Below are positions 1-64,000 of a DNA stretch of 64,000 nucleotides, piece after piece. The notes beneath the pieces were generated by a model, which saw only the letters and a list, made by a program, of their open reading frames with translations, had not been told where the DNA came from and ran no database searches. The stretch is from Gracilariopsis chorda. Its lineage: Eukaryota; Rhodophyta; Florideophyceae; Gracilariales; Gracilariaceae. The stretch covers positions 186,001 through 250,000 of the forward strand of contig NBIV01000039.1 in NCBI GenBank assembly GCA_003194525.1, in the 5' to 3' direction. Position 1 is the first letter of the stretch. Each line of letters starts with the position of its first letter. A program made the position numbers and the translations under genes.

Positions 1-2090
1 TCAAAACATGACCTGCCTTCCAACGATGCTGCTCGATCGCTTCGCGTTTTACACAGGCCATTTTCGTACAAAAGATACTGTCTAACGGATATCGTTAGTA
101 CAGAAGCATGTTTCAAGAGAGAAATTATATACACTCACAGTAGATGCCCACTCATCCCGAAAAGAACTTAAATGGGTTATAGAGTGGGAGACAAGTAAGT
201 TCTTTCCCTTTATAAAGACTGCAAAGTTTTCATAATAACTTGAACTCTATGAAATACATTCACGGAATCTCCTCGTTGCACTCGAGATGCATTCAACCGC
301 TCTGCAGTTCCCGGGAAACGGGCCCCAAATTTCATCCTTTCTTGCGCTGTATATGCTCATGAAACCATAACAAAACCCTTCTGTAGCGCAGTGGGCCTCG
401 CCCTTATATAGAGAACAGAGGCATGGCCATTACGGTGCCACACACTGTTAGTTTAGAGGGCAGTGCCCTGAATGTTTGGTTTTCCCGGCACCGCTGCCTT
501 GCACTTAGCGCCTATCGGGCGTGGCAAGTCCATGTGTCACATTGGTTCTGAGCCGACTGCAGCACGCGGGCGCGCGTACACTTAAACAAATATGTACTTC
601 ATTCATTAGAAGTATACTAACTTTAGGATAGCTTGTGTAGCGGGTGACCACAGTAGTACGCCCAATTTCTGCTGCAGCTTCTCAGAAACGTGCACCGACT
701 CTTGGTGGCTTCAGAACTCTAGTTCTGGTCTTGCGAGTCAAGTCACTCCGGACTTACTCCCGTGTCTATGCCGACAATACAGGCTCTAGCCTGGGCAACT
801 ATAGTCAATGTCTACCTCGTGTCCCAAACTCGCCGGGTACTACCAGATCAGTCCTCATCACTATCGACCCTCCGCCACTCGTAGAGCGCGTTGCACTGTC
901 ATTTAGCCCGTTGGGCTACTGGAAACCCTGCCATATGAGTACTCACCCGACGTATTGTGTCGATCATGACATTTGGGTGCGTACGCGAACCCCGGCTTAT
1001 AATTGTCGCTTACTTCGCGTGCTAGACGGCGCAGCCATAACAGACGTTCACGTGTCGACTCGGACGCAATCTCCGTGAAAACCTGCTCTCCTGTTGCGAC
1101 CTGTTTGGTGTTCGGTCGAAGCGTCGTACATGACACAAACGTAGGCCCTCTTCTGGGCTCTGGTCCAATCTTGGGACCTTGCCGACGTTTCCCATCGCTA
1201 AGCGACGTTACCAGTCGACAGATAGGTATTAAACTGATTCCGACCGGTTGATAGTACTTCAATTAGATGCTTGTCCCTTTCGACACTGCGGGCATCGCCC
1301 AGTACTCGTACTTACGTTGGAAGCATAGAACAGAGCTCGGGATTTGAACTAATCTGAGCCTGCTAAAACCTTTCTGCCAGGCTCTGCCTGCTTTTATATC
1401 AACTTTTAGTGGCTGATCTGTCGAGTAATGCATTGTGATACACTGTCATCAAGTATTCTTTCCAGTCAACCAGACGGTTCCCATTCTCTCTATCATTCGC
1501 AGAAAACATCAAATTTGTTGAGAACGAAGAATGTTGGATCTCCCAGAAAAAGTGTTCTTCGATTTCATAGCGATAATGCAGTGTGGAGCGCTGGCGGAAC
1601 GACAAAGAAGTTTTCGAGGAGGTGCATTATATTTCTGATAAAAAGTATAGTGTAGTACGAAAGATACAGTTGTTAACTGAGCTCTTCCAAAGCGCTTAGA
1701 GCCCTCACATCATCATGATATCTGTCACACCGGTGCACACCCAAAAAAAATTGTTCTTGTCATCCTGATACCACAAGCCGTCATCTGTACTGTTTGAGTG
1801 CCGCGGCCAAGAGTTGATGACCATAACCGCAGCGTCAGAAGTACTTGTAAACGTTGTGAACCACGTAATTGGCCTTGGTGACTTTCCAAAACCAACCTTG
1901 TAAAAGCTTCTTCATCTTGAATTGGTCGAGGAACATGGTGGGCTGGTCAAACTCGTGGTGTCTGTCGTTGAATGTTCACCCACCCACTAAAAAAGACCAC
2001 ACAGAGATGATTGTCCCTGGTTTTGAAGCTGGAAAGTAAAACGTTCTGAAGCTACACGTACTTTGCCTGAAAACTGTCCAAAATTAGCCT
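1..2090. other. No recognisable gene; old decayed DNA
   Basis: Only short open frames with no family signature occur here. Part of it (about 930-1,185) is an old repeat described separately. I see no RNA gene or promoter I can defend. Confidence 0.5.
930..1185 (+). repeat. Old dispersed repeat, copy 1 (inverted relative to copy at 8.56 kb)
   Basis: This stretch matches the reverse complement of about 8,560-8,835. Shared blocks include an 11-base string ending in 'gcgaacccc' and the translated phrase 'WVxTRTP' in both copies. The similarity is interrupted and aged, so it is an old repeat, probably part of a retroelement whose identity I cannot fix. Confidence 0.45.
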
Positions 2091-2499
2091 TCTAAGAACG
2101 GTAAATTCGATGTCCCAACAAATATCCTTGGGTCCTGGAGCAGAATTCACACCCACGATTACCATAATACACACGGCGCATTTGACCAGGGGCCATTCCG
2201 TAAGCCATACTTGAGTACTGACTTACCCGAACAGACGTGCGGGGGAAAATGCTTAGCTCTGGCCCTTTAAAGAGGACGCTATTTTTGCAGTCCCAACGGT
2301 AGACAGAATTGAAGGGCAAAAATGAAAAAGCTGGTTTCCGATACATGTGCCATATTCCTTTCTACTCACATTTTTTGTCGTACGTAAAGATCAAAAATCG
2401 TTTCCCATGTAGTTAGTGGTTTACTTTTGATTCCCTTGGTGTAGCCTAGTTTTCCGAGTTAGTTCCCATTTGAAACTATATTAGAAAAGACATTTGGTT

Positions 2500-2936
2500 T
2501 TCATCACCCTTAGGGTCTCTTAAAATCCATCTTCCACAAAAAGCATTCCACATACAGGAAGTAGAAACTTCTGGACCTCGTCTGACGTAGAACATGTAGT
2601 CAGATACTTGGCTATCTGACTACCTGAACGGATGAGAACAATATCAAATATTTCCACCGCTTGGTATGCTTTGCGAGTGTCGACTATGTCTACCACGAGG
2701 CGCTTATTGGAAGTGTGCAACCATTCCTGAAATCCTAGGGGTAGTGTCTGGCGGCTTGACCGACACACGAGGTCAGCCAGAGCCGCTTCATTGGTATTCT
2801 GTCGGTCAGGTTCAGTGAGAAGTGTACGTCTACACGTTTTTTCCGTCTTGGCCAAGTACATCAAGTACCCTACCAGTCTCCGATATTGGTGGTGAAGCAC
2901 GTTCAATGGACTTTCTTCGCCACCAATTGGTTCCAA
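2500..2936 (-). pseudogene. copia RT-RNase H connection fossil
   Basis: The frame begins with 'HQYRRLVGYLMYLAKT', the copia block 'YR..vGsLmYLa..TRPD' found just after the RT domain. The rest is diverged. A related scrap lies at 8,114-8,320. Old and broken. Confidence 0.75.
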
Positions 2937-2999
2937 CAGATCGCGACGGATAGGCAGAAAAGTCTGCGCAGCAGTTTTGTTTACGAATACCTACTCCTC

Positions 3000-3655
3000 T
3001 ATCTTTTTACAATGTATCGTTGTTTTGATACCCAAATGCCATATTTGTCCCCATCAATGTTCCTTTCAATGAAATACTGTGCTCGAACAAGAAACTCCAC
3101 TTATGAAAGGTTTTTTTCCCTTCCGTAAAATATTTAAACAGAGATCTCGAGTCCGACATCATTATTACGTCGTCGACTACAACTACGAGTATAACCAACA
3201 TAATACTTCACTTGTAGATGTAGAGTTAGCTGTAACTTTTCTAGTCCTGAAACGTCAGCTTATCAGATATGAATGGAATATGATCCCCAGATGTTTCCAG
3301 CTTGTTGGGTACCGTACATTGACATCAGTAGTCGGCACACTTTTCCGTGCTGAGATGACGAGCCCGCCACATTATTAGGCTGTTCCATTCTTAATGGCTT
3401 GTCCAGGTATCCCTATAAGTAAGCGTTACTTAAATTCAAGGTTTCCATTCATAAACCTTGTCCAACAGCTTTCGCCAGCTCGAGGCGATTTCTCTCCAGC
3501 CATGCTACGGGGGCATACAACTTTTTTGGATCGTAATAAAAGTACAGCTCTTGTTTGTCTCCTCGAACCACAAATCGAGACTTCGGGAGCACCATTAATG
3601 GCTTTCTGCTTATGTGCTTCGCAGTGAAAATTCCCATGAATGGCAGTGGCTTCAT
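3000..3655 (-). pseudogene. copia reverse transcriptase fossil
   Basis: Two minus-strand pieces carry copia RT hallmarks. 'KSRFVVRGDKQ...YAPVA' corresponds to the conserved 'KARLVArG..Q....ytFaPVa' block near 3,560-3,460. A 'VVVDDVIMMS' block near 3,170 corresponds to the catalytic 'YVDD' motif. The pieces are in different frames, so this is a broken copy. Confidence 0.8.
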
Positions 3656-4427
3656 TTCACATTTCTAGTCCCCCAGCGTCCATATTGTTCCGCTGGTCAG
3701 AGCTTAGTACTCTTTATTGATTGTATCAGCGCACTCTGTGATAATTTTTGCTTCTCAAAATGTCTTCAGAACCATGATTTTGTGTTCCTCGTTGTCAGAA
3801 TTTGCCCTTCCTACCACCACGGAGCTAGAGCTGCATACATATGTTCCTCCCTGGCATCTCTCTTTTTGCTTTCGGTGTCTTTTTGCATCAAATTAATTGA
3901 AAGGAGTTCTTCTCTCATGACCTTGAAGCACTGTTGTCTACATTTCACTACTTTGCGTAATGAGAGGATGTAGATCCTATACCCAGTGCGCATAATTTAC
4001 ATTTCGAAGAAGTGTCCGACAAGTGCGCGAGGCTGGAGCTTTTTGTTGGGAACGGTCTCTGACCTGTAGATGAAGGCATTTACCGTTTGTTCGAACTTCA
4101 GGAGTCTTGAGAAGTCTGGTTTTCTCTCTAAAAATAGTTTGTAAAGAATATCTATACCTATGCGAGAGTTTGATAGGCAGGTCTGTATATAACGCCGTGG
4201 GATACTGCCTTTTTCCGTAGCACTAAAGGGAGATGCGAAGCATGCACAAAGGTCCTGGCAACTTTCAAAAGGTTCTGGGTAATCTTTTATGCTGCACTGG
4301 TCAACTTGGGGGCGTATGTCGAAGTGTAGTCGTGGACAATTCCATTTTCTGACGCGTATGTGATGAAGTCATGATATCGGTTTTCACCGGCCCCGTAACG
4401 GCGAACGCAGTACAGTCTATAGCACGG

Positions 4428-4895
4428 TCATTCACTCTCAGCACGCGTCCTGTACCATAGTAGTGAAGGGAGGAACTGCAGTTTCCTATCTATAAAAGAT
4501 ATGGAAAACGATTTTTTGTTGTCATCAAGACGAACCTGAATATAACTCGGTCTTTGTAATGAAGGTGGGTTGGTCGGACTAGCAGGGTCTGCATGCATCA
4601 GTGCTAGGGGCATCGGGGCCGTTGCAAATGAGGGTTCCGTGGAATCTCGTTTTCTTCCAGCTTCATTACAGTCACAGGATTGGATGTTGTATACCTCAGA
4701 GCGTATGAGGTATGGCATCCCGTTCGATTGTTCCGCCCAGGAAAAGAGCCAATCCTTTTCTATGTGACCACGTCTGTCTTGCCATAACTTTGTGGCATCA
4801 TATAGGGACGGAACTGCTGTTTGTGCTCTTAGCGGGAAATTGGATTTGGAAGCGGTTATAATCCGCCCCCTGTTGTGACTGGTAGAGTATGTCAC
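4428..4895 (-). pseudogene. copia GAG-pre-integrase / integrase N-terminus fossil
   Basis: The minus-strand frame holds 'LYDATKLWQDRRGHIEKD', matching the copia 'LWH.RLGH' GAG-pre-integrase signature. Further on, 'PLALMHADPASP' matches the 'pLelih.D..GP' start of the integrase core. It sits between the gag fossil and the RT fossil, as expected for copia. It is broken elsewhere and old. Confidence 0.7.
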
Positions 4896-6129
4896 CGGAG
4901 TTTGGATGTTTGATGATGAAGCACATGGACTCTCAGTTATTTCAGAGTTCTAATCGCCTATGATCTGAAAGGACTGAGAGGAAGAAGAGGCTAGATTTGA
5001 ATGATAATGCTTGTTGCGGAAGGACTCAATCCATCTCCTAATGGGAGTTCGATTGCTCCATATCCTTCGATCCTAGACTGGCGGTCACATGTGCAAACTA
5101 ATTGAGCTCCACTCGGTGAAAACGGAGATGCAGGGTACTCTCTGAGATTGAAGCACCAGCCAGACTTCATAAGTCTGCTCTATCTGTGCCACGCTTGAAC
5201 CCTTGTACAAGATTGCACAGTGTTGTAGAGATATTCTTATCGTTTCAGCACTCGCACTCTGGTCCGGGGTCTGACGCCTACTCAGGCACGAGAACTGTCA
5301 AGAAGTTTTATAGAATAAGTAATAACGCAATGCAGCCAAAGGTAGCTGATGGACTAGGTCCGAGAGGCATGAGCGGGTACTATTCAATAAAGCCATGGAG
5401 ACCTACCATGCCAGATACTAGCCCCAATAGTGATCAGGCCGTGGTTTCAAGTGTCGACCCCGACACAGTAAGAGAAATCCGATAGATTTTTGAGGGCAAA
5501 CTTGAAGCTAATGGTTCCATGAATGACAGAGATATCCCCTCTTTTACTTGCCTGCCCAAAGGTGGGGCGGCCAGGTTCTGAAGTACCGCCAGCCGCTACA
5601 GTTAATCTAACTACTCTAAAGAAAAATTAAAAATATTAGTTACAGCTCCTCTACAGAGGAACTGCCCACATTCGAAAGGACATCGGCCCTTGCCATACGT
5701 ATGAAACGTAATTTCTGCCACACCAGAGGGTAGTGGGTGTGCTAGACGTTGGCTATTGTTTCTGTTTTCGTATTGTTCATGTGTATCTGCGCCTTATCGT
5801 CCTTGCTTTCTGTTCCTGGTTCTTCTGGGGAACCGCTTTCTTCCTTTTTTGGGATGTCAGTTGTTTGTATGGTCAAGAGTTCTTCTTACTCTTCATTTGG
5901 CGCAAATCTGTCCGAGTTTTCCGCAGTTCTAGCATACAACATTCTTGTTTTAGAATGTAGTCCGTTTCGGTTCGATGTGAGATTTTTGGGCTGCGGGGTA
6001 CGGATACTGTCCAATTTTGCTTGTATCGTGTACCTGAGCGGTAGTAACGAACTTTCGGTTCTTTTGCCCATCCATTTCAGAACGTGCGAGGGGAATGATT
6101 TGATCATATTCCATGGTATCGGCGTGCGC

Positions 6130-6560
6130 TACGAAGTTAATCTGCATTCAAGAGTAGGAGAGTGCCCTCAGTAGGCAGATGGTGCATTCAAAATCAGGTA
6201 GTCCATATTTTCAACTTGCAAGCTCTGATAACATCGTATGTATGTCCTCTAGGTGTTTTTGAATTTCATCAACATCATTGAGATTCATACCATTTAGGGG
6301 CTGACAAAGATTTATCTTCCACTGGATGTTATGCTTCTTATAAGTGGATTCTAATTTCCTCCATAACTTTAATGAGATGCAATGCCCTTGTTCTAGTACG
6401 TTAGAGACTGCAATGATCGGATGGATGCCTAAGGTTTGAACGATGCTGGAACGTGCTGTCCTATCGGCATCATCCCAGCGCTTCCATGCTTAGTCGGTAG
6501 TTTGACCATCTAGAAGTGGCTCTTGACTAAACATAAGGATCACTAGAGAGACGTGCATCA
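6130..6560 (-). pseudogene. copia gag (UBN2-like) fossil
   Basis: Minus-strand translation gives a nearly continuous copia Gag-like stretch. It has the 'W..WDDADRTAR' opening, a 'LWRKLESTY' block and a 'LNGMNLNDVDEIQKHLEDI' block, matching the usual 'a.W..L...Y......L...L..lkm' pattern of copia Gag proteins. It lies upstream (in minus orientation) of the integrase and RT parts of the same fossil. It is degraded. Confidence 0.75.
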
Positions 6561-8110
6561 AGTCATGAACTTATATCATCCCGGTGTTTTAGTCAGCGTT
6601 CCCTTTCAAGTGCAGGTTGTGTCTTGTATCTGCAACTCGATCCTCATCCATCACTTGGAAACTGGCAGTGAAAGTGTACAGTAGTACTTTATTATGTTCA
6701 CTGATGCCCTCCCGGGTGAGGGAGTCTGCCGGGCGCTGAGAAAGGCAGGGGATGCTATCCCCAAAGACGTTACACGTCAGATCTCTGACTACGTGTTACA
6801 CTCTATCAGGCATTTGTGATTTGCTGCTGCCTGTCCAGTCTTGCAAAAACGAAAATGAGGTGCGCGATTTCCTACGGAACATCAAGGAGGGGTTACTGAG
6901 AGGGTGATATGTTTTGACCAGTTTACCTCCTCTAGTTCGTTGAGGATGCTTGATAGTCAGGAATTACTCTGCTATACCTAACCAAAATTTAGCTTAAGCT
7001 TAACGATTACATACCCTGTCTCCAGGTATATGCAGAGCTAGCCCCAGCAGAACTGGTTATACAGTGTGATTACTACTCCTCGGAATAGTTCAAGTCCCCA
7101 CTGGATTTCAAGCTGGTGCTGAGCTGGCGAACTATATCGTCGCTCAGAGTGCCCCGTATAGAATACCCGAGCTCGAGTGAGAGCCAGACTCAGTTGTGCT
7201 TGAGCGTAGAGGAATTGCAGCAGCACTGGTGATGAGCAACAATAGAGGTGACGGCAGGAACCACAACAGCCGCGTGCCAAACCGGGCGAGGCGTGAGCAG
7301 AGTCGATGGTTCGTGAGCAGAGTCGATGGTGCGTGAGAGGGAGAAGCCCGCCTCAGGTATTTGGAGGGGCGTCGTTTGCATTGTTGGCTCTGCGCGGGCG
7401 CGGGAGGTAAGGAGAGAGAAACAAAAAGAGAAAAGATACAAGGAACAGAAACGAGGAAGAACGGTTTGCCAAAGCAAATTCATGAATAAGTCGTTTGGTG
7501 ATTAATAGTCACCAACTTTTAGAACTACAACGGAGTCCATAGGATGCAGAAACGGGTGAATGCTTCCCCCAAATCTGCAATTCGAGAAATTGCCTGCTTT
7601 TGAGACAGTTTGTGGTCCTGCGCAGTGTTGTGGGAACCATTACTAAGGTTACCAGGCTGAGACTACTTGAGGATACTTCCGAGTTTACTTGGCGCATGCG
7701 GAAATGGGGAATATTTCTCCTTTTTTCGCAAGATTGGTTGTGATTTTGGATTTTCCCTAGACATAAAAGGTATAGCAATGCCAAAGTGCGCAAGTGGGAC
7801 TGTGACCGCAATATAGTCTCAGCGAGTACGTGCAGCACGAAAAAATTAATGCAGAAGTGCTGCGTTGCCTGCAGCCGCACAGCGCGCACAATTTGAATGA
7901 TATGCCAGAGGTTCAAGAGGCTGAGAGAACTCAACACGGGATAAAGATATTTTTGCGGGCTGCGTGTCGAGCAAGAGGTTCTCGCGCAAGCACAGTGTAA
8001 AATGTGGTTATGGTTAGTCATGGAGGACACGTGGAGAGAGCACCAAAAAGTACGTTCATGTTGGCGGGGTTGTGTTTGGGGGAAGCGTGGTGTAGACCCA
8101 GAGTGGGACG
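6560..8110. other. No recognisable gene; one short ORF and a short tandem repeat
   Basis: No family signature was found. A minus-strand ATG-initiated frame at 7,190-7,483 (97 codons) starts with a hydrophobic, signal-peptide-like segment, but nothing else supports it as a gene. A two-copy 20-bp tandem repeat lies at 7,291-7,337. Confidence 0.4.
7291..7337. repeat. 20-bp tandem repeat, about 2.3 copies
   Basis: The unit 'cgtgagcagagtcgatggt' plus one base is repeated directly at 7,291-7,310 and 7,311-7,330, with a partial third copy. It is perfect apart from the first base, so it is a recent local duplication in otherwise old DNA. Confidence 0.85.
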
Positions 8111-8113
8111 TTT

Positions 8114-8320
8114 TCACCGCGATGCTACCATGAAAACCTCGAGGTAATGCCCGACAGTTTGACTGTCACAACAGGTCAGCCAGAGCCCATTCTTTGGTAA
8201 TCCGACTTTCAGGTTCAGTGGAACGTGTAAGTCTATACGTTTCAAGAACGCCTGGCGTAGACATTTACACCTTAGATATAATATCGAAGAGGGATTGGGT
8301 TCGTGTGTAGCACAATGCAC
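8114..8320 (-). pseudogene. Second copia RT/RNase H scrap
   Basis: Bases around 8,170-8,250 align with 2,770-2,860 of the copia fossil in the same orientation. They share 'ggtcagccagagcc' and 'caggttcagtg' in the same spacing. It is a fragment of a related copia element; broken and old. Confidence 0.55.
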
Positions 8321-8329
8321 TACTCGTGG

Positions 8330-8535
8330 GACCAGCCACGGGCAGTGGAGCTACTAACAGGTGGAGCCTGTAACGAGGTGCCTAACAGGCCTGGAAAAGC
8401 TTGAAGAAACTCAAGCTACGTTCTATGCTTCCAACGGAATTTTGACTACTGGGCAATGCCCACCACTCCTAGACAGGCAAGCATCTATTATACGTAAAGC
8501 GAAGGTGTAGGACCCGACACAAGATCTTTCGGTCG
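8330..8535. repeat. Dispersed repeat shared with 38,350-38,560
   Basis: The stretch runs 'gaccagccac...ggagcctgt...caggcc...tatgctt.caacggaa...actgg.c.atgcccac' and matches 38,350-38,560, which directly follows the Ty3/gypsy integrase fossil. It is probably a terminal or untranslated part of the same retroelement family. Boundaries are approximate. Confidence 0.55.
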
Positions 8536-8559
8536 ACCAGAAACGTCACGTGGCGACGG

Positions 8560-8835
8560 AGAGCGTGAGCATAGCCTCTAGTTTGTACCCGCTCCTTGAC
8601 GATTCCCTAAGGTTGCTCGGCAAAGGACGTTTAGATCTAGCACCCCTCGGGTGAGAACAGGAAAGAGCGGTATCTCTGAGATTGGGCCAAAGCCCAGAGA
8701 TGTACTTCTGACGCAGCGGGGCCGTCTGGCACTCAAATTGAGCATTGCTCACATAACGGGGTTCGCGTCCACACCCACGTGTCTGGGTCGGCATAAGAGA
8801 ATGGCTGCCTACTTACAAGGCAGGGTTGCAAGTAG
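8560..8835 (-). repeat. Old dispersed repeat, copy 2 (reverse of 930-1,185)
   Basis: The minus strand aligns with 930-1,185 on the plus strand, including the 'WVxTRTP' phrase and a following 'DGxAA' phrase. It lies next to the 38.4-kb-type repeat and the copia scrap, so the 8.1-8.85 kb stretch is a mosaic of retroelement fragments. Confidence 0.45.
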
Positions 8836-8839
8836 CTCA

Positions 8840-11800
8840 AAGAGCTAAGTGCCCTTGCAACGACCACTAGAAGCGGCCGGTGGCTGGTAGTGTATTGTAA
8901 CGCTTTTGTTGTACGACATCGCGTATTATGGCTTTTGCATACAGTATAATGCATTTCGGAGGAGCCACTCAATATATAAATCGGAGATCAATTGCTCGAT
9001 GCAGAGAGGAACTGCTTATTTTATTGATTATAAGCTTCCTTGAAACTTTGTCACACCTACCACACGTGTATTGATGTTTACATCTAGTATTTACATATGG
9101 CTATATTTTCTTCTACGTAGTTCAACCTGCAGGGAAGTAGATATAATAAAAAGTGCTCGGCTGTGACTCACAAACCCTTGGTACCTCCTAGACTCTTTCC
9201 GAGAACCAGCGTCTTGTGCGGCACAAGTTCTCCACCTCATACATTTTCATAGCGCATACCGCAGCATCCTGTCTACCACTGCACTGTTGTTCTTACCCCG
9301 TTTATTTTCCTCTCAGGCAGTTGATTTCTCATTTTCATCGGTGTGCTGTTTTTCTGTTATTTCTGAGGTGGAAAGCCCTCAGGGAGGTATTATAGCATTT
9401 TGCTGAGTCCCCGAACTTTCCGTACTGTAATCATTACATGAACTATGAACCATCCATAGTAAATTGGACAAATGGGAAAGGGAAGAGTGAAATGGCAGAT
9501 AACCATAGTATTAGACATGAGCCACCCATGTGGAGTAGTTCTGGTTAATATTGTTCATTATTTTACATCAAGTTCTGGGATGGTTAGTAATTACTGCAAA
9601 GGCAAATTGCCACTACAACAGGAAACTTTCCCCGAGAAGAGACCCCAGCATAGAGGATAGGCTCTAGAGCTCGCCGCCTGCGTGCTCTCTTCCCCTCTCT
9701 AAGTGGAAGCACCGTAGCCCACGGAAAGTCCATCTTCCTTCACAGCCAAAAAAAAAGCCCAGTATAGGGCCTCTTATTCAAACTAGCTTGATTTTCGCCC
9801 TTGTTTAAGGGTTATGTACAGGCGCCGCCGTTGGTTCTCGGCACCTTCCGAACTCGGTCTCCTCTCCTTCGTTTCCTCCGCTTTCCCTCTTCCTTTCTCC
9901 TTTTATAGAGTTGCTTTCCTGCCACCCACAGCATGTGTCCACACGACCTACTTACTTGGAAACGACACCTCTTCCGAGTACATTCACCTACACATCTCTT
10001 CCGCAGATACCTGATTCTTGCCTGAACCACTCTGTGCAAGTTTCCACAGGCGACCTCTGCCTTACGATCCGACATATACATGCTACCTTTGGGATAGCTC
10101 TACCTAACTGGACTCAAGTCGAACAAAGAAAGATCACAACCACCTTCCAGAACTCTTCTGGTTACGGGCAATGCACCGCTAGTTTGCTATCTTGTGACCT
10201 CTTTCATATATAATACCGCATCTTCGTGCGCGTTTTGTGACGGTGGGTTGCAGTTTACACCCGACTAATGTACTCTGCTCGAAGGGCTCCGCTTGTTATT
10301 GGTGCGCACATTGGAGGAATGTGTCCAGTATCTTCGTGTTTCCTCTTCTTTGCAGGGGCTTGCACACCAAAGTTGTCTCCCAATCTAGAAGGTGTCACGG
10401 AACTCAGGTTTACTGGGTTGCTTGTCATCCTTACCATTTATCGTTCTACTGCTGGATTGTGGTTCTGTTGTCTTGGTTTAATCTTCTCGGTTCGGAATTC
10501 GTCTCATCGCATAACCTGTAGGAGAATGACCATCTGGCAGAGGAAGTGGCGTATTAACCATGGGGCCGGGATGACAGACGTGGTCAGAGAATTGATGGCC
10601 AAAGTATCCCACGTGTTTGAGCTAAATAATGATGCGAGAGATGTCAGTGGAAGATACCAGTGCCATGGCACTGTGACAGTAAACATTATTATGTATGTAT
10701 TCTTTTTGCATTTTTGGATATTCACCAGAGTTCAGAGTGCTTCGCAGACCATATAGGCTGGATGTATTGCTGCCAATATCCGAAGACCAAAAGCAAGCAC
10801 TTTTGCCGTCTTCCCGCTGCGACATGCAGATAGTAGAACACCTAAGTCATCCAACCCATGGATACTATTCTCCAGACCTGTAGGTACTTGAAATAATGCA
10901 CACCTATTGCGACTCGCTGCCAGTTATTGCCCGCGTCAGTAATATAACCTGATTGAATGTTACCTCAGTGGCTGTCGTTCTGCCGCTACTAACCTCAGTA
11001 GACTAGTAGCCCAGGTGACCAGTGCACGTAGCCTCATACTACATTGCGATAGGTTCTGGGAAGAAGCCGTTCTGAACTCGGAGTAAATCTGGAGCGACGT
11101 CGGTTGGCGGACGACTGCTGCCACATCCGCAGTCAGCCTTTAGTAACCATAACGTCGTGAGGTGAGAAGTAGCGAATCATAGACCAGTCCTGAAGTCGTC
11201 ATACATCCCAGCTGCTGAGCTGTCTACTGTTCTTAGGGCGATTCCGCTAACCTGTCGTACACTACTTCGTTCCAGGGCCATCTTTTTACACGTCCAGAGA
11301 ATAGTAGCGATATCTTGGAGGGGTTTGGTGTTCTTCTGGCTTCATGTGAAAGCGAGAAGACGGAGATGATGCTTGCCATTACTCTTTGGAGATTGGCGGC
11401 ACTCGAGCCTCACTATAAGGTTGGCAAGGCCCTCCGACATCCGATAACTATGCGGAAAACAATAATAAAACTACATATCGAATAAAACCAAGTGCCACAG
11501 TGCTTCGGCGATCGTACTGTCTATTGGTACCTTTTCCATCGGCACCCTGCTTGAATGAAGGGAAATGTTTCGGGTAGCAACGTTCCAACAACACTTACAA
11601 GCCCAAACCCTGTTTACCGACCACTCCACATGCCCAATAGACTTTCTTTGAAGTAACGCCCTCCTTAAGATCTGGCGACTCGTCGGAGTCCTTTCAAACT
11701 GAATTTTTTCCTTCCTTATCTGATGCCATTTCTCGCTTGTGCAAGAGTGGAGCCCCATCCGCGACGCACCATTGATGTAAGTCCTTTCAAACCAAACGGG

Positions 11801-14050
11801 AAAATGGTTAGCCTTGCAGGCCCGGCCGAAGACCATGCCAAACATTTCTCGACTTCCTCGCTGGTTGTAGGGGTACACTACTCCATACATCGTCTTTCAC
11901 GGCCTGATGATACCTTGTATGAATGCACGAGACAACTCCGATATGACATAGATAATAATGTAGCAGAAGGGATACACTTCCAATGCAACTCAGATAAAGT
12001 TTTGATATATAGCTCATTCCGGCAGCATATATGAGCGAGTGTCGCGTAAGAATCCGATATACATTTCCATGTTTTTGATAGGGTTTGAACCATTTTCACA
12101 TGTAGGAAATTCTGAATTATGTTGAACATATATAGAACTCTCATGGAAACTTTACCAGTGCGTATATTAAGTATACCACTTTCATATCTTGAGCGTATCA
12201 AACATGTCATCTGCAATACCAACTAGATATCAATCAAGGGTCACTTATGTATCAGCCATGCATCATAAATACGTCTTCTAACGACATCTTTTCTATATCT
12301 AAACGATATCTTGGATTTCTACTAGGCTCCTCCGTATCAATTTCCATAATCGCCACAGGAGCAGAATAGATATCCCAACTACTGCATTATTAGGTAATAT
12401 TGTGGGATTGTCACGGATATTGCTCATGATGACTACAAATAGCTGATTTGGCAGCACGTTCATAACTACATTTGCCATGAGTTATTGGTGTTTCATTACG
12501 AACTTGAAATGGTTTTGTAACAGAACCAGACCTCATGATTCGCATACATTGGTGGCGACAAGTTGCGTCATAGGCGGTGTGATTAGCGTGTTTGACAACT
12601 GGCTTTGTTATATACTGCGCATGTAGGGGTCTTGGAGCTAGTGGGGGCAGACTGGGATTTAAGGTGAAAGGAGACGATTGGGAATGGCTTTAATTGATGA
12701 AAAGTTCGCTTTTTTACGAGTATGGATTGCCATAAAATAGCTATGAAAAAAGCTCGTCGCTAGACGTTCTAACAAGAAACCAAGTCCTGGATGTAAATCG
12801 AACCAATGTGGCACACAGTAAGAGTATTACACGAATGTCCATTGGCTGACGCAATGCGTGTGTAACCCTCGGTGACATCCCTTTCTGTTCCTTTCTTTCG
12901 CACCCCAGTTATGAGACCTTTTGATGTACTAAATTTGCTATTGTTAACGTGTCAATCACCGCCGTAAACGTCTTCGAGGTAGTCGAGTTCAATCCCAATA
13001 CTCCGTGTATGTTTCAGTAATCCTTCCTCATGACCCCGACTGAGTCATCCAGGTCTACCACTGGTCCAAAGCGTACACCTGACTCGACACTCTCGTTCTC
13101 GTGTCCTCTGGTTTCGTGTTTTCTTCTGTTCTTGTAGTATGTGATTCCGGTGGTATGAGGTGGCAATTCTGAGAAAGATAACACGTATTTATTCTTCCCT
13201 CTGGCATTTTTCATATGTCTTCGGCACCGCAAATTCAACTTGTCCGTCTAGGTACTCGGCCGTGGTTCTTTGGTCTTCGACTATGTTGACCTGCCGTTGC
13301 GTCTCCGGTCTCGTCAATGGAGTTGCTGTTAGGAACTGGGGTGCAATGGTTAAGAATGGTGGCAGTCGACGGTGATGATCCGATTTGAAGTTCGGAGTAT
13401 CCACCGGTGTTTATATAGAGGTTCTAGCCTAGTTCTATCAGTGCCAATAGTCAATGAGTAGTCTTCCAAGTCTAACGGCATTATGCTTCGTCTTCTCGTT
13501 GGCCTCCATATGTGGGTTCTTTACCGGGTTCAATGCCAGATCTAGCCGTTTGATGACTGGAAGAATTCCCCAGCTGATGACTTGTTCTATGAAATGGAAA
13601 TGATAAGCAACAGACAGGGTTTCGATGATCTGGCATAACCCCAAAGTGCTGATGATGACTTGGCATGGATCTCTCGGGAACCTTCTATGACTGTTTGATC
13701 ATTTCTGTACCATGTGAGGTGTTTATCAACGTTGTAAGTATCAGGGAACGTGTATTCTGGAGCCAAATTTGTCGGAGTGGTCGGTCGGGGCTTTTCTGAC
13801 ATAGGCCTGTTGTTGTGTCGTATTGACATTATGTCACAAAAGCCTCCGTGTTCTCGGAATGCTAGATAGACGTGATATATCGCAAGTTTCTTAGGCAAAA
13901 GCTCAAAAATACTACGAAAATGATACATTCTGCTCGTTTCTTGCACTTGCCAAGTAAAAAAAAAACTTTGGAATTCACACTTCCATATCTTACAGAGCCT
14001 TGCCTCACCTGCACTGTGCATCGCTAGTTTCATGTTCGGAGCAAGTTCAT
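8840..14050. other. No recognisable gene; decayed intergenic or repeat DNA
   Basis: Many short frames but no conserved motif that I trust. A pyrimidine-rich run with a 'ttttatag' box occurs at about 9,840-9,910. Minus-strand frames at 13,014-14,057 look faintly coding (several adjacent frames of ordinary composition) but match nothing I know. I call no gene here. Confidence 0.4.
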
Positions 14051-14075
14051 TCTCCACTAAAAGCTAGATACAGAT

Positions 14076-14118
14076 CTCAAAATGGCGCTGGCCACGCAGC
14101 GGCTAGCGCCATTTCGAG
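14076..14118. repeat. Hairpin near the left end of the giant element
   Basis: Two 18-base arms (14,076-14,093 and 14,101-14,118) pair with two mismatches around a 7-base loop. The perfect core is 'aaatggcgct' with 'agcgccattt'. It lies about 20 bp inside the candidate left terminus. Sub-terminal hairpins are common binding or structural sites in DNA transposons; that role here is inference. Confidence 0.75.
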
Positions 14119-14316
14119 CACCCAACCAAAACTAACATTTTTATTTCCATCTCTTGAATTTCAAACTTCATACTGCCCTAGTTTGACTTCCAACTCATCC
14201 TCAGGAACTCATCTGGGCAGCTCTCTCCGTTCTCACACACCCGACGCACCACGCATCAGATTCCAATACCACCCATTCCGTCGTCCCAACAGCCTCAACG
14301 ACACTCCTAAACATCA

Positions 14317-15003
14317 CTAGCCTTCTTCTCTCTCTTCCCTCTTTCCGTGCCTCCTCTTCATCCAAATCTTAATCTCCAATCCTTCTTCGTCCTTCTCCTC
14401 CAATTTCCTTTTCATGCCCCCTCTACCTCCAGGAGTAACCGGAGACCCACTCCCGACAGCACCTCCCACCCCACCTTCCCCTCCACTTCCATATATCTTG
14501 TTCCGCATATCCTCGACTAGATGCACAGCCCTGTCCACCACTAAAAGCCGCTTCTCCAACTCCAAAATCAGTCCTCGCAACTCCTCATTCTCCTTCCACA
14601 GCCTCCTCAGCTCCTCTTCCACACACGCCACAACCCCATCGACGGGCTGCTCTCCCCACCCCCCAGCCTCCCTCACCCTCCGGCGCAACTCAGCCCCAGC
14701 ACCCATCGGCACTCCTTCCTCCGACGCACTCAAAACCATCCCTCCCAACTCCACGAAAACCTCCTCAATACACTCATCCAAACGCTCCTTAAGCCCTCCC
14801 CCAGCGCTCCTCAATAGTTCCTTCACATCGCGGTAGAACCCATCCATTCGCCTCCCTCCACCTCCCCCTACCCCTCCTCCTCGACCACCCTTGCCCGCAC
14901 CTCCCTCCCCACCATCCCCTCCCATCATCGTCCCTACCCCAAGCTCATTGACCAAAAATTGCAAATAGTAGTCATGGTGCGTGTGGATGTTCTCAAATGA
15001 CAT
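14317..15003 (-). CDS. Gly-rich coiled-coil protein with basic C-terminus, function unknown
   Basis: Intact 228-codon ATG-initiated frame. Residues about 22-50 are almost all Gly with a few charged residues. Residues about 125-150 form a leucine-rich coiled coil containing 'LRRLWKENEELRGLILELE'. A second Gly-rich stretch follows, and the C-terminus has two basic clusters (KRK and MKRRHGKRE) that resemble a bipartite nuclear localisation signal. I recognise no domain. It is the leftmost gene of the giant element, transcribed toward the left end. It may be a DNA-binding accessory or transposition helper, but that is guesswork. The base composition is strongly skewed by the Gly-rich coding. Confidence 0.55.
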   Translation of the reverse strand: MSFENIHTHHDYYLQFLVNELGVGTMMGGDGGEGGAGKGGRGGGVGGGGGRRMDGFYRDVKELLRSAGGGLKERLDECIEEVFVELGGMVLSASEEGVPMGAGAELRRRVREAGGWGEQPVDGVVACVEEELRRLWKENEELRGLILELEKRLLVVDRAVHLVEDMRNKIYGSGGEGGVGGAVGSGSPVTPGGRGGMKRKLEEKDEEGLEIKIWMKRRHGKREEREEG

Positions 15004-15074
15004 GAATCTTCAAGAGTCGTGAATGAATGTTCAACAGTCGTGAATGAATTTTCAAAAGTCGATAATGAATGTCC
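15001..15074. repeat. 21-bp tandem repeat, about 3.5 copies
   Basis: Units of the type 'aatgaatgttcaacagtcgt' plus one base occur at 15,001-15,021, 15,022-15,042 and 15,043-15,063, with a partial fourth. They sit directly upstream of the coiled-coil gene's ATG. On the minus strand they could encode a seven-residue repeat (SFTTVEH-like), but that frame is not the gene's frame. Confidence 0.8.
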
Positions 15075-15670
15075 CACCTCTTCACTTGGATCAACTTTAT
15101 CACTGCTTAAATGCACAGCTTATCATCTTCTCATTTGCTCACCCCTTGTCCTTCCCAACACACAAAACAATATTTTGAACCTCTACACGATAATGCCTTC
15201 ACCCTCTTCACTCTTCTCCATACATCAAGCACGCCACAATGCATTCATGTATGAAAAGAACCAGTACTTAATATGTCAACAGAATGGACAATCGCGGTAT
15301 TTGGCTATAACAACGGGATCCTTCACATCCGTACAATCACGTTCAATTCTCATACATAATCCCATACTTAATTTTAAATCCATTCGTGTTTCATATGAGC
15401 GGCCCCTTCATTCTCCCCTCCAATACACCCATCCCAAGTTTCTCCTCATACTTGTAGACCTTTCTTTATGGAATATAACAAAGCGAAATCTTTGTAGACA
15501 TCATCCCTTCATTACTACGCATCATTCGAATGAAGCCGCATAAAAATTAATCCCCATCGTAGTAAACCTCTCCCATTCAATATAAACATTCACTATAAAC
15601 ATTCATTATAAAGATCAAAAAGCAATCATCAGATTTAACAAACGTATATCCCTAGTTTACTTATCATTAT
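15075..15670. other. Non-coding AT-rich spacer of the giant element
   Basis: Lies between the start of the coiled-coil gene and the end of the ParB-oxygenase gene. It contains a short tandem run of 'tataaacattca'-type units at about 15,580-15,615, and AATAAA-like A-rich stretches that could serve 3'-end formation. No gene is visible. Confidence 0.5.
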
Positions 15671-15675
15671 CAATC

Positions 15676-17205
15676 GCTTTCATCGTCCTCACCTATCAGA
15701 CCCGCTGCTCCTTTAGGAACCATTTCACCCTCATCGTCATCCTCCTGTTCATAATCTCCATCAGTGTTCATTTCCGCTGGATTCAGCGTCCTCCTCATCC
15801 GACGGGTTCTCACCTTCGGCTTCATGCATAACTACATCTCTATCGTCAGCTTCATGTTCCCGCTCCTCTTCCCCTCCTCCCACCTCACATAAATCGCCAC
15901 GGTCCTCTTCATCATTAAAAAAGGGAGGGCGAAAACCGCTTTGCCTATGCACCCCATCCGGGAGATTTTATCCCTCAGGTACAAAGTACATATGGTATCG
16001 CATGCAATAGCCTTTCGCTATTGCATAATTGTACCCAGCCCCAGCATGGAATACATCCCCTCTTCCATTGAACACAGAAAACGGTGTAACTCTGAACTTC
16101 CGAACCATAGTAGAAGCCGAAAGCTCTTTCACGTTACCCCGTGTCATTGTTAGAGTATGTGACCGTTCACAAACCCAAATCATGAACGCATCCGGTCCCG
16201 ATGGCATTGCAAAATACCCCGGGTTCACATTTGTCATCCTGTCATTCTCCGTCAAACCCCTGAACTCCATGTGTAGCACCTGCCTCGGGCAATCCTCTCC
16301 AGTACAAAGGATACGGCCACCCGTGTGAAGACATACATCGTTCCACCTTCAGACAACCTGAGAGCCGCTGCAATCTGACCGAGCCTTGCATCGAACATGG
16401 CTCTCTTTCGACCATGAACCGCACTCTTTTCAAGCTCCTCAATTCTGTCCGCAATCCCTCGTTTGGTTGTGATGAAACGCCCCACCGCCTTGATACCATT
16501 CTTAACATCCTTTACCCCTCCTTCCTTGATGATCATATTCCAGAAAACATGATTTGCTTCGTTCGTGAGATCTGGTTGCAAAACAAAGTCGCGTTTGAAG
16601 AAGTCCATCAGTTCTCCTATCACATCTTCATCCATTTGCAGTCCCCTCTTCGAAGCCTCACTTTCCATGCCTTCATCTTTCCCGAAATTCTCCAGCACGC
16701 AAAACCCTCTCTCCGACAGCTCCACTATTTTCTTCGCAAATTAAACACGAACCAAGTCCTCTCTCTCAAAAGTGCCCATCCACAACGCTTCCTCTTCATT
16801 CGATGCCGTTCCTGATGACGGCATATTCACGCCCAGTACTGCACGTGTCGTAGTACCCATCTCTTTGTGCATGTTGCGTGACGCACGCCAGTATACAGCA
16901 TGATGAACCATTCGGAAGTAATCAGGTGACAGGCACTCCGCCCCATGGTGCTTCTTCAGATTTATCCTCTGCATCCATGGATGGGAATGCTTCACTGCAT
17001 TTCCGCTTGCAGGCCACTCACTCGGGAAAGAGTATACCTGGTCCATTCAAGACATGTCCGCTCCCATAGCCAGCTCTCCTGGAGTACTTAAGCCAGCTGG
17101 AAGCTTGTCAAGATTCTTATCTACAAAGCTGCCTGCGGTTTGCTGCTCCTCCGCCTCGTCTTCCTCATCATCCACAAAGTCCTTCTGAGCTTCATTCTCG
17201 CTTGA
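15676..17205 (-). pseudogene. 2OG-Fe(II) oxygenase-like domain plus acidic tail, continuing the ParB frame
   Basis: Immediately after the ParB frame's TAG the same frame reads on, interrupted by TGA (17,047-17,049) and TAA (16,741-16,743). A one-base-type frame change lies near 16,330 and another TAA at 15,968-15,970. Translation shows an opening 'IVELSERGFCVLENF', typical of 2OG oxygenases, then 'RQVLHMEF' (first metal His at about 16,271, HxE instead of the usual HxD). Next come 'SGPDAFMIWVCERSH', 'GDVFHAGAGY' (second metal His at about 16,047) and 'MRYHMY' (2OG-binding Arg at about 15,999). An Asp/Glu-rich tail follows at 15,960-15,676, with one more frame change near 15,765. The layout resembles oxygenases with the 'GD..HAG..Y....R.H.Y' ending; membership in TET/JBP proper is not shown. 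Confidence 0.65.
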
Positions 17206-19446
17206 CTAGAGCACAACGATCTCCTGTGCTGTCAAACACCTCTTCAAATCTCTCTTTTCCATACTACGCAGCACCTCCACCACCTCCTGCGAGATACCAA
17301 AGCCAGGTCGCTTCACACCAGGAGCAGTCGGCTTACGATTCGATCGTCTCTGTCTCTTGACCGGTGGCTCAAAATCAACTGACTCTTCATCTTCATCTTC
17401 GTCCAGGACCTCCACTTTACGCTTCTTTGAGACTCGCTTACTTCTTCGAGACTCCTGGTCAGCGTTTGGAGGCTCCTGAGCAGCGTCCTCATTCAGACCA
17501 AGCAACTCGATCACGTCCACATCGGCCGCAGAGGGTGCAGCAGCAGTAGTGTCCTGTCCCTGCATGCCCGACACAGCGCTGGACAACCTCCTACGAACCT
17601 CTTTAACCTTATTACTCACTCTGGACTCTATTGAACTGCGGTTCCCTTTCGTATACCACTTTCCCAGACGAGATATGATATACTTTGACACAGTCTGGTC
17701 AGAATAGCCGATGGTAACCGTGGTATTCATCAGTTCCTGTACATTCTTTTTCTCCTTCATGGAACTCCCCAGCTCACTGCAATTGTCATACGTTCTAGAA
17801 GCGCAGTCGAAGAAGTACTTTCGGAAATCCTCAAACGGTCCCATCTTCACAGTGGCCGCCGACCTCACTCGAACATGCGCCTGTCGACATTGGATAGTAA
17901 AACGAAACGTATCCCCTGACATTCCAAGCACAATATCACTAGACACATGAGTGATTTCAATTTGAGGCGTCTCCTGCCACACACAATCGAAGAACTCTAA
18001 CAGACCGGGATTACGCGCCAACTTCAGAGCAAGAGCAGAATGGCGATTGAAATGACGTATCTTCCCTTCTTTCCCCTTTGTCTCACTGCTCCACAACACC
18101 CCCGTGATTTGGCTTGGTTTAAGCTTCGACAACTCATACCCATCCTGCTCTACGCCATTACGAATAAACGAAACAGCAGTGTGAATCGTATCTGCGAAGG
18201 ACATCACCAGAACATTGGAGCTCAAATCATTCAACGTCTTCCCCAGCCACAATACCTCATTCAATGTCATTCTCAGGCCGTAGTTCCGTTCCGAAAGCGT
18301 GGCGTTAAAACCAGCAGTAATCCCTGCCCATCTCACACCATCCTGCTCGAGGTCCAGTAGAACAATCACTCGATGGAAGCCGTCCACCAAAACCACAGGA
18401 AATATCAAACGCCCACTCGCATCAATAGCGTCACGAACCGACACATCCTCCAACAGGGCCACTGTAATCGACCCAGGAGAAGGGAGCCATCCAAATTTCC
18501 TCAGTTTGTTCGAAGTATCACGAAGATGTTTCTCATTCTTCGAACGAGCCATGTTCTTCGGAGATCGAATGTTGTGGATATCGATTACGCAATTGTGCTG
18601 GTCATAATCATCTCGATTGATGTCTAAGACCCCCAAACTGTTATCCACTTCTTCCGAAGGAACAGCATCACCGTCATCAAATAAGACCCTCTCTTCCGGA
18701 TCAAGATCATTTCTGGAGAGTACAGGCACCTCTATGACGTCATCATCGGAGCTTGCTCCGACTTCAGGGCCTCCTCCGTTTCCAGATCCGCCCGCGAGAG
18801 CACCGGATGTTCCTCTACTGCTCTGACGGGTTTTCACCGGAGCCTCTCCACCGCTCTCAAGGCTCTTCACTGGCGCTTTGGCCACCAAAATGCTTGATGG
18901 TGTACCAGGAACAGCGGGAAGGCGCCTGACTTGTCTTGCAGTGGTCCTGGAAGCTGTACTTCTGTGGACAATCTTCACATTTGCTCCTGACTGCGGTGGA
19001 ACCGACTCATTCCCTTCTCCGCCTTCATTTTTGACACTCATCATCGCAGTGTCCCATGCATATAAACCCGCTGAAACCATGTCCTTCAAAGTTGCGGGCG
19101 GTTCCTTGGGACCACCAAAAACATAAGGGTACTTCTCATCTTGGAGTGACGAAATATTTGTCTTAAAGATAACCACCAAGTCCTCTCCAGGTCTCTGAAT
19201 AGAGGACAGGGGATGGATGTGTAGTGAACGACAGAGTCTCGTCCCCGGCCCCCCAGCAACCACCACACCGCGCAATTTCGCCTCTCCTACCTTCACCTTC
19301 GCATCACTACTCCCAACTCGTACGAACAGATTGACCTCCGCATCGCCCTTAAGCACCTGGCCCGTATTGCCCCCAATTGATGGCTCAGGGTGGCTGGCAG
19401 TTCGTGTGGCGCCCCGGCTCTTCGCCTTGCCTCGAGTGGTCGGCAT
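17206..19446 (-). CDS. ParB/sulfiredoxin-like domain protein (N-terminal part of a larger fusion)
   Basis: Open frame of 746 codons from the first ATG (a longer frame to 19,548 has no ATG). The N-terminus is Lys/Arg-rich. About residues 290-366 show a ParB/sulfiredoxin-like fold signature: 'IHNIRSP', then 'LRKFGWLPSPGSITVALL', then 'VVLVDGFHRVIVLL'. The DGxHR motif is the family's nucleotide/active-site signature. The C-terminal third is charged with basic NLS-like clusters. The same frame continues after the TAG at 17,206 into a probable oxygenase domain, so this is best read as the front of a ParB-oxygenase fusion cut by a premature stop. ParB-like domains bind or cleave DNA, or hydrolyse nucleotides (family knowledge); the activity here is unknown. 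It is divergent from the methyltransferase-SET gene. Confidence 0.7.
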   Translation of the reverse strand: MPTTRGKAKSRGATRTASHPEPSIGGNTGQVLKGDAEVNLFVRVGSSDAKVKVGEAKLRGVVVAGGPGTRLCRSLHIHPLSSIQRPGEDLVVIFKTNISSLQDEKYPYVFGGPKEPPATLKDMVSAGLYAWDTAMMSVKNEGGEGNESVPPQSGANVKIVHRSTASRTTARQVRRLPAVPGTPSSILVAKAPVKSLESGGEAPVKTRQSSRGTSGALAGGSGNGGGPEVGASSDDDVIEVPVLSRNDLDPEERVLFDDGDAVPSEEVDNSLGVLDINRDDYDQHNCVIDIHNIRSPKNMARSKNEKHLRDTSNKLRKFGWLPSPGSITVALLEDVSVRDAIDASGRLIFPVVLVDGFHRVIVLLDLEQDGVRWAGITAGFNATLSERNYGLRMTLNEVLWLGKTLNDLSSNVLVMSFADTIHTAVSFIRNGVEQDGYELSKLKPSQITGVLWSSETKGKEGKIRHFNRHSALALKLARNPGLLEFFDCVWQETPQIEITHVSSDIVLGMSGDTFRFTIQCRQAHVRVRSAATVKMGPFEDFRKYFFDCASRTYDNCSELGSSMKEKKNVQELMNTTVTIGYSDQTVSKYIISRLGKWYTKGNRSSIESRVSNKVKEVRRRLSSAVSGMQGQDTTAAAPSAADVDVIELLGLNEDAAQEPPNADQESRRSKRVSKKRKVEVLDEDEDEESVDFEPPVKRQRRSNRKPTAPGVKRPGFGISQEVVEVLRSMEKRDLKRCLTAQEIVVL

Positions 19447-19589
19447 GTTGATAACACGTCTCTTCAGCGAAACAGGCTTCCTCTGAGTCCGTTTCCGTGA
19501 TGGCGCGTTTATCTTATTCCCAGTGGAATCAATGGCTGAGTACTTCAAAGTTCACGCCTGCGTTTTCTTGGCACCAGCTGACGTCGAAT

Positions 19590-19918
19590 GCTCCCGTGAG
19601 CACGTATGCTTGGTTCAGAAGAGATGGACGTAAGCACTATATATCGTTTTCAAGACGTTTCATGACATCCATTATCGTCAACGTAGCATCCCTGCAGTTC
19701 CCCTCCCAATTAATTGCATTGCAAAAAGAAATTGATAATTTTTCGGTCGAGGACCATGGTCCGACGTGTCGTGGTGCGCCATCACGAACATGATGAAGCG
19801 CCAGGACGTGAAATGTTAATTAAAATTTCGCGTCATGGCGCTTCATCGTGTTCGCGATGGAGCACAATGACACCTCGGACCACGGTCCTCGACCTGAAAC
19901 GAAGAGAAACATAATCCG
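19590..19918. repeat. 329-bp direct repeat, copy 1
   Basis: Runs from 'gctcccgtgagcacg' to 'gaagagaaacataatccg' and matches 20,079-20,406 almost base for base. It contains the block 'agagatggacgtaagcact' and a long palindrome at 19,745-19,894. A 160-bp unique spacer separates the copies. Confidence 0.9.
19745..19894. repeat. Long palindrome with 59-bp arms, copy 1
   Basis: Arms 19,745-19,803 and 19,836-19,894 pair over their whole length with some mismatches, leaving a 32-base AT-rich loop. Each arm also contains smaller self-complementary segments (GGACCATGGTCC-type and a hairpin of the CCATC..GATGG type), so the site could fold as a branched structure. Confidence 0.85.
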
Positions 19919-20078
19919 TGGCAACCAAGTCGAAAGGGACTTGCGCATTCTTCGCAACCGCATTTGTTGCGTCGGTTTGGGCGATTGAAAACTTCTATTG
20001 AACCCGAAGAACAACTTTTTCTTGTTAAACAAAGCACCGGAGTGGTCGTCTCCAACAGTGTTACCCCTTTCTTTTGAA

Positions 20079-20406
20079 GCTCCCGTGATCACGCCTGCTT
20101 GGTTCCAAAGAGATGGACGTAAGCACTATATATCGTTTTCAAGACGTTTCATGACATCCATCTGTCGTCATCGTAGCATCTCTGCAATTCCCCTCCCAAT
20201 TACTTGCATTGCAAAAAACATTTCATAACTTTTTGGTCGAGGACCATGGTCCGAGGTGTCGTGGTGCTCCATCGCGAACACGATGGAGCGCCAGGCATGA
20301 ATTTTAATTAAAATTTCGCGTCATGGCGCTCCATCGTGTTCGCGATGGAGCACCGTGACATCTCGAACCACGGTCCTCGACCCGAAACGAAGAGAAACAT
20401 AATCCG
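20079..20406. repeat. 328-bp direct repeat, copy 2
   Basis: Second copy of the 19,590-19,918 repeat, ending 21 bp before the methyltransferase-SET ATG. Differences are scattered substitutions, so the duplication is not brand new. Confidence 0.9.
20235..20382. repeat. Long palindrome with 59-bp arms, copy 2
   Basis: Arms 20,235-20,293 and 20,324-20,382 pair with few mismatches. The 30-base loop contains the perfect 16-base palindrome 'aattttaattaaaatt' (20,300-20,315). Inside the left arm, 'ggaccatggtcc' is a perfect 12-base palindrome and 'gctccatcg'/'cgatggagc' form a 9-bp hairpin. The same half-sites recur in copy 1. This could be a binding site for the neighbouring ParB-like protein, a promoter operator or a folded replication/excision signal; all three are inference. 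Confidence 0.9.
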
Positions 20407-21480
20407 AAGGAAACGGGTTCATTCAAGATGCACGGAACCGGAGAAGAGCTTATTCATGCTTATCTTGCAGTTTGTGATGACTACACAGTGACGAGGCAAA
20501 ATGTGAATGAGCCGAGAAGTTTGAAGTACACCGACTTTGTGGAGTTCCCGGTTGAAAGTCGCAACGGTCATAACTCTTCCAAGAAAATGTTTCTCACCCT
20601 CATCAGACCGGATTACATCTCGTATTCGGAATCCGAGCTCCGTAACATGTCTCTCAGAGGCCCTCCACGTCAAATTTATCTTATGGCAAGAGTGGTGGAC
20701 GTAAAGGATCGTGAAGAAGACAGTCGTGTAAGGGACGTTTGGAAGGTTTTTTGTAAAAGGGAAGGGCTTAAAGGAATTCCCCGTAACGTGTTGCTATCTG
20801 TCTTTTGCAAGTCCCGTGTTCTGGGAGCAACCAAGAAATGTTCCGCTTTCCACACGGATCCTTGCACTGACTTTGAAAGAGTTATTGGGTTGTCTATGGT
20901 GCAAAAGATTGCCGTGGATAAGAAAGGAAGTGGTAGGAAGAGGAAAAGGGGCATGGCAGCTAAAAAGTTCTCGAAAGTGAGTTTGTCGGGCATGACCCAG
21001 AGTCAGAGAGTCGGGTATGATGTGCAGCTCGTGACCAGGGCTTGGGATTGTTTCGCCCAATTCCTCGGGTTTCCGAACATTGAGGTCATGATCTTGCCTT
21101 ACATTCGACTCGACTATATCAGTGTAGTCTTCACCGATATCGCACAACGCTCCATGGGCTTCTAACACAAAGATTGTTCCAAACAGTTTGTGGAGGAGAA
21201 GAATGTCACCACTGTGGAAGAAAATGTTACCAAATGGGCATGGAATCTGCTGGACCCAGTGGATACAGCGCTTTGCCTTTGTGCCAAAGAATACCTTGGT
21301 GACCTTTCTAATGTGGTGGTACAATAGAAACTGTTTGACATATCTGCTACCAGCAAATGGGATGCCCTCAAAAGGTTCATCATCACGAGAACGAGACTTT
21401 TCCCTCTGCGGTTTGAGAACTTTAGTGAATCTCTTGTTACTACGGTTCAAAATGCTATAAATCCTCTGAAGCTCATTTCA

Positions 21481-22727
21481 TTGCATGGAAGCAATGTCAA
21501 AGTACATCAAGCTGTGAAACCAGAGCCCACAGAAGACGTTGACATCATTATGGAGCCGGTAGATACTGGTATGGCTGGTGGTGGGAACGAACGTGCTGAG
21601 CGTGTGGAAGGTGGTGATCAGGGTGAGTTGGAAGAAGTGGAAGAGATAGAGTTGGTAGAGGATGCGGAAAGTGGTACTGCGGAACGTGGTACTGCACCAA
21701 AGGCCACTGAAGGACTGCAAACAACAGCTTTGTCACAGAACGTATCGTATGATGTCGAAGGCATGGGGATTCGTGCACCACCGTACCCTATGAATTTGGA
21801 TGATGTGATAGCTTACAAGTATTGTGAGAAGGAGATGTCCCGCAGCTTCCGTCTTCACAACTGCAAGTTCGAAATTCTCATCGAAGTTGACGACAACAAG
21901 TCTGGCGAAAGCGAGGTATCTATTGAAGGAAGGGTACAGTTCCTAGTTTCCGACCCGCCATATGGGACTCGTTCTGAGCGTCGTTTGGAGAACAGCCAAC
22001 ACGATATTTTGACAGAGAAGGGCATTAGCAGGTCAGCGAAGAGGTCGTCAAAGTTTCTATGTCCTGGTGGACATATTATACAGTTCTGCTCATGGGATCA
22101 GGTACCGTTGTGGCGGGATGTGCTACGGAAAGTTACCTACATGGATGAAACTGATACGATGCGTTACTCCTTTGTCGTCGACGAAGAGCCCCTCCATTTC
22201 GTACGGTCTTTAGGTAATACGACGGGTAACGTTGGGAGAAGAAGTTGCCGGTTGCACCAGACGACATAATAAGCTGTACATGCTGTTCATTCTGGAGTTC
22301 CTTATGCACAACAGCACCGGATGGTCAACTATGAGAACTTCAATTGTGTTTCTTCACGATACCCAGCGTATCATGCAATCATGGATCAGGTGCCACCGAT
22401 GTACAATAGTGAGATGCTCATGTGGTCTGTGAAAACCCCGGATGGGATTTATACGAGGAAGAGAGTTCGACCAGAACAGAAGTGTAGGGCACTGTTGAAA
22501 CAGCTGATTTGCAGGTTCAGTCAACCAGGAGACCTCGTGGTCGAAATGTTTGCCGGAACGTTCTCGACAGCGATGGCATGCGTGGAACTGCCCAAGCATC
22601 GGAATTTTGTGGGGTGTGAACCGGACAAAGCTTGCTTTGAACACGCCAGGAATGCCGCTATTGTTCGCTTTGCTTCCATAATACGGGAAGGACAAAGGGA
22701 TATTGAGAAGAGCCAGGAGCTTCGAAA
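21481..22727 (+). pseudogene. beta-class DNA amino-methyltransferase domain
   Basis: The motif order is IV then I. Motif IV 'LVSDPPYGTRSE' has DPPY at 21,952-21,963. Motif I is 'VVEMFAGTFSTAMAC' at about 22,537-22,580, followed by 'FVGCEPDKACFEHAR', which fits the 'F.G.e.d..y...a..R' ribose-binding strand. A DPPY catalytic motif placed before FxGxG defines beta-class N6-adenine or N4-cytosine methyltransferases (established knowledge). The second Gly of FxGxG is Phe here, which is unusual. A leading segment (about 21,700-21,900) precedes the motif IV domain. The reading frame is interrupted by the TAA TAA pair at 22,267-22,272, so this copy is inactive as it stands. Confidence 0.8.
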
Positions 22728-22757
22728 GATGGCCCATTGTGAAAGATGGCCCATTGT
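22724..22757. repeat. 17-bp tandem duplication inside the methyltransferase-SET gene
   Basis: 'gaaagatggcccattgt' occurs twice in direct succession (22,724-22,740 and 22,741-22,757). Because 17 is not a multiple of three, it shifts the methyltransferase frame off the SET frame. The perfect identity of the two units suggests a recent event. Confidence 0.95.
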
Positions 22758-22871
22758 GATTCCTCTGCATTCCCAATGGGACGAAGCAGGCACACCGTGT
22801 TATGGAGGGCTGTCGACTGATTTCCACCGTACCAAATTCTTCCCCCATACCTTTTCAACTTTCTCTCCACT

Positions 22872-23597
22872 TTGTGGCAAAGTGAAATTCTAGGGAAGTT
22901 GGGAAGGAAGAAAGCTATGGATGGATGGCTGAGGGAGCTGCAGGGAAGAATGAATCTGGAGAACATGAAGTCTCTATTGGCAATGGAGGCTGTGCAATAT
23001 GGGTTGGGAGTGGGCAAGTCTACTATTCGTCACGAAAAGGCTGGTGTTGGAGTGTTTGCAACTCGTCGAATTGCTGCAGGCGAGGTAGTGTGCTATTTCT
23101 ACGGGACGTTGGTTTATCATGACCTCTCGAATCAGAAAGAAGTGCACAAGACCTACGGCGAGGGAGTCATGGGTGTGACGAAGGATCGTTTCCGGAAGTA
23201 TGCGGTGTAGATAGAAGTCTACGGTCAACAGTTCCAATCACTTCCAAATCGAAAAAAGCTGACGAATTGGCATGGAAAACAAGCAAACCCCATTTTATGG
23301 GTGGTTCCTGCCCCTTTTTGTATTGCGAGGTATATCAAAGATCCAAAGTACGTGGAAGGTGATAAATAGTTAGATGCCATGGTGGATGGCCTCGTGAAAA
23401 AAAGGGAGGCTAATGTGCGAATGAAACGAACACCGGGAGTGGGGCGAACACCAGGGGGAATAACGGACTACAAACTTATTAAGATGGAGGCGACAGCCAA
23501 CATAGAGCAACGAGAGGAACTCCTCGCCAGATACGGTGATGTTTATGACTGGAAAACCCATTTGAATGTGGAGGATGGAAAGATAGTCATTGACTAG
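22872..23597 (+). pseudogene. SET-domain (lysine methyltransferase-like) C-terminal half
   Basis: The frame carries the SET opening 'GVGVFATRRIAAGEVV' and 'YFYGTLV' at about 23,043-23,115, matching 'G.GvfA...i..Ge...eY.G'. A central 'IARYIKDPKY' block (about 23,325-23,355) takes the place of the 'RfiNHsC' pseudoknot motif. The ending 'EELLARYGDVYDW' (about 23,514-23,550) matches 'gEEL...YG..yw'. Two in-frame TAG codons (23,208 and 23,367) interrupt it. SET enzymes transfer methyl groups to protein lysines, often on histones. The changed central motif leaves the activity uncertain. It is probably fused to the upstream DNA methyltransferase. Confidence 0.75.
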
Positions 23598-23895
23598 TTT
23601 GTTGTTATAAACCTTTGTCCACAGCTTGGCTAAAGGGCGACGTTTATTATTTGAACGGATTTGCAGTCCTAACTTAGGAGAACACCACTTTTTAGTAAGG
23701 ATAGAAGATAAAAAGCGATATAGATGTGACACAGAAACATCCATTTTCGGTACCACGGATGATTGTATTCTCAAGATTTCACAAAAAAACAAAGATTTTT
23801 GTGCGCATTCGGTGGCGAGATTTTCTCGGACATCACACGGCGTGCAACATCCCAGAGCGTCACTCGCCACTTGCGCAAGAGGTTTGAATCCAAGA

Positions 23896-26223
23896 ATGGC
23901 GCCGAAGGGAAAGAAGCGAGGCCCGGCAAGGGGTGGTGCGGCGAGTGCGCCTAAGACGCGGCGAAAGGCTATTGAGGAGCGAACTGCGAGTGGAAGGAAA
24001 GCGAAATCATGTGTTCCCAGGAGCGGATTATCGGGGAGGAGGTCAGGAGAAGGTGCTTCGAAGAGAGAGGAAAGAGGTGGGGCAAAGAACGCCGGATCCG
24101 AGCGCACGACGAGTGAGCGCACGAAGAGTGAGAATTTGAAGGCTGATGCCCATGCGCATGTAGCACGCAGGAGAGATTCGGGTCGGGGACAGCGATCTAT
24201 GCCTGGGTCTGGTGGTGGGGTGGAGGGTAAGAAAGGGTCGGTTGCTAGGAGAAGGGAAGAGGTACCAGATCAGGGAGGGTTGAAAGCAAATACGCAGGTC
24301 GAAGACCAAAATAAAGATGAAGAAATGCCGGAAAGGAAAAAAATGGAAGAGGCAGTTGCGCTGAAGAGATGTGGAGCCCCAAGGGGAAATCAATATGGAG
24401 GAGAGGTAAATGTCCCTTTGGTAGAGAGTGATGGGGACGAAGAGGATCACATTGTGAAGGAGAGATGGAAGAGAGAGAGAATAAAGGAAGGACTGGGACG
24501 CCGCTCTGATTTAAAGGAAGCGCAAGAAGTGGAAGAAGTGGTCAGAGGGACGGATGAAATACAGGAAGCATCGAAAAGCGGAGAACGTACGAGCACCCCG
24601 GTACGGGCGCAAAAGGTGCAAATGGCTCAAGACTTGAAAAGTGATAAAGGAAGCATAACGCCAGGGACTCCGGAAGGAATGCGTGAGAGGAAACGAAGTG
24701 TTCATCGGTCGCCAAGTGAGCCTGCTAAGGAGCGACGGCTGCCTGTCAATATTTTGGGAGATGCAGAGAATGACGACATCGGTGTGATGTGTCGATCTTC
24801 GTTAGTTGAGAGGTTCAATATGTTGAAGGCAAAACTCGGGCAGATCAAAGAGGACCACTGCAGCCTAAAGATGTCGCTGAAGCTGACGCAAGAGGAACTG
24901 AAGAGGATGAGAGAAGAGATGAGCGAGAAGAATTTGCTGATAGATAGCTTACGGGAAGGGATGAAGGTGAGACGAGGGGAGAGAAAGGGATCTGAAGGTG
25001 AAAAGGAATTGCGAGGGCGTAGGAAGTATGTTGTTGATGTGCAAGAGGGTTTTTATGGGTTTGTCAGGGTTGTATATGATAGGTTGTTTTACTATGCGAA
25101 GGTGGAGGTATCGGAGCTTTGTTTTACTTTGGGGGTTGTGGAAAGGAACTGGACGAATCGATGCGAAGTATTGGGGAAGGGAAAAGAGGGGAGTGTGTTT
25201 GTTGTGGGAGGAAAGGCGATTGCACCTCGATGTCCGTTTGTGATTGCGTTTGAGATGAGGTCATACACGCTTTCGTCGCGAGGAGGAAGTAATGAACTAT
25301 TGAAGTACTTGGTTGGCGTTGAGATTGAGGGGGAGAGATGGGAGTCGATTCGTGAAGCGGGTAGGAAGGATCAATGCGTGCGGGAGTTTGTTGCGGACAG
25401 TTGTTTGAGGGAAAGTATGAAGCAGAAGTTGAGTGATGTGATTGGGGTTCGGAAGCGTGTGGCACGGGACAAAATGTTTTCGTTGCTTGGATATGACTTG
25501 ATAGCCAGACGTGTGAGATCGCGAAAGGGGACGGAGCTATATATTGAGTTGAAGAAGCAGTTAGAGGAAGCAAAGACGAAGTTCAAGGGGGATGGGGAGG
25601 CGAAGAGCGGTAGTTTATGTTCCTCAAGGATGAAAACAATCGAAGATCTTACGTATTCTAGATTTCAGGTTGTTGTGTGGCTGAGAGAGTTTAGTGAAGG
25701 GGACATGTACTTCAAGAAAGGGGCTGCGGTGTACGTTTTGGAAGAATTCATGGGATATGAGGTGGGAACGGAAAGGGAGGGAAAGATGGAGTACGTTTAT
25801 GGGACAGTGATGCATTTGGCTCGTTTGGATGCGTGGATCGGATGTGTTTTGACGGCAATGGACACAGATGTGGGGCGTGGAGGAAGACGGCAGTTGTTAT
25901 TTTCTACGTTTTATGTTGTGAATCTTCCGCTCGTGGGAGAGAATATACTTGGTGTGGCGTGGGAGAGGGTGAGAGAGCTACATCATGAAGAATTGGAGAA
26001 TGAATGTTGCGATGATGGTGACCCGCGTTGTATAGCTGGCAATGGGGATACAGAAGTGACGGTATCGCTGTGGATACGTTCAAAGCGGAGGATACACCTG
26101 GCAGTGAAGGATGAATACGTTTTGGAACATATAACGAAACGGCTGGGAGGGGTGCTGGACTGTTATGTTGCTGCGTGTCGGCCAGAAGATGTGTGGATGA
26201 AGAGGTTGGTGAAAGAGAGTTGA
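23896..26223 (+). CDS. Large basic/coiled-coil protein with C-terminal globular domain, function unknown
   Basis: Intact 775-codon frame from ATG 23,896 (the frame is open further upstream but without a better start; 'aagaATGgc' is a fair context). Residues 1-290 are Lys/Arg/Glu-rich and disordered. About residues 300-360 form a coiled coil containing 'SLKLTQEELKRMREEMSEK'. The remaining 400 residues look globular, with a block 'KLSDVIGVRKRVARDKMF' and many aromatic and hydrophobic segments. I recognise no domain. It is the best preserved gene in the element and ends 112 bp from the converging transposase. Its intact state beside broken neighbours suggests it is either younger or more recently selected. 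It could be a DNA-binding partner of the transposase; that is inference. Confidence 0.7.
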   Translation: MAPKGKKRGPARGGAASAPKTRRKAIEERTASGRKAKSCVPRSGLSGRRSGEGASKREERGGAKNAGSERTTSERTKSENLKADAHAHVARRRDSGRGQRSMPGSGGGVEGKKGSVARRREEVPDQGGLKANTQVEDQNKDEEMPERKKMEEAVALKRCGAPRGNQYGGEVNVPLVESDGDEEDHIVKERWKRERIKEGLGRRSDLKEAQEVEEVVRGTDEIQEASKSGERTSTPVRAQKVQMAQDLKSDKGSITPGTPEGMRERKRSVHRSPSEPAKERRLPVNILGDAENDDIGVMCRSSLVERFNMLKAKLGQIKEDHCSLKMSLKLTQEELKRMREEMSEKNLLIDSLREGMKVRRGERKGSEGEKELRGRRKYVVDVQEGFYGFVRVVYDRLFYYAKVEVSELCFTLGVVERNWTNRCEVLGKGKEGSVFVVGGKAIAPRCPFVIAFEMRSYTLSSRGGSNELLKYLVGVEIEGERWESIREAGRKDQCVREFVADSCLRESMKQKLSDVIGVRKRVARDKMFSLLGYDLIARRVRSRKGTELYIELKKQLEEAKTKFKGDGEAKSGSLCSSRMKTIEDLTYSRFQVVVWLREFSEGDMYFKKGAAVYVLEEFMGYEVGTEREGKMEYVYGTVMHLARLDAWIGCVLTAMDTDVGRGGRRQLLFSTFYVVNLPLVGENILGVAWERVRELHHEELENECCDDGDPRCIAGNGDTEVTVSLWIRSKRRIHLAVKDEYVLEHITKRLGGVLDCYVAACRPEDVWMKRLVKES

Positions 26224-26335
26224 GATTTTGGGAGAGGTGAGGCGACGGATCATGTCGAGGCGCAGTGGGAGGAAGGTCTGGGAGGTTATGAAGAACAAGT
26301 TGAAGAAGAATAGTGTTACTGGTGGGACGGGTGGT

Positions 26336-29300
26336 TTACTGATGTGTTGTAGATTGTGGGGCGTAAGGCTTTGAAGAGGGGTCACGACAGAATCGGTTGA
26401 TGTAGAAACGATGGAAATGCCAGTGAAGACGAGGAGTGAATTGCGGGGCGGGGTAGTTTTCTCCAATTACATGGACTGCACGTAGAATGGAGGTGGAAGG
26501 AATGAGGCCGAACCAAGGAGATACGTTGTCGTCGGTGGAAGGTTTGGAGATGGGAACTGGATCGGTGGTGTGGTCCCGCTCGTCATCGGTTGACCACCGA
26601 AGGCAGACGCAGTTGAGGGTGATATTGAAATTGTCATGGGGTGGTACAAGTTCAAGGAATAGTACGAAAGCGAATTCCTTTGTAATTGGGGTGGAAGAGC
26701 TTGAAGAAGGGGAAAGTAGTTTGAAGCGAACTAGGGAAATGAGCTTGGAGACCCATACAGTGGGTGTGGATGGAGAGGAGGAGTTGTTTCCTGCGACAAG
26801 GATATGGGAGAACTTTGGTAATCTGGAAGGTCCGAATGATGGAACGGCGAAGATGCGCGGGAGGAGAGGGACGGAGGGTTTTTGGAGGACGAGTTCGTTT
26901 CGTTCTTGGTTGTAATTTTGTAGTGTTGGGATGTAACCGCCGACGACGTATGCAGAGTTGACGAAGGTGAGACGAGTTTGACGGAGGTTGATGGGTGAGG
27001 GATTTAGCTTGAGATATTCGATGGAAAGGAAGACGAAGGAATGAAGTATGGTGGGACCTAGTTGTGAGATGATGGAGAGCGTGTCTGAGGAGAAGAGTTC
27101 TTGAAGAAATTTTGGACTTGCGTTGGGGGTGGATGCAAGGTACTTTGCGGCTGTGAAGATGTCGTAGAAGGAAAGATGTTTTCCGTCACGTACAAAGGAG
27201 GTTTTGCGTGGTTGCGGTTGAGTTTGAGTTCGAGCATGGGAGGATAGGGAAGGGTCTGCGGAAATTGGATTCCATTCTTTGAAGAGATTGGAGCGGTCAA
27301 TAGCACGGATGGTTCTTGTATGGGCGGTGGCACTTCGCTTGGAAGTTTTGGAGTAATGTGATTTGAAGAGGACGTGGGCGTGCTCGAAGATGCCTGCGTC
27401 GTTGAAGTGGAGACCCCCGTACCGGCGTATGTCTTCGACGATGTGGTCGAGGAGGTGGAACTTGAGGGTGCCGGGGTGACAGAATTGGTAGGGTCCGAGA
27501 ATGGATGCGGCTGTGACTTTGAAGGATCTGATGTGTTTTTCGAGAGATAGGAGGGAAGTTTCTTTCCATTCGGTGGACGAGTTGTATCGCATAGCGGAGA
27601 GAAGGAGGTCTGTGTACTTGGTAAAGGCAGAAGTGTTGGGGGAGGAGTCGGTTTCTTTGCAGCATCTGTCGAATAAGGCGCCGATGAAGGGGAGGAACAT
27701 GTCGAGGGTGCGGTAATCCTTTGCTTCCAGCATTCCTCGTAAGCCTTCTGTGGTGAAAAAAGCCGTTGAGGGCTTGGGAGTTGTCGGTTGTGGAGAAGTC
27801 GTTGTAGCGGCCGGGTGCGGGGAGTTCTTTTCGATGGCGGCGAGGATGGAGTTGGAGTATTTGAGGATTGAGGTGCGGATGGAATGGAAGGAGCGTTTGG
27901 TGTTGTTGGGGCCGACTGTGGTGAAGAGTGATTCGGTGCGAAGTCGTTCGATGGCGATGGCTTTGGTAAGCTTTGAGACGCCGAGGTGGAAGTTTTGAAG
28001 GGGTTCGAAGGCCAAGATGTTGTAAGAGGGGAGAAGGGGAGTGATGTTAAGAATGGCGTAAGATTCGAAGACAGACGGATACTTTGCGAGGGAGAGGGAC
28101 TGGAGGACTCTGGTTGCTTGTAACTTTTCGGTGCGAGCGATTTTTGGCTTGCGGGCAAGCTGGGCTTCGTCGGACTGGCGAAGGAGAGCGGCGTGTTCTC
28201 TGCGTTTGTTTCGAGCCTGGGATTGTGTGCGGAAGTGGATGGGGTTTGTGTCGAGGGAGAGGTGTTCGCGGGGGACGGTACATCTGGGGCAGGGGTGCTG
28301 TGGTCGTTTTCCGTGCGAGATGGCGAGGATGTCTTTTTCCTCTGGAATTTCTGCACAGTAGCGGGAGAGGATGGGGTGGCAGTGGCGGAGTTCACTGTGG
28401 GCGTCACGGAATGAGAAACCGAGGAGGGCGGAAGAGAGGAGTGGGTTGAGGATTGCAGAGATGGTGCGCTGAATGAGGTTCATTCTTGTTTTGCGTGGGA
28501 TGTTGGAGGACGAATGTGGGATGAAGTCTGCGAGGTCGGGGAGGAAGAGGGAGAGAAGGAGGTTGGGAGGTATCCGAGGAGGGTGAGGTTTTCGGAGATA
28601 CACTTTCGGTGGAATGCGTCTGAGAACTTGATAAAGGTGATGTGAAGGGGATATGAGTTGATGGAGGAGCTCTTGAGTGAGGTGGCGGACTTATCGGAGT
28701 ATAACTGGACGAGACCGACGAAAGATTCCATACCGGTGGTTTCGGGGGTGTGCCAGACGATGTCATTGATGTGGCACTGCATGATGGCTTGTTTGAAGGC
28801 AGGAACGACTTTGTTTCCAAAGGCTGCAGCCACAGGATGGGCGAAGGCAGGGTTGTTGCTTCAGGACGTCTGTGGCGCGTTTTTGGAAGAGGGTTACGTA
28901 CAAGGAGTTGTGCTCGTCGGTGAGTGTGAGAGGGGAGAGTCCGGTGGAGCTGATGCGTTCTTTGAGGAGGTGTTCTTGGAGTGCGAGGCACTGCTTTGCG
29001 GGGTAGATGGATTTCTGGAAGGCTGACTTGGAGAAGTCAGGGTAGTTGAGAAGGGAGATGAGTTCGTTGGCTTTGCGTGTGCTGAAGGAGGAAGCGATGG
29101 AGGAGATGAAGAGGACGATTTGCTCGAGATGGGCGTTGTTGAGGAGAAGGGAGGGGGATTGGGACGACGTATGAGGAGGTGGGTTTGAGGAGGAGACTGA
29201 ATAGAGGGCGAGACTTGCCATGTGGTGTGCGTCTTGTGTTTGGAGGGAAAGAGAGGCCTGTTGGATGTGATAGGGTTCATCTTCGGCGAGGGGGACGTTT

Positions 29301-29518
29301 TCGGAGGGGTGGTGTGAGGGAGTGGGAGGAGGAATGGTGGAGAGGTTTGGAACGGATTTTCGTCGCTTGGTCCTTGGAGGGAACTGGACGGGAGCGTTGG
29401 CGGAGGAGGAAGGGTATTTGTCAGGGGTGAGTCGATGAGGGCACCTGCGTTGGTGGTTCTGGGGAGAGAACGCGGTGTGGCCATAGAAGGTGCAACGGGG
29501 ATGGCAACGGGGTATCAT
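26336..29518 (-). pseudogene. Plavaka/CACTA-like (KDZ-related) transposase
   Basis: About 1,060 codons from ATG 29,518 to TAA 26,336. The N-terminus has Cys/His spacing (RCHPRC...HQRRC) like the zinc finger of Plavaka-type transposases. The catalytic core follows: 'DIVWHTPETTG..SFVGLVQLYSDK' (first Asp at about 28,694), 'SINSYPLHITF', 'YCAEIPEEKDIL', 'PCPRC', 'FEPLQNFHLGVSK', and 'KFHLLDHIVEDIRRYGG' with 'AGIFEHAHVLFKSHY' (catalytic Glu at about 27,384). This string of motifs is the D-(D)-E RNase H transposase pattern of the CACTA/KDZ group. The middle part (about 28,560-28,840) lies in another frame than both ends, so two compensating frame changes interrupt it. It is the rightmost gene, reading inward from the right end. 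Confidence 0.8.
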
Positions 29519-30740
29519 GTCGGGGGAAGGAGAACGGAGAACGGGATGCTTGGAAACAGAGAAGGGAGGGTGGTGGCGGAGTGGGATATCGGGGAGTGTA
29601 ATATTATGACGCACGTAGATGAGGTGGTGCACGTGATGCAGAGCGTCTTTTCATAGGGCGTGGGGTAGAGCATGCGATGCAGGGAGCAGGTCGGGCAACG
29701 GGTGATAGAAAGCCAAAGCTATTTGGTTATGTAAAAGCTATGTATCTATTCTATCTATTCCATCTATTCTATTCTGCTATTTGAAGCGGCACTCGCTCAG
29801 GACCAGTAAGATTTGGATTCCACGTGCACCTGAGAGGGTAGGTATTAGTGTAGTCTGGCGCTAGTTTTACCTCCAAAGAAACTGGGAAATGTCTAGTATA
29901 CTACTAGTCTTTTGTCCCAGGCAAACTAGCTCTGTGCTATGTATGGAATTATTTTGAGAAATTTGATTCATTCAAAATTGGGTTTGAAGAGTCGTTATTC
30001 GTTCATTTTAATTCTTTGCCTTTTGAATGCCAAACTAGCATAACGAGAACACCGACGAGATACCAATTCGGCTTTGAGGTCAGGTAGACATGTCAAATAG
30101 GTAACCGATCTCTTCAGGAGATCGGTTAGAATAAAAATTGGAAAAGTACAAACGTTAAAACTGATGCTGGATCCAACTATACTCAAAGAAAGTTCGAATA
30201 GTAACTAAATCTAACATTTGCGTACTTTGAACTCCTTAGCTTAGCAGTGGTTCTCAGGGGAAAGGGCCTGTGGAAGTAAGTATTGGCTCAGCACAATTCA
30301 TAAATCGCCTCCCTTTCCGCAATGGTTTCTTTACGAATGGCTTCAGGCATGTACTTAGTGCAGTCACATGACCGGGCCGTGGAAAGACAAATATAACATG
30401 TCTGATTGTACTTCGCTTTGAGGTCATTTCTGGGGGTAGTTGGAGAATTATTGGGTATCATTGGGAGCGATGGGATGGTTGTTCTTGACGAAAAGGCCGA
30501 TTGTGCTCCTGACGGGGCTAAAGAGAGACTAACCGCAAGGGCGTGTGCGTTGTTCGAAATCCGTAAGTCTGAAACCATTTATGATGGAGACTCTACCATA
30601 TAGGCCTGAGATCTTCTCGTCAGGGATCTCTTGTGGCCGCTGGTATCTTTCTAACCCTTCCGACGGGACTTCCTGCAGGACTTGCCATATCATCGGGCAT
30701 ACGTCACCAGTTGATATCGCGTGAGGTCCAGGTGGGCAGT
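29519..30740. other. Right end of the giant element and flank; no gene
   Basis: Holds the transposase leader, a short 'tctat'-type simple repeat at 29,742-29,775 and the candidate right terminus at 29,846-29,850. Beyond about 29,860 the DNA is decayed. Minus-strand frames at 30,288-30,762 may correspond to the antisense frames that precede the other LTR-like repeat near 40.8 kb, but the match is weak. Confidence 0.4.
29742..29775. repeat. TATTC/CTATTC-type simple repeat
   Basis: Imperfect runs of 'tatctattctatctattc' in the sub-terminal part of the giant element. Confidence 0.8.
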
Positions 30741-30744
30741 GGAC

Positions 30745-31620
30745 AGCAATGCGTATGCGCATGATCTCTAGATGAAGTGAATCTTGAATGATTCAGTACG
30801 GATGTGACATTGGTTCAGCCCAGGTATGAGTGGCCCTTGGAATTTTAGGCGGAACTCGATATGAATTTTAGGCGGTATTTTTGGAAACTTCGTGGGTTAT
30901 TTCTATGGTATTTGGAATTGGAGGACGCGTGGAACGCCTAATGACCTAATTAATGACTGGTATGAATCAAAAATGTCGTGTTTTGCCATGGATGGTCATG
31001 CCTCTCAGTGAAAGAGACGTGTGGACCATACGTGTGGCCCACGACAGTAATATGTTTCTTAGTTTTGGTAAGACCCTATAGTTCTTAAGAGAGGACGGCC
31101 CTGCTATTTCAACCTGAAGTAAAGTCAAGCTCTAATTGGGCTCTGAGTTTATCCCCTGCGCAAATTGAACAACTCATCCTGGGATCTCAACGCGTCCGGC
31201 TTCAGTATACTTACCCTCACATTATGAAATAGACCCTATGATCTTCCTTACCCCGTAGGTTCGCCAAGTGTCAACTGTTATTACTCTTTTGGCTACTTTG
31301 GTATTTGTTCGACTGACTACTACGCAGTGTTCTGCACAAGCAACACCTTCACCGTCGGCAGTGTTTCCGCTTTCCGCACGACTCGCCGGATTCTACCTTT
31401 CTCCTGAGTTGTTTTCCTTCATTTCCTCTTTTTCCTGGGATTTTTCGTGGACTGGAACACCACCTACATGGACCTGTGCACTACGTCCACCTTCTGGTAG
31501 CCCGATGCTTGGTAACACCTCCGTCGGTATAGCAAGAAGGCACTTCGGTTCTAAACTCGAACATCGCGTGGAACGGATGGCTCTTTCACCGAACCTACCT
31601 CAAGAGAACATGGCAGCGAA
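30745..31620 (+). repeat. LTR-like direct repeat of fossil A, upstream copy
   Basis: Aligns with 40,960-41,265 and then with 42,065-42,640. Shared blocks include 'agcaatgcgtatg', 'gtatttttggaa', 'cgcacgactcgcc'-type and 'cttggtaacacctccg'. Divergence is substantial, indicating age. Exact ends are not resolved. Confidence 0.65.
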
Positions 31621-34600
31621 TATTTCCAGAGGATCTGATGCCTAGGGATACTGCTCCGCAAGTGACCGTCAGACCTAGAATCGGGGTTATCTACAATTCT
31701 TTTGATCACTTTGTGCTTGTGCATTTCTGTTTTGTCCCAGCTCTTCTGAAAAATCTATACAGATCTTTTTTTTTTTCCAAGTTCGTTGGAAACCTCGGAT
31801 TTGAGTCCGTTGAAGTCCGGAATACTCGGTTGACTGGCATATAGTATGCCGCCACTGGCCCCCAATTCTCGAACTGGTTGTAACAATGTTATTGGTATAC
31901 TCCCACAGGGTGTACTGCGCATGCGCAAATCCGTTCTTGAACGTTTGGACAACAATGAAGCTCAGTAGAATGCCCTAAGAAGTCCCTCAGTTGCGTATGC
32001 TCCGCAGGTTTTCAACCTGGCGGTTCCAATCCCAGTGGTCAAAACGCCGTCAGTGGCTAACCATCTTATGGGCTCAGCTGAGTTTGCCCGACTGGAGTTG
32101 ATGATCCAAATCTCGAAAGGGGCTTATGTGTCTCTCCTCGAAGAGGTCAAATAACTTCGTTAAAGATTCGAAAATGGCCAAGTTCGGGATATCTTGGACG
32201 ATATCCGACTCCTACGTCAAAACGTGAACTTTATCTTTGAATGAATGAGTGTACCAGATAGGTTTGTGAAGGAATACCAGAAGTTTTTCAATGACGTGCA
32301 AGGGCCTCGGAACGCGTGCAAGTTGGTCTGGATACGCTGGAAGGGACCATCTCTATGGATACAGAAAGCCCCGCGGAAGTGAAAAAAAGATTATCTTTAT
32401 CGATTCAATACTCCTCTCGAACTAACGACAAGCTTGTAAACCCAAAAAGGGTGTTCATTACCTTAACTCTGGTTCGTCATATTCTAATTCTGACTACCGC
32501 TGCTCTAATTCGTCGTTGGACTCATCTAATTCCAATAATGAACGTACAAAGCACCATGCAATGAAGTCTTAGGCGTCTTATACTACTATAGGAGTCATTC
32601 GCTCTCGCGAGAACATTAGAAGTCCGTTGGGACTCAAGCAGGTAAAACCTACGAATCCGCTGTACAGGAAATTTTTATCGTATCGTTATTATTGATGATT
32701 CCTCATGTACCCAGTCTGCACAAAGTACCGGCGGGGTTAAGGATTGCACCAAACGCATGAGTATTACTGTTCAATCGAGTCCTTTCTCCGGAGAAGATCC
32801 AATTCTGGTGTTAGGCGTCCTAGGCAAGTTCGCTGAAGAGGTTGACATAATCTGCATGAATGAAGCCAAAGCGTATATTGCGATACCGTATTCTCTGACC
32901 ATTATAACTGAAGATCAGTTCACTTCCATTCAAGGAACCTCAAGAGCCTCGGAAGGAGAAATACCCTGCCGGCCAGAAGCGGTTCATTACTTTCTCTGGT
33001 TATAAAATACGGGAACCGCCACCCTCACGGTAGTATTCGCGATACGCGATACGAAACAGAAGTCTCTTGAAACCGAAACGGCGTATTCAGCCCTTGTAAA
33101 AAAAGGGTTCCATCGTGGTGGTAAGTCGTAATCGGCACAAGAGTGGTGTAATATGTTCTTTGATGGATTGGAAGCTGCAATACTAACGCCTTTTGCATGA
33201 TATCCTGAGGATGAACGGAACATTTGATACCTTTAAATTGTCCAGTATGCGCAGGGTGAGGGAAAAACCAACCATGCACGGGGTCAACCAAAACGCTGAT
33301 TGGCGAGAGACCTTTTTCTAGAGAAATCATCACAATGAATGCTTTTGCTCCATTTTAAAACCGCGATAGCGTATATGGACCACTTCCAGTACGCTCGCAG
33401 TTGCTCTGAGTGGTTTTGGAATACAAACCCGCCGTCAAAGTCGGCGCCGGTTATGGAGGAAGACCTCACTTTTTAAGCTCATGCGACACGAATGCAGGCA
33501 TCTCCACTCGCTCACGCATCAAACAAATCCCGTCCTACCCTCCTTTGATGTCTCATACTGCAACCACAGCGTCAAACGGATACAAATCGTCAATACGTTA
33601 AAGCAGCACCGGGTATCCGTTACAGATGTTACCATCATGGTCATATCACCCCGAAATGTGACTTGAAATTTTGGGGGTGCCCAAGTTTATCGTAAATTAC
33701 AAACGCTGTCCCCATCTGATCGGACCCGAGTACCTAGTACTTCTTATGAAGAGTTGGGTGTATTAAGTGCTAACACTGCACTGGCACGAATTGATATTCC
33801 CGTTGATAAACCAACCCCTTTTGAACCGTTGGGCGCAGTCGTACTGACGAATGGGATTAGTTATGGCTGCCACCATCAAATGGTGACACCAAAGTCAGTG
33901 AGCCACTCCTCGCGAAAGTAGAAATGGAAGTCTCCCTTATGGTATGGTCGTCTTCTGAGCTGAAGTTGAAGCCCGACTGGGTACAACCATGCTCCCCAGA
34001 CGTCAGGATCCTTACCGGAAAAATGGATGCAACAGACGTGACCTTGGAAATCATTATGGTTCTACGTCGTACAGGGAGACATTTTTGTAATGTTTCTATG
34101 ACGGATAGAGCTCTGGTCATAACCAAGAGAAACTACAAATTTTATGCCGATATTTGCCTATCCAACCAATACATGGTTGGCCATTTATCTGTTTTAGATA
34201 CAGATGTTGCTTCCAAACTTATAACCTCCGAACTAGTACACTCAGCTTTTTGGGATCCCATTTGCTGTGGAACATTCCTGGATTTCGCTGACGCGAACTA
34301 CAATCCACTGAAAACTCTGGGATGCGATTCTAATGTCACGCGATTGGGTACCTGTATGGTGTAACTGGACTTTATCGTTTGCGATAGACGTCCGGCACAA
34401 TTGCTTCTTGGCTGTTTTGTTACATCCAACTGAGTGTCGGGTACAAACTGCGTAGTCTGTCTGGATATCCTTTCTTGGGAGAGCGGTGAGGGCTCAACCT
34501 GAAGAATAGAAGTTGGGTAACGGAATAGGTGTGGCAGCACCAACCCACAGGGGTGCAAGATAGGCAAGCGGGCTAACCATATCCAATTGGTAGTGTTGGT

Positions 34601-35779
34601 GGTACGGCGCAAACGGGCTAGTAAAGCCTGAATATTCTTCGCTAAACCACAGGCTTTAACTTAAAAACGAAATGGTATCACACTTAGCCAAAAGGTGCTT
34701 TCCATTACCATTCTTGGAGAGGGGGCGCTGCACCCAACCTTTGGGTTAGTGAGGCTAAACCACAGGGGCACTCTGCTAAGTGGCATACGCTGGGGCCCGC
34801 CTAAGTGACATGGCTCCACATCACAGTAGCGGAGTGTCAGTACCTACCTATAATAATTAAATAAATTAGTACTCTAATTAGTTGGCAACTCTAACCCACG
34901 TAGCGTACTATCGAATTGGTACAGCGCACGGTACACTGCCCGCATGGTCAGATCTCACTGTATTACAGTTTTGGCTTCTGTGAATGCTTTGTTGACGCAA
35001 CTCGCCCACATGCGAAAAACCATGGAAATGGCAAACGGCTCTACCTTACTTAATGCCCAAAAACCGCTCAAGCGTGGTATGCAGTAGCGTGTCCCGATAC
35101 CGACTACCCAGGAAATTCAAAACGAGGATCCTGTTTCTACGAGGCTTCGTAATTCTCATTTAGGTGCCGTACCACCAGTGTCCGTAGTCCGTGTCACAGT
35201 GGTTTCCGAACAGATTAGATACCACATTTTTCAAGCATTTTCGTCATTATACGACCAGCGTCAAGCCTCACTTGTGAATGGAGTGTTTTCTATCAATAAT
35301 TTCTTTTGAACGTCCTGCTTGCAAAGTTTGGAAAAACCACTCCATTGTTTGTAAAAAAAACCAAGTTTAAGGTTTGGTTCTTTGACATCCACGAGTAGTC
35401 ATGCCAACAAATATTCCAGTGACGGCTTTCCTTGAAGTCGAAAACGTGGGGAGAGATACGACAACTCCGCAACCACTAACCATAATTCAGATCCAGACTT
35501 CGAAAGTGAATGAACTACGGAAACCTGTGCAGTACCACCTGCTTCAAAAGAAACCACCGGTCCTATAGAGGAATTAGAGAAGCTTGATTTTGATCGTGTC
35601 CCTGACTTTCACCGTGAGAATCTACGGGATATGCTTTGTGAGGTAACCCCTGAGAGACGGGTCCCTTGGAATGATGGTAATAAAGCAGCACCGTGTCCAT
35701 TTGTTACGGCGCTCTCGGCGAATTGCACAGTATTCCTATCGGGCTGGACCAAAATCTCGCAAGGAGGAATAATCTCAAG

Positions 35780-36240
35780 TTGAGAAGATGTTAAGCGCTG
35801 GAGTCATCGAGCCCGCTCAGTCACCCTGGGCTTTGCCAGTGGAACGTTTTCCGACATCGGATAGATCGTGGAGATTCAACATCGATTACCAACGTATTGG
35901 CACAGTTATTGTCAAATAGTTGTACCTGATTCCTCGCATGGACTAGTGCATTGACTCAGTTGGAAGTTCTATGGTGTTCACCGCTCTTGATGCCAATTGG
36001 GGTTACTGTCAAGTTCCTATTTGAAAAGAGGACCGCCGTACAACTGCGGTCATGTCTTACGATGGACTATATCGCTTTAAAAGAATGCCCCTAGCATTTA
36101 ATAATGCATCAGCTACGTTTCAACATGCCATTGATATTCTGTTGGCCAGGGTCAAAGGGACACCTGCTTACTGTATTTCTACGATATAATTATGTTCTTC
36201 AACAACTCGAATGACCACAGAAACCATGTGAGGAACCTCA
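35780..36240 (+). pseudogene. Ty3/gypsy reverse transcriptase of fossil A
   Basis: Translation fragments show 'MLSAGVIEPAQSPWALPV', 'WRFNIDYQRI', 'FTALDANWGYCQVPI' and 'FKRMPLAFNNASATFQ', the classic gypsy RT blocks in order. It is broken and old. Confidence 0.85.
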
Positions 36241-37269
36241 TTGTACACTATGAGATGCAGGGACTACGCTAAAACCCAAGAAGTGCAAGTTCTGTGCCAA
36301 TTAGTTGAAGTATTTTGGACAGATAATCTGCCACATATAGCTCTCGATAGAGGAACTAAGAGTTAAGTCGTTAAAGATCGCGAATTATACGACTACGTAA
36401 ACCGAACTCCGATCACTTCTTGGACTTTGTCGTGGGTATAGTCAGGTAGTCCCGAGTTTTGGGAAGCTTGCGACACCTCTTAGTGCTTTCCTGAAGAAGG
36501 GACAACCAATTCAACTGCAAACTTCTGGCAACGTGGAAGCGTCTACATTGAGTGCTATAATCAACGCCTTGACGTGTTCGCGAAGAATGGCGATGCCAAG
36601 CTTTGGTTTGCCGTATGTAGTGAATACTTATGCTAGTTATAACCGGAGTACTTGTGCACTATTTGAAGTGACGTACCACGGTGAACGATCCCCATTGAGA
36701 TACCGATTCCGTACTTTGCACGTGAACGACCGTACTTACTAAGCTTCAGAAACCTAGTATCTCACCGTTATTTGGGCGCTTGCCACTCTTCGACCATACC
36801 GTGTGGGAACCCATTTTAAGGTATATACAGATCATTTCTGCCTTCCTTCGCGCGTAAAGATTACCAAACCATCCGGATGCCTCATGCATTGGCCCCACCT
36901 ACACTCGGAACTAGATTTAGAAGTACTTATTGAAAAGGCCCTGGTAACAAGCAAGCAGATGCATAATCTCGTTTAAAGACCACTGCAAAAGCAAAATGGG
37001 TCCATGGTCTTAAGATACCGTGTTCTGTGGTTGACAACTATCAACAGAATACCACAGATGGTTTTGACCAAATTTCTGAATAAATTCTCGCTTCTGAGAC
37101 TTCGGAGCCCCCGAAAGAACGTTTCTTTACGCCCATTACTCCTAAACTGTTGGTATACGAACAAAAAAGTGGCCCATTATGTAGGCAGATTAGCCCTTGC
37201 CTCAATAGAAGGTATGAATTACCTTTCTACACGAACGAACAAGGATACCTTTTCAGGTTGCTTAATGCT

Positions 37270-37965
37270 TCCCCACAGATTGTAATATCCCACCACTTAC
37301 AAAGTCAGGATCTCCATCTTTCCCAATATGTCAAACTTGGAGCACACTCAGGTTGTAGGAGGCTTTATCTGACTATCTCCAGAGATTTCTATTGGCCCGC
37401 CGTAGCTTTCGACTGTTATGCAGCTCCACGCTCTTGTACAGAATGTGCAAAGAACAACATAAGACATAGGAGTGCTCGAAGACGTTAACGCACTTCCCAC
37501 CTCCCAGCGTATACTGCGGTGAAATTCGTGGCCAGTGATGTACGAAGCCAGTGGATTTGGACACCCGGAAGGAATCGCTATCTGCTGTTACTAACCGACA
37601 TGTTTTCTAAACTCGCACAAACGGTGCCGACTAAACTGAGTACCGCTGCAGCGTTGGCACAAGCCTTTTTCACGCACTGGGTGTTCTTTTACGGTCCTAC
37701 TATTGATATATTATCAGAAAATGGTCCAAAGTCTACGTCAGAGTTCGTTCAGGATATCTGTAGTATTTTAGATATTGAAAATAGGTTCGCTACGACAGAT
37801 GACCAGCAGGGTTATGAAAAAGGTGAACGGATTAACCGGGAGATGCTTAACACATTACGATCCTATGTTGCGGATCATCGTAAGGTCTCGGACATGTACA
37901 CAGACTGGGTTACGTATGCCCGTAATAACTATGTGCATCTGGTTACATTGCTCTCAACCTTTTAA
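37270..37965 (+). pseudogene. Ty3/gypsy integrase of fossil A
   Basis: A zinc-finger-like 'H..H...C..C' stretch ending 'SCTECAKNN' (about 37,290-37,460) precedes a core with 'YLLLLTDMFSKLAQTVP' and 'ILSENGPKSTSEFV', followed by a Glu-containing 'ERINREMLNTLRSY' block. These match the D,D-35-E integrase of gypsy elements. Broken elsewhere. Confidence 0.8.
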
Positions 37966-38349
37966 TTGGTTTTGTTTTGAGTACCACCCCTTAGTGACAA
38001 TCGAGGCTCACCCGACATTGCTGGCGTACCCAGAAACAACTAAAGAGCATGGTTTAGGGAGATGGTACCGTTTACAGGCGTAATTTCTACAGCAAGCTCC
38101 GTTAACTGCTCCCACAGATTCACACAATGACTTTGTTTTACTTCATATGGATTATTATAGTCCTGAAAAAAAAAGACTTCACAAGCTTTCTCCAATCCTG
38201 CACGGACTCTATTGCATTGTTTCTAAAGCCAACGAAACAGTCGTCTTGGATATTAACAACCAATGTTTCCGAATTTCTCGCGACGACGTTACTGCATCTG
38301 TTCAACCTCATCCAACCCCTGATATCACACATAACTGTAGGACCATGCG

Positions 38350-38560
38350 CTAATCGGGAGACCAGCCACTATTACCAGAGCGAACAGCATGCAAAGCCTG
38401 GCAGGAGGAGCCTGTCAGGCCCAGAATAGTGCAAGTCCCGAGCTCAATTGTATGCTTTCAACGGAAGTAGGATTACTGGTCTATGCCCACAACTGCCAAA
38501 AGTACAAGCGCCCAATAGATCTATCACCAGCGAGTGGGACTCGAAACGAAACTTATCGAT
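38350..38560. repeat. Dispersed repeat shared with 8,330-8,535
   Basis: Directly follows the integrase fossil and matches the 8.3-kb scrap block for block. It is probably a 3' non-coding part of this gypsy family. Confidence 0.55.
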
Positions 38561-39251
38561 GGAACGAGATTGTGGCGTAGCGACCGGAAAGATGGCCACA
38601 TCTCTCCGATTGGACCAGCGCCCAGACATATTATTATTGTTATTATCAAATTATTTGGTATGAATACAATCTAGAGGAGAACACGATGGAACCCTCGAAC
38701 ACATACCTAGGTCGAAGTTTTTTCAATATCACTGAAGAACGCTGACAACCATACCAACAAAGGTGGATGAAGCCAAAGCACGGTAGCACTATATATGGTC
38801 CCCGAAGGGTAGTGCGTCACCGCGAAGTCAAGAAGCTCCAAAAAGACAAGAAGAAGAAGAAGATTGTAATGGATGGAACAGAAAGTTCATGAAATGTAAT
38901 AATTACAAGGTTACCTACTTAACGGTTATAGTAGATTAATAGTTTGAATAAGAGAAACCATGATGATGAAAAACGCTATGAAGTGAAGAATGCAGATGAT
39001 TCACGAAGAAAATGTACGAAGAAACACAAGTTTGGTTTAATCTAGAAGATATCGCAAGTCAAATTACTGAGTAAAAGTTATGCTGACGAAGGTTCAGCAC
39101 TAGACTGAATGGTTGAATGAAAATAATTTCCCGCGCCGAAAGCAAGGAGCCATCGAATCCACCATGTCCGGAAGTACCCGGCTTCCAAAGCTTTGTAGGT
39201 TCTCACGCAACTTGAAAACGTGAGGGTCCGTTACAACTGTAGACGGTACGT

Positions 39252-40961
39252 TTGCTAGAGTTTGCAGCTCACTCATCTGAGTTACGAAGCCCTACTATTC
39301 AAGAGAACTCATGGTTTTGGACACCCCAGAGTTCCTTGCATCAACCAAATCCATTACCTGTCCATAGTAAACGACTCCACTGTTGTTATCCTCGTCATCC
39401 GTCATTGGATCATGGAAGTCGACTGAAGGCTCGTAATAGTTATGAAATACGAATCCTGTGGGATGAGTTACTGGTATGGTCTGCAGCCCACTGCGCTGCT
39501 CGAATGCTTGCGCAATTGTAACCGTTGAAACCACGTATGGGTCGTAATAAACAAAATCTCCAGCAGTGGGATGCCGGCAGCCTGAATACTTATCACGAGG
39601 GCTCCTTGGAACCTGACCACGGTTGTCTCACGGAATATTATCCCAGGAGACCTGGTCAATCACATCAAAGAGGTATAAGAAGTCATCGAATTTTTCATGG
39701 CATCCCAATGGGATTAACAGGTCGGGGGGTTTATAGTGTTCCGAACCATCAACTGTATGAACCAAAGACAGTAATTTTCATACCTTTTCCAGGAGATAAA
39801 AACCTCTTCCCGGGTAGTCCACTCTGCGGCAATTAGTGACCAATAACCGGATTCAGGATCATCAAATATGAAGGAGCTTATATAACCTAAAAAACACAAT
39901 AGTTCCGGGAAACCACACTTGGGTACCTCAAACTGACGTCCCCACGGTGGTAACGCTGCGAAATGACCACTTAACGTTTGCCGGAGATACAATTCGGTTT
40001 CAATATTCGTGTACGGAATCAAATACCCCTGTCGGGAACGCGCCTTGCACTCAAACCAAAACTTCTCGGAGAACGGCAGTTGCGTTTCAGAACGTCGGAT
40101 GATTCGAACCTCTGCAGAGATGATTGGTCTCGCCCAACAGAGCATTTTGGAGTCGAGGGATACCTGCGTTGCGGTTCTGTAGTGAGCAGTGTCGAACTGA
40201 GACAGGTTATACAAATAGGATACATCACCATTTCTGCAATACCACGAGACGTCGAAATCGTACCGATGGGGAAATATATGTTGACTGGGAGTACGCATGA
40301 GCCCTTTATACGGAAGTCACGTCATTTCTTCTCAGCCCCTATCCAGGTTCTCTCCCTGGTGGAGATCAGTCATAAAGTGTTTGGGATCCTACACAATGCG
40401 TCTTCGCCAATCGCGTGAAGTAACAATGCCTAGTGGAAGCCCACCAAAGAGAACGCCGTCGTGTGTGTAGTACTGGATCAGTGGCAGCTTGGAAACTCTA
40501 GACAGTTAGAACCAAGGCGCTGAGGCATAAACCGAAGGACTTTGTAACGGATCCCGCGCTTCCAGGGCTAACGTGTGGACTCATATGAGTTGATTGATGA
40601 CGACTGCAGTACCCTGAGAGAAGTGCAACGATAGGGCGTGTACCGGAACGGTTTTCAGAACGTTACCCTGAGGTAATGGAGCCGTAGGAAACTGGTTCAA
40701 TCCGGAAGATGAAGGAGCTATACTCCAAGACTGGGAACCACAGGCTCCGAAATTTTGTTATTTCGGGGTTTCCAAGTTCATTGGCGAAGATGAAGTAGCA
40801 AATTCGATGTTGTGAGTGTTAGCTCGAGGCGTTGTTCGTTGAACCGGAGGAAGTTCGCTATGACTCATGAAGGGTTGGATTCTTTGTACCCTTTCTCGCC
40901 TGCATGTCACTCGCTTACGTTGCAATGTTTCCTCGTCTAAGGAGAAGGAAGTGTAGAGCAA
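39252..40961 (-). other. Minus-strand open frames downstream of fossil A integrase
   Basis: Adjacent minus-strand frames (40,758-40,961; 39,714-40,298, 194 codons; 39,295-39,534) have ordinary protein-like composition, while plus-strand frames here do not. They lie between the integrase and the downstream LTR-like repeat, antisense to pol, the same place as the antisense gene in fossil B. I recognise no domain. It may be the remains of an additional antisense gene of this retroelement family, now broken. Confidence 0.35.
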
Positions 40962-42640
40962 TGCGTATGAGCATACCCTCTACACGACGTGAAGTAGGAA
41001 TAATTCCATACCAACGTGGCAACGGTTCAACTCAAGTATAAGCGAACCCCTGGAAATTTGGGTGAACTTCGATATTAATTTTATTTGGTATTTTTGGAAC
41101 TTTTTGGATGGTTTCTACGATATCTGAACATAGTAAGCGTACGGACGTTGTTGATGGCTGACATGATTCACGCTTGTCATGTTGCGCCGTGGGCAAACAT
41201 GGCGCCCAGTGTCGCAAATGTTTGGCCCACAAGTGTGGCGCACTACAGCAGTAGTATTCTTTGTAGTGCAATAACTGCGAGTGGGGACAAACCACACAGA
41301 TATTTGAGTTCTTTCTCTCTTAGAGGCGTACCCAGTAGTAGAGCCCTTTCAGGGGAAGGGAATGACAAGGTCCTGGGTAAGACGGAGGCCGATCCCTTTT
41401 CCACGGGTGTAGAGAAATGCAAAGAGGTGATCCCACGGAGTGGCTACGTTTATATCCTCCCAGAAGATGATGAGCCCGCGAAGTGGGGAGAACGGCCCAT
41501 GAGCTAGTGCAATCCACGTGAGCAACGGATGCACCACCCAAAGAGAGAAAAGAAAAATGGAAAAGTAGAAAAATACAGGCGATTCACAAGAGTAACTCGG
41601 TATAATATCGGTAAGGCCAGGGGTTTTCCTTATAAAAGGTAAAAAGCGACAGTCACTGGTAATAATACTCCCAGTATTTGGTTCTTTTGGATAAGCAAGG
41701 CGGATAAACTACCGATGGCTACGCGGTATCCATCACGGAAGAGTTCACAACCATCGTAGACAGAGAGTTCAGAGCGAATTCCTTGGTTGGGCATTTACTG
41801 GTGCGGCAGCGGTGACGCTGGCGCACTTAGGTACTGTATCCTCTAGTAAAAATCGCTAAACTGAATTAATACATAGGGAGCTACTATCTACTCACATATG
41901 TTGGTCAGCAATACATCAACATCCCTGACTCACGTGTACCACTCGTAGCTCCGCCAACCACTCCTCATACATACTTCTAATTGAGACAAGTAAGATTGAT
42001 GCGGGAAAATAACAAGTCCCCAACTATCCCTATCAATGGGCGTGCTCTTCACTCCTAGTTTTATTATGATCAAGTAGTACTTAAGGGAGAACTGCCCTGC
42101 CGTTTCAACCTGCAGTAAAGGCAAGCTGTGACTCGGCTCTGTGTCTATCCCCTGCGCTAAGTGACCAACTCCCCCTGGGGTTACACCGAGTCCGGTCTCC
42201 TTATAATTACAGGCAAAGGATCAACCCAAACCTCTGATCTGCTTTATTCCGTAGATTCGCCCATTGCTAACTGTTAATAGCGTTTTTGGTACTTTCGTAT
42301 TGTAGAAACAAATAGTTGTTCGACTCAGTATTGGGTTTTGCCATGGTGAATGAATGAGAAATACCCACACCGTCGAGTTTCTTCCGGCTTTCCACACGAC
42401 TCGCCAGGTCGTACTTTTCTCCTTGGTTCTTTGCCCTCTTTTACCCTTTTTTTGGATTCTCCGTTGACCAGAATACTGCTTATACGGAGAAGTGCTCAAA
42501 GTTTACCTGCTGGTAACCCGATTCTTGGTAACACCTCCGCCAGAATAGCCGGAAACCAGCTTATGTGTACACCCGAACACCGTGTGATACTGAAGGCCCT
42601 GTCACCAAGCCTAAATCGAAAGATAGCAAGGTTGCGAACA
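40960..42640 (+). repeat. LTR-like direct repeat of fossil A, downstream copy with insertion
   Basis: Parts at 40,960-41,265 and 42,065-42,640 match 30,745-31,050 and 31,075-31,620. About 0.8 kb (41,270-42,060) has no counterpart upstream and appears inserted. No coding signature was found in the inserted piece. Confidence 0.6.
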
Positions 42641-42839
42641 GGCTGAGATGGTTTCCCATCCAAGTATATTCCTCCAAATTTATGCTTGCACCAGGGCAAA
42701 AACTGTGCCACAAATGATTGCTGTAGATGTTCGTATCGTTTCTTTTCTAAGGAAGTACAACTTTAAATCATACAGCGAAACAGTTCTATGCATGCAAAAT
42801 AGATTATGACACATTCCGTAAAACTGCACACCATTATTG

Positions 42840-43610
42840 TGTTAGAATTTTATAGCACCATCACGCTTGTAAATGATAGTCAACAAATGTCTAAGAATAG
42901 ATCGATAAAATTTTTTGAACTACGTCTGCAGTCAGACCGCGTTATACACTAATAAGAATTTTTAGATCTTCAACATTCCCAAACTTGTTTCCGTCAGCAT
43001 GGACGTTCCTAACCAGTACTCCGCAGAAATTCTCGAATAGATTTAGGTTTTGGGACTTAGCAAGCTAAGAAAGAAGACGGACCTGATGTCCAGGTAGCCA
43101 ATTCTTGGGAAAAGTAAAGCGATTAATCGACGCACTGCCCTCCAGGAAAATCCATGTTGACATAGGTCCAAATATTTCACTAGTCCAAGGCAGTAAAACA
43201 AGCTTCAGCGTATCAAAATGCTTCTCTAAATCTTGAGTGCAGTCAAAAACCATAATTAACTGACAACAAACAATAACATAGCAATACTCATCATGAGCGA
43301 AATACCCCTTCCAACACGAGATGACAAGTGTCGAGGCACCGTTCCCAAATCATTAAAATAATAGTACAAACCATCAGGATCATCACGTTTGAAGTTGTTC
43401 TTATCCGAAAACACAACTTCGTTAAAAATAATCTCTTTTCGATATGTTGCGTAATGCAACATGAAGACGCGCAATCTTATGATTTTCGGTCATCTTTGGG
43501 CCTTTCATCATCTTCAAATATTCCAAAGTGTCATATTCTGCAAGAGCTGCTGTCCGCAGTTCACAGATACGATTAAAGTTGAGATTTCTTTAGGTCTGAG
43601 CTTAAATTGT
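42840..43610 (-). pseudogene. Tc1/mariner transposase fossil
   Basis: The minus strand reads 'VVFSDKNNFKRDDPDGLYYY', matching 'ViFSDE..F...g.DG..yyw' (first catalytic Asp block). Then come 'LPWTSEIFGP', 'IFLEGSASINR' (degenerate 'qqDnap.H' second Asp block) and 'PKNWLPGHQVRLLS', followed by 'LAKSQNLNLFENFCGVLVR', matching 'wpa.SPDLNPIEN.Wg.l'. Order and spacing fit a Tc1/mariner DDE enzyme of about 340 residues, of which the C-terminal two thirds are visible. One stop interrupts the main stretch near 43,065 and the N-terminal part is in another frame. The second catalytic Asp appears lost. Terminal repeats were not identified. Dead copy. Confidence 0.8.
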
Positions 43611-43614
43611 TTCA

Positions 43615-45570
43615 CATAACAGAGCGTGACATTGCTGCAGTGACAGTTTTCAGGGTTTTTTGCGATAATAAACTGCTTTTGTTTCGGTTGCGAACTTAAA
43701 AAGATTTGAATAGCTTCAGATGAGCGCTATAAGTGCCATGCTACTTGTTTTAGAGAGAGTTCTTTGTGGCAGAGTGCAAATATTTGTTTTTTTTTTTCGT
43801 AATTAGACAAAAACTATCCCCTACACATTTTAGAGGCTGGAATTGAGATATGTAATGAGAAAGTGTTTGCAGTGACGTAAACTAGGTAGAAATAGACACC
43901 TATGTTTATTGTGAAGAAATGTCTGCCATTTTTGTGACAGTTTGTGAGTGGATACGGAGCAAAGAAGACAGTGGAGTGTGTGAGTGTGTTTAAAAGTATT
44001 CAAGGCTCGATGGCACCTAGTTTCCTGAGGAGGCTTGGCGGTGTTCTCGGAAATTGCTTCAGCTGCAGTTTCCAATCAGGAAACACAGCTGGAGGGAACT
44101 GCTATTTTGAAGATGACGTGTAAGCCGTGCAACCTATGATTTCTGTATTTAATTGAACTTATGGCAGTGACAAAACCTAAAGTGCATGCGTGGCCTCTAC
44201 TACACATGTTTCATATAGTACTTTTGGGTTTTTAAAGAGTTTTGCAACATGTTTTATTGATAGCAAAACTGTAGTTATTATCTATGACGAAACGGGTCTA
44301 CAACTGTGCTCAATTATCTGATCTGTACTGTGCAGGGACACCGTTATACTGCAATTGCATACCAAAGCTCACAGTAACAGCTTATGGCTGGGTATGCTTA
44401 ACGGAGTTGCGCGCACTATATTTTGAGGAAAGGAAGTTTGCTGCGATGGAATAGAGAAAAATTTTCATTTACAAAGAGCAGTTAGAAGTTGGTGACAAAG
44501 GTTTGGGGTTGGAGTAGGTCTATTGATAGGTTCTACCACAGCGCCGTAATCAGGCAAAAGTTGCCCATAAAGGTCAATAGAGAGACAAAATGAGCGTCGT
44601 TATGAAAACAAATGCGACGTATGATCTCCCTGTGAAAGCTTATAATGCACTGCCACTTTCGTGGTATACCAGTTCTGAGTAGAACACTACTGGCACTAAA
44701 GCAAACGACGATGGCATGAGTAGCCATCAAATCCTAAAGCTTGTGTGACAGGGAAGCCTGAAATTGTCTTTCTTCGGTCTCAGAAACTTTTCAGTTAAGG
44801 TGTGGAGTCGAAATGCAGTAATGTAGAAGCACAGAGAACAAGGATTAGAAGGTCATTCTTCCGATAATGACCAGAGCACGAGCGAAGACAAAGAAAAATT
44901 ACCAACAGGGCCAAGGATAAAGAGATTGACCGACGTATATTGCATGACGCGTCATCGGTGCGTGACGATTCGACGTAAAGGATTGAAGTGAAAAGCTTAG
45001 CGCGAGAATGCAATGCTCTTCGCAAAGAGAACGACAGCATATCAAAACTGTTTAATTCTGTTCCATCGTGGATGGAGGTAGTGCTTGGCACCTTGAAAAT
45101 ATACGTGAGGATGCTTCTGGAGGATCCAATATGATGCATGAGTTAGAGCAAATCTAGTAGAGACCCATATACCCAAAAACACCTAAACTATCGCTCTCAA
45201 GACGTTTTTGGCATCCTTACTAGCGTTTTCATTGTCATTTTTCATTTCCGTATTGCCCTCACTGTTGCCATTTTTGTTTCAATACCCCAAAAAACATAGA
45301 AATGAAAATGGAGAACATGGTCTGAAATTTCAATGAATATTGAAGAGTTTATCGACCTATCAGAGACCTGGTTGTATAACGAACCGACCTTTGGCGCAAA
45401 AAATGCGCGGGATAGAAATGTTCCCTCCACTTTGCCGCAGATCCTCCCACCACCTCTTTGTATTGAATAGCCCAGGTCGCCCATTCTGTTCAAGTCCAAA
45501 ACAATGCACCTATGACTTTTTTCACGATTGCGTGTACTTCTTTCAACGAAAGCCATACTACCATGATTCT
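43615..45570. other. No recognisable gene; possible coiled-coil exon remnant
   Basis: On the plus strand about 44,985-45,133 one frame reads 'EVKSLARECNALRKENDSIS' and 'VPSWMEVVLGTLKIYVRML', which looks like real coding sequence with a coiled coil. It ends at a stop near 45,133 and I cannot assign it. A T-run lies at 43,785-43,797. The rest shows nothing. Confidence 0.35.
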
Positions 45571-45575
45571 TGAAC

Positions 45576-45744
45576 GCAACAGAGTGGCTTGCTTTCCCCT
45601 TCTCTAGGCGTGAAGGGCGAGGACTGGCCTTTTATTGACATGGGTCCTCCGGCGAGATTCCCAGAGGGCCAATCACAACACTAGAGAACATCAGCGTGCC
45701 AAAAATGCCATTACGAAACCCGCACGTGTGAGTCACATGACAAT
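45576..45744 (-). repeat. LTR of fossil B (downstream copy)
   Basis: Matches 55,563-55,732. Shared blocks include 'ccttctct', 'actggccttttattgacatg' and 'agggccaatcacaac'. Read on the minus strand it holds a TATA-like 'caataaaagg' box. It has visibly diverged from its partner. Confidence 0.75.
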
Positions 45745-45894
45745 CCGGCTCCCAAGCCGCCGCCACGGGCGGCTATATTACGGCAACCTCTTTCCTTCTA
45801 CTCCTCTCACCCTCACCACATCCCTACGTCCCTACGCTTCGCCTTCCGTCGCACCGCTGCTACTTCCCAGCACTCTTTCTGCTTCTGCTTTGCG

Positions 45895-46025
45895 CCTCGG
45901 CGCCGCCACCTTTTGGAACTACCTCCGTCTCCGCCCTACGCCCAGGCGCTACTACCTTCCGGCATTACCTCCGTCTCCGCCCTGTGCTCCGGTGCTGCCA
46001 CCTTCCAGCACAGCATTGGGTTCAG
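45895..46025. repeat. 46-bp imperfect tandem repeat
   Basis: Units beginning 'ggcgccgccacctt', 'ggcgctactacctt' and 'ggtgctgccacctt' start at 45,899, 45,945 and 45,991, each with 'acctccgtctccgccct' in the first two. It lies in the leader of the antisense gene, downstream of a TATA-like 'ctatatta' at about 45,773. Confidence 0.8.
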
Positions 46026-46105
46026 CGCACAGATCTTCCTGAACAAGGCTTCAGAAATGGTTACTCCTTCTAGCGGTTATTTGGCCTTCTTTAGAAAGGG
46101 TTACC

Positions 46106-46163
46106 GTAAGTTCACTGTAAGCCATGTTTGCATTAATTGAGACGTAGTAAAGTGAGGTTTCAG
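46106..46163 (+). other. Candidate 58-nt spliceosomal intron in the leader of the antisense gene
   Basis: A consensus-like donor 'gtaagt' at 46,106 and an acceptor 'tttcag' ending at 46,163 frame a short intron, with 'attaatt' as a possible branch region. It would lie in the 5' untranslated leader, 60 bp before the ATG. Confidence 0.4.
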
Positions 46164-46224
46164 TCCCCTAGTATACTCTTAATACAAGCTGAATTATAAT
46201 ATTAAAGTAACCAAGAGAACCAAA

Positions 46225-47469
46225 ATGGCTCGTACGAAGCCCACATCTAAGAAGACGGTATGCGAAGCCCCTCCCCATCATCACATTGGAACGAAAGGTA
46301 TAAAAGCTATTCCATCCAACCCCTGAGAAAATCTTCTTTTGAAGTTCTCTCGACGTATTGATGTGGAGAAGATGAAGATTCTGGACGGCCGGGTAAGGCT
46401 ACGCCAATTCGTTATCCATTGCTCCAATGGCGATGAAGGTCAGTTCACGAGAGAAGAGTTCTGGGAACTTCTAGGTCCACAAATTCTTATGAACCTGGAA
46501 GATTCCCCATGTAAGGAGCTTTCTTTCAATTATATTTACCGTTTGGGGCTGACATTCTCCATGAAGGATAATGTTGATTACGGCACGCTTGAGAGATACT
46601 CTTGGGGAGTTGAGAAAATAGTATTCAAACATGGATACTATTATGGTGTGGACAAATGTACTCAGCGCGAACACGCCATTGATCTGTATACCCTTCGTAT
46701 ATTCGGTACCTCTTCGAACGCATCGATGTTCCATTCCATGACCTAATATGGAAACTTTAGGTTTGACATGGATAATCGAATCATGGGAATTTCCGAAGTG
46801 GATAAGTGGTGCTTGAAGAACCCAGGACGTTATCTACGAATGTCTACTGGCCGTTCTCGAGAACCCAATCCCAGCCTTATGGATTACGAGCTACCTCACG
46901 TGCAGTCCATTGGTTTCCGGGACGAGACTGGTTTATGTCTCCCTGCAGCGTTATGCAATGAGCTGCATGCTTTCCACGCTTCTGTTTGCCATGAATACTG
47001 GGGAAGATTCCAAGGTTATCAGAATGCCTTTGAGCAGTTTGGTATCCCTGCACCCTGGATTCGAGATCTCCGTGATCCACAAAAACACCTTTCTCAGCGT
47101 GATGTAAACCTTCAAAGAGTTCATGGACATGGTCACTCGATTCGTCTCACAGATGTTGTTCATCTTCCTCTTGGAGTCTATCTTCTCACCCTGCATGTAA
47201 CTGGAGGCGTCTCCCACACTTTGGCAATTGATACTGATCACGTTCATATCCTTGACTGTATGGAGCCATACAGATTGGTACTTTGCCCGCATTCCGTGCA
47301 AAGATGCGTTGGTAGTGGTTCTGAGTTCCTTGAAGTCACCGAAATCCGGCAACTAGTCTTGACTCCCCATGGTTCCTCTAAACGTCCACGTCATCGTAAT
47401 GATAACCACACTAAGCGTCGCTGTAGGCATGCATCAAATCGTGAGGGGGAACTTATAGTCCTCGATTAG
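46225..47469 (+). pseudogene. Antisense accessory gene: H3-tail-like N-terminus and papain-like protease signature
   Basis: Open region of about 414 codons in one frame, broken by about two changes. The N-terminus 'MARTKPTSKK' closely copies histone H3 ('MARTKQTARK'). A middle region of unknown function follows. The last ~230 codons carry 'ETGLCLPAALCNELHAF' (candidate catalytic Cys), 'GVSHTLAID' (candidate His) and 'HVHILDCMEP' (candidate Asp). This Cys-His-Asp order is that of papain-fold peptidases such as OTU or C39-like enzymes. A basic C-terminus (KRPRHRNDNHTKRRCRH) resembles a nuclear localisation signal. It lies antisense inside gypsy fossil B, a location known for additional ORFs in some Ty3/gypsy families. 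The protease assignment is by motif only. Confidence 0.5.
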
Positions 47470-47620
47470 TTTCTTCAAAAGAGGCTAGTCCTTCTACCCC
47501 TATGCATTGATTCAATAAACTGCACACAAATTGCATGCATGCATCTGCTTTCCTAAGTTCATATATCAAGGTTTATACTATATTTGTCTAGCCAATTACT
47601 CATCCGTGTTCAACCTCCTT

Positions 47621-48115
47621 TCAGTTCTCCAGAAGCGATAGTCTTCTTACATAAGGGACCAGTCGTCGAGCGTGAATAGGACTCCTGCTTATCTTTCGAT
47701 GTCTTAAACTTAGAGTAAAAGCAGAATGCCTAGCTCTACTGATTGTACAAGGACCATAGAACTTGGATGTGAACGGGCGCCATTTATTGGCTTTGTTCAC
47801 ACTTGCCCCTCGAGCTACTAGTACTTCGTTTTCTATCTGAAAGACTTTATCCTTAGCAGCTCGCTGGGAGTTCGCGTGCTTCCGGGCTGGCGTGGCCCTT
47901 TGGCGCAAGACAGACTTTAATTCCACCCTACGAAGTAAGTCGCCACCGCTTATGAGCAGAGCGGACAGGTCATCTTGCGACATGCGTGAGGGAACACCAC
48001 ATAGCAATTCAAATGGAGAAGGCCCATTCTTCAAATGACGGCACCTGTATCCATACAATACCTTCTGTAGAACGTCGTCCCAAGGTTCTTGGCACTTTGC
48101 AATGCTCTTCGTCAT
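47621..48115 (-). pseudogene. Integrase C-terminal part of fossil B
   Basis: 'WDDVLQKVLYGYRCRHLKNGPSPFELLCG' style blocks match the end of the gypsy integrase core, and 'RPFTSKFYGPCTISRA' matches the GPY/F module ('pkf.GPy.I'). It is separated from the rest of the integrase by the young LTR element. Compare 'WDDELSSVLYGYRRRH' in the element at 61.2 kb. Confidence 0.85.
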
Positions 48116-48136
48116 GGAATTCTTTAGAATGCTAAC

Positions 48137-48350
48137 TGTAACACAGACGTACCTGTAGGGCCACGGAGCTCAGTCGAAGACAGACTACAAGCTCTGTCTC
48201 CGACGTTAGTGTCCCGTAATGTAGTGTCAGGATCTTCTAGATGTATCGATTGTAGCCATTAGACTCTATTAAAGGAGATGAAGTCTGGCGTTCTCTCCTC
48301 AGAACCAGCCAGACCTTCCATTGTGCCGCCTCTCCAGTTTCAGTGTTACA
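48137..48350 (+). repeat. 5' LTR of the young element
   Basis: 214 bp, TGTAACA...TGTTACA. It is followed 2 bp later by 'tggtagca' (48,353-48,360), which fits a tRNA primer-binding site starting TGG. Confidence 0.95.
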
Positions 48351-48451
48351 TTTGGTAGCACCGCGCTTCCGCATTCCCCTTTACTGAACTTGGCAACAAT
48401 TCAACAGTTCCTATCTTCTTCGAGACACAAACGCACATCTCCCTCGGCGAC

Positions 48452-50737
48452 TTGTCTATTCCAGTCTCGGTTTACGTTATCGAGATGAATGACAAGGATA
48501 ACGGTCTACCATTGGTAACTGTAGGTCGAGAATGGCTTCGTTCTGCTCGCCCGCACGTCGACTGGAAGTCCTACAACCTTACCGTACAGCGCACAAACGG
48601 TTCAAGGTTCAATGTTCTTCCTCGGCAACTGACGCCCTCCCAGGCCCGCGTGAAGAAGCCCACTATCCCAACTGTGTCCTACAAACGCCTTCGTCGAATG
48701 GCAAAGAAGAAGGGATGCGAACTGTATGCTTTGCGCTTACGCCCGTCTTCTTCCGTCGACTGCCACCCTGAATTGGCCTCCATAGTCAACGAGTTCCGAG
48801 ACGTCTTTAAAGAGGAACTACCGTATGATCTCCCTCCTCAGCGGGAACAGGATTTCGAGATCAACCTGAAACACGACCAGCCACCTCCCGTACGGCCGGT
48901 CATTCGGCTCTCAAACGAAGAGCTCAATCTTCTCCGCAACACATTGGAAGAGCTCCTCAGCAAAGGACTCATCCGCCCATCTTCTTCTCCATTTGGAGCA
49001 CCAGTTTTCTTCGTGAAGAAGAAGTCGGGACAGCTACGCATGGTCTGTGACTATAGAGGTCTCAACCGAATCACCATACCGGACGCCACGCCTCTCCCTC
49101 TCATTGACGAAGCACTAGACCAGGTTGCCGGAGCGAAGATATTTACCCAGATAGACCTCGTGGGGGCCTATCATCAGATGCGAATTAAGGAAGAGGACTG
49201 CCACAAAACTCCCATTCGCACTCGCTTCGGCTCTTTTGAATGGCGAGTGCTCTGCTTTGGGCTTTGCAACGCCCCGGCCGCCTTCTCTCGCCTAATCGCC
49301 TCCGTTCTGAAACACCTCAATGGTCGCTGCCTCGTCCTGTATCTCGACGATATTTTGGTGTACAGCAGAACAATAGAGGAGCACAAAGATCACCTCCGAC
49401 AGGTTTTTGCCGCTCTAAAGAAACACCAACTATACGCTAAGCTCAGCAAGTGTGCGTTTGGTGTAACAGAAGTGGATTTCTTGGGCTTTCATGTTTCGGA
49501 CAAGGGTGTTTCTACTCAGGAACGTCTAATTACATCTATCCGAGAATGGCCTACACCTACCATACTCCGCCATGTTCAGCAGTGTGTTGGCCTCGCTAAC
49601 TTCTATCGTCGTTTCGTCAAAGGCTATGCTTCTAAACTACAGCCTATCACCGATGTCATCCGCAAACACGCGTTCGAGTGGTCTACAGAGCAAGACCGAG
49701 CTTTCGCCGAGATCAAGACTGCGTTGACCACTGCACCCGTTTTGGCTCACGCCGATCCGGATAAGCGCTTTGTTCTCGACACGGATGCATCGAAGTACGC
49801 TGTTGGAGCAACGCTTTCTCAAGACGGACACCCAATCGCATTCATGTCGCACCGCTTTTCGGCAACAGAATCGAACTGGGATACCGCCGATCAGGAATTG
49901 CTGGCTGTGATGATTGGTTTACGAATTTGGGGCCCCTATCTTCGTGGAAGATATTTTACTCTTCTCACTGATCACGACCCAATCAGGCTCCTTCAGTCAA
50001 AGAGTAAGCTGACCGGGAGGCAGTGTCGTTGGCTCGACAAAAATCAAGAATACAGCTTCGACGTCAGGCATATTGCCGGAAAGAAGAACGTTGTACCTGA
50101 CGCACTCAGCCGCAGACCCGACCACACTCCCCCGCAGCTCCACTCGCTTTCCGCATGCATGCCGGGGTTGCATGATCGCATTCGTGCGACCTACGCCGCG
50201 GATACCTTGGCCAGTGAATTGCTTTCGCATCTCAGAGACAGTTCGCAGTCCACTCCCGCCCGTCTACTCCGCTCAATAACCAACTTCAAGCTCATCGATG
50301 ATCTCTTGTACTGGAAGGGGACCTCCTCTTTGAGGTTGTACATCCCTACATCAAACTTGCGATCTGAGTTAATGGATTACTTTCACGGAGTGGGACACCT
50401 GGGTGCTGATAAGACCTTCCATCGTGCCGCCTCTCCAGTTTCAGTGTTACATTTGGTAGCATCTTTCTCGATCCTCGCCGCTAGGATTCACCACGCGTTC
50501 CATTCGCTCAACGACTTTCTTGTCGTCCGCACTTGTCTCCCCAAATCTGGATTGAATTCATCTCCTCATCGTCCTGGATACGTCAATCCGTCTCCACTGC
50601 CGAGTTCTTACACTCAGCCTTACGATGGTCACCATCATTCATTGCACTCCAATGACCCCACCGCTTTCACTCTGATTGCTCTTATTACGCAAAGAAAACT
50701 CAAATTTCCGTTTATCGCTGCTCATCACCGACTTTGA
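48452..50737 (+). pseudogene. pol open frame of the young LTR element (protease tail, RT, RNase H)
   Basis: A 761-codon open frame. It contains the end of the protease ('VTVGREWLR'), RT with 'SSPFGAPVFFVKKKSG', 'MVCDYRGLNRITIPDA', 'FTQIDLVGAYHQMRI', 'CFGLCNAPAAFSRLI' and the catalytic 'LYLDDILVYS'. RNase H follows, with 'FVLDTDASKYAVGATLSQDG' and 'LLTDHDPIRLL'. It ends with only the start of the integrase zinc finger ('HGVGHLGADKTF'), after which the frame runs into LTR-end and leader sequence. The RT motifs are complete and well kept. As part of a rearranged copy it is not a whole polyprotein. Confidence 0.85.
50412..50451 (+). repeat. Internal copy of the young element's LTR end
   Basis: Forty bases are identical or nearly identical to the last 40 bp of the LTRs (48,311-48,350) and are followed by the same leader start 'tttggtagca'. 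The integrase coding sequence at this point shares the bases 'agaccttccat.gtgcc', so microhomology probably guided the join. Confidence 0.85.
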
Positions 50738-51172
50738 GTAGCCACCTTGACATATACTTCGACACTATACTGGTGGATTATGCCTTCATGTAGTATGAGA
50801 TGCATGAAGTACGAAGTTGGTCTCAGTCTGGGTTCTACTTCTGGACTTTAAACTGGTTCTTGCGCTATCTACCGCCACATTTCAACTCCCATGATTGATG
50901 CGAACAACGCTAACTACTGCAAGTGGATTCAATCTCGCTGTGTAATACGAATTGGTCAATGCAGCAAGTCTCCGCCCTCCATCCCCGCCTACCCACTTCA
51001 GAGTGGTACTGCTACGGTGGCAGTATAAACAATACCCGCAATGCAAAAAGCCGCACATTGGCAATCCACACAAAATGGTACTGCGACTGCAAGCAGTATA
51101 AACAACCCGCTAACCATCACACATCCTAACAATGACCCAACGAGGACGTTGGCTTCTCAAAAAGAGGGTGAG

Positions 51173-51386
51173 TGTAACACAGACGTACCTGTAGGGCCAC
51201 GGAGCTCAGTCGAAGACAGACTACAAGCTCTGTCTCCGACGTTAGTGTCCCGTAATGTAGTGTCAGGATCTTCTAGATGTATCGATTGTAGCCATTAGAC
51301 TCTATTAAAGGAGATGACGTCTGGCGTTCTCTCCTCAGAACCAGCCAGACCTTCCATCGTGCCGCCTCTCCAGTTCCAGTGTTACA
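51173..51386 (+). repeat. 3' LTR of the young element
   Basis: 214 bp, about three differences from the 5' LTR, indicating recent insertion. Confidence 0.95.
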
Positions 51387-51389
51387 ATA

Positions 51390-51950
51390 ACCATCCGTTC
51401 AGCTCTGCCACTCGAAATTGGTTCATACGCCATCACTGTCTTCCAGGTGATGCCGTGGCGTTTGTGGAATTCTGACATAGCGTTTGCAGTAAAACTAGTA
51501 ACATTATCAGATATCACAACACGAAGTGGGCCAAATAAGGCCACAATCTCTTCCTTAAAAAATTCAACCACTTCTTTGCAGTGGATGTCGGTGTGGCTTT
51601 CGCAATCGGCCAACCTGTTACATGTTCTACTCCTACCAACATTAATCGATTCTTCCGGACTGTCGCGGGCAAAGGCCAAGCATAATCGATAGAAAACCTA
51701 TAGAATAAGCCCGTCAAGAGGTATCGGATCGTAGTTCGATACGTCGGAACAGGCCTTGCTGACTGGCACCCATCACGACTTTTCACGCACTCCGCAACAT
51801 TCTTATATACCTCTGGCCACCAGTAACGTTCTAGCACAAATTGTTTGGTACTATTAACGTCCCAGTGTCCAATATCATCATGAAAACTCCTTAAGATCTG
51901 TAGTTGCTTCCCTATCCCAGGTATGACCAACAGCTTTTTCTTCGTCCTAC
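51390..51950 (-). pseudogene. Integrase zinc finger and core of fossil B
   Basis: The minus strand shows 'FHDDIGHWDVNSTKQFVLE' with 'ECVKSRDGCQ' (HHCC-type finger, one Cys position changed), 'FSIDYAWPLP' and 'RVVISDNVTSFTANAMSEF', then 'GRAERMV'. The young LTR element begins right after this point. Broken, old copy. Confidence 0.85.
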
Positions 51951-52049
51951 GAAAGAGTCTTTCGTTCCATACCATGTAATTCTTAGCGTTTCTCTTGATC
52001 TTGCGACGTGCAAAGAGATTCTTAGCTTTAAATGTCAATCCCAAGATTT

Positions 52050-53400
52050 ATTTCCCTGTATCAACAAGGAATTGCTGTAAGTCTTCGAATATCGGTTCGT
52101 CCAAAGAGACTGCCATTACAGTTTCATCTTTATTTTGATCTGCGTATACCTGTACGTGCGACCAGTAATCTGCAACAAGATTACTTGCCCATGGTTTGAA
52201 ATTTATCTCAAACTCATATTCCGAAAGAAAATCCATCCCTGTTGCAAGTCTCCGGTGGATATCCCGTTTTCCAAACGCATACTGTGAGACCTGATGATCA
52301 GTAGTGAGTGGGAATGGAAGAGAAAATAGCAAATAAACACGAAACTTGTTCAGCACAAAGATGAAGGCTACCGCTTCGCGTTCACAGGCTGAATAACGTT
52401 TCTCAGTGGCGGTCATCGCACGATTAGTAAAATGTACTGGATATAGCTTGCCTTCTTTTTTCTGAGAAAGGACTGCCCCTAGAGAAACACTGGATGCATC
52501 TTTTTCGACTATGAAAGGTTCATCAAAGTCTGGAAATCCTAGAACAGAGGGTTTCACTAGCTTCACCTTGAGAAATAGGAAACCTTCTTCCATTTCTTGG
52601 GTACAGCGCTACTTCTTCTTTGGCGATGTGGCCTCACACAAGGCAGCCAATGCTTCAGCAAACCTAGGTATAAATCGTCGATAGTAACTGGCCAATCCAA
52701 GGAAACGTCTTAGATCCGTCGTGGAGGTTGGTTGTAGGGCTTCCTGTATAGCTTTGATCTTCTCTGGTTCCGTTGCGATTCCCATCTCGTCGATGATGTG
52801 TCCCAAAAGCTTCAGTCAAGGCTGCGCAAAAGTACATTTAGTCAGCTTAATCTTCAACTCATGGGAGGCAATCCTGTCAATTAGTTTTTCGCAATGACTC
52901 AGATGATTCTCTACATTTTTGGAGAAGATTACAATTTCATCCAAGTAGGCACGGACGAAGGATAAGTCTTTCAGAACAGCGTCTGTCACTCTTTGAGATG
53001 TGGCAGGTGCATTCATCAATCCGCATGGCATGAATTCAAACTTGAATGTACCGAATCTAAAAATGAAAGTCGTCATCTCTTTGCACTTCTCGGCCATCTT
53101 CACTTTCCAATATCCTGAGAACAAACCTAGAGTTGTAAATAATGAGGATCCACTAAGGTCATCAAATACTTCTTCTATGCGTGGTAATGGCCATCGATCG
53201 GACTTCATTTTCGCAATCAATGCCCGGTAGTCCGCGCAATGTCTTGGGCTTCTATCCTACTTTGTCGCGATCACAATGCAGAAAGACCAGGCAGATTTTG
53301 CCGGTGTCATGGCTCCTGCACGAAGCATTTTTTCAATCGCATTCTTTACCAAATCGTTATGTCGTGGTGGGAGATGTATTGCTCTAAACGTTAGAGGTTC
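52050..53400 (-). pseudogene. Reverse transcriptase-RNase H of fossil B
   Basis: RT blocks 'MLRAGAMTPAKSAWSF', 'SDRWPLPRIEEVFDDLSG', 'FTTLGLFSGYWKVKM', 'FEFMPCGLMNAPATSQRV' and 'VRAYLDEIVIFSKNVENH' are followed by 'LRRFLGLASYYRRFIPRFAE' and RNase H 'FIVEKDASSVSLGAVLSQKK'. The order and sequence closely follow the 61.6-63.4 kb element. Broken by several changes. Confidence 0.85.
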
Positions 53401-54094
53401 GGGATCCTTTAGCTCAAAAAAATGCTTGAAAGGGACATCAGCAGGTCTGAGGTCCTTCAGAGACCACGCAACGGCCTTCCAGTATATAAGTGTTGCAGAG
53501 AGCTGCCTCTGTACCCGTTCCGAACGATGCTTGACCTTTATCACGATTAATGCCGATTTTAGGTCTTCTTACTCTTCTTTCAGGGTCAGAACATAAAGTT
53601 TCTCTTCCCCAATATCACTGTCTTTATCTTCTTCTAATAGCAGGGGAATGTTCCCTTCCCCTTCATCGTCACCATTCATTGTCCGGTGTGATTCGATCTC
53701 CTCTGCTAGAGCCACAAACAGCCCTTGCCTCTCATCATTTTCCGAGTGGGAAGACCCTCGATAGATTTCTGAGTCTGAGGTGAAATCCTCACTATCATCT
53801 TGGATCCTTCCACATCAGGTATGCGTTCGTTCTACTTGAGATCTAATACGGATTCTTCTACTTCTATAGTCACGGTCATGGTATGATTCTCCATGTCGAT
53901 GCACCCTTAATGCCCTCTAAGGTCGAGGAACTGATAATCACGTCCACGTGTGGGTCATTCACACCCAGAAAGTCTGGCAGGGTCTTTGATAAACCGAACA
54001 GTACGAGACCGTCTTTGACGACTCCTCATACTAAACTCGAACTTCTATCGGCGACTTTAATCTTCCTCGAGGTTGCTTCTGGTGATAGCGTAAG

Positions 54095-55400
54095 TTAATC
54101 TATCAGAGAACTTGAGAGAAGGTTTGGCACTGCTCCTGAGTCTACAAGCGCGTTGAATCTAGTTCTGAATAGCTTCAAATTCAAAACTCTTAATCTTCTG
54201 ATACTTCCAGGCTCGTGCGCAACGGCAATCTTCTGACTTCTAGCGTTCTTCACAAACCGTTTTTGAATCTGTCTTTTTGCCTCTTTGCCATCTCCACGGA
54301 GCAGCTGACCAACCGTGACACCACGTGAAGCATTTTCCACCTCGATAAGTACATTGTACCTCCCCACAAAGACTGAAATACAATCTTTTCGGGCCCTCTG
54401 GGACTTCTTTCGGGCCGGTTTGCGAAGTTTTGGCCTAACTCTCTTTCGGCTTGGTAGATCTTTCGTGAGGTCAATGAAAGGGCCAGGTTCAGGGTTGAGC
54501 AATTCCTTCACGGCCATCTTTCCTTTCTTTGGCTGCTTTGGCAGTGCCCTGCCTTCAGCGTCTCTCTTCGCAGCATTGACAGTCTCTTCTTCTTCAACGT
54601 CTTCCATAACTATCCCTACCATGTACTCTTTATCCTTTCCAGAGTCTTTTGGTTTGTCTGCTTCTAATTTAATATTGATGCCATTAGTGGCGATGGTGGG
54701 CTTTGAAATCTGCGGCTTTGACCAGCACGTAGTTTCTGAGTGCTCTGTCTTCACACATCGTGAGCATCTACTATTCTGGTGAGTAATTTTGTCACAATGG
54801 TTCGCGTCATGTCACGGCTTGTGATAGAATGAACAGACACGAACATTGCTGTCCTTGTTCGAAGTTTATTTCTTCTTAACCAAAAGGGTAAGTTCTGCTG
54901 TCTGAGATGTGAGGTCTTCTACCTTAATTTACAGTGCCTCCACGGTTGGTTCAAGACGACGGAGAATTCTCGTAGCGTGTGGTCGCTTAATTTCTCCTTT
55001 CCCCTTCCCATTATAGGCTTCACTGAACGTTTCTCGGCAACAAACTTAATCCCCAATGGTACGCTTGAGTGACTCGTAGTCACTTGTACCTCTTAGCAAC
55101 ACGTATTGAGCCAGGTCCATATGTTCCATGACTGCTTTTCTTAGCAGCCCAAATTTAGCTTCATCGTTGAAGTTAGCCTTTTTGAAAGCCATATCCATAT
55201 CTGTCATAGAGCTAGCCATGTCCAATGGATGAAACCTACAATTCATGGCTTTTCGGATGTACTCTTTCTGACTGACGATTTCAGAAAATTCTTCAATCAT
55301 GACTTGCTTCACTGCGCCGTAATCATATGCTTCTTTGACTACCTGTCCCCCGTATGCATAGGTTTCGTAGCAGAACTCAAACGATTTTCACGTCGGACAC
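54095..55400 (-). pseudogene. gag and aspartic protease region of fossil B
   Basis: A frame at 54,754-54,095 is Lys/Glu-rich and ends in 'RFNALVDSGAVPNLLSSS', the retropepsin-type 'a.vDSGA..nli' motif. The frame at 55,312-55,046 ('MASSMTDMDMAFKKANFND') looks like Gag. The parts lie in the expected upstream position of the minus-strand element. Broken. Confidence 0.65.
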
Positions 55401-55562
55401 GGCAAGAGCTGCGTTCCTTTTTCAGAATACTAGGCACCTTTCGCTAGAACGCTGTCAAAAAAAGAAGAACTTGACTACATCTGAGTCAGGTTCATCATTG
55501 AAAAGAATTGCTGGGGACGATGACATTGTTCTAAGAAGTCCCTCCTCGAGAGTACCATGAAA

Positions 55563-55732
55563 GCAACAGAGTAGCTTGCCTCCCCCTTCTCTCGTCGTGA
55601 AGGGATGAGAACTGGCCTTTTATTGACATGGGCCCTCCGGTGAGAATGCCAAAGGGCCAATCACAACAGTAGCAAAAATCGGCGTGCCAAGCACAGCAGT
55701 ACGAAACCCATACGTGTGATTCACACGACAAT
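55563..55732 (-). repeat. LTR of fossil B (upstream copy)
   Basis: Partner of 45,576-45,744 in the same orientation. The element's coding parts begin to its left on the minus strand, as expected for a 5' LTR. Confidence 0.75.
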
Positions 55733-55734
55733 TT

Positions 55735-55980
55735 CGACAGTATTATTGACCTGAAAGCCATCCGACTACGCCAACTATCAAACGGAGAACTATACAGCTC
55801 ACAAACCCGTACTTGCTCACAATCGCCACACTACACAGGATGAAACACAAGATGACATGAAATATCACAAAGGCACGATACCACAATTCTGAATAACGTA
55901 GAAAATGACTCTAGCAAAAATAAAGATAGCACAGATATTCACGAGTGTGTTGCAAAACTAGAGAAGCGAATCGCTAGGGG
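55735..55980. other. Spacer between fossil B and the Harbinger remnant
   Basis: Short A-rich stretch; no gene or motif seen. Confidence 0.5.
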
Positions 55981-55984
55981 AAAA

Positions 55985-56600
55985 GTGTTTATAGAAGACG
56001 AGAAAGTGTATCTTGCAAGAACTTGGATAGAGCAATCAGCAAAGTCATGCATCCAGCGCGATAAGACACTTTGGGCTGGAATAGAGGAAATCTGTAAGAA
56101 GAAGTATAACATAAATCGTAGCTTTTCCTCGTTGAAACGTACATGGCACCGTGTAGGGCAAGAAACGCGGCACTTTCGTGCCACAAGGATGAAAGTTCGA
56201 TCAATGAAGATATCGTGAGCGAATGAAGATTTACTGGAAGATATTGTTCAAGAGCAATACCGTAAAAGGACCGGTAAGAAGGCAAAGAATAGAAGAATTG
56301 TGTACGCACCCCTTTTCAAATGTATTTTTACTGCGGACTACCGTTCTCTGCAGGACAAGTTCTACGGTGATGGAAATGAAAAGAAGACGAAGTCAACCGC
56401 GAATAAGGATATTTCAAGTAACTATATCGATTCGGCTGGTGAGTAATGCTCTGAAGTGCGCTCAAAGCCATAAACCCACAAGGAAGTCGGTAGTGCTGCA
56501 TCGGCAGCTAAAGAAAAACAAGGAGAACGGCCGGTTTCGAGTGATGAGGAAATGCGTCCGAGAGGAATACAAAAACGGAAGGTAGAGGAAAGGGACTAGA
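55985..56600 (+). pseudogene. Harbinger-type Myb/SANT-like protein remnant
   Basis: The frame 'EKVYLARTWIEQSAKSCIQ', then 'LWAGIEEICKKKYNINRSF' and 'SLKRTWHRV', matches the trihelix/Myb-like DNA-binding partner of PIF/Harbinger transposons ('lsraWi.vs.d...g..Q....fW..i...y......R...sl..rw..i'). A basic tail containing 'VVLHRQLKKNKENG' follows in another frame (the partner usually ends with 'rPiG.KkaK..'). The Harbinger DDE half lies at 58.1-59.3 kb in opposite orientation. Broken by stops and frame changes. Confidence 0.6.
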
Positions 56601-57029
56601 AAGGAGGAGCAAGGGTGGCGGGTACGCTGCCAGAAATCCAGACGAGTCTTGCGGAAGGTATTGGAATCTTGCAGCAGAAAACGGAGCGATCCGAGATGGA
56701 ACGACTGCAACATGAGGATGTTGAGCTGCTAAAACTATTGGATCCTACATCACCTGAGATCAAAGAGATCATGGCGGACGTAATTATATGAAGACGGTGG
56801 AAGGTAAAGGGGTTTACAGATGAGAGGGAAAAATACACGGAAACAGACAATGCCTAGGAAGGTAGTGGTGGTATTTGAGATGTGGTAGAGTAGATTATCA
56901 GTAACTGAATCTTTTGGAGTAGCTTTAGCCAAAAGATATCTTTCATTTACAACCCTTGCGTCTGGTTGGGATTCCAGTGTGTCAACTTAGAGCATTCATA
57001 AGGGGTATCAGGCACATTCCACTCGCCTT

Positions 57030-57845
57030 CACGTGGTGTGCCTGATTTTCAACATGTACTAGATGTAGAAGGGCACATGTTAGTCTCTCAGATCCTTTCC
57101 AATAAGAAAGTTGGAGCCGCGGCGTACACTATATGCTGGGATGATAAAGGTTTAGAACAAGAGGAAGGGCACTCTCCCGCCTGCAGTCGAAGTATCTTCT
57201 TATAAAGCAGAGTTTATCGCTGCAAAACAAGCCTTAAAGAATGTTTTGATTAGATGAGAGCAGGGGTGGAAAGGGAGAATTATACTGTTAACAATCTCGA
57301 AGAGCATTGTCAATGGCTTACGCAAGTATCCCCGGACACAAGCTTCTTCGCTGCAAAGCGTATCACAAATTCTAAACGTTATCAGCGAGAGGAAAGACTG
57401 TTCCATCGACATCATTTGAATAACCGGTCATTGCGGTCTTTCCCGAAATGAACGAGTGGATACCCTTGCAAAGCAAGGCTTAAGCACTTCCTTGGAAGAT
57501 CAAATCAAAGTCCCGATTTACTTTGACGACGCAAAAACGCGAATCAGGGCGCCTTCGCAAGCCAAAACCTTCATCAGTGATGTCACTGGACAACTAGAGG
57601 ACATCATAACTTTTCGAAAAGTAGAAGTTATGTTGTCGCAAATATACGTAGAACTGACTCCGAAGCTTCACCTGGATGCTGCCTACACAGAAAGAAAGCC
57701 CACAAAGTGCGACTGCAACAAACACGCTACCAATGACGTGGAACATTTTGTGCTGCGTTGCGCCAAGCGGAAGGAATCTAAAAGACGCGAGGTCCCTGCT
57801 CCTGCAAAACGAAGAGTTAAGACTTTAGCGAATCTATTCCGCTAG
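57030..57845 (+). pseudogene. LINE C-terminal RNase H and zinc-knuckle remnant
   Basis: Pieces in several frames give an RNase H pattern: 'VGAAAYTICWDDKG', 'SYKAEFIAAKQALKNVLI' and 'NERVDTLAKQGLS' (the 'H.gi.GNe.aD.lAk.g' end). This is followed by 'CDCNKHATNDVEHFVLRC', the Cys/His motif found at the C-terminus of many non-LTR retrotransposons ('C..C....et..H.l..C'). The last 129 codons (57,456-57,845) are open. The reverse transcriptase part is absent, typical of a truncated copy. It is inserted between the two halves of the Harbinger remnant. No poly-A tail is obvious. Confidence 0.6.
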
Positions 57846-58129
57846 TATCCACAAAAGTTGTTAGCCTTCTTGGGAAGAGAGAAGTTTTTTGAATGAGAAA
57901 CCACTATCAGCGTGCCGTAGTCAAGCATGCTGACCCCACTATGAAGACAAAGAAGAGGTATCGCTTACAGAACGGCAAACCACTTCTCGATACCCGTTGG
58001 CGCCATCGCTTGCAGAAAAGCAGAGCAGAGAGAATATGAATCCTCTCAGCTAAACTACCCTGAGAGGTTCCTTTTACTCTAACTAGTAGAACTATATACC
58101 TATCGCAAAGGTACCACAGCAAAATCCTC

Positions 58130-59260
58130 TACCACATTCTTCCCCTTTTCAGGCATTTGACAAGGGCACTGCGCAGTGCGTTGAAGCCAATTGACGAAGT
58201 GAGGACGCTACCCTTAATGCTACATGCCTCAGTGTCCAATCTGCTGTCCCACATATTTTCTTGCCCCGTTGTCTGTTCTTTTTCAATTTTTTCCTGTCTT
58301 CGTTCGAGTAAACGTACATTTTCTTCATCGTATATCTCTGTAGCAAGGTTTATCCCTTGTCGCTCATCCATCAGAACTTCAATGAATATTCATTCCTGAT
58401 TCCTACGAAGAATCATGTTGTATAATATGACCCAGAACTCACTTGAAGATGTTTTTCTTATACCATAGAGACGATTCTCTTCGTAGTACTTGAAAAATCG
58501 CCTATAGAAAACCAAACGCCCTCTCTATGTTCTTGCGCAATGCTTCTTGCAGTTTCGTGTATTGTACTTTTTCCATTCTGGCCGGAGAATGAAACAGACG
58601 CGCAAAGACAGTCCAACGGGGATATATGGTATCCACAAGAAAATAATCACGACGCTTCTTCTGTGCACTACGGTGCAATTTGTAGTCAGTAGGAAGGATG
58701 TCATCCTGCGTACCATCCAAGATATAATTGAATAAAGGAGATACTGCTAGAAGATTTTTGTCATGTTCGGTTCCATATCTCCCCGCAAACCAATGTCATA
58801 GATAAAGGTTTCTGTCCACCCATGCTTTGAAAACAATTGTAGCTAGTTTTTCTTCTTTCCTATTGTCTTACTGCCCTTCTAAAAAACTAGGGCAGGTCTT
58901 CCTGTGCAGTTTGCAGTGGTCGATGCATGCAATACATCATTTAAAAAACTCTTCGCTGTACCTGTCTGATATATCATGTAGATCGGCTTTCCTTGTTAAT
59001 AGGTTTAGATATATGTCCCCATATATCTCTATGATAGAGGAACAAAGTTGGTAGAAATAACTTCTAGTAGTATCAGTGCCCATTCTGCAGCCATCATTGA
59101 GGTCGTCGACGCAGCCAACAGTGCCACAAATTCTCAAGCACACCAATTCTTTTATTTAAGGAGGACTGCCTTTCTTTTCAGCTGCTTTATTTCTCTGTTT
59201 TCATATCTGCGGGAGAAAAAAGTCAGATACTCAACCAACTTCCCAAACAAGCTTGGAATG
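58130..59260 (-). pseudogene. PIF/Harbinger DDE transposase remnant
   Basis: The minus strand reads 'MGTDTTRSYFYQLCSSIIEI' and 'YLNLLTRKADLHDI', then 'CIACIDHCKLHRKTCPSF' (the 'G.iDc.h....CP' first Asp block). After that come 'YFLVDTIYPRWTVFARL', 'QEALRKNIERAFGFL' (the 'QE..RKdVErAFGvL' block with catalytic Glu), 'VILYNMIL' and 'MDERQGINLATEIYDEEN'. This is the Plant-transposon/Harbinger DDE order over most of its length. The copy has several stops and frame changes. The Myb-like partner lies at 56.0-56.6 kb. Confidence 0.8.
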
Positions 59261-59269
59261 CAAAATTGG

Positions 59270-60000
59270 CGCCTAAAGGATAGCAAAAAATAAGTAAGAT
59301 TAGAACTGAGATAGTGGGCAATCCATTTGCTATTTTCTTGTAGAATACTTTTTGATCTGGGCTGTCTACCTTTGTTTTGCTTTAATCGGTTCGAAAATCT
59401 TTGATGAACCTGCTAGAGCTTCAGCGACTGCTGCTATGCGGTTCGGCATGAAAAGACATCTTGTGCTTCTACGTATTGTAGTCATGATTCTCTAGAATTC
59501 CGTGATGAAGTCAATAACAGGTACACTATCGAAACTGTAGCGATCGTAAGATGTACTCAGTGGAAGCCGTCACGAATATTAACTCCTCATAGGGCTCGTT
59601 GTTTGAAGGTTTAAATGATTGGCTGCTGTTTTGCCTTGCATGAACGGTTCCTACTCGTAGTCATGCATATAGCATCGGCTAGTAAACTTGCGCACTGTTT
59701 GCGAAGCTAAAGTGATTGATATTTTTCAATGTCTATAATTGTGGGTGCCATCACGAGACGGTGACGCAGGGGGCCAAAATAACTGACAAATCAGCCTGAA
59801 AAAGGTATTCCTCGTAGCTCGAAGCCCCAAAAAGATGAAACAACACGATCAAAAGATCAAATGAACAACCAATGCAGGGACCAAAAGGACTCAACCTGCA
59901 ACGATAACAACAAATACAAAAGGAGAGCACAAGCCTCAATCCAAATATAAACTTCTTGATACTTCTTGAAACGGCGCACAACCCAAGAATTATTTCAAGG
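59270..60000. other. No recognisable gene
   Basis: Flank between the Harbinger remnant and the gypsy element C. I cannot tell where the LTR of element C begins; one possible edge is 'tgtgggtgcc' at about 59,741. Nothing else is seen. Confidence 0.4.
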
Positions 60001-60807
60001 GTCACTAGGAGTCAGACTCCTGGCTTCCGGTAAGACACTCCGGATATGAAGTGATTTCTGCAGCCTAGCCGCTTTTGCACCAACCAGAAGCAGGTGCGTA
60101 CAATCCTTACAGGGCTTCCAAAGGAGAGCTACTAACAACGGGATATGCTTTCACTCTATACCCAATCTGGCCCTTTGCAGCAGAGGTTGCACGGCACGTC
60201 GCCTGCGGACAGCTTCCCGTCAAGCACGTCCGTCCGGAAACCACCAGGTCTTTCGACCGTCACCGTTATCCGAGCAAAGCTCCGGTGGGGGCTCACAGAC
60301 GACAGAAGCGCCTTTGGTACACACTACCCTTCCCCAGTCCACGCCAAGGGCGCTTCAACCGGTCTCAGCGACGGTAATGCCCCACCCCAAGTATGCACAA
60401 AGCGGCAAGCGCCTCACTAAGTGCGGTTGAGAGTTGATGGTTGATAGTAATAGTTGAGGCAGTTGTGGGGGTGAGGACTTGAGATTTTGTTCTCCTTGAG
60501 ATGAGTCCAGAACGAAGTTCGGGACTCAACTCGCCCTTTTATAGAGTCAAAAAGCATGCAAAACAACACAGAAACGCATTACTACTTTCTACTTACTCAT
60601 AAGTGCGTCTAGGTTACTCCATTGGCTTCTAGAAGCCTCTGGAGCTGCACAGTAACCAATAGTAATTTAGCAACTGGCGACTGCATCACCGAAATACAGT
60701 GGTAATGCTGGGCCAGCGAAGCTTACAATGCTCCAGACACTGCTGGAGCACTCTACACGTGTGTTCCAGCAGTGCTGGAATAGTCTACCAATTTCGCGAC
60801 CGACACA
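60001..60807 (-). repeat. Probable 3' LTR of gypsy element C (left edge uncertain)
   Basis: Lies directly after the integrase end on the minus strand. The inner edge fits 'tgtgtcgg' (minus) beginning at 60,807, next to a purine-rich 'ttggggctgggac' that would serve as polypurine tract. A TATA-like 'tataaaagg' box lies on the minus strand at about 60,538-60,545. Only one copy is in the window, so the outer edge cannot be set. Confidence 0.5.
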
Positions 60808-60882
60808 GTCCCAGCCCCAAAGGTTGCTACGCCGCGGCAACCTTGAAAATCTAAACTCCATTCGGACGCGGAAAGAACGTCT

Positions 60883-61700
60883 TCAAGCGACGAGCGTGTA
60901 TGCCATGTCTGGTGTAGCGATTGTGTGGGGGGAGACCAATGTGCAGCGGGGATGCATGGCCCTCACAACACGACATGGGCCAAAGAACTTCGAAGAGAAT
61001 TCAGGCCACTTAATTGTTGTATTCAAGGCCTTTCTCTTTGCATCCAAAACCAGATCGCCAACTTGAAATTTCTGTATCTTCTTCTCGTCAACATTTTGCC
61101 TGCGTCTGAGCACAGAAAGCTCCGCCCTGGGGTTAAATGCTGCTAAAGCTTCGACTGCTCTGAATGTGTCCGTAGAATTCGTCCTTCTGGTAACCATGCC
61201 ATCCTCCTCTCGGGCCATGCGCGGCTTCACGGCATCAAGTAGCTCGAAAGGCGAGATTCCACTGGCTAGGTGTCTGCGACGGTATCCATACAGTACAGAA
61301 GAAAGCTCATCGTCCCAACTAGAACGGTTTGCAAGCACCATCTTTCCAAGAGACCGCTTAAGTGTAGCAACCATTCATTCAGCTCTACCATTCGACATGG
61401 GAGCGTAAGCCAGGACTGTCTTCCACTTGATACCATTTTCTTCCATGAAAGCTGAAAGTGAGTCAGAGTTGAAGTAAGTCGCGTTGTCTGACACAATGAT
61501 CCTAGGCAGCCCGAAAGGAGAAATGATCATCTTCTTCACAAACTCAATAACCACTTGTGACGTAGATGCTTTGGTGGGAATAGAAATAGGCCAGCCAGTC
61601 AAGTGCTCCACACAAACCAGAAGAAACATGTGCCCGGACTTGCTTTTCGGGAATGGGCCTGCGAAGTCAATCGAGTATACATCAAAAAGAGAGGACATGG
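60883..61700 (-). pseudogene. Integrase core and C-terminal domain of element C
   Basis: 'YSIDFAGPFPKSKSGHMFLL' (first Asp), 'GLPRIIVSDNATYFNSDSL' (second Asp) and 'KTVLAYAPMSNGRAE' (Glu) form the D,D-35-E core. 'ELSSVLYGYRRRHLASGISP' and a GPY/F-like 'SSKFFGPCRVVRA' follow. It ends close to the probable 3' LTR. No antisense gene fits here, unlike fossil B. Confidence 0.85.
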
Positions 61701-63359
61701 AGTATGCATGTTGCTGTAGAACATGGGCAATGGGGCCATTCTCTGACATTCGTCGCAACTCTTGACATATTCTCCAATTTCTTGGTAAATATTGGGCCAC
61801 CAGAACCTCTCAGTGATCATCTTCCTCGTAGCCTTTACGTCCCAATGTCCCATCTCATCATGAAACGACTTGATAATGTTTTGTCTCAGTTTGATGTCTG
61901 GAACAACTCTTAGGTGATTCACCATTCTTCTGAAGAGCTTCCCTTCCCAGACAAGGAACCGCTTAGCGTTTCGTCGGATCGCCTGACGGATATAGGCATC
62001 TTTCTCATCAGAAGTCAACCCAGAAAGGTAGCGAGCAATATTAGCATAGTACGGTTCCAGTCCAGAAAACTGTACGGCGTCAGAGACCAGACAAACCAAA
62101 CCCCCTTCGTCTTCGTGCACTTCAACTTCATTTCCATGAACGACCCTAGAGAGATAATCGGCAGCACCATTATCCTCGCCTGCGCGGTACTCAATCTCGA
62201 AGTCATATTCAGCCAGGAAATCGAGCCAGCGTGCCAAGCGTCCGTGTATATCTCGCTTCTGGAATGCATAACGCAGAGCCATGTGATCAGTGATAACCTT
62301 GAATGGAACAGACGAAAGAAGATACACCCTGAACTTCTTAAGAGCAAATATTACCGCCAAAGCTCCTCTTTCGCATGCAGAGTAATTTTTCTCTGCTGCA
62401 GTCATGGTACGACTGGCAAATTGAAGCGGGTGAATCTTTCCAACCTCTTTCTTCTGAGATAACACTGCGCCAAGGGAAACACTGGAAGCGTCGGTCTCCA
62501 CAATGAAAGGCTCCCCGAAGTATGGAAACAATGGGGGCTCTGTCAGCTTCTTCTTCAAACTGTGAAAGGCATCAAGCATCTCATCCGTCCATGTCAGAGT
62601 CCTGGTCCCAGATGTAGCACTGTGAAGAGCTGAAGATGTCTCTGCAAAGCCTCTGATGAATCGGCGATAGTACCCTGCCAATCCAAGAAATGACCTTAGA
62701 TCTGTCGTAGTTCTGGGGATTGGGGCGTCCTGTATCTTCTCAATCTTTGAATAGTCCACAGATACCCCACTGGAATCAATGACATTTCCAAGAAGAGATA
62801 TTCTCGGGAGTGCAAAGAAACACTTTGACAACTTAAGCTTAAGGCCGTGCTTACTAATGCGTTCCAGCACTACCTTCAGATGAACAGTATGCTCTTCCAT
62901 GCTATTAGAGAATATAACAACGTCATCAATATAGATCCTCACAAACGGCAGATCTTTAAGAACATGGTCCATCACCCGCTGAAAGGTAGAGGGAGCATTC
63001 ATTACACCAAAAGGCATGACTTCGAACATGAAAGATCCATACCTACAAACGAAAGTGGTCATCTCTTTGGATTCTTCAGATATTCTCACTTGCCAGTATC
63101 CAGAAAACAGATCGAGTGTAGTGAACACGCAACACCAGCCAAGGTCGTCAAAGATTTCCTCCATTCGAGGCAGCGGCCAGCGATCGGCCTTCATGACCTT
63201 ATTGAGTTCTCGGTAGTCCACAAAAAACCTTGGAGATCCATCTTTCTTAGAGGCTATGACCACTGGGAACGACCAGGCCGACGAAGAAGGGGTAATAATA
63301 CCGGCTTCAAGTAGGAGATCTATTTCCTTTCGAATGAAAGCTTTGTGCTTCGGGGACAT
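61599..63359 (-). pseudogene. RT-RNase H-integrase N-terminus of element C
   Basis: A 586-codon open frame. RT: 'LLEAGIITPSSSAWSFPVV', 'FFVDYRELNKVMKADRWPLP', 'FTTLDLFSGYWQVRI', 'MPFGVMNAPSTFQRVM' and catalytic 'RIYIDDVVIFSNSMEEH'. Connection: 'LRSFLGLAGYYRRFIRGFAE'. RNase H: 'FIVETDASSVSLGAVLSQKK', 'SACERGALAVIFALKKFRVY' and 'DHMALRYAF'. Integrase finger: 'FHDEMGHWDVKATRKM' with 'YVKSCDECQ'. All polymerase catalytic residues are visible. It belongs to a larger polyprotein with a few breaks. Confidence 0.9.
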
Positions 63360-63446
63360 TCTTCTTGCCCGGAAATATATTGGCTTATCAACAGTGAGCT
63401 CGAAGGAATGTGAGACGGGGACATCGGCAGGGCGCAGATCTGTTAG

Positions 63447-63992
63447 TTACCACGCGATTACATCAGCTTCTTTCAGGCATGAGCTCATCTCCTTTTGTTC
63501 TTTCTCTGGTACATGACAGAGCTTTGAGAACAACAACTCATCATGCTGATCCATAGTAGTGATGTCCAACTCTGGTATCATGCCATTACTTTCGTCTTGA
63601 GTCTTGCCTGTCAGAGCGACGACCAGTTCATCATCCTCCTCGGAATCGCTCTCATCACAAGCAGCGTCGGAGTCAGACGTAAAATCGTTAATATCCGTGT
63701 CACCTTCATCCCCTTCTGATACTTCAACGCGAGCATAGTCAAACCCAAGTGTCACTTTCTTGCCAGCTATTTTCATCTTAACTTGTTGATCACCAAGATC
63801 TAGGCAGGCCTGAAGCGTCTGAAGTGTGGGACACCCAACAATAATATCGAATGGAGGCCCTCCGATTACAAGGAAGTCCAATGGAATTGAAATGCCTCCG
63901 AACGAAATGGGCACATCATGAAGTATACTCTTACATACAGCGCTTGTTCCATTAGCAACCGTGATCTTCTTTGAGGTAGGTTCGGGCTCCAA
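63447..63992 (-). pseudogene. Protease / linker region of element C
   Basis: A 181-codon open frame upstream of RT. 'VIGGPPFDIIVGCPTLQTLQ' corresponds to the second half of a retropepsin ('lg.p.fd.ilG...l'), and an acidic linker (EGDEGDTDIND...DESDSEEDDE) leads toward RT. The active-site part lies further upstream, outside the window. Confidence 0.7.
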
Positions 63993-64000
63993 CGATAGTT

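What the first reader, a model, noticed from the sequence alone, without database searches (positions are those of the whole stretch)
15676..23597. Divergent DNA-modification cassette in a giant transposon: ParB-oxygenase opposite methyltransferase-SET
Two large genes share one 981-bp divergent control region. One joins a ParB/sulfiredoxin-like domain to a probable 2OG-Fe(II) oxygenase and an acidic tail. The other joins a beta-class DNA methyltransferase to a SET domain. Together they would supply a DNA methyl writer, an oxidiser, a DNA-site-binding or nucleotide-hydrolysing module and a histone-type methyltransferase on one mobile element. Fungal KDZ transposons are known to travel with TET/JBP oxygenases, but I do not know this four-domain divergent pair as a described system.
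Basis: partly seen in the sequence, partly recalled or inferred. Interest (0 to 1): 0.95.

Follow-up and report, generated by a model that had tools for sequence, protein, structure and literature searches.

The report
Seaweed jumping gene carrying DNA-marking enzymes
A large mobile DNA element, present in more than a hundred copies in what is most likely a red seaweed, carries two back-to-back genes that look built to write, oxidise and steer chemical marks on DNA and its packaging proteins, a combination I found no description of.

Summary
Window 13843-30057 is a 16.2-kb Plavaka-type DNA transposon (transposase match, inverted ends, 2-bp target duplication). It carries the divergent pair: (-) ParB-fold domain, 2OG-Fe(II) oxygenase, acidic tail; (+) beta-class DNA amino-methyltransferase (DPPY) and SET. 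The window copy is broken; relatives in a young family, about 99% identical among themselves, hold open frames of 1417 and 1065 codons, read in different copies. The pair is no local accident: of 113 ParB-gene places, 70 have a listed methyltransferase hit within 9 kb and all 70 are divergent, including families 26-37% identical. Between-family dN/dS (0.10-0.31) resembles the transposase (0.22). The ParB fold is supported by structure comparison (top 22 rows); the oxygenase by a mostly conserved HxD/E, H, R set and, on a poor model only, by fold. New here: the host is a red alga, not a fungus, and the 981-bp spacer holds tandem palindromes (a perfect 86-bp one in the young family). Best reading, untested: a self-marking, anti-silencing module. 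New variant of a known kind; interest 0.82.

The parts
13843..13867 (+). left terminal inverted repeat (type CGTCGGTGTTCTCGGAATGCTAGAT), flanked at 13841-13842 by target duplication AG
   Evidence: same end in copies on C230, C286 and C204; 2-bp flanks match in 7 of 8 copies read, this one included; at least 100 left ends with 0-1 mismatch genome-wide, 0 with the reversed pattern
30031..30057 (-). right terminal inverted repeat, flanked at 30058-30059 by target duplication AG
   Evidence: at least 100 right ends with 0-1 mismatch genome-wide, 0 with the reversed pattern
14317..15003 (-). gene A remnant; 66% identical over 165 aa to a 276-aa open frame of the young family; no Pfam match for that relative
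15673..19446 (-). ParB-oxygenase gene, interrupted by stops in this copy
   Evidence: 59-79% identical to the open relative P0002 in three aligned stretches; stops counted
17923..18684 (-). ParB N-domain plus helical (HTH-like) domain, limits approximate; LVDGFHR box at 18370-18390
   Evidence: motif positions; fold of the homologous region of P0002
15971..16713 (-). 2OG-Fe(II) oxygenase domain, limits approximate; HME here (HTD in most copies read) within 16253-16279, distal H within 16040-16066, R within 15971-16000
   Evidence: poor model and fold comparison
15673..15920 (-). acidic C-terminal tail, limits approximate
   Evidence: tblastn to P0002 1205-1417; composition in P0002
19447..20427 (.). 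981-bp shared divergent spacer
   Evidence: between the two ATGs
19741..19899 (.). palindrome 1, about 86% self-complementary
20235..20382 (.). palindrome 2, about 87% self-complementary; part of a second copy (90% identical) of the unit that holds palindrome 1
   Evidence: 40 distinct places among the 40 scored candidates of 109, all 40 lying 1.9-2.5 kb upstream of a methyltransferase hit
20428..23597 (+). methyltransferase-SET gene, interrupted in this copy
21949..22893 (+). beta-class DNA amino-methyltransferase domain (DPPY, then FAGT), limits approximate
   Evidence: Pfam N6_N4_Mtase 9e-9 on 22321-22893; motifs
23040..23597 (+). SET domain, limits approximate
   Evidence: Pfam SET 0.0026 on the window piece, below cut-off; 12 of 16 family members match SET at E up to 0.01
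23611..26220 (+). further element gene (about 820 aa in the young family), coiled-coil-like by eye, no Pfam match
   Evidence: 54% identical over 828 positions to the young-family open frame
26339..29691 (-). Plavaka transposase gene, interrupted
   Evidence: Pfam Plavaka 1.4e-9 on 26336-28603; 1.7e-21 in a young copy; tblastn

Best explanation
This is a Plavaka-superfamily DNA transposon of a red alga that carries its own epigenetic module. Shown: anatomy, copy number, co-inheritance of the divergent pair, between-family purifying selection, and ParB, methyltransferase, SET and oxygenase signatures. Inferred: the MTase-SET protein writes N6-methyladenine on DNA and a methyl mark on a histone. 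The ParB-like protein binds, and perhaps spreads from, palindromic sites in the shared promoter and carries a 2OG-Fe(II) oxygenase along the element, oxidising methylated bases. Together they keep the element readable, escape host silencing and set when it can move (anti-silencing by self-marking). Which base is oxidised is not known; the partner's 6mA and a host cytosine mark are both open.
Against: No activity, expression or methylome data. The oxygenase model is poor (pLDDT 42.9, pTM 0.44), and Foldseek's own list for it mixes 2OG oxygenases with cupin-fold isomerases and unrelated chains (best E 0.005). Foldseek alone is weak for ParB too (best E 0.039). Three of five outside oxygenase relatives depart at a catalytic place: P0015 has G for the R, P0017 lacks the distal H and R, P0018 has RTD. 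The ENxxR motif of CTP-hydrolysing ParBs is not evident (LND at that place by eye). Two sister families carry DAP[YT] instead of DPPY (3 of 16 rows) yet keep the pair. Copies lacking an intact pair multiplied (e.g. five elements of 7.98 kb; C34, C23 and C210 read), so the module is not needed in cis. Derivative C95 lacks the palindromes and C77 keeps spacer flank without a palindrome. Against the young family dS is near saturation (about 0.8-1.6), so those ratios are rough. A review passage says the red seaweed Gracilariopsis chorda has about 8% of its genome methylated (PMC8566409, passages), so a cytosine substrate is not excluded.
Confidence: 0.45

Rival explanations
1. Writer-eraser switch: the oxygenase specifically removes the 6mA written by its divergent partner. 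The pair is then a timing switch for transposition or for its own promoter, comparable in logic to Dam control of bacterial transposons (recalled), not protection against the host.
For: Opposite predicted activities in one divergent pair with one spacer. No PF00145 C5-methyltransferase found in the host. A fungal TET related to transposon-borne ones (CcTET) is reported to oxidise 6mA (PMC12730594, sections 3.4 and 4.2).
Against: Substrate unknown. Families with a doubtful MTase motif keep the oxygenase. The oxygenase is not assigned to TET/JBP or AlkB here (inconclusive).
Confidence: 0.25
2. DNA hypermodification: the oxygenase acts on the methylated base to leave a stable unusual base on the element, as some phages do, shielding it or marking it as self.
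For: ParB and methylase domains recur in prokaryotic conflict elements, and a ParB-adenine methylase fusion is described (PMC5512222, passages).
Against: No glycosyltransferase or other tailoring domain was recognised by Pfam in the element open frames scanned.
Confidence: 0.12
3. Selfish restriction-like module: the ParB-like domain nicks or cuts DNA lacking the MTase's mark, so the element punishes loss of itself.
For: Some ParB-like domains are reported as nonspecific nucleases, also when fused to an adenine methylase (PMC5512222, passages).
Against: The best fold matches are ParB, Noc and KorB, with the helical domain included in the longest alignments. High copy number makes loss-punishment unnecessary. 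The conserved oxygenase is left unexplained.
Confidence: 0.07
4. Passenger genes: two unrelated host genes that happen to sit in the element.
For: Derivatives without an intact pair proliferate.
Against: 70 of 70 divergent pairs across deeply split families and between-family dN/dS like the transposase.
Confidence: 0.02

Closest known systems
TET-carrying Plavaka transposons of Agaricales (Kojima 2025, PMC12730594; outline, passages and sections 3.2.3, 3.4 and 4.2 read)
   Same: Plavaka transposase; target duplication of 2 bp (Kojima: 2 bp in PlavakaA, 2 or 3 bp in PlavakaB); element-borne 2OG-Fe(II) oxygenase
   Different: Red alga, not fungus. Termini CGTCG..CGACG rather than TGT..ACA or CATCA..TGATG. 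Oxygenase joined to ParB. Adds a DNA methyltransferase-SET; that paper states transposons with TET/JBP genes encode no additional protein for further modification.
Giant Plavaka-flanked repeats of Amoebidium (PMC11244446, passages)
   Same: Intron-poor genes in large Plavaka-linked repeats; recombinases there have hits in dinoflagellates or red algae
   Different: Tyrosine recombinases are the genes named in the passages I saw; no ParB-oxygenase or MTase-SET pair is mentioned in them
Bdelloid rotifer N4CMT (PMC8885841, abstract and passages)
   Same: Beta-class bacterial-type amino-methyltransferase in a eukaryote joined to a chromatin domain
   Different: Host gene with a chromodomain that marks and helps silence transposons; here transposon-borne with SET and an oxygenase partner
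Prokaryotic ParB-adenine methylase proteins (e.g. Bce_0392, PMC5512222, passages)
   Same: ParB/Srx domain teamed with an adenine methylase
   Different: Fused in one protein, prokaryotic, no oxygenase or SET mentioned. The five phage records found are 26-28% identical to the MTase region
HarbingerS and MuDR elements carrying SET (cited in PMC12730594, passage)
   Same: SET histone methyltransferase carried by a DNA transposon
   Different: Different transposase; no DNA methylase fusion mentioned in that passage

Membership tests
Plavaka transposon superfamily | Plavaka transposase | tested here: met
   PF18759 1.4e-9 (38 bits) in the window, 1.7e-21 (77 bits) in a young copy, cut-off 26.3 bits
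Plavaka transposon superfamily | inverted termini and 2-3 bp target duplication | tested here: met
   7 of 8 copies with matching 2-bp flanks; C286 without
Plavaka transposon superfamily | DDE residues with C(2)C and H(3-4)H motifs | not tested
   only CPRC noted, at window 28271-28291
PlavakaA / PlavakaB lineages of Kojima | termini TGT..ACA or CATCA..TGATG | tested here: not met
   termini are CGTCGGTG..CACCGACG; so not filed in either lineage
ParB/sulfiredoxin superfamily | ParB/Srx fold | tested here: met
ParB/sulfiredoxin superfamily | GxHR/GERR nucleotide box | tested here: met
   [LI][VI]DGxHR in 10 of 10 rows; family motif recalled
CTP-switch ParB | ENxxR motif and CTP hydrolysis | tested here: inconclusive
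   invariant N-D, preceded by L, at the expected helix, placed by eye; hydrolysis not testable
2OG-Fe(II) oxygenase superfamily | HxD/E...H iron triad and 2OG-binding R | tested here: met
   in-genome rows: HTD 6 of 8, HTE 1, QTD 1; distal H and R 8 of 8. Outside relatives: 3 of 5 depart at one or more of these places, P0015, P0017 and P0018
2OG-Fe(II) oxygenase superfamily | double-stranded beta-helix fold | tested here: inconclusive
TET/JBP | Tet_JBP profile | tested here: inconclusive
   no match among the 8 members scanned; the genome search found none, but no control genome gave one either
beta-class DNA amino-methyltransferase | motif IV before motif I, DPP[YFW] | tested here: met
   16 of 16 match PF01555; DPP[YF] in 13 of 16, DAP[YT] in 3
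SET methyltransferase | SET profile with catalytic residues | tested here: inconclusive
   12 of 16 match at E up to 0.01, best 1.3e-7; P0001 is just below the Pfam cut-off; many rows read IND where INH is canonical (motif recalled)

The most novel reading that the evidence does not exclude
A ParB-type DNA clamp works in a eukaryotic nucleus: loaded at element-encoded palindromes between the two genes, it slides along the transposon and carries a base-oxidising enzyme that edits the adenine marks written by its divergent MTase-SET partner, giving the element a private, self-directed chromatin state.
Probability: 0.25. Interest if true: 0.95.

Novelty: new variant of a known kind. Interest (0 to 1): 0.82.

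Why it matters
Transposons that carry one chromatin- or base-modifying enzyme are known; a co-inherited writer and oxidiser with a ParB-type steering domain and a histone-type methyltransferase on one element is not described in anything I found (paper searches). If the predicted activities are real, young copies in a red alga would make two open questions testable: whether 6mA is an enzyme-written mark in such a eukaryote, and whether ParB-type DNA clamps operate in eukaryotic nuclei.

Tried and rejected
Palindrome as an essential cis site: three derivatives with different deletions on both sides keep most of the spacer with one palindrome core. C23 and C210 lost the MTase-SET and nearly all of ParB-oxygenase; C34 lost nearly all of ParB-oxygenase and the N-terminal part of MTase-SET. 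But C95 lacks the palindromes and C77 keeps only their flank, so this is a lead only. 27 of 44 elements under 12 kb have a listed palindrome; the two lists were capped at 40 scored candidates each, so the other 17 are not shown to lack it (C210 is one of those 17 and has it).

Shared palindrome sequence across distant families: no common 12-mer except between the window and young families (four families compared). The stricter script listed no palindrome in C435 or C230.

Viral or bacterial origin of the oxygenase: no relatives in viral contigs or genome contigs. The MTase gave 7 distant viral loci and 5 phage records.

Sequence searches that gave nothing for P0002: Pfam, NCBIfam, PHROGs, PADLOC, the PDB, and the 5.8-billion-protein set with the whole protein; the oxygenase part as a profile did find 5 proteins there. 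Profiles A1 and A2 against the PDB gave one chance match and none. A Tet_JBP assignment got no support (both inconclusive).

Counting element ends: the totals at 2 mismatches (176 and 168) are not used as copy numbers, because at 2 mismatches each pattern also fits some ends of the other side; the 100 + 100 listed rows have 0-1 mismatch.

C286 has no matching target duplication, perhaps a chimeric copy. Iyer et al. 2014 is not held, so what it says of Plavaka cargo is not checked.
Full report
WHAT IS THERE. The window lies on contig C39 of a 91.3-Mb, 1081-contig genome. Comparing the window with copies on C230, C286, C204 and C332 gives common ends. The element is window 13843-30057, 16,215 bp, with imperfect inverted termini CGTCGGTGTTCTCGG... 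and a 2-bp target duplication AG; 7 of 8 copies read have matching 2-bp flanks, C286 does not. Genome-wide there are at least 100 left and at least 100 right ends with 0-1 mismatch (the listed rows), against 0 for the reversed patterns. The totals at 2 mismatches, 176 and 168, include some ends of the other side and are not copy numbers. From the 100 + 100 listed ends, 57 left-right pairs under 22 kb could be made; 44 are shorter than 12 kb, by length internal-deletion forms.

GENE ORDER. From left to right: gene A(-), gene B(-) in the young family, ParB-oxygenase(-), shared spacer, MTase-SET(+), a gene of about 820 aa(+), Plavaka transposase(-). The window copy is decayed. A young family (C204, C550, C31, C332) is about 99% identical among its copies. 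Its ParB-oxygenase is one open frame of 1417 codons in C204 and C550 (P0002), while C31 and C332 have stops; its MTase-SET is one open frame of 1065 codons in C332 (P0001). I did not read a single copy with both open.

THE PAIR IS REAL. I took the listed places of the ParB protein (113 after dropping fragment rows of the same copy) listed places of the methyltransferase (second rows of C8 and C22 dropped; the tool's list is itself capped). Seventy ParB places have a methyltransferase hit within 9 kb; 70 of 70 are divergent; 43 have none listed, which capped lists, contig ends and deletions can explain only in part. Of the 148 methyltransferase places 78 have no listed ParB place within 9 kb, at least some of them deletion derivatives (C34). 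The pair is kept in families whose ParB regions are 26-37% and whose MTase-SET are 32-35% identical to the young family. dN/dS between families is 0.13-0.31 for ParB-oxygenase, 0.10-0.25 for MTase-SET and 0.22 for the transposase; between copies of one family it is 0.5-1.2, i.e. decay after insertion. Against the young family dS is about 0.8-1.6, near saturation, so those ratios are rough.

HOST. The oxygenase profile found two proteins of the red alga Gracilaria domingensis (42% and 33% identity, E 1e-115 and 8e-105; taxonomy). The host genome carries PsbO with a PsbU open frame beside it; both match PDB entry 7y5e best, which I recall as a red-algal photosystem. Genus is not established. No C5-methyltransferase PF00145 was found by six-frame search while 10 of 14 control genomes, prokaryotes, gave one; [quoted passage not shown]

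THE SPACER. In the families read, palindromes lie between the two genes: two of about 150-160 bp in the window (86-87% self-complementary), a perfect 86-bp one plus one of about 114 bp (91%) in C204, four of 74-84 bp (78-88%) in C637, and weaker, overlapping ones (74-77%) in C435. A stricter script found those of the window, C204, C332 and C637 but listed none for C435 and C230. The sequences differ between families; the arrangement persists. In 42 kb of window the only inverted repeats found with seed 14 and length 30 or more are here. The window-type unit occurs at 40 distinct places among the 40 candidates scored (of 109), all 40 lying 1.9-2.5 kb upstream of a methyltransferase hit. ParB proteins bind palindromic sites (recalled), so these are natural candidates for its target. 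Three derivatives with different deletions on both sides kept most of the spacer; two others did not keep the palindromes.

HOW IT PROBABLY WORKS. Shown: anatomy, conservation, selection. Inferred: MTase-SET writes an adenine mark and a histone mark; ParB-oxygenase binds the palindromes and oxidises bases along the element; the result is relief from silencing or timing of transposition. Because derivatives without an intact pair spread, the proteins can act in trans or are not needed for every jump. The strongest doubts are the oxygenase's substrate and whether the ParB domain is a clamp, a plain DNA binder or a nuclease.

WHAT IS KNOWN. Kojima 2025 describes Plavaka and other fungal elements with TET/JBP oxygenases and says that transposons with TET/JBP genes encode no additional protein for further modification. 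Giant Plavaka-linked repeats are reported in Amoebidium (passages). A bacterial-type amino-methyltransferase fused to a chromodomain is known in rotifers (passages). A ParB-methylase fusion is known in bacteria (passages). I found no report of this four-domain pair in the searches listed; the library lacks most subscription papers, and Iyer 2014 is not held.

Noticed in passing
L009:2039-3289 (-), L027:1639-2940 (+): Gene B of the element encodes a protein with five hydrophobic 19-residue stretches in both families checked (33% identical): a possible membrane protein carried by a DNA transposon. Mostly missing in the window copy.
   Followed up: partly
L027 (C12:169001-179000): An element of another family has genes A and B on the plus strand in order B-A before the MTase and no ParB match in the stretch read, as if its left arm were inverted.
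   Followed up: no
L027, L028, L029: Two sister families carry DAPY or DAPT where the methyltransferase catalytic motif DPPY is expected, yet C637 and C435 keep the divergent pair.
   Followed up: partly
window 14000-16000 and 24000-30000: Strong GC skew (about -0.5 and +0.5) on the two arms of the element.
   Followed up: no
G000:C34:63843-71070 and others: Short elements of recurrent length, e.g. five of 7.98 kb; the one read in full (C34, 7.2 kb) lacks part of the transposase and nearly all of ParB-oxygenase.
   Followed up: partly
MTase-SET residues about 40-400 of P0001: An N-terminal region of about 350 residues with no Pfam match, alignable in most full-length MTase-SET relatives.
   Followed up: no
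window 48359-50734 (+), 61602-63446 (-): Retrotransposon polyproteins (reverse transcriptase and RNase H Pfam matches) to the right of the element.
   Followed up: no
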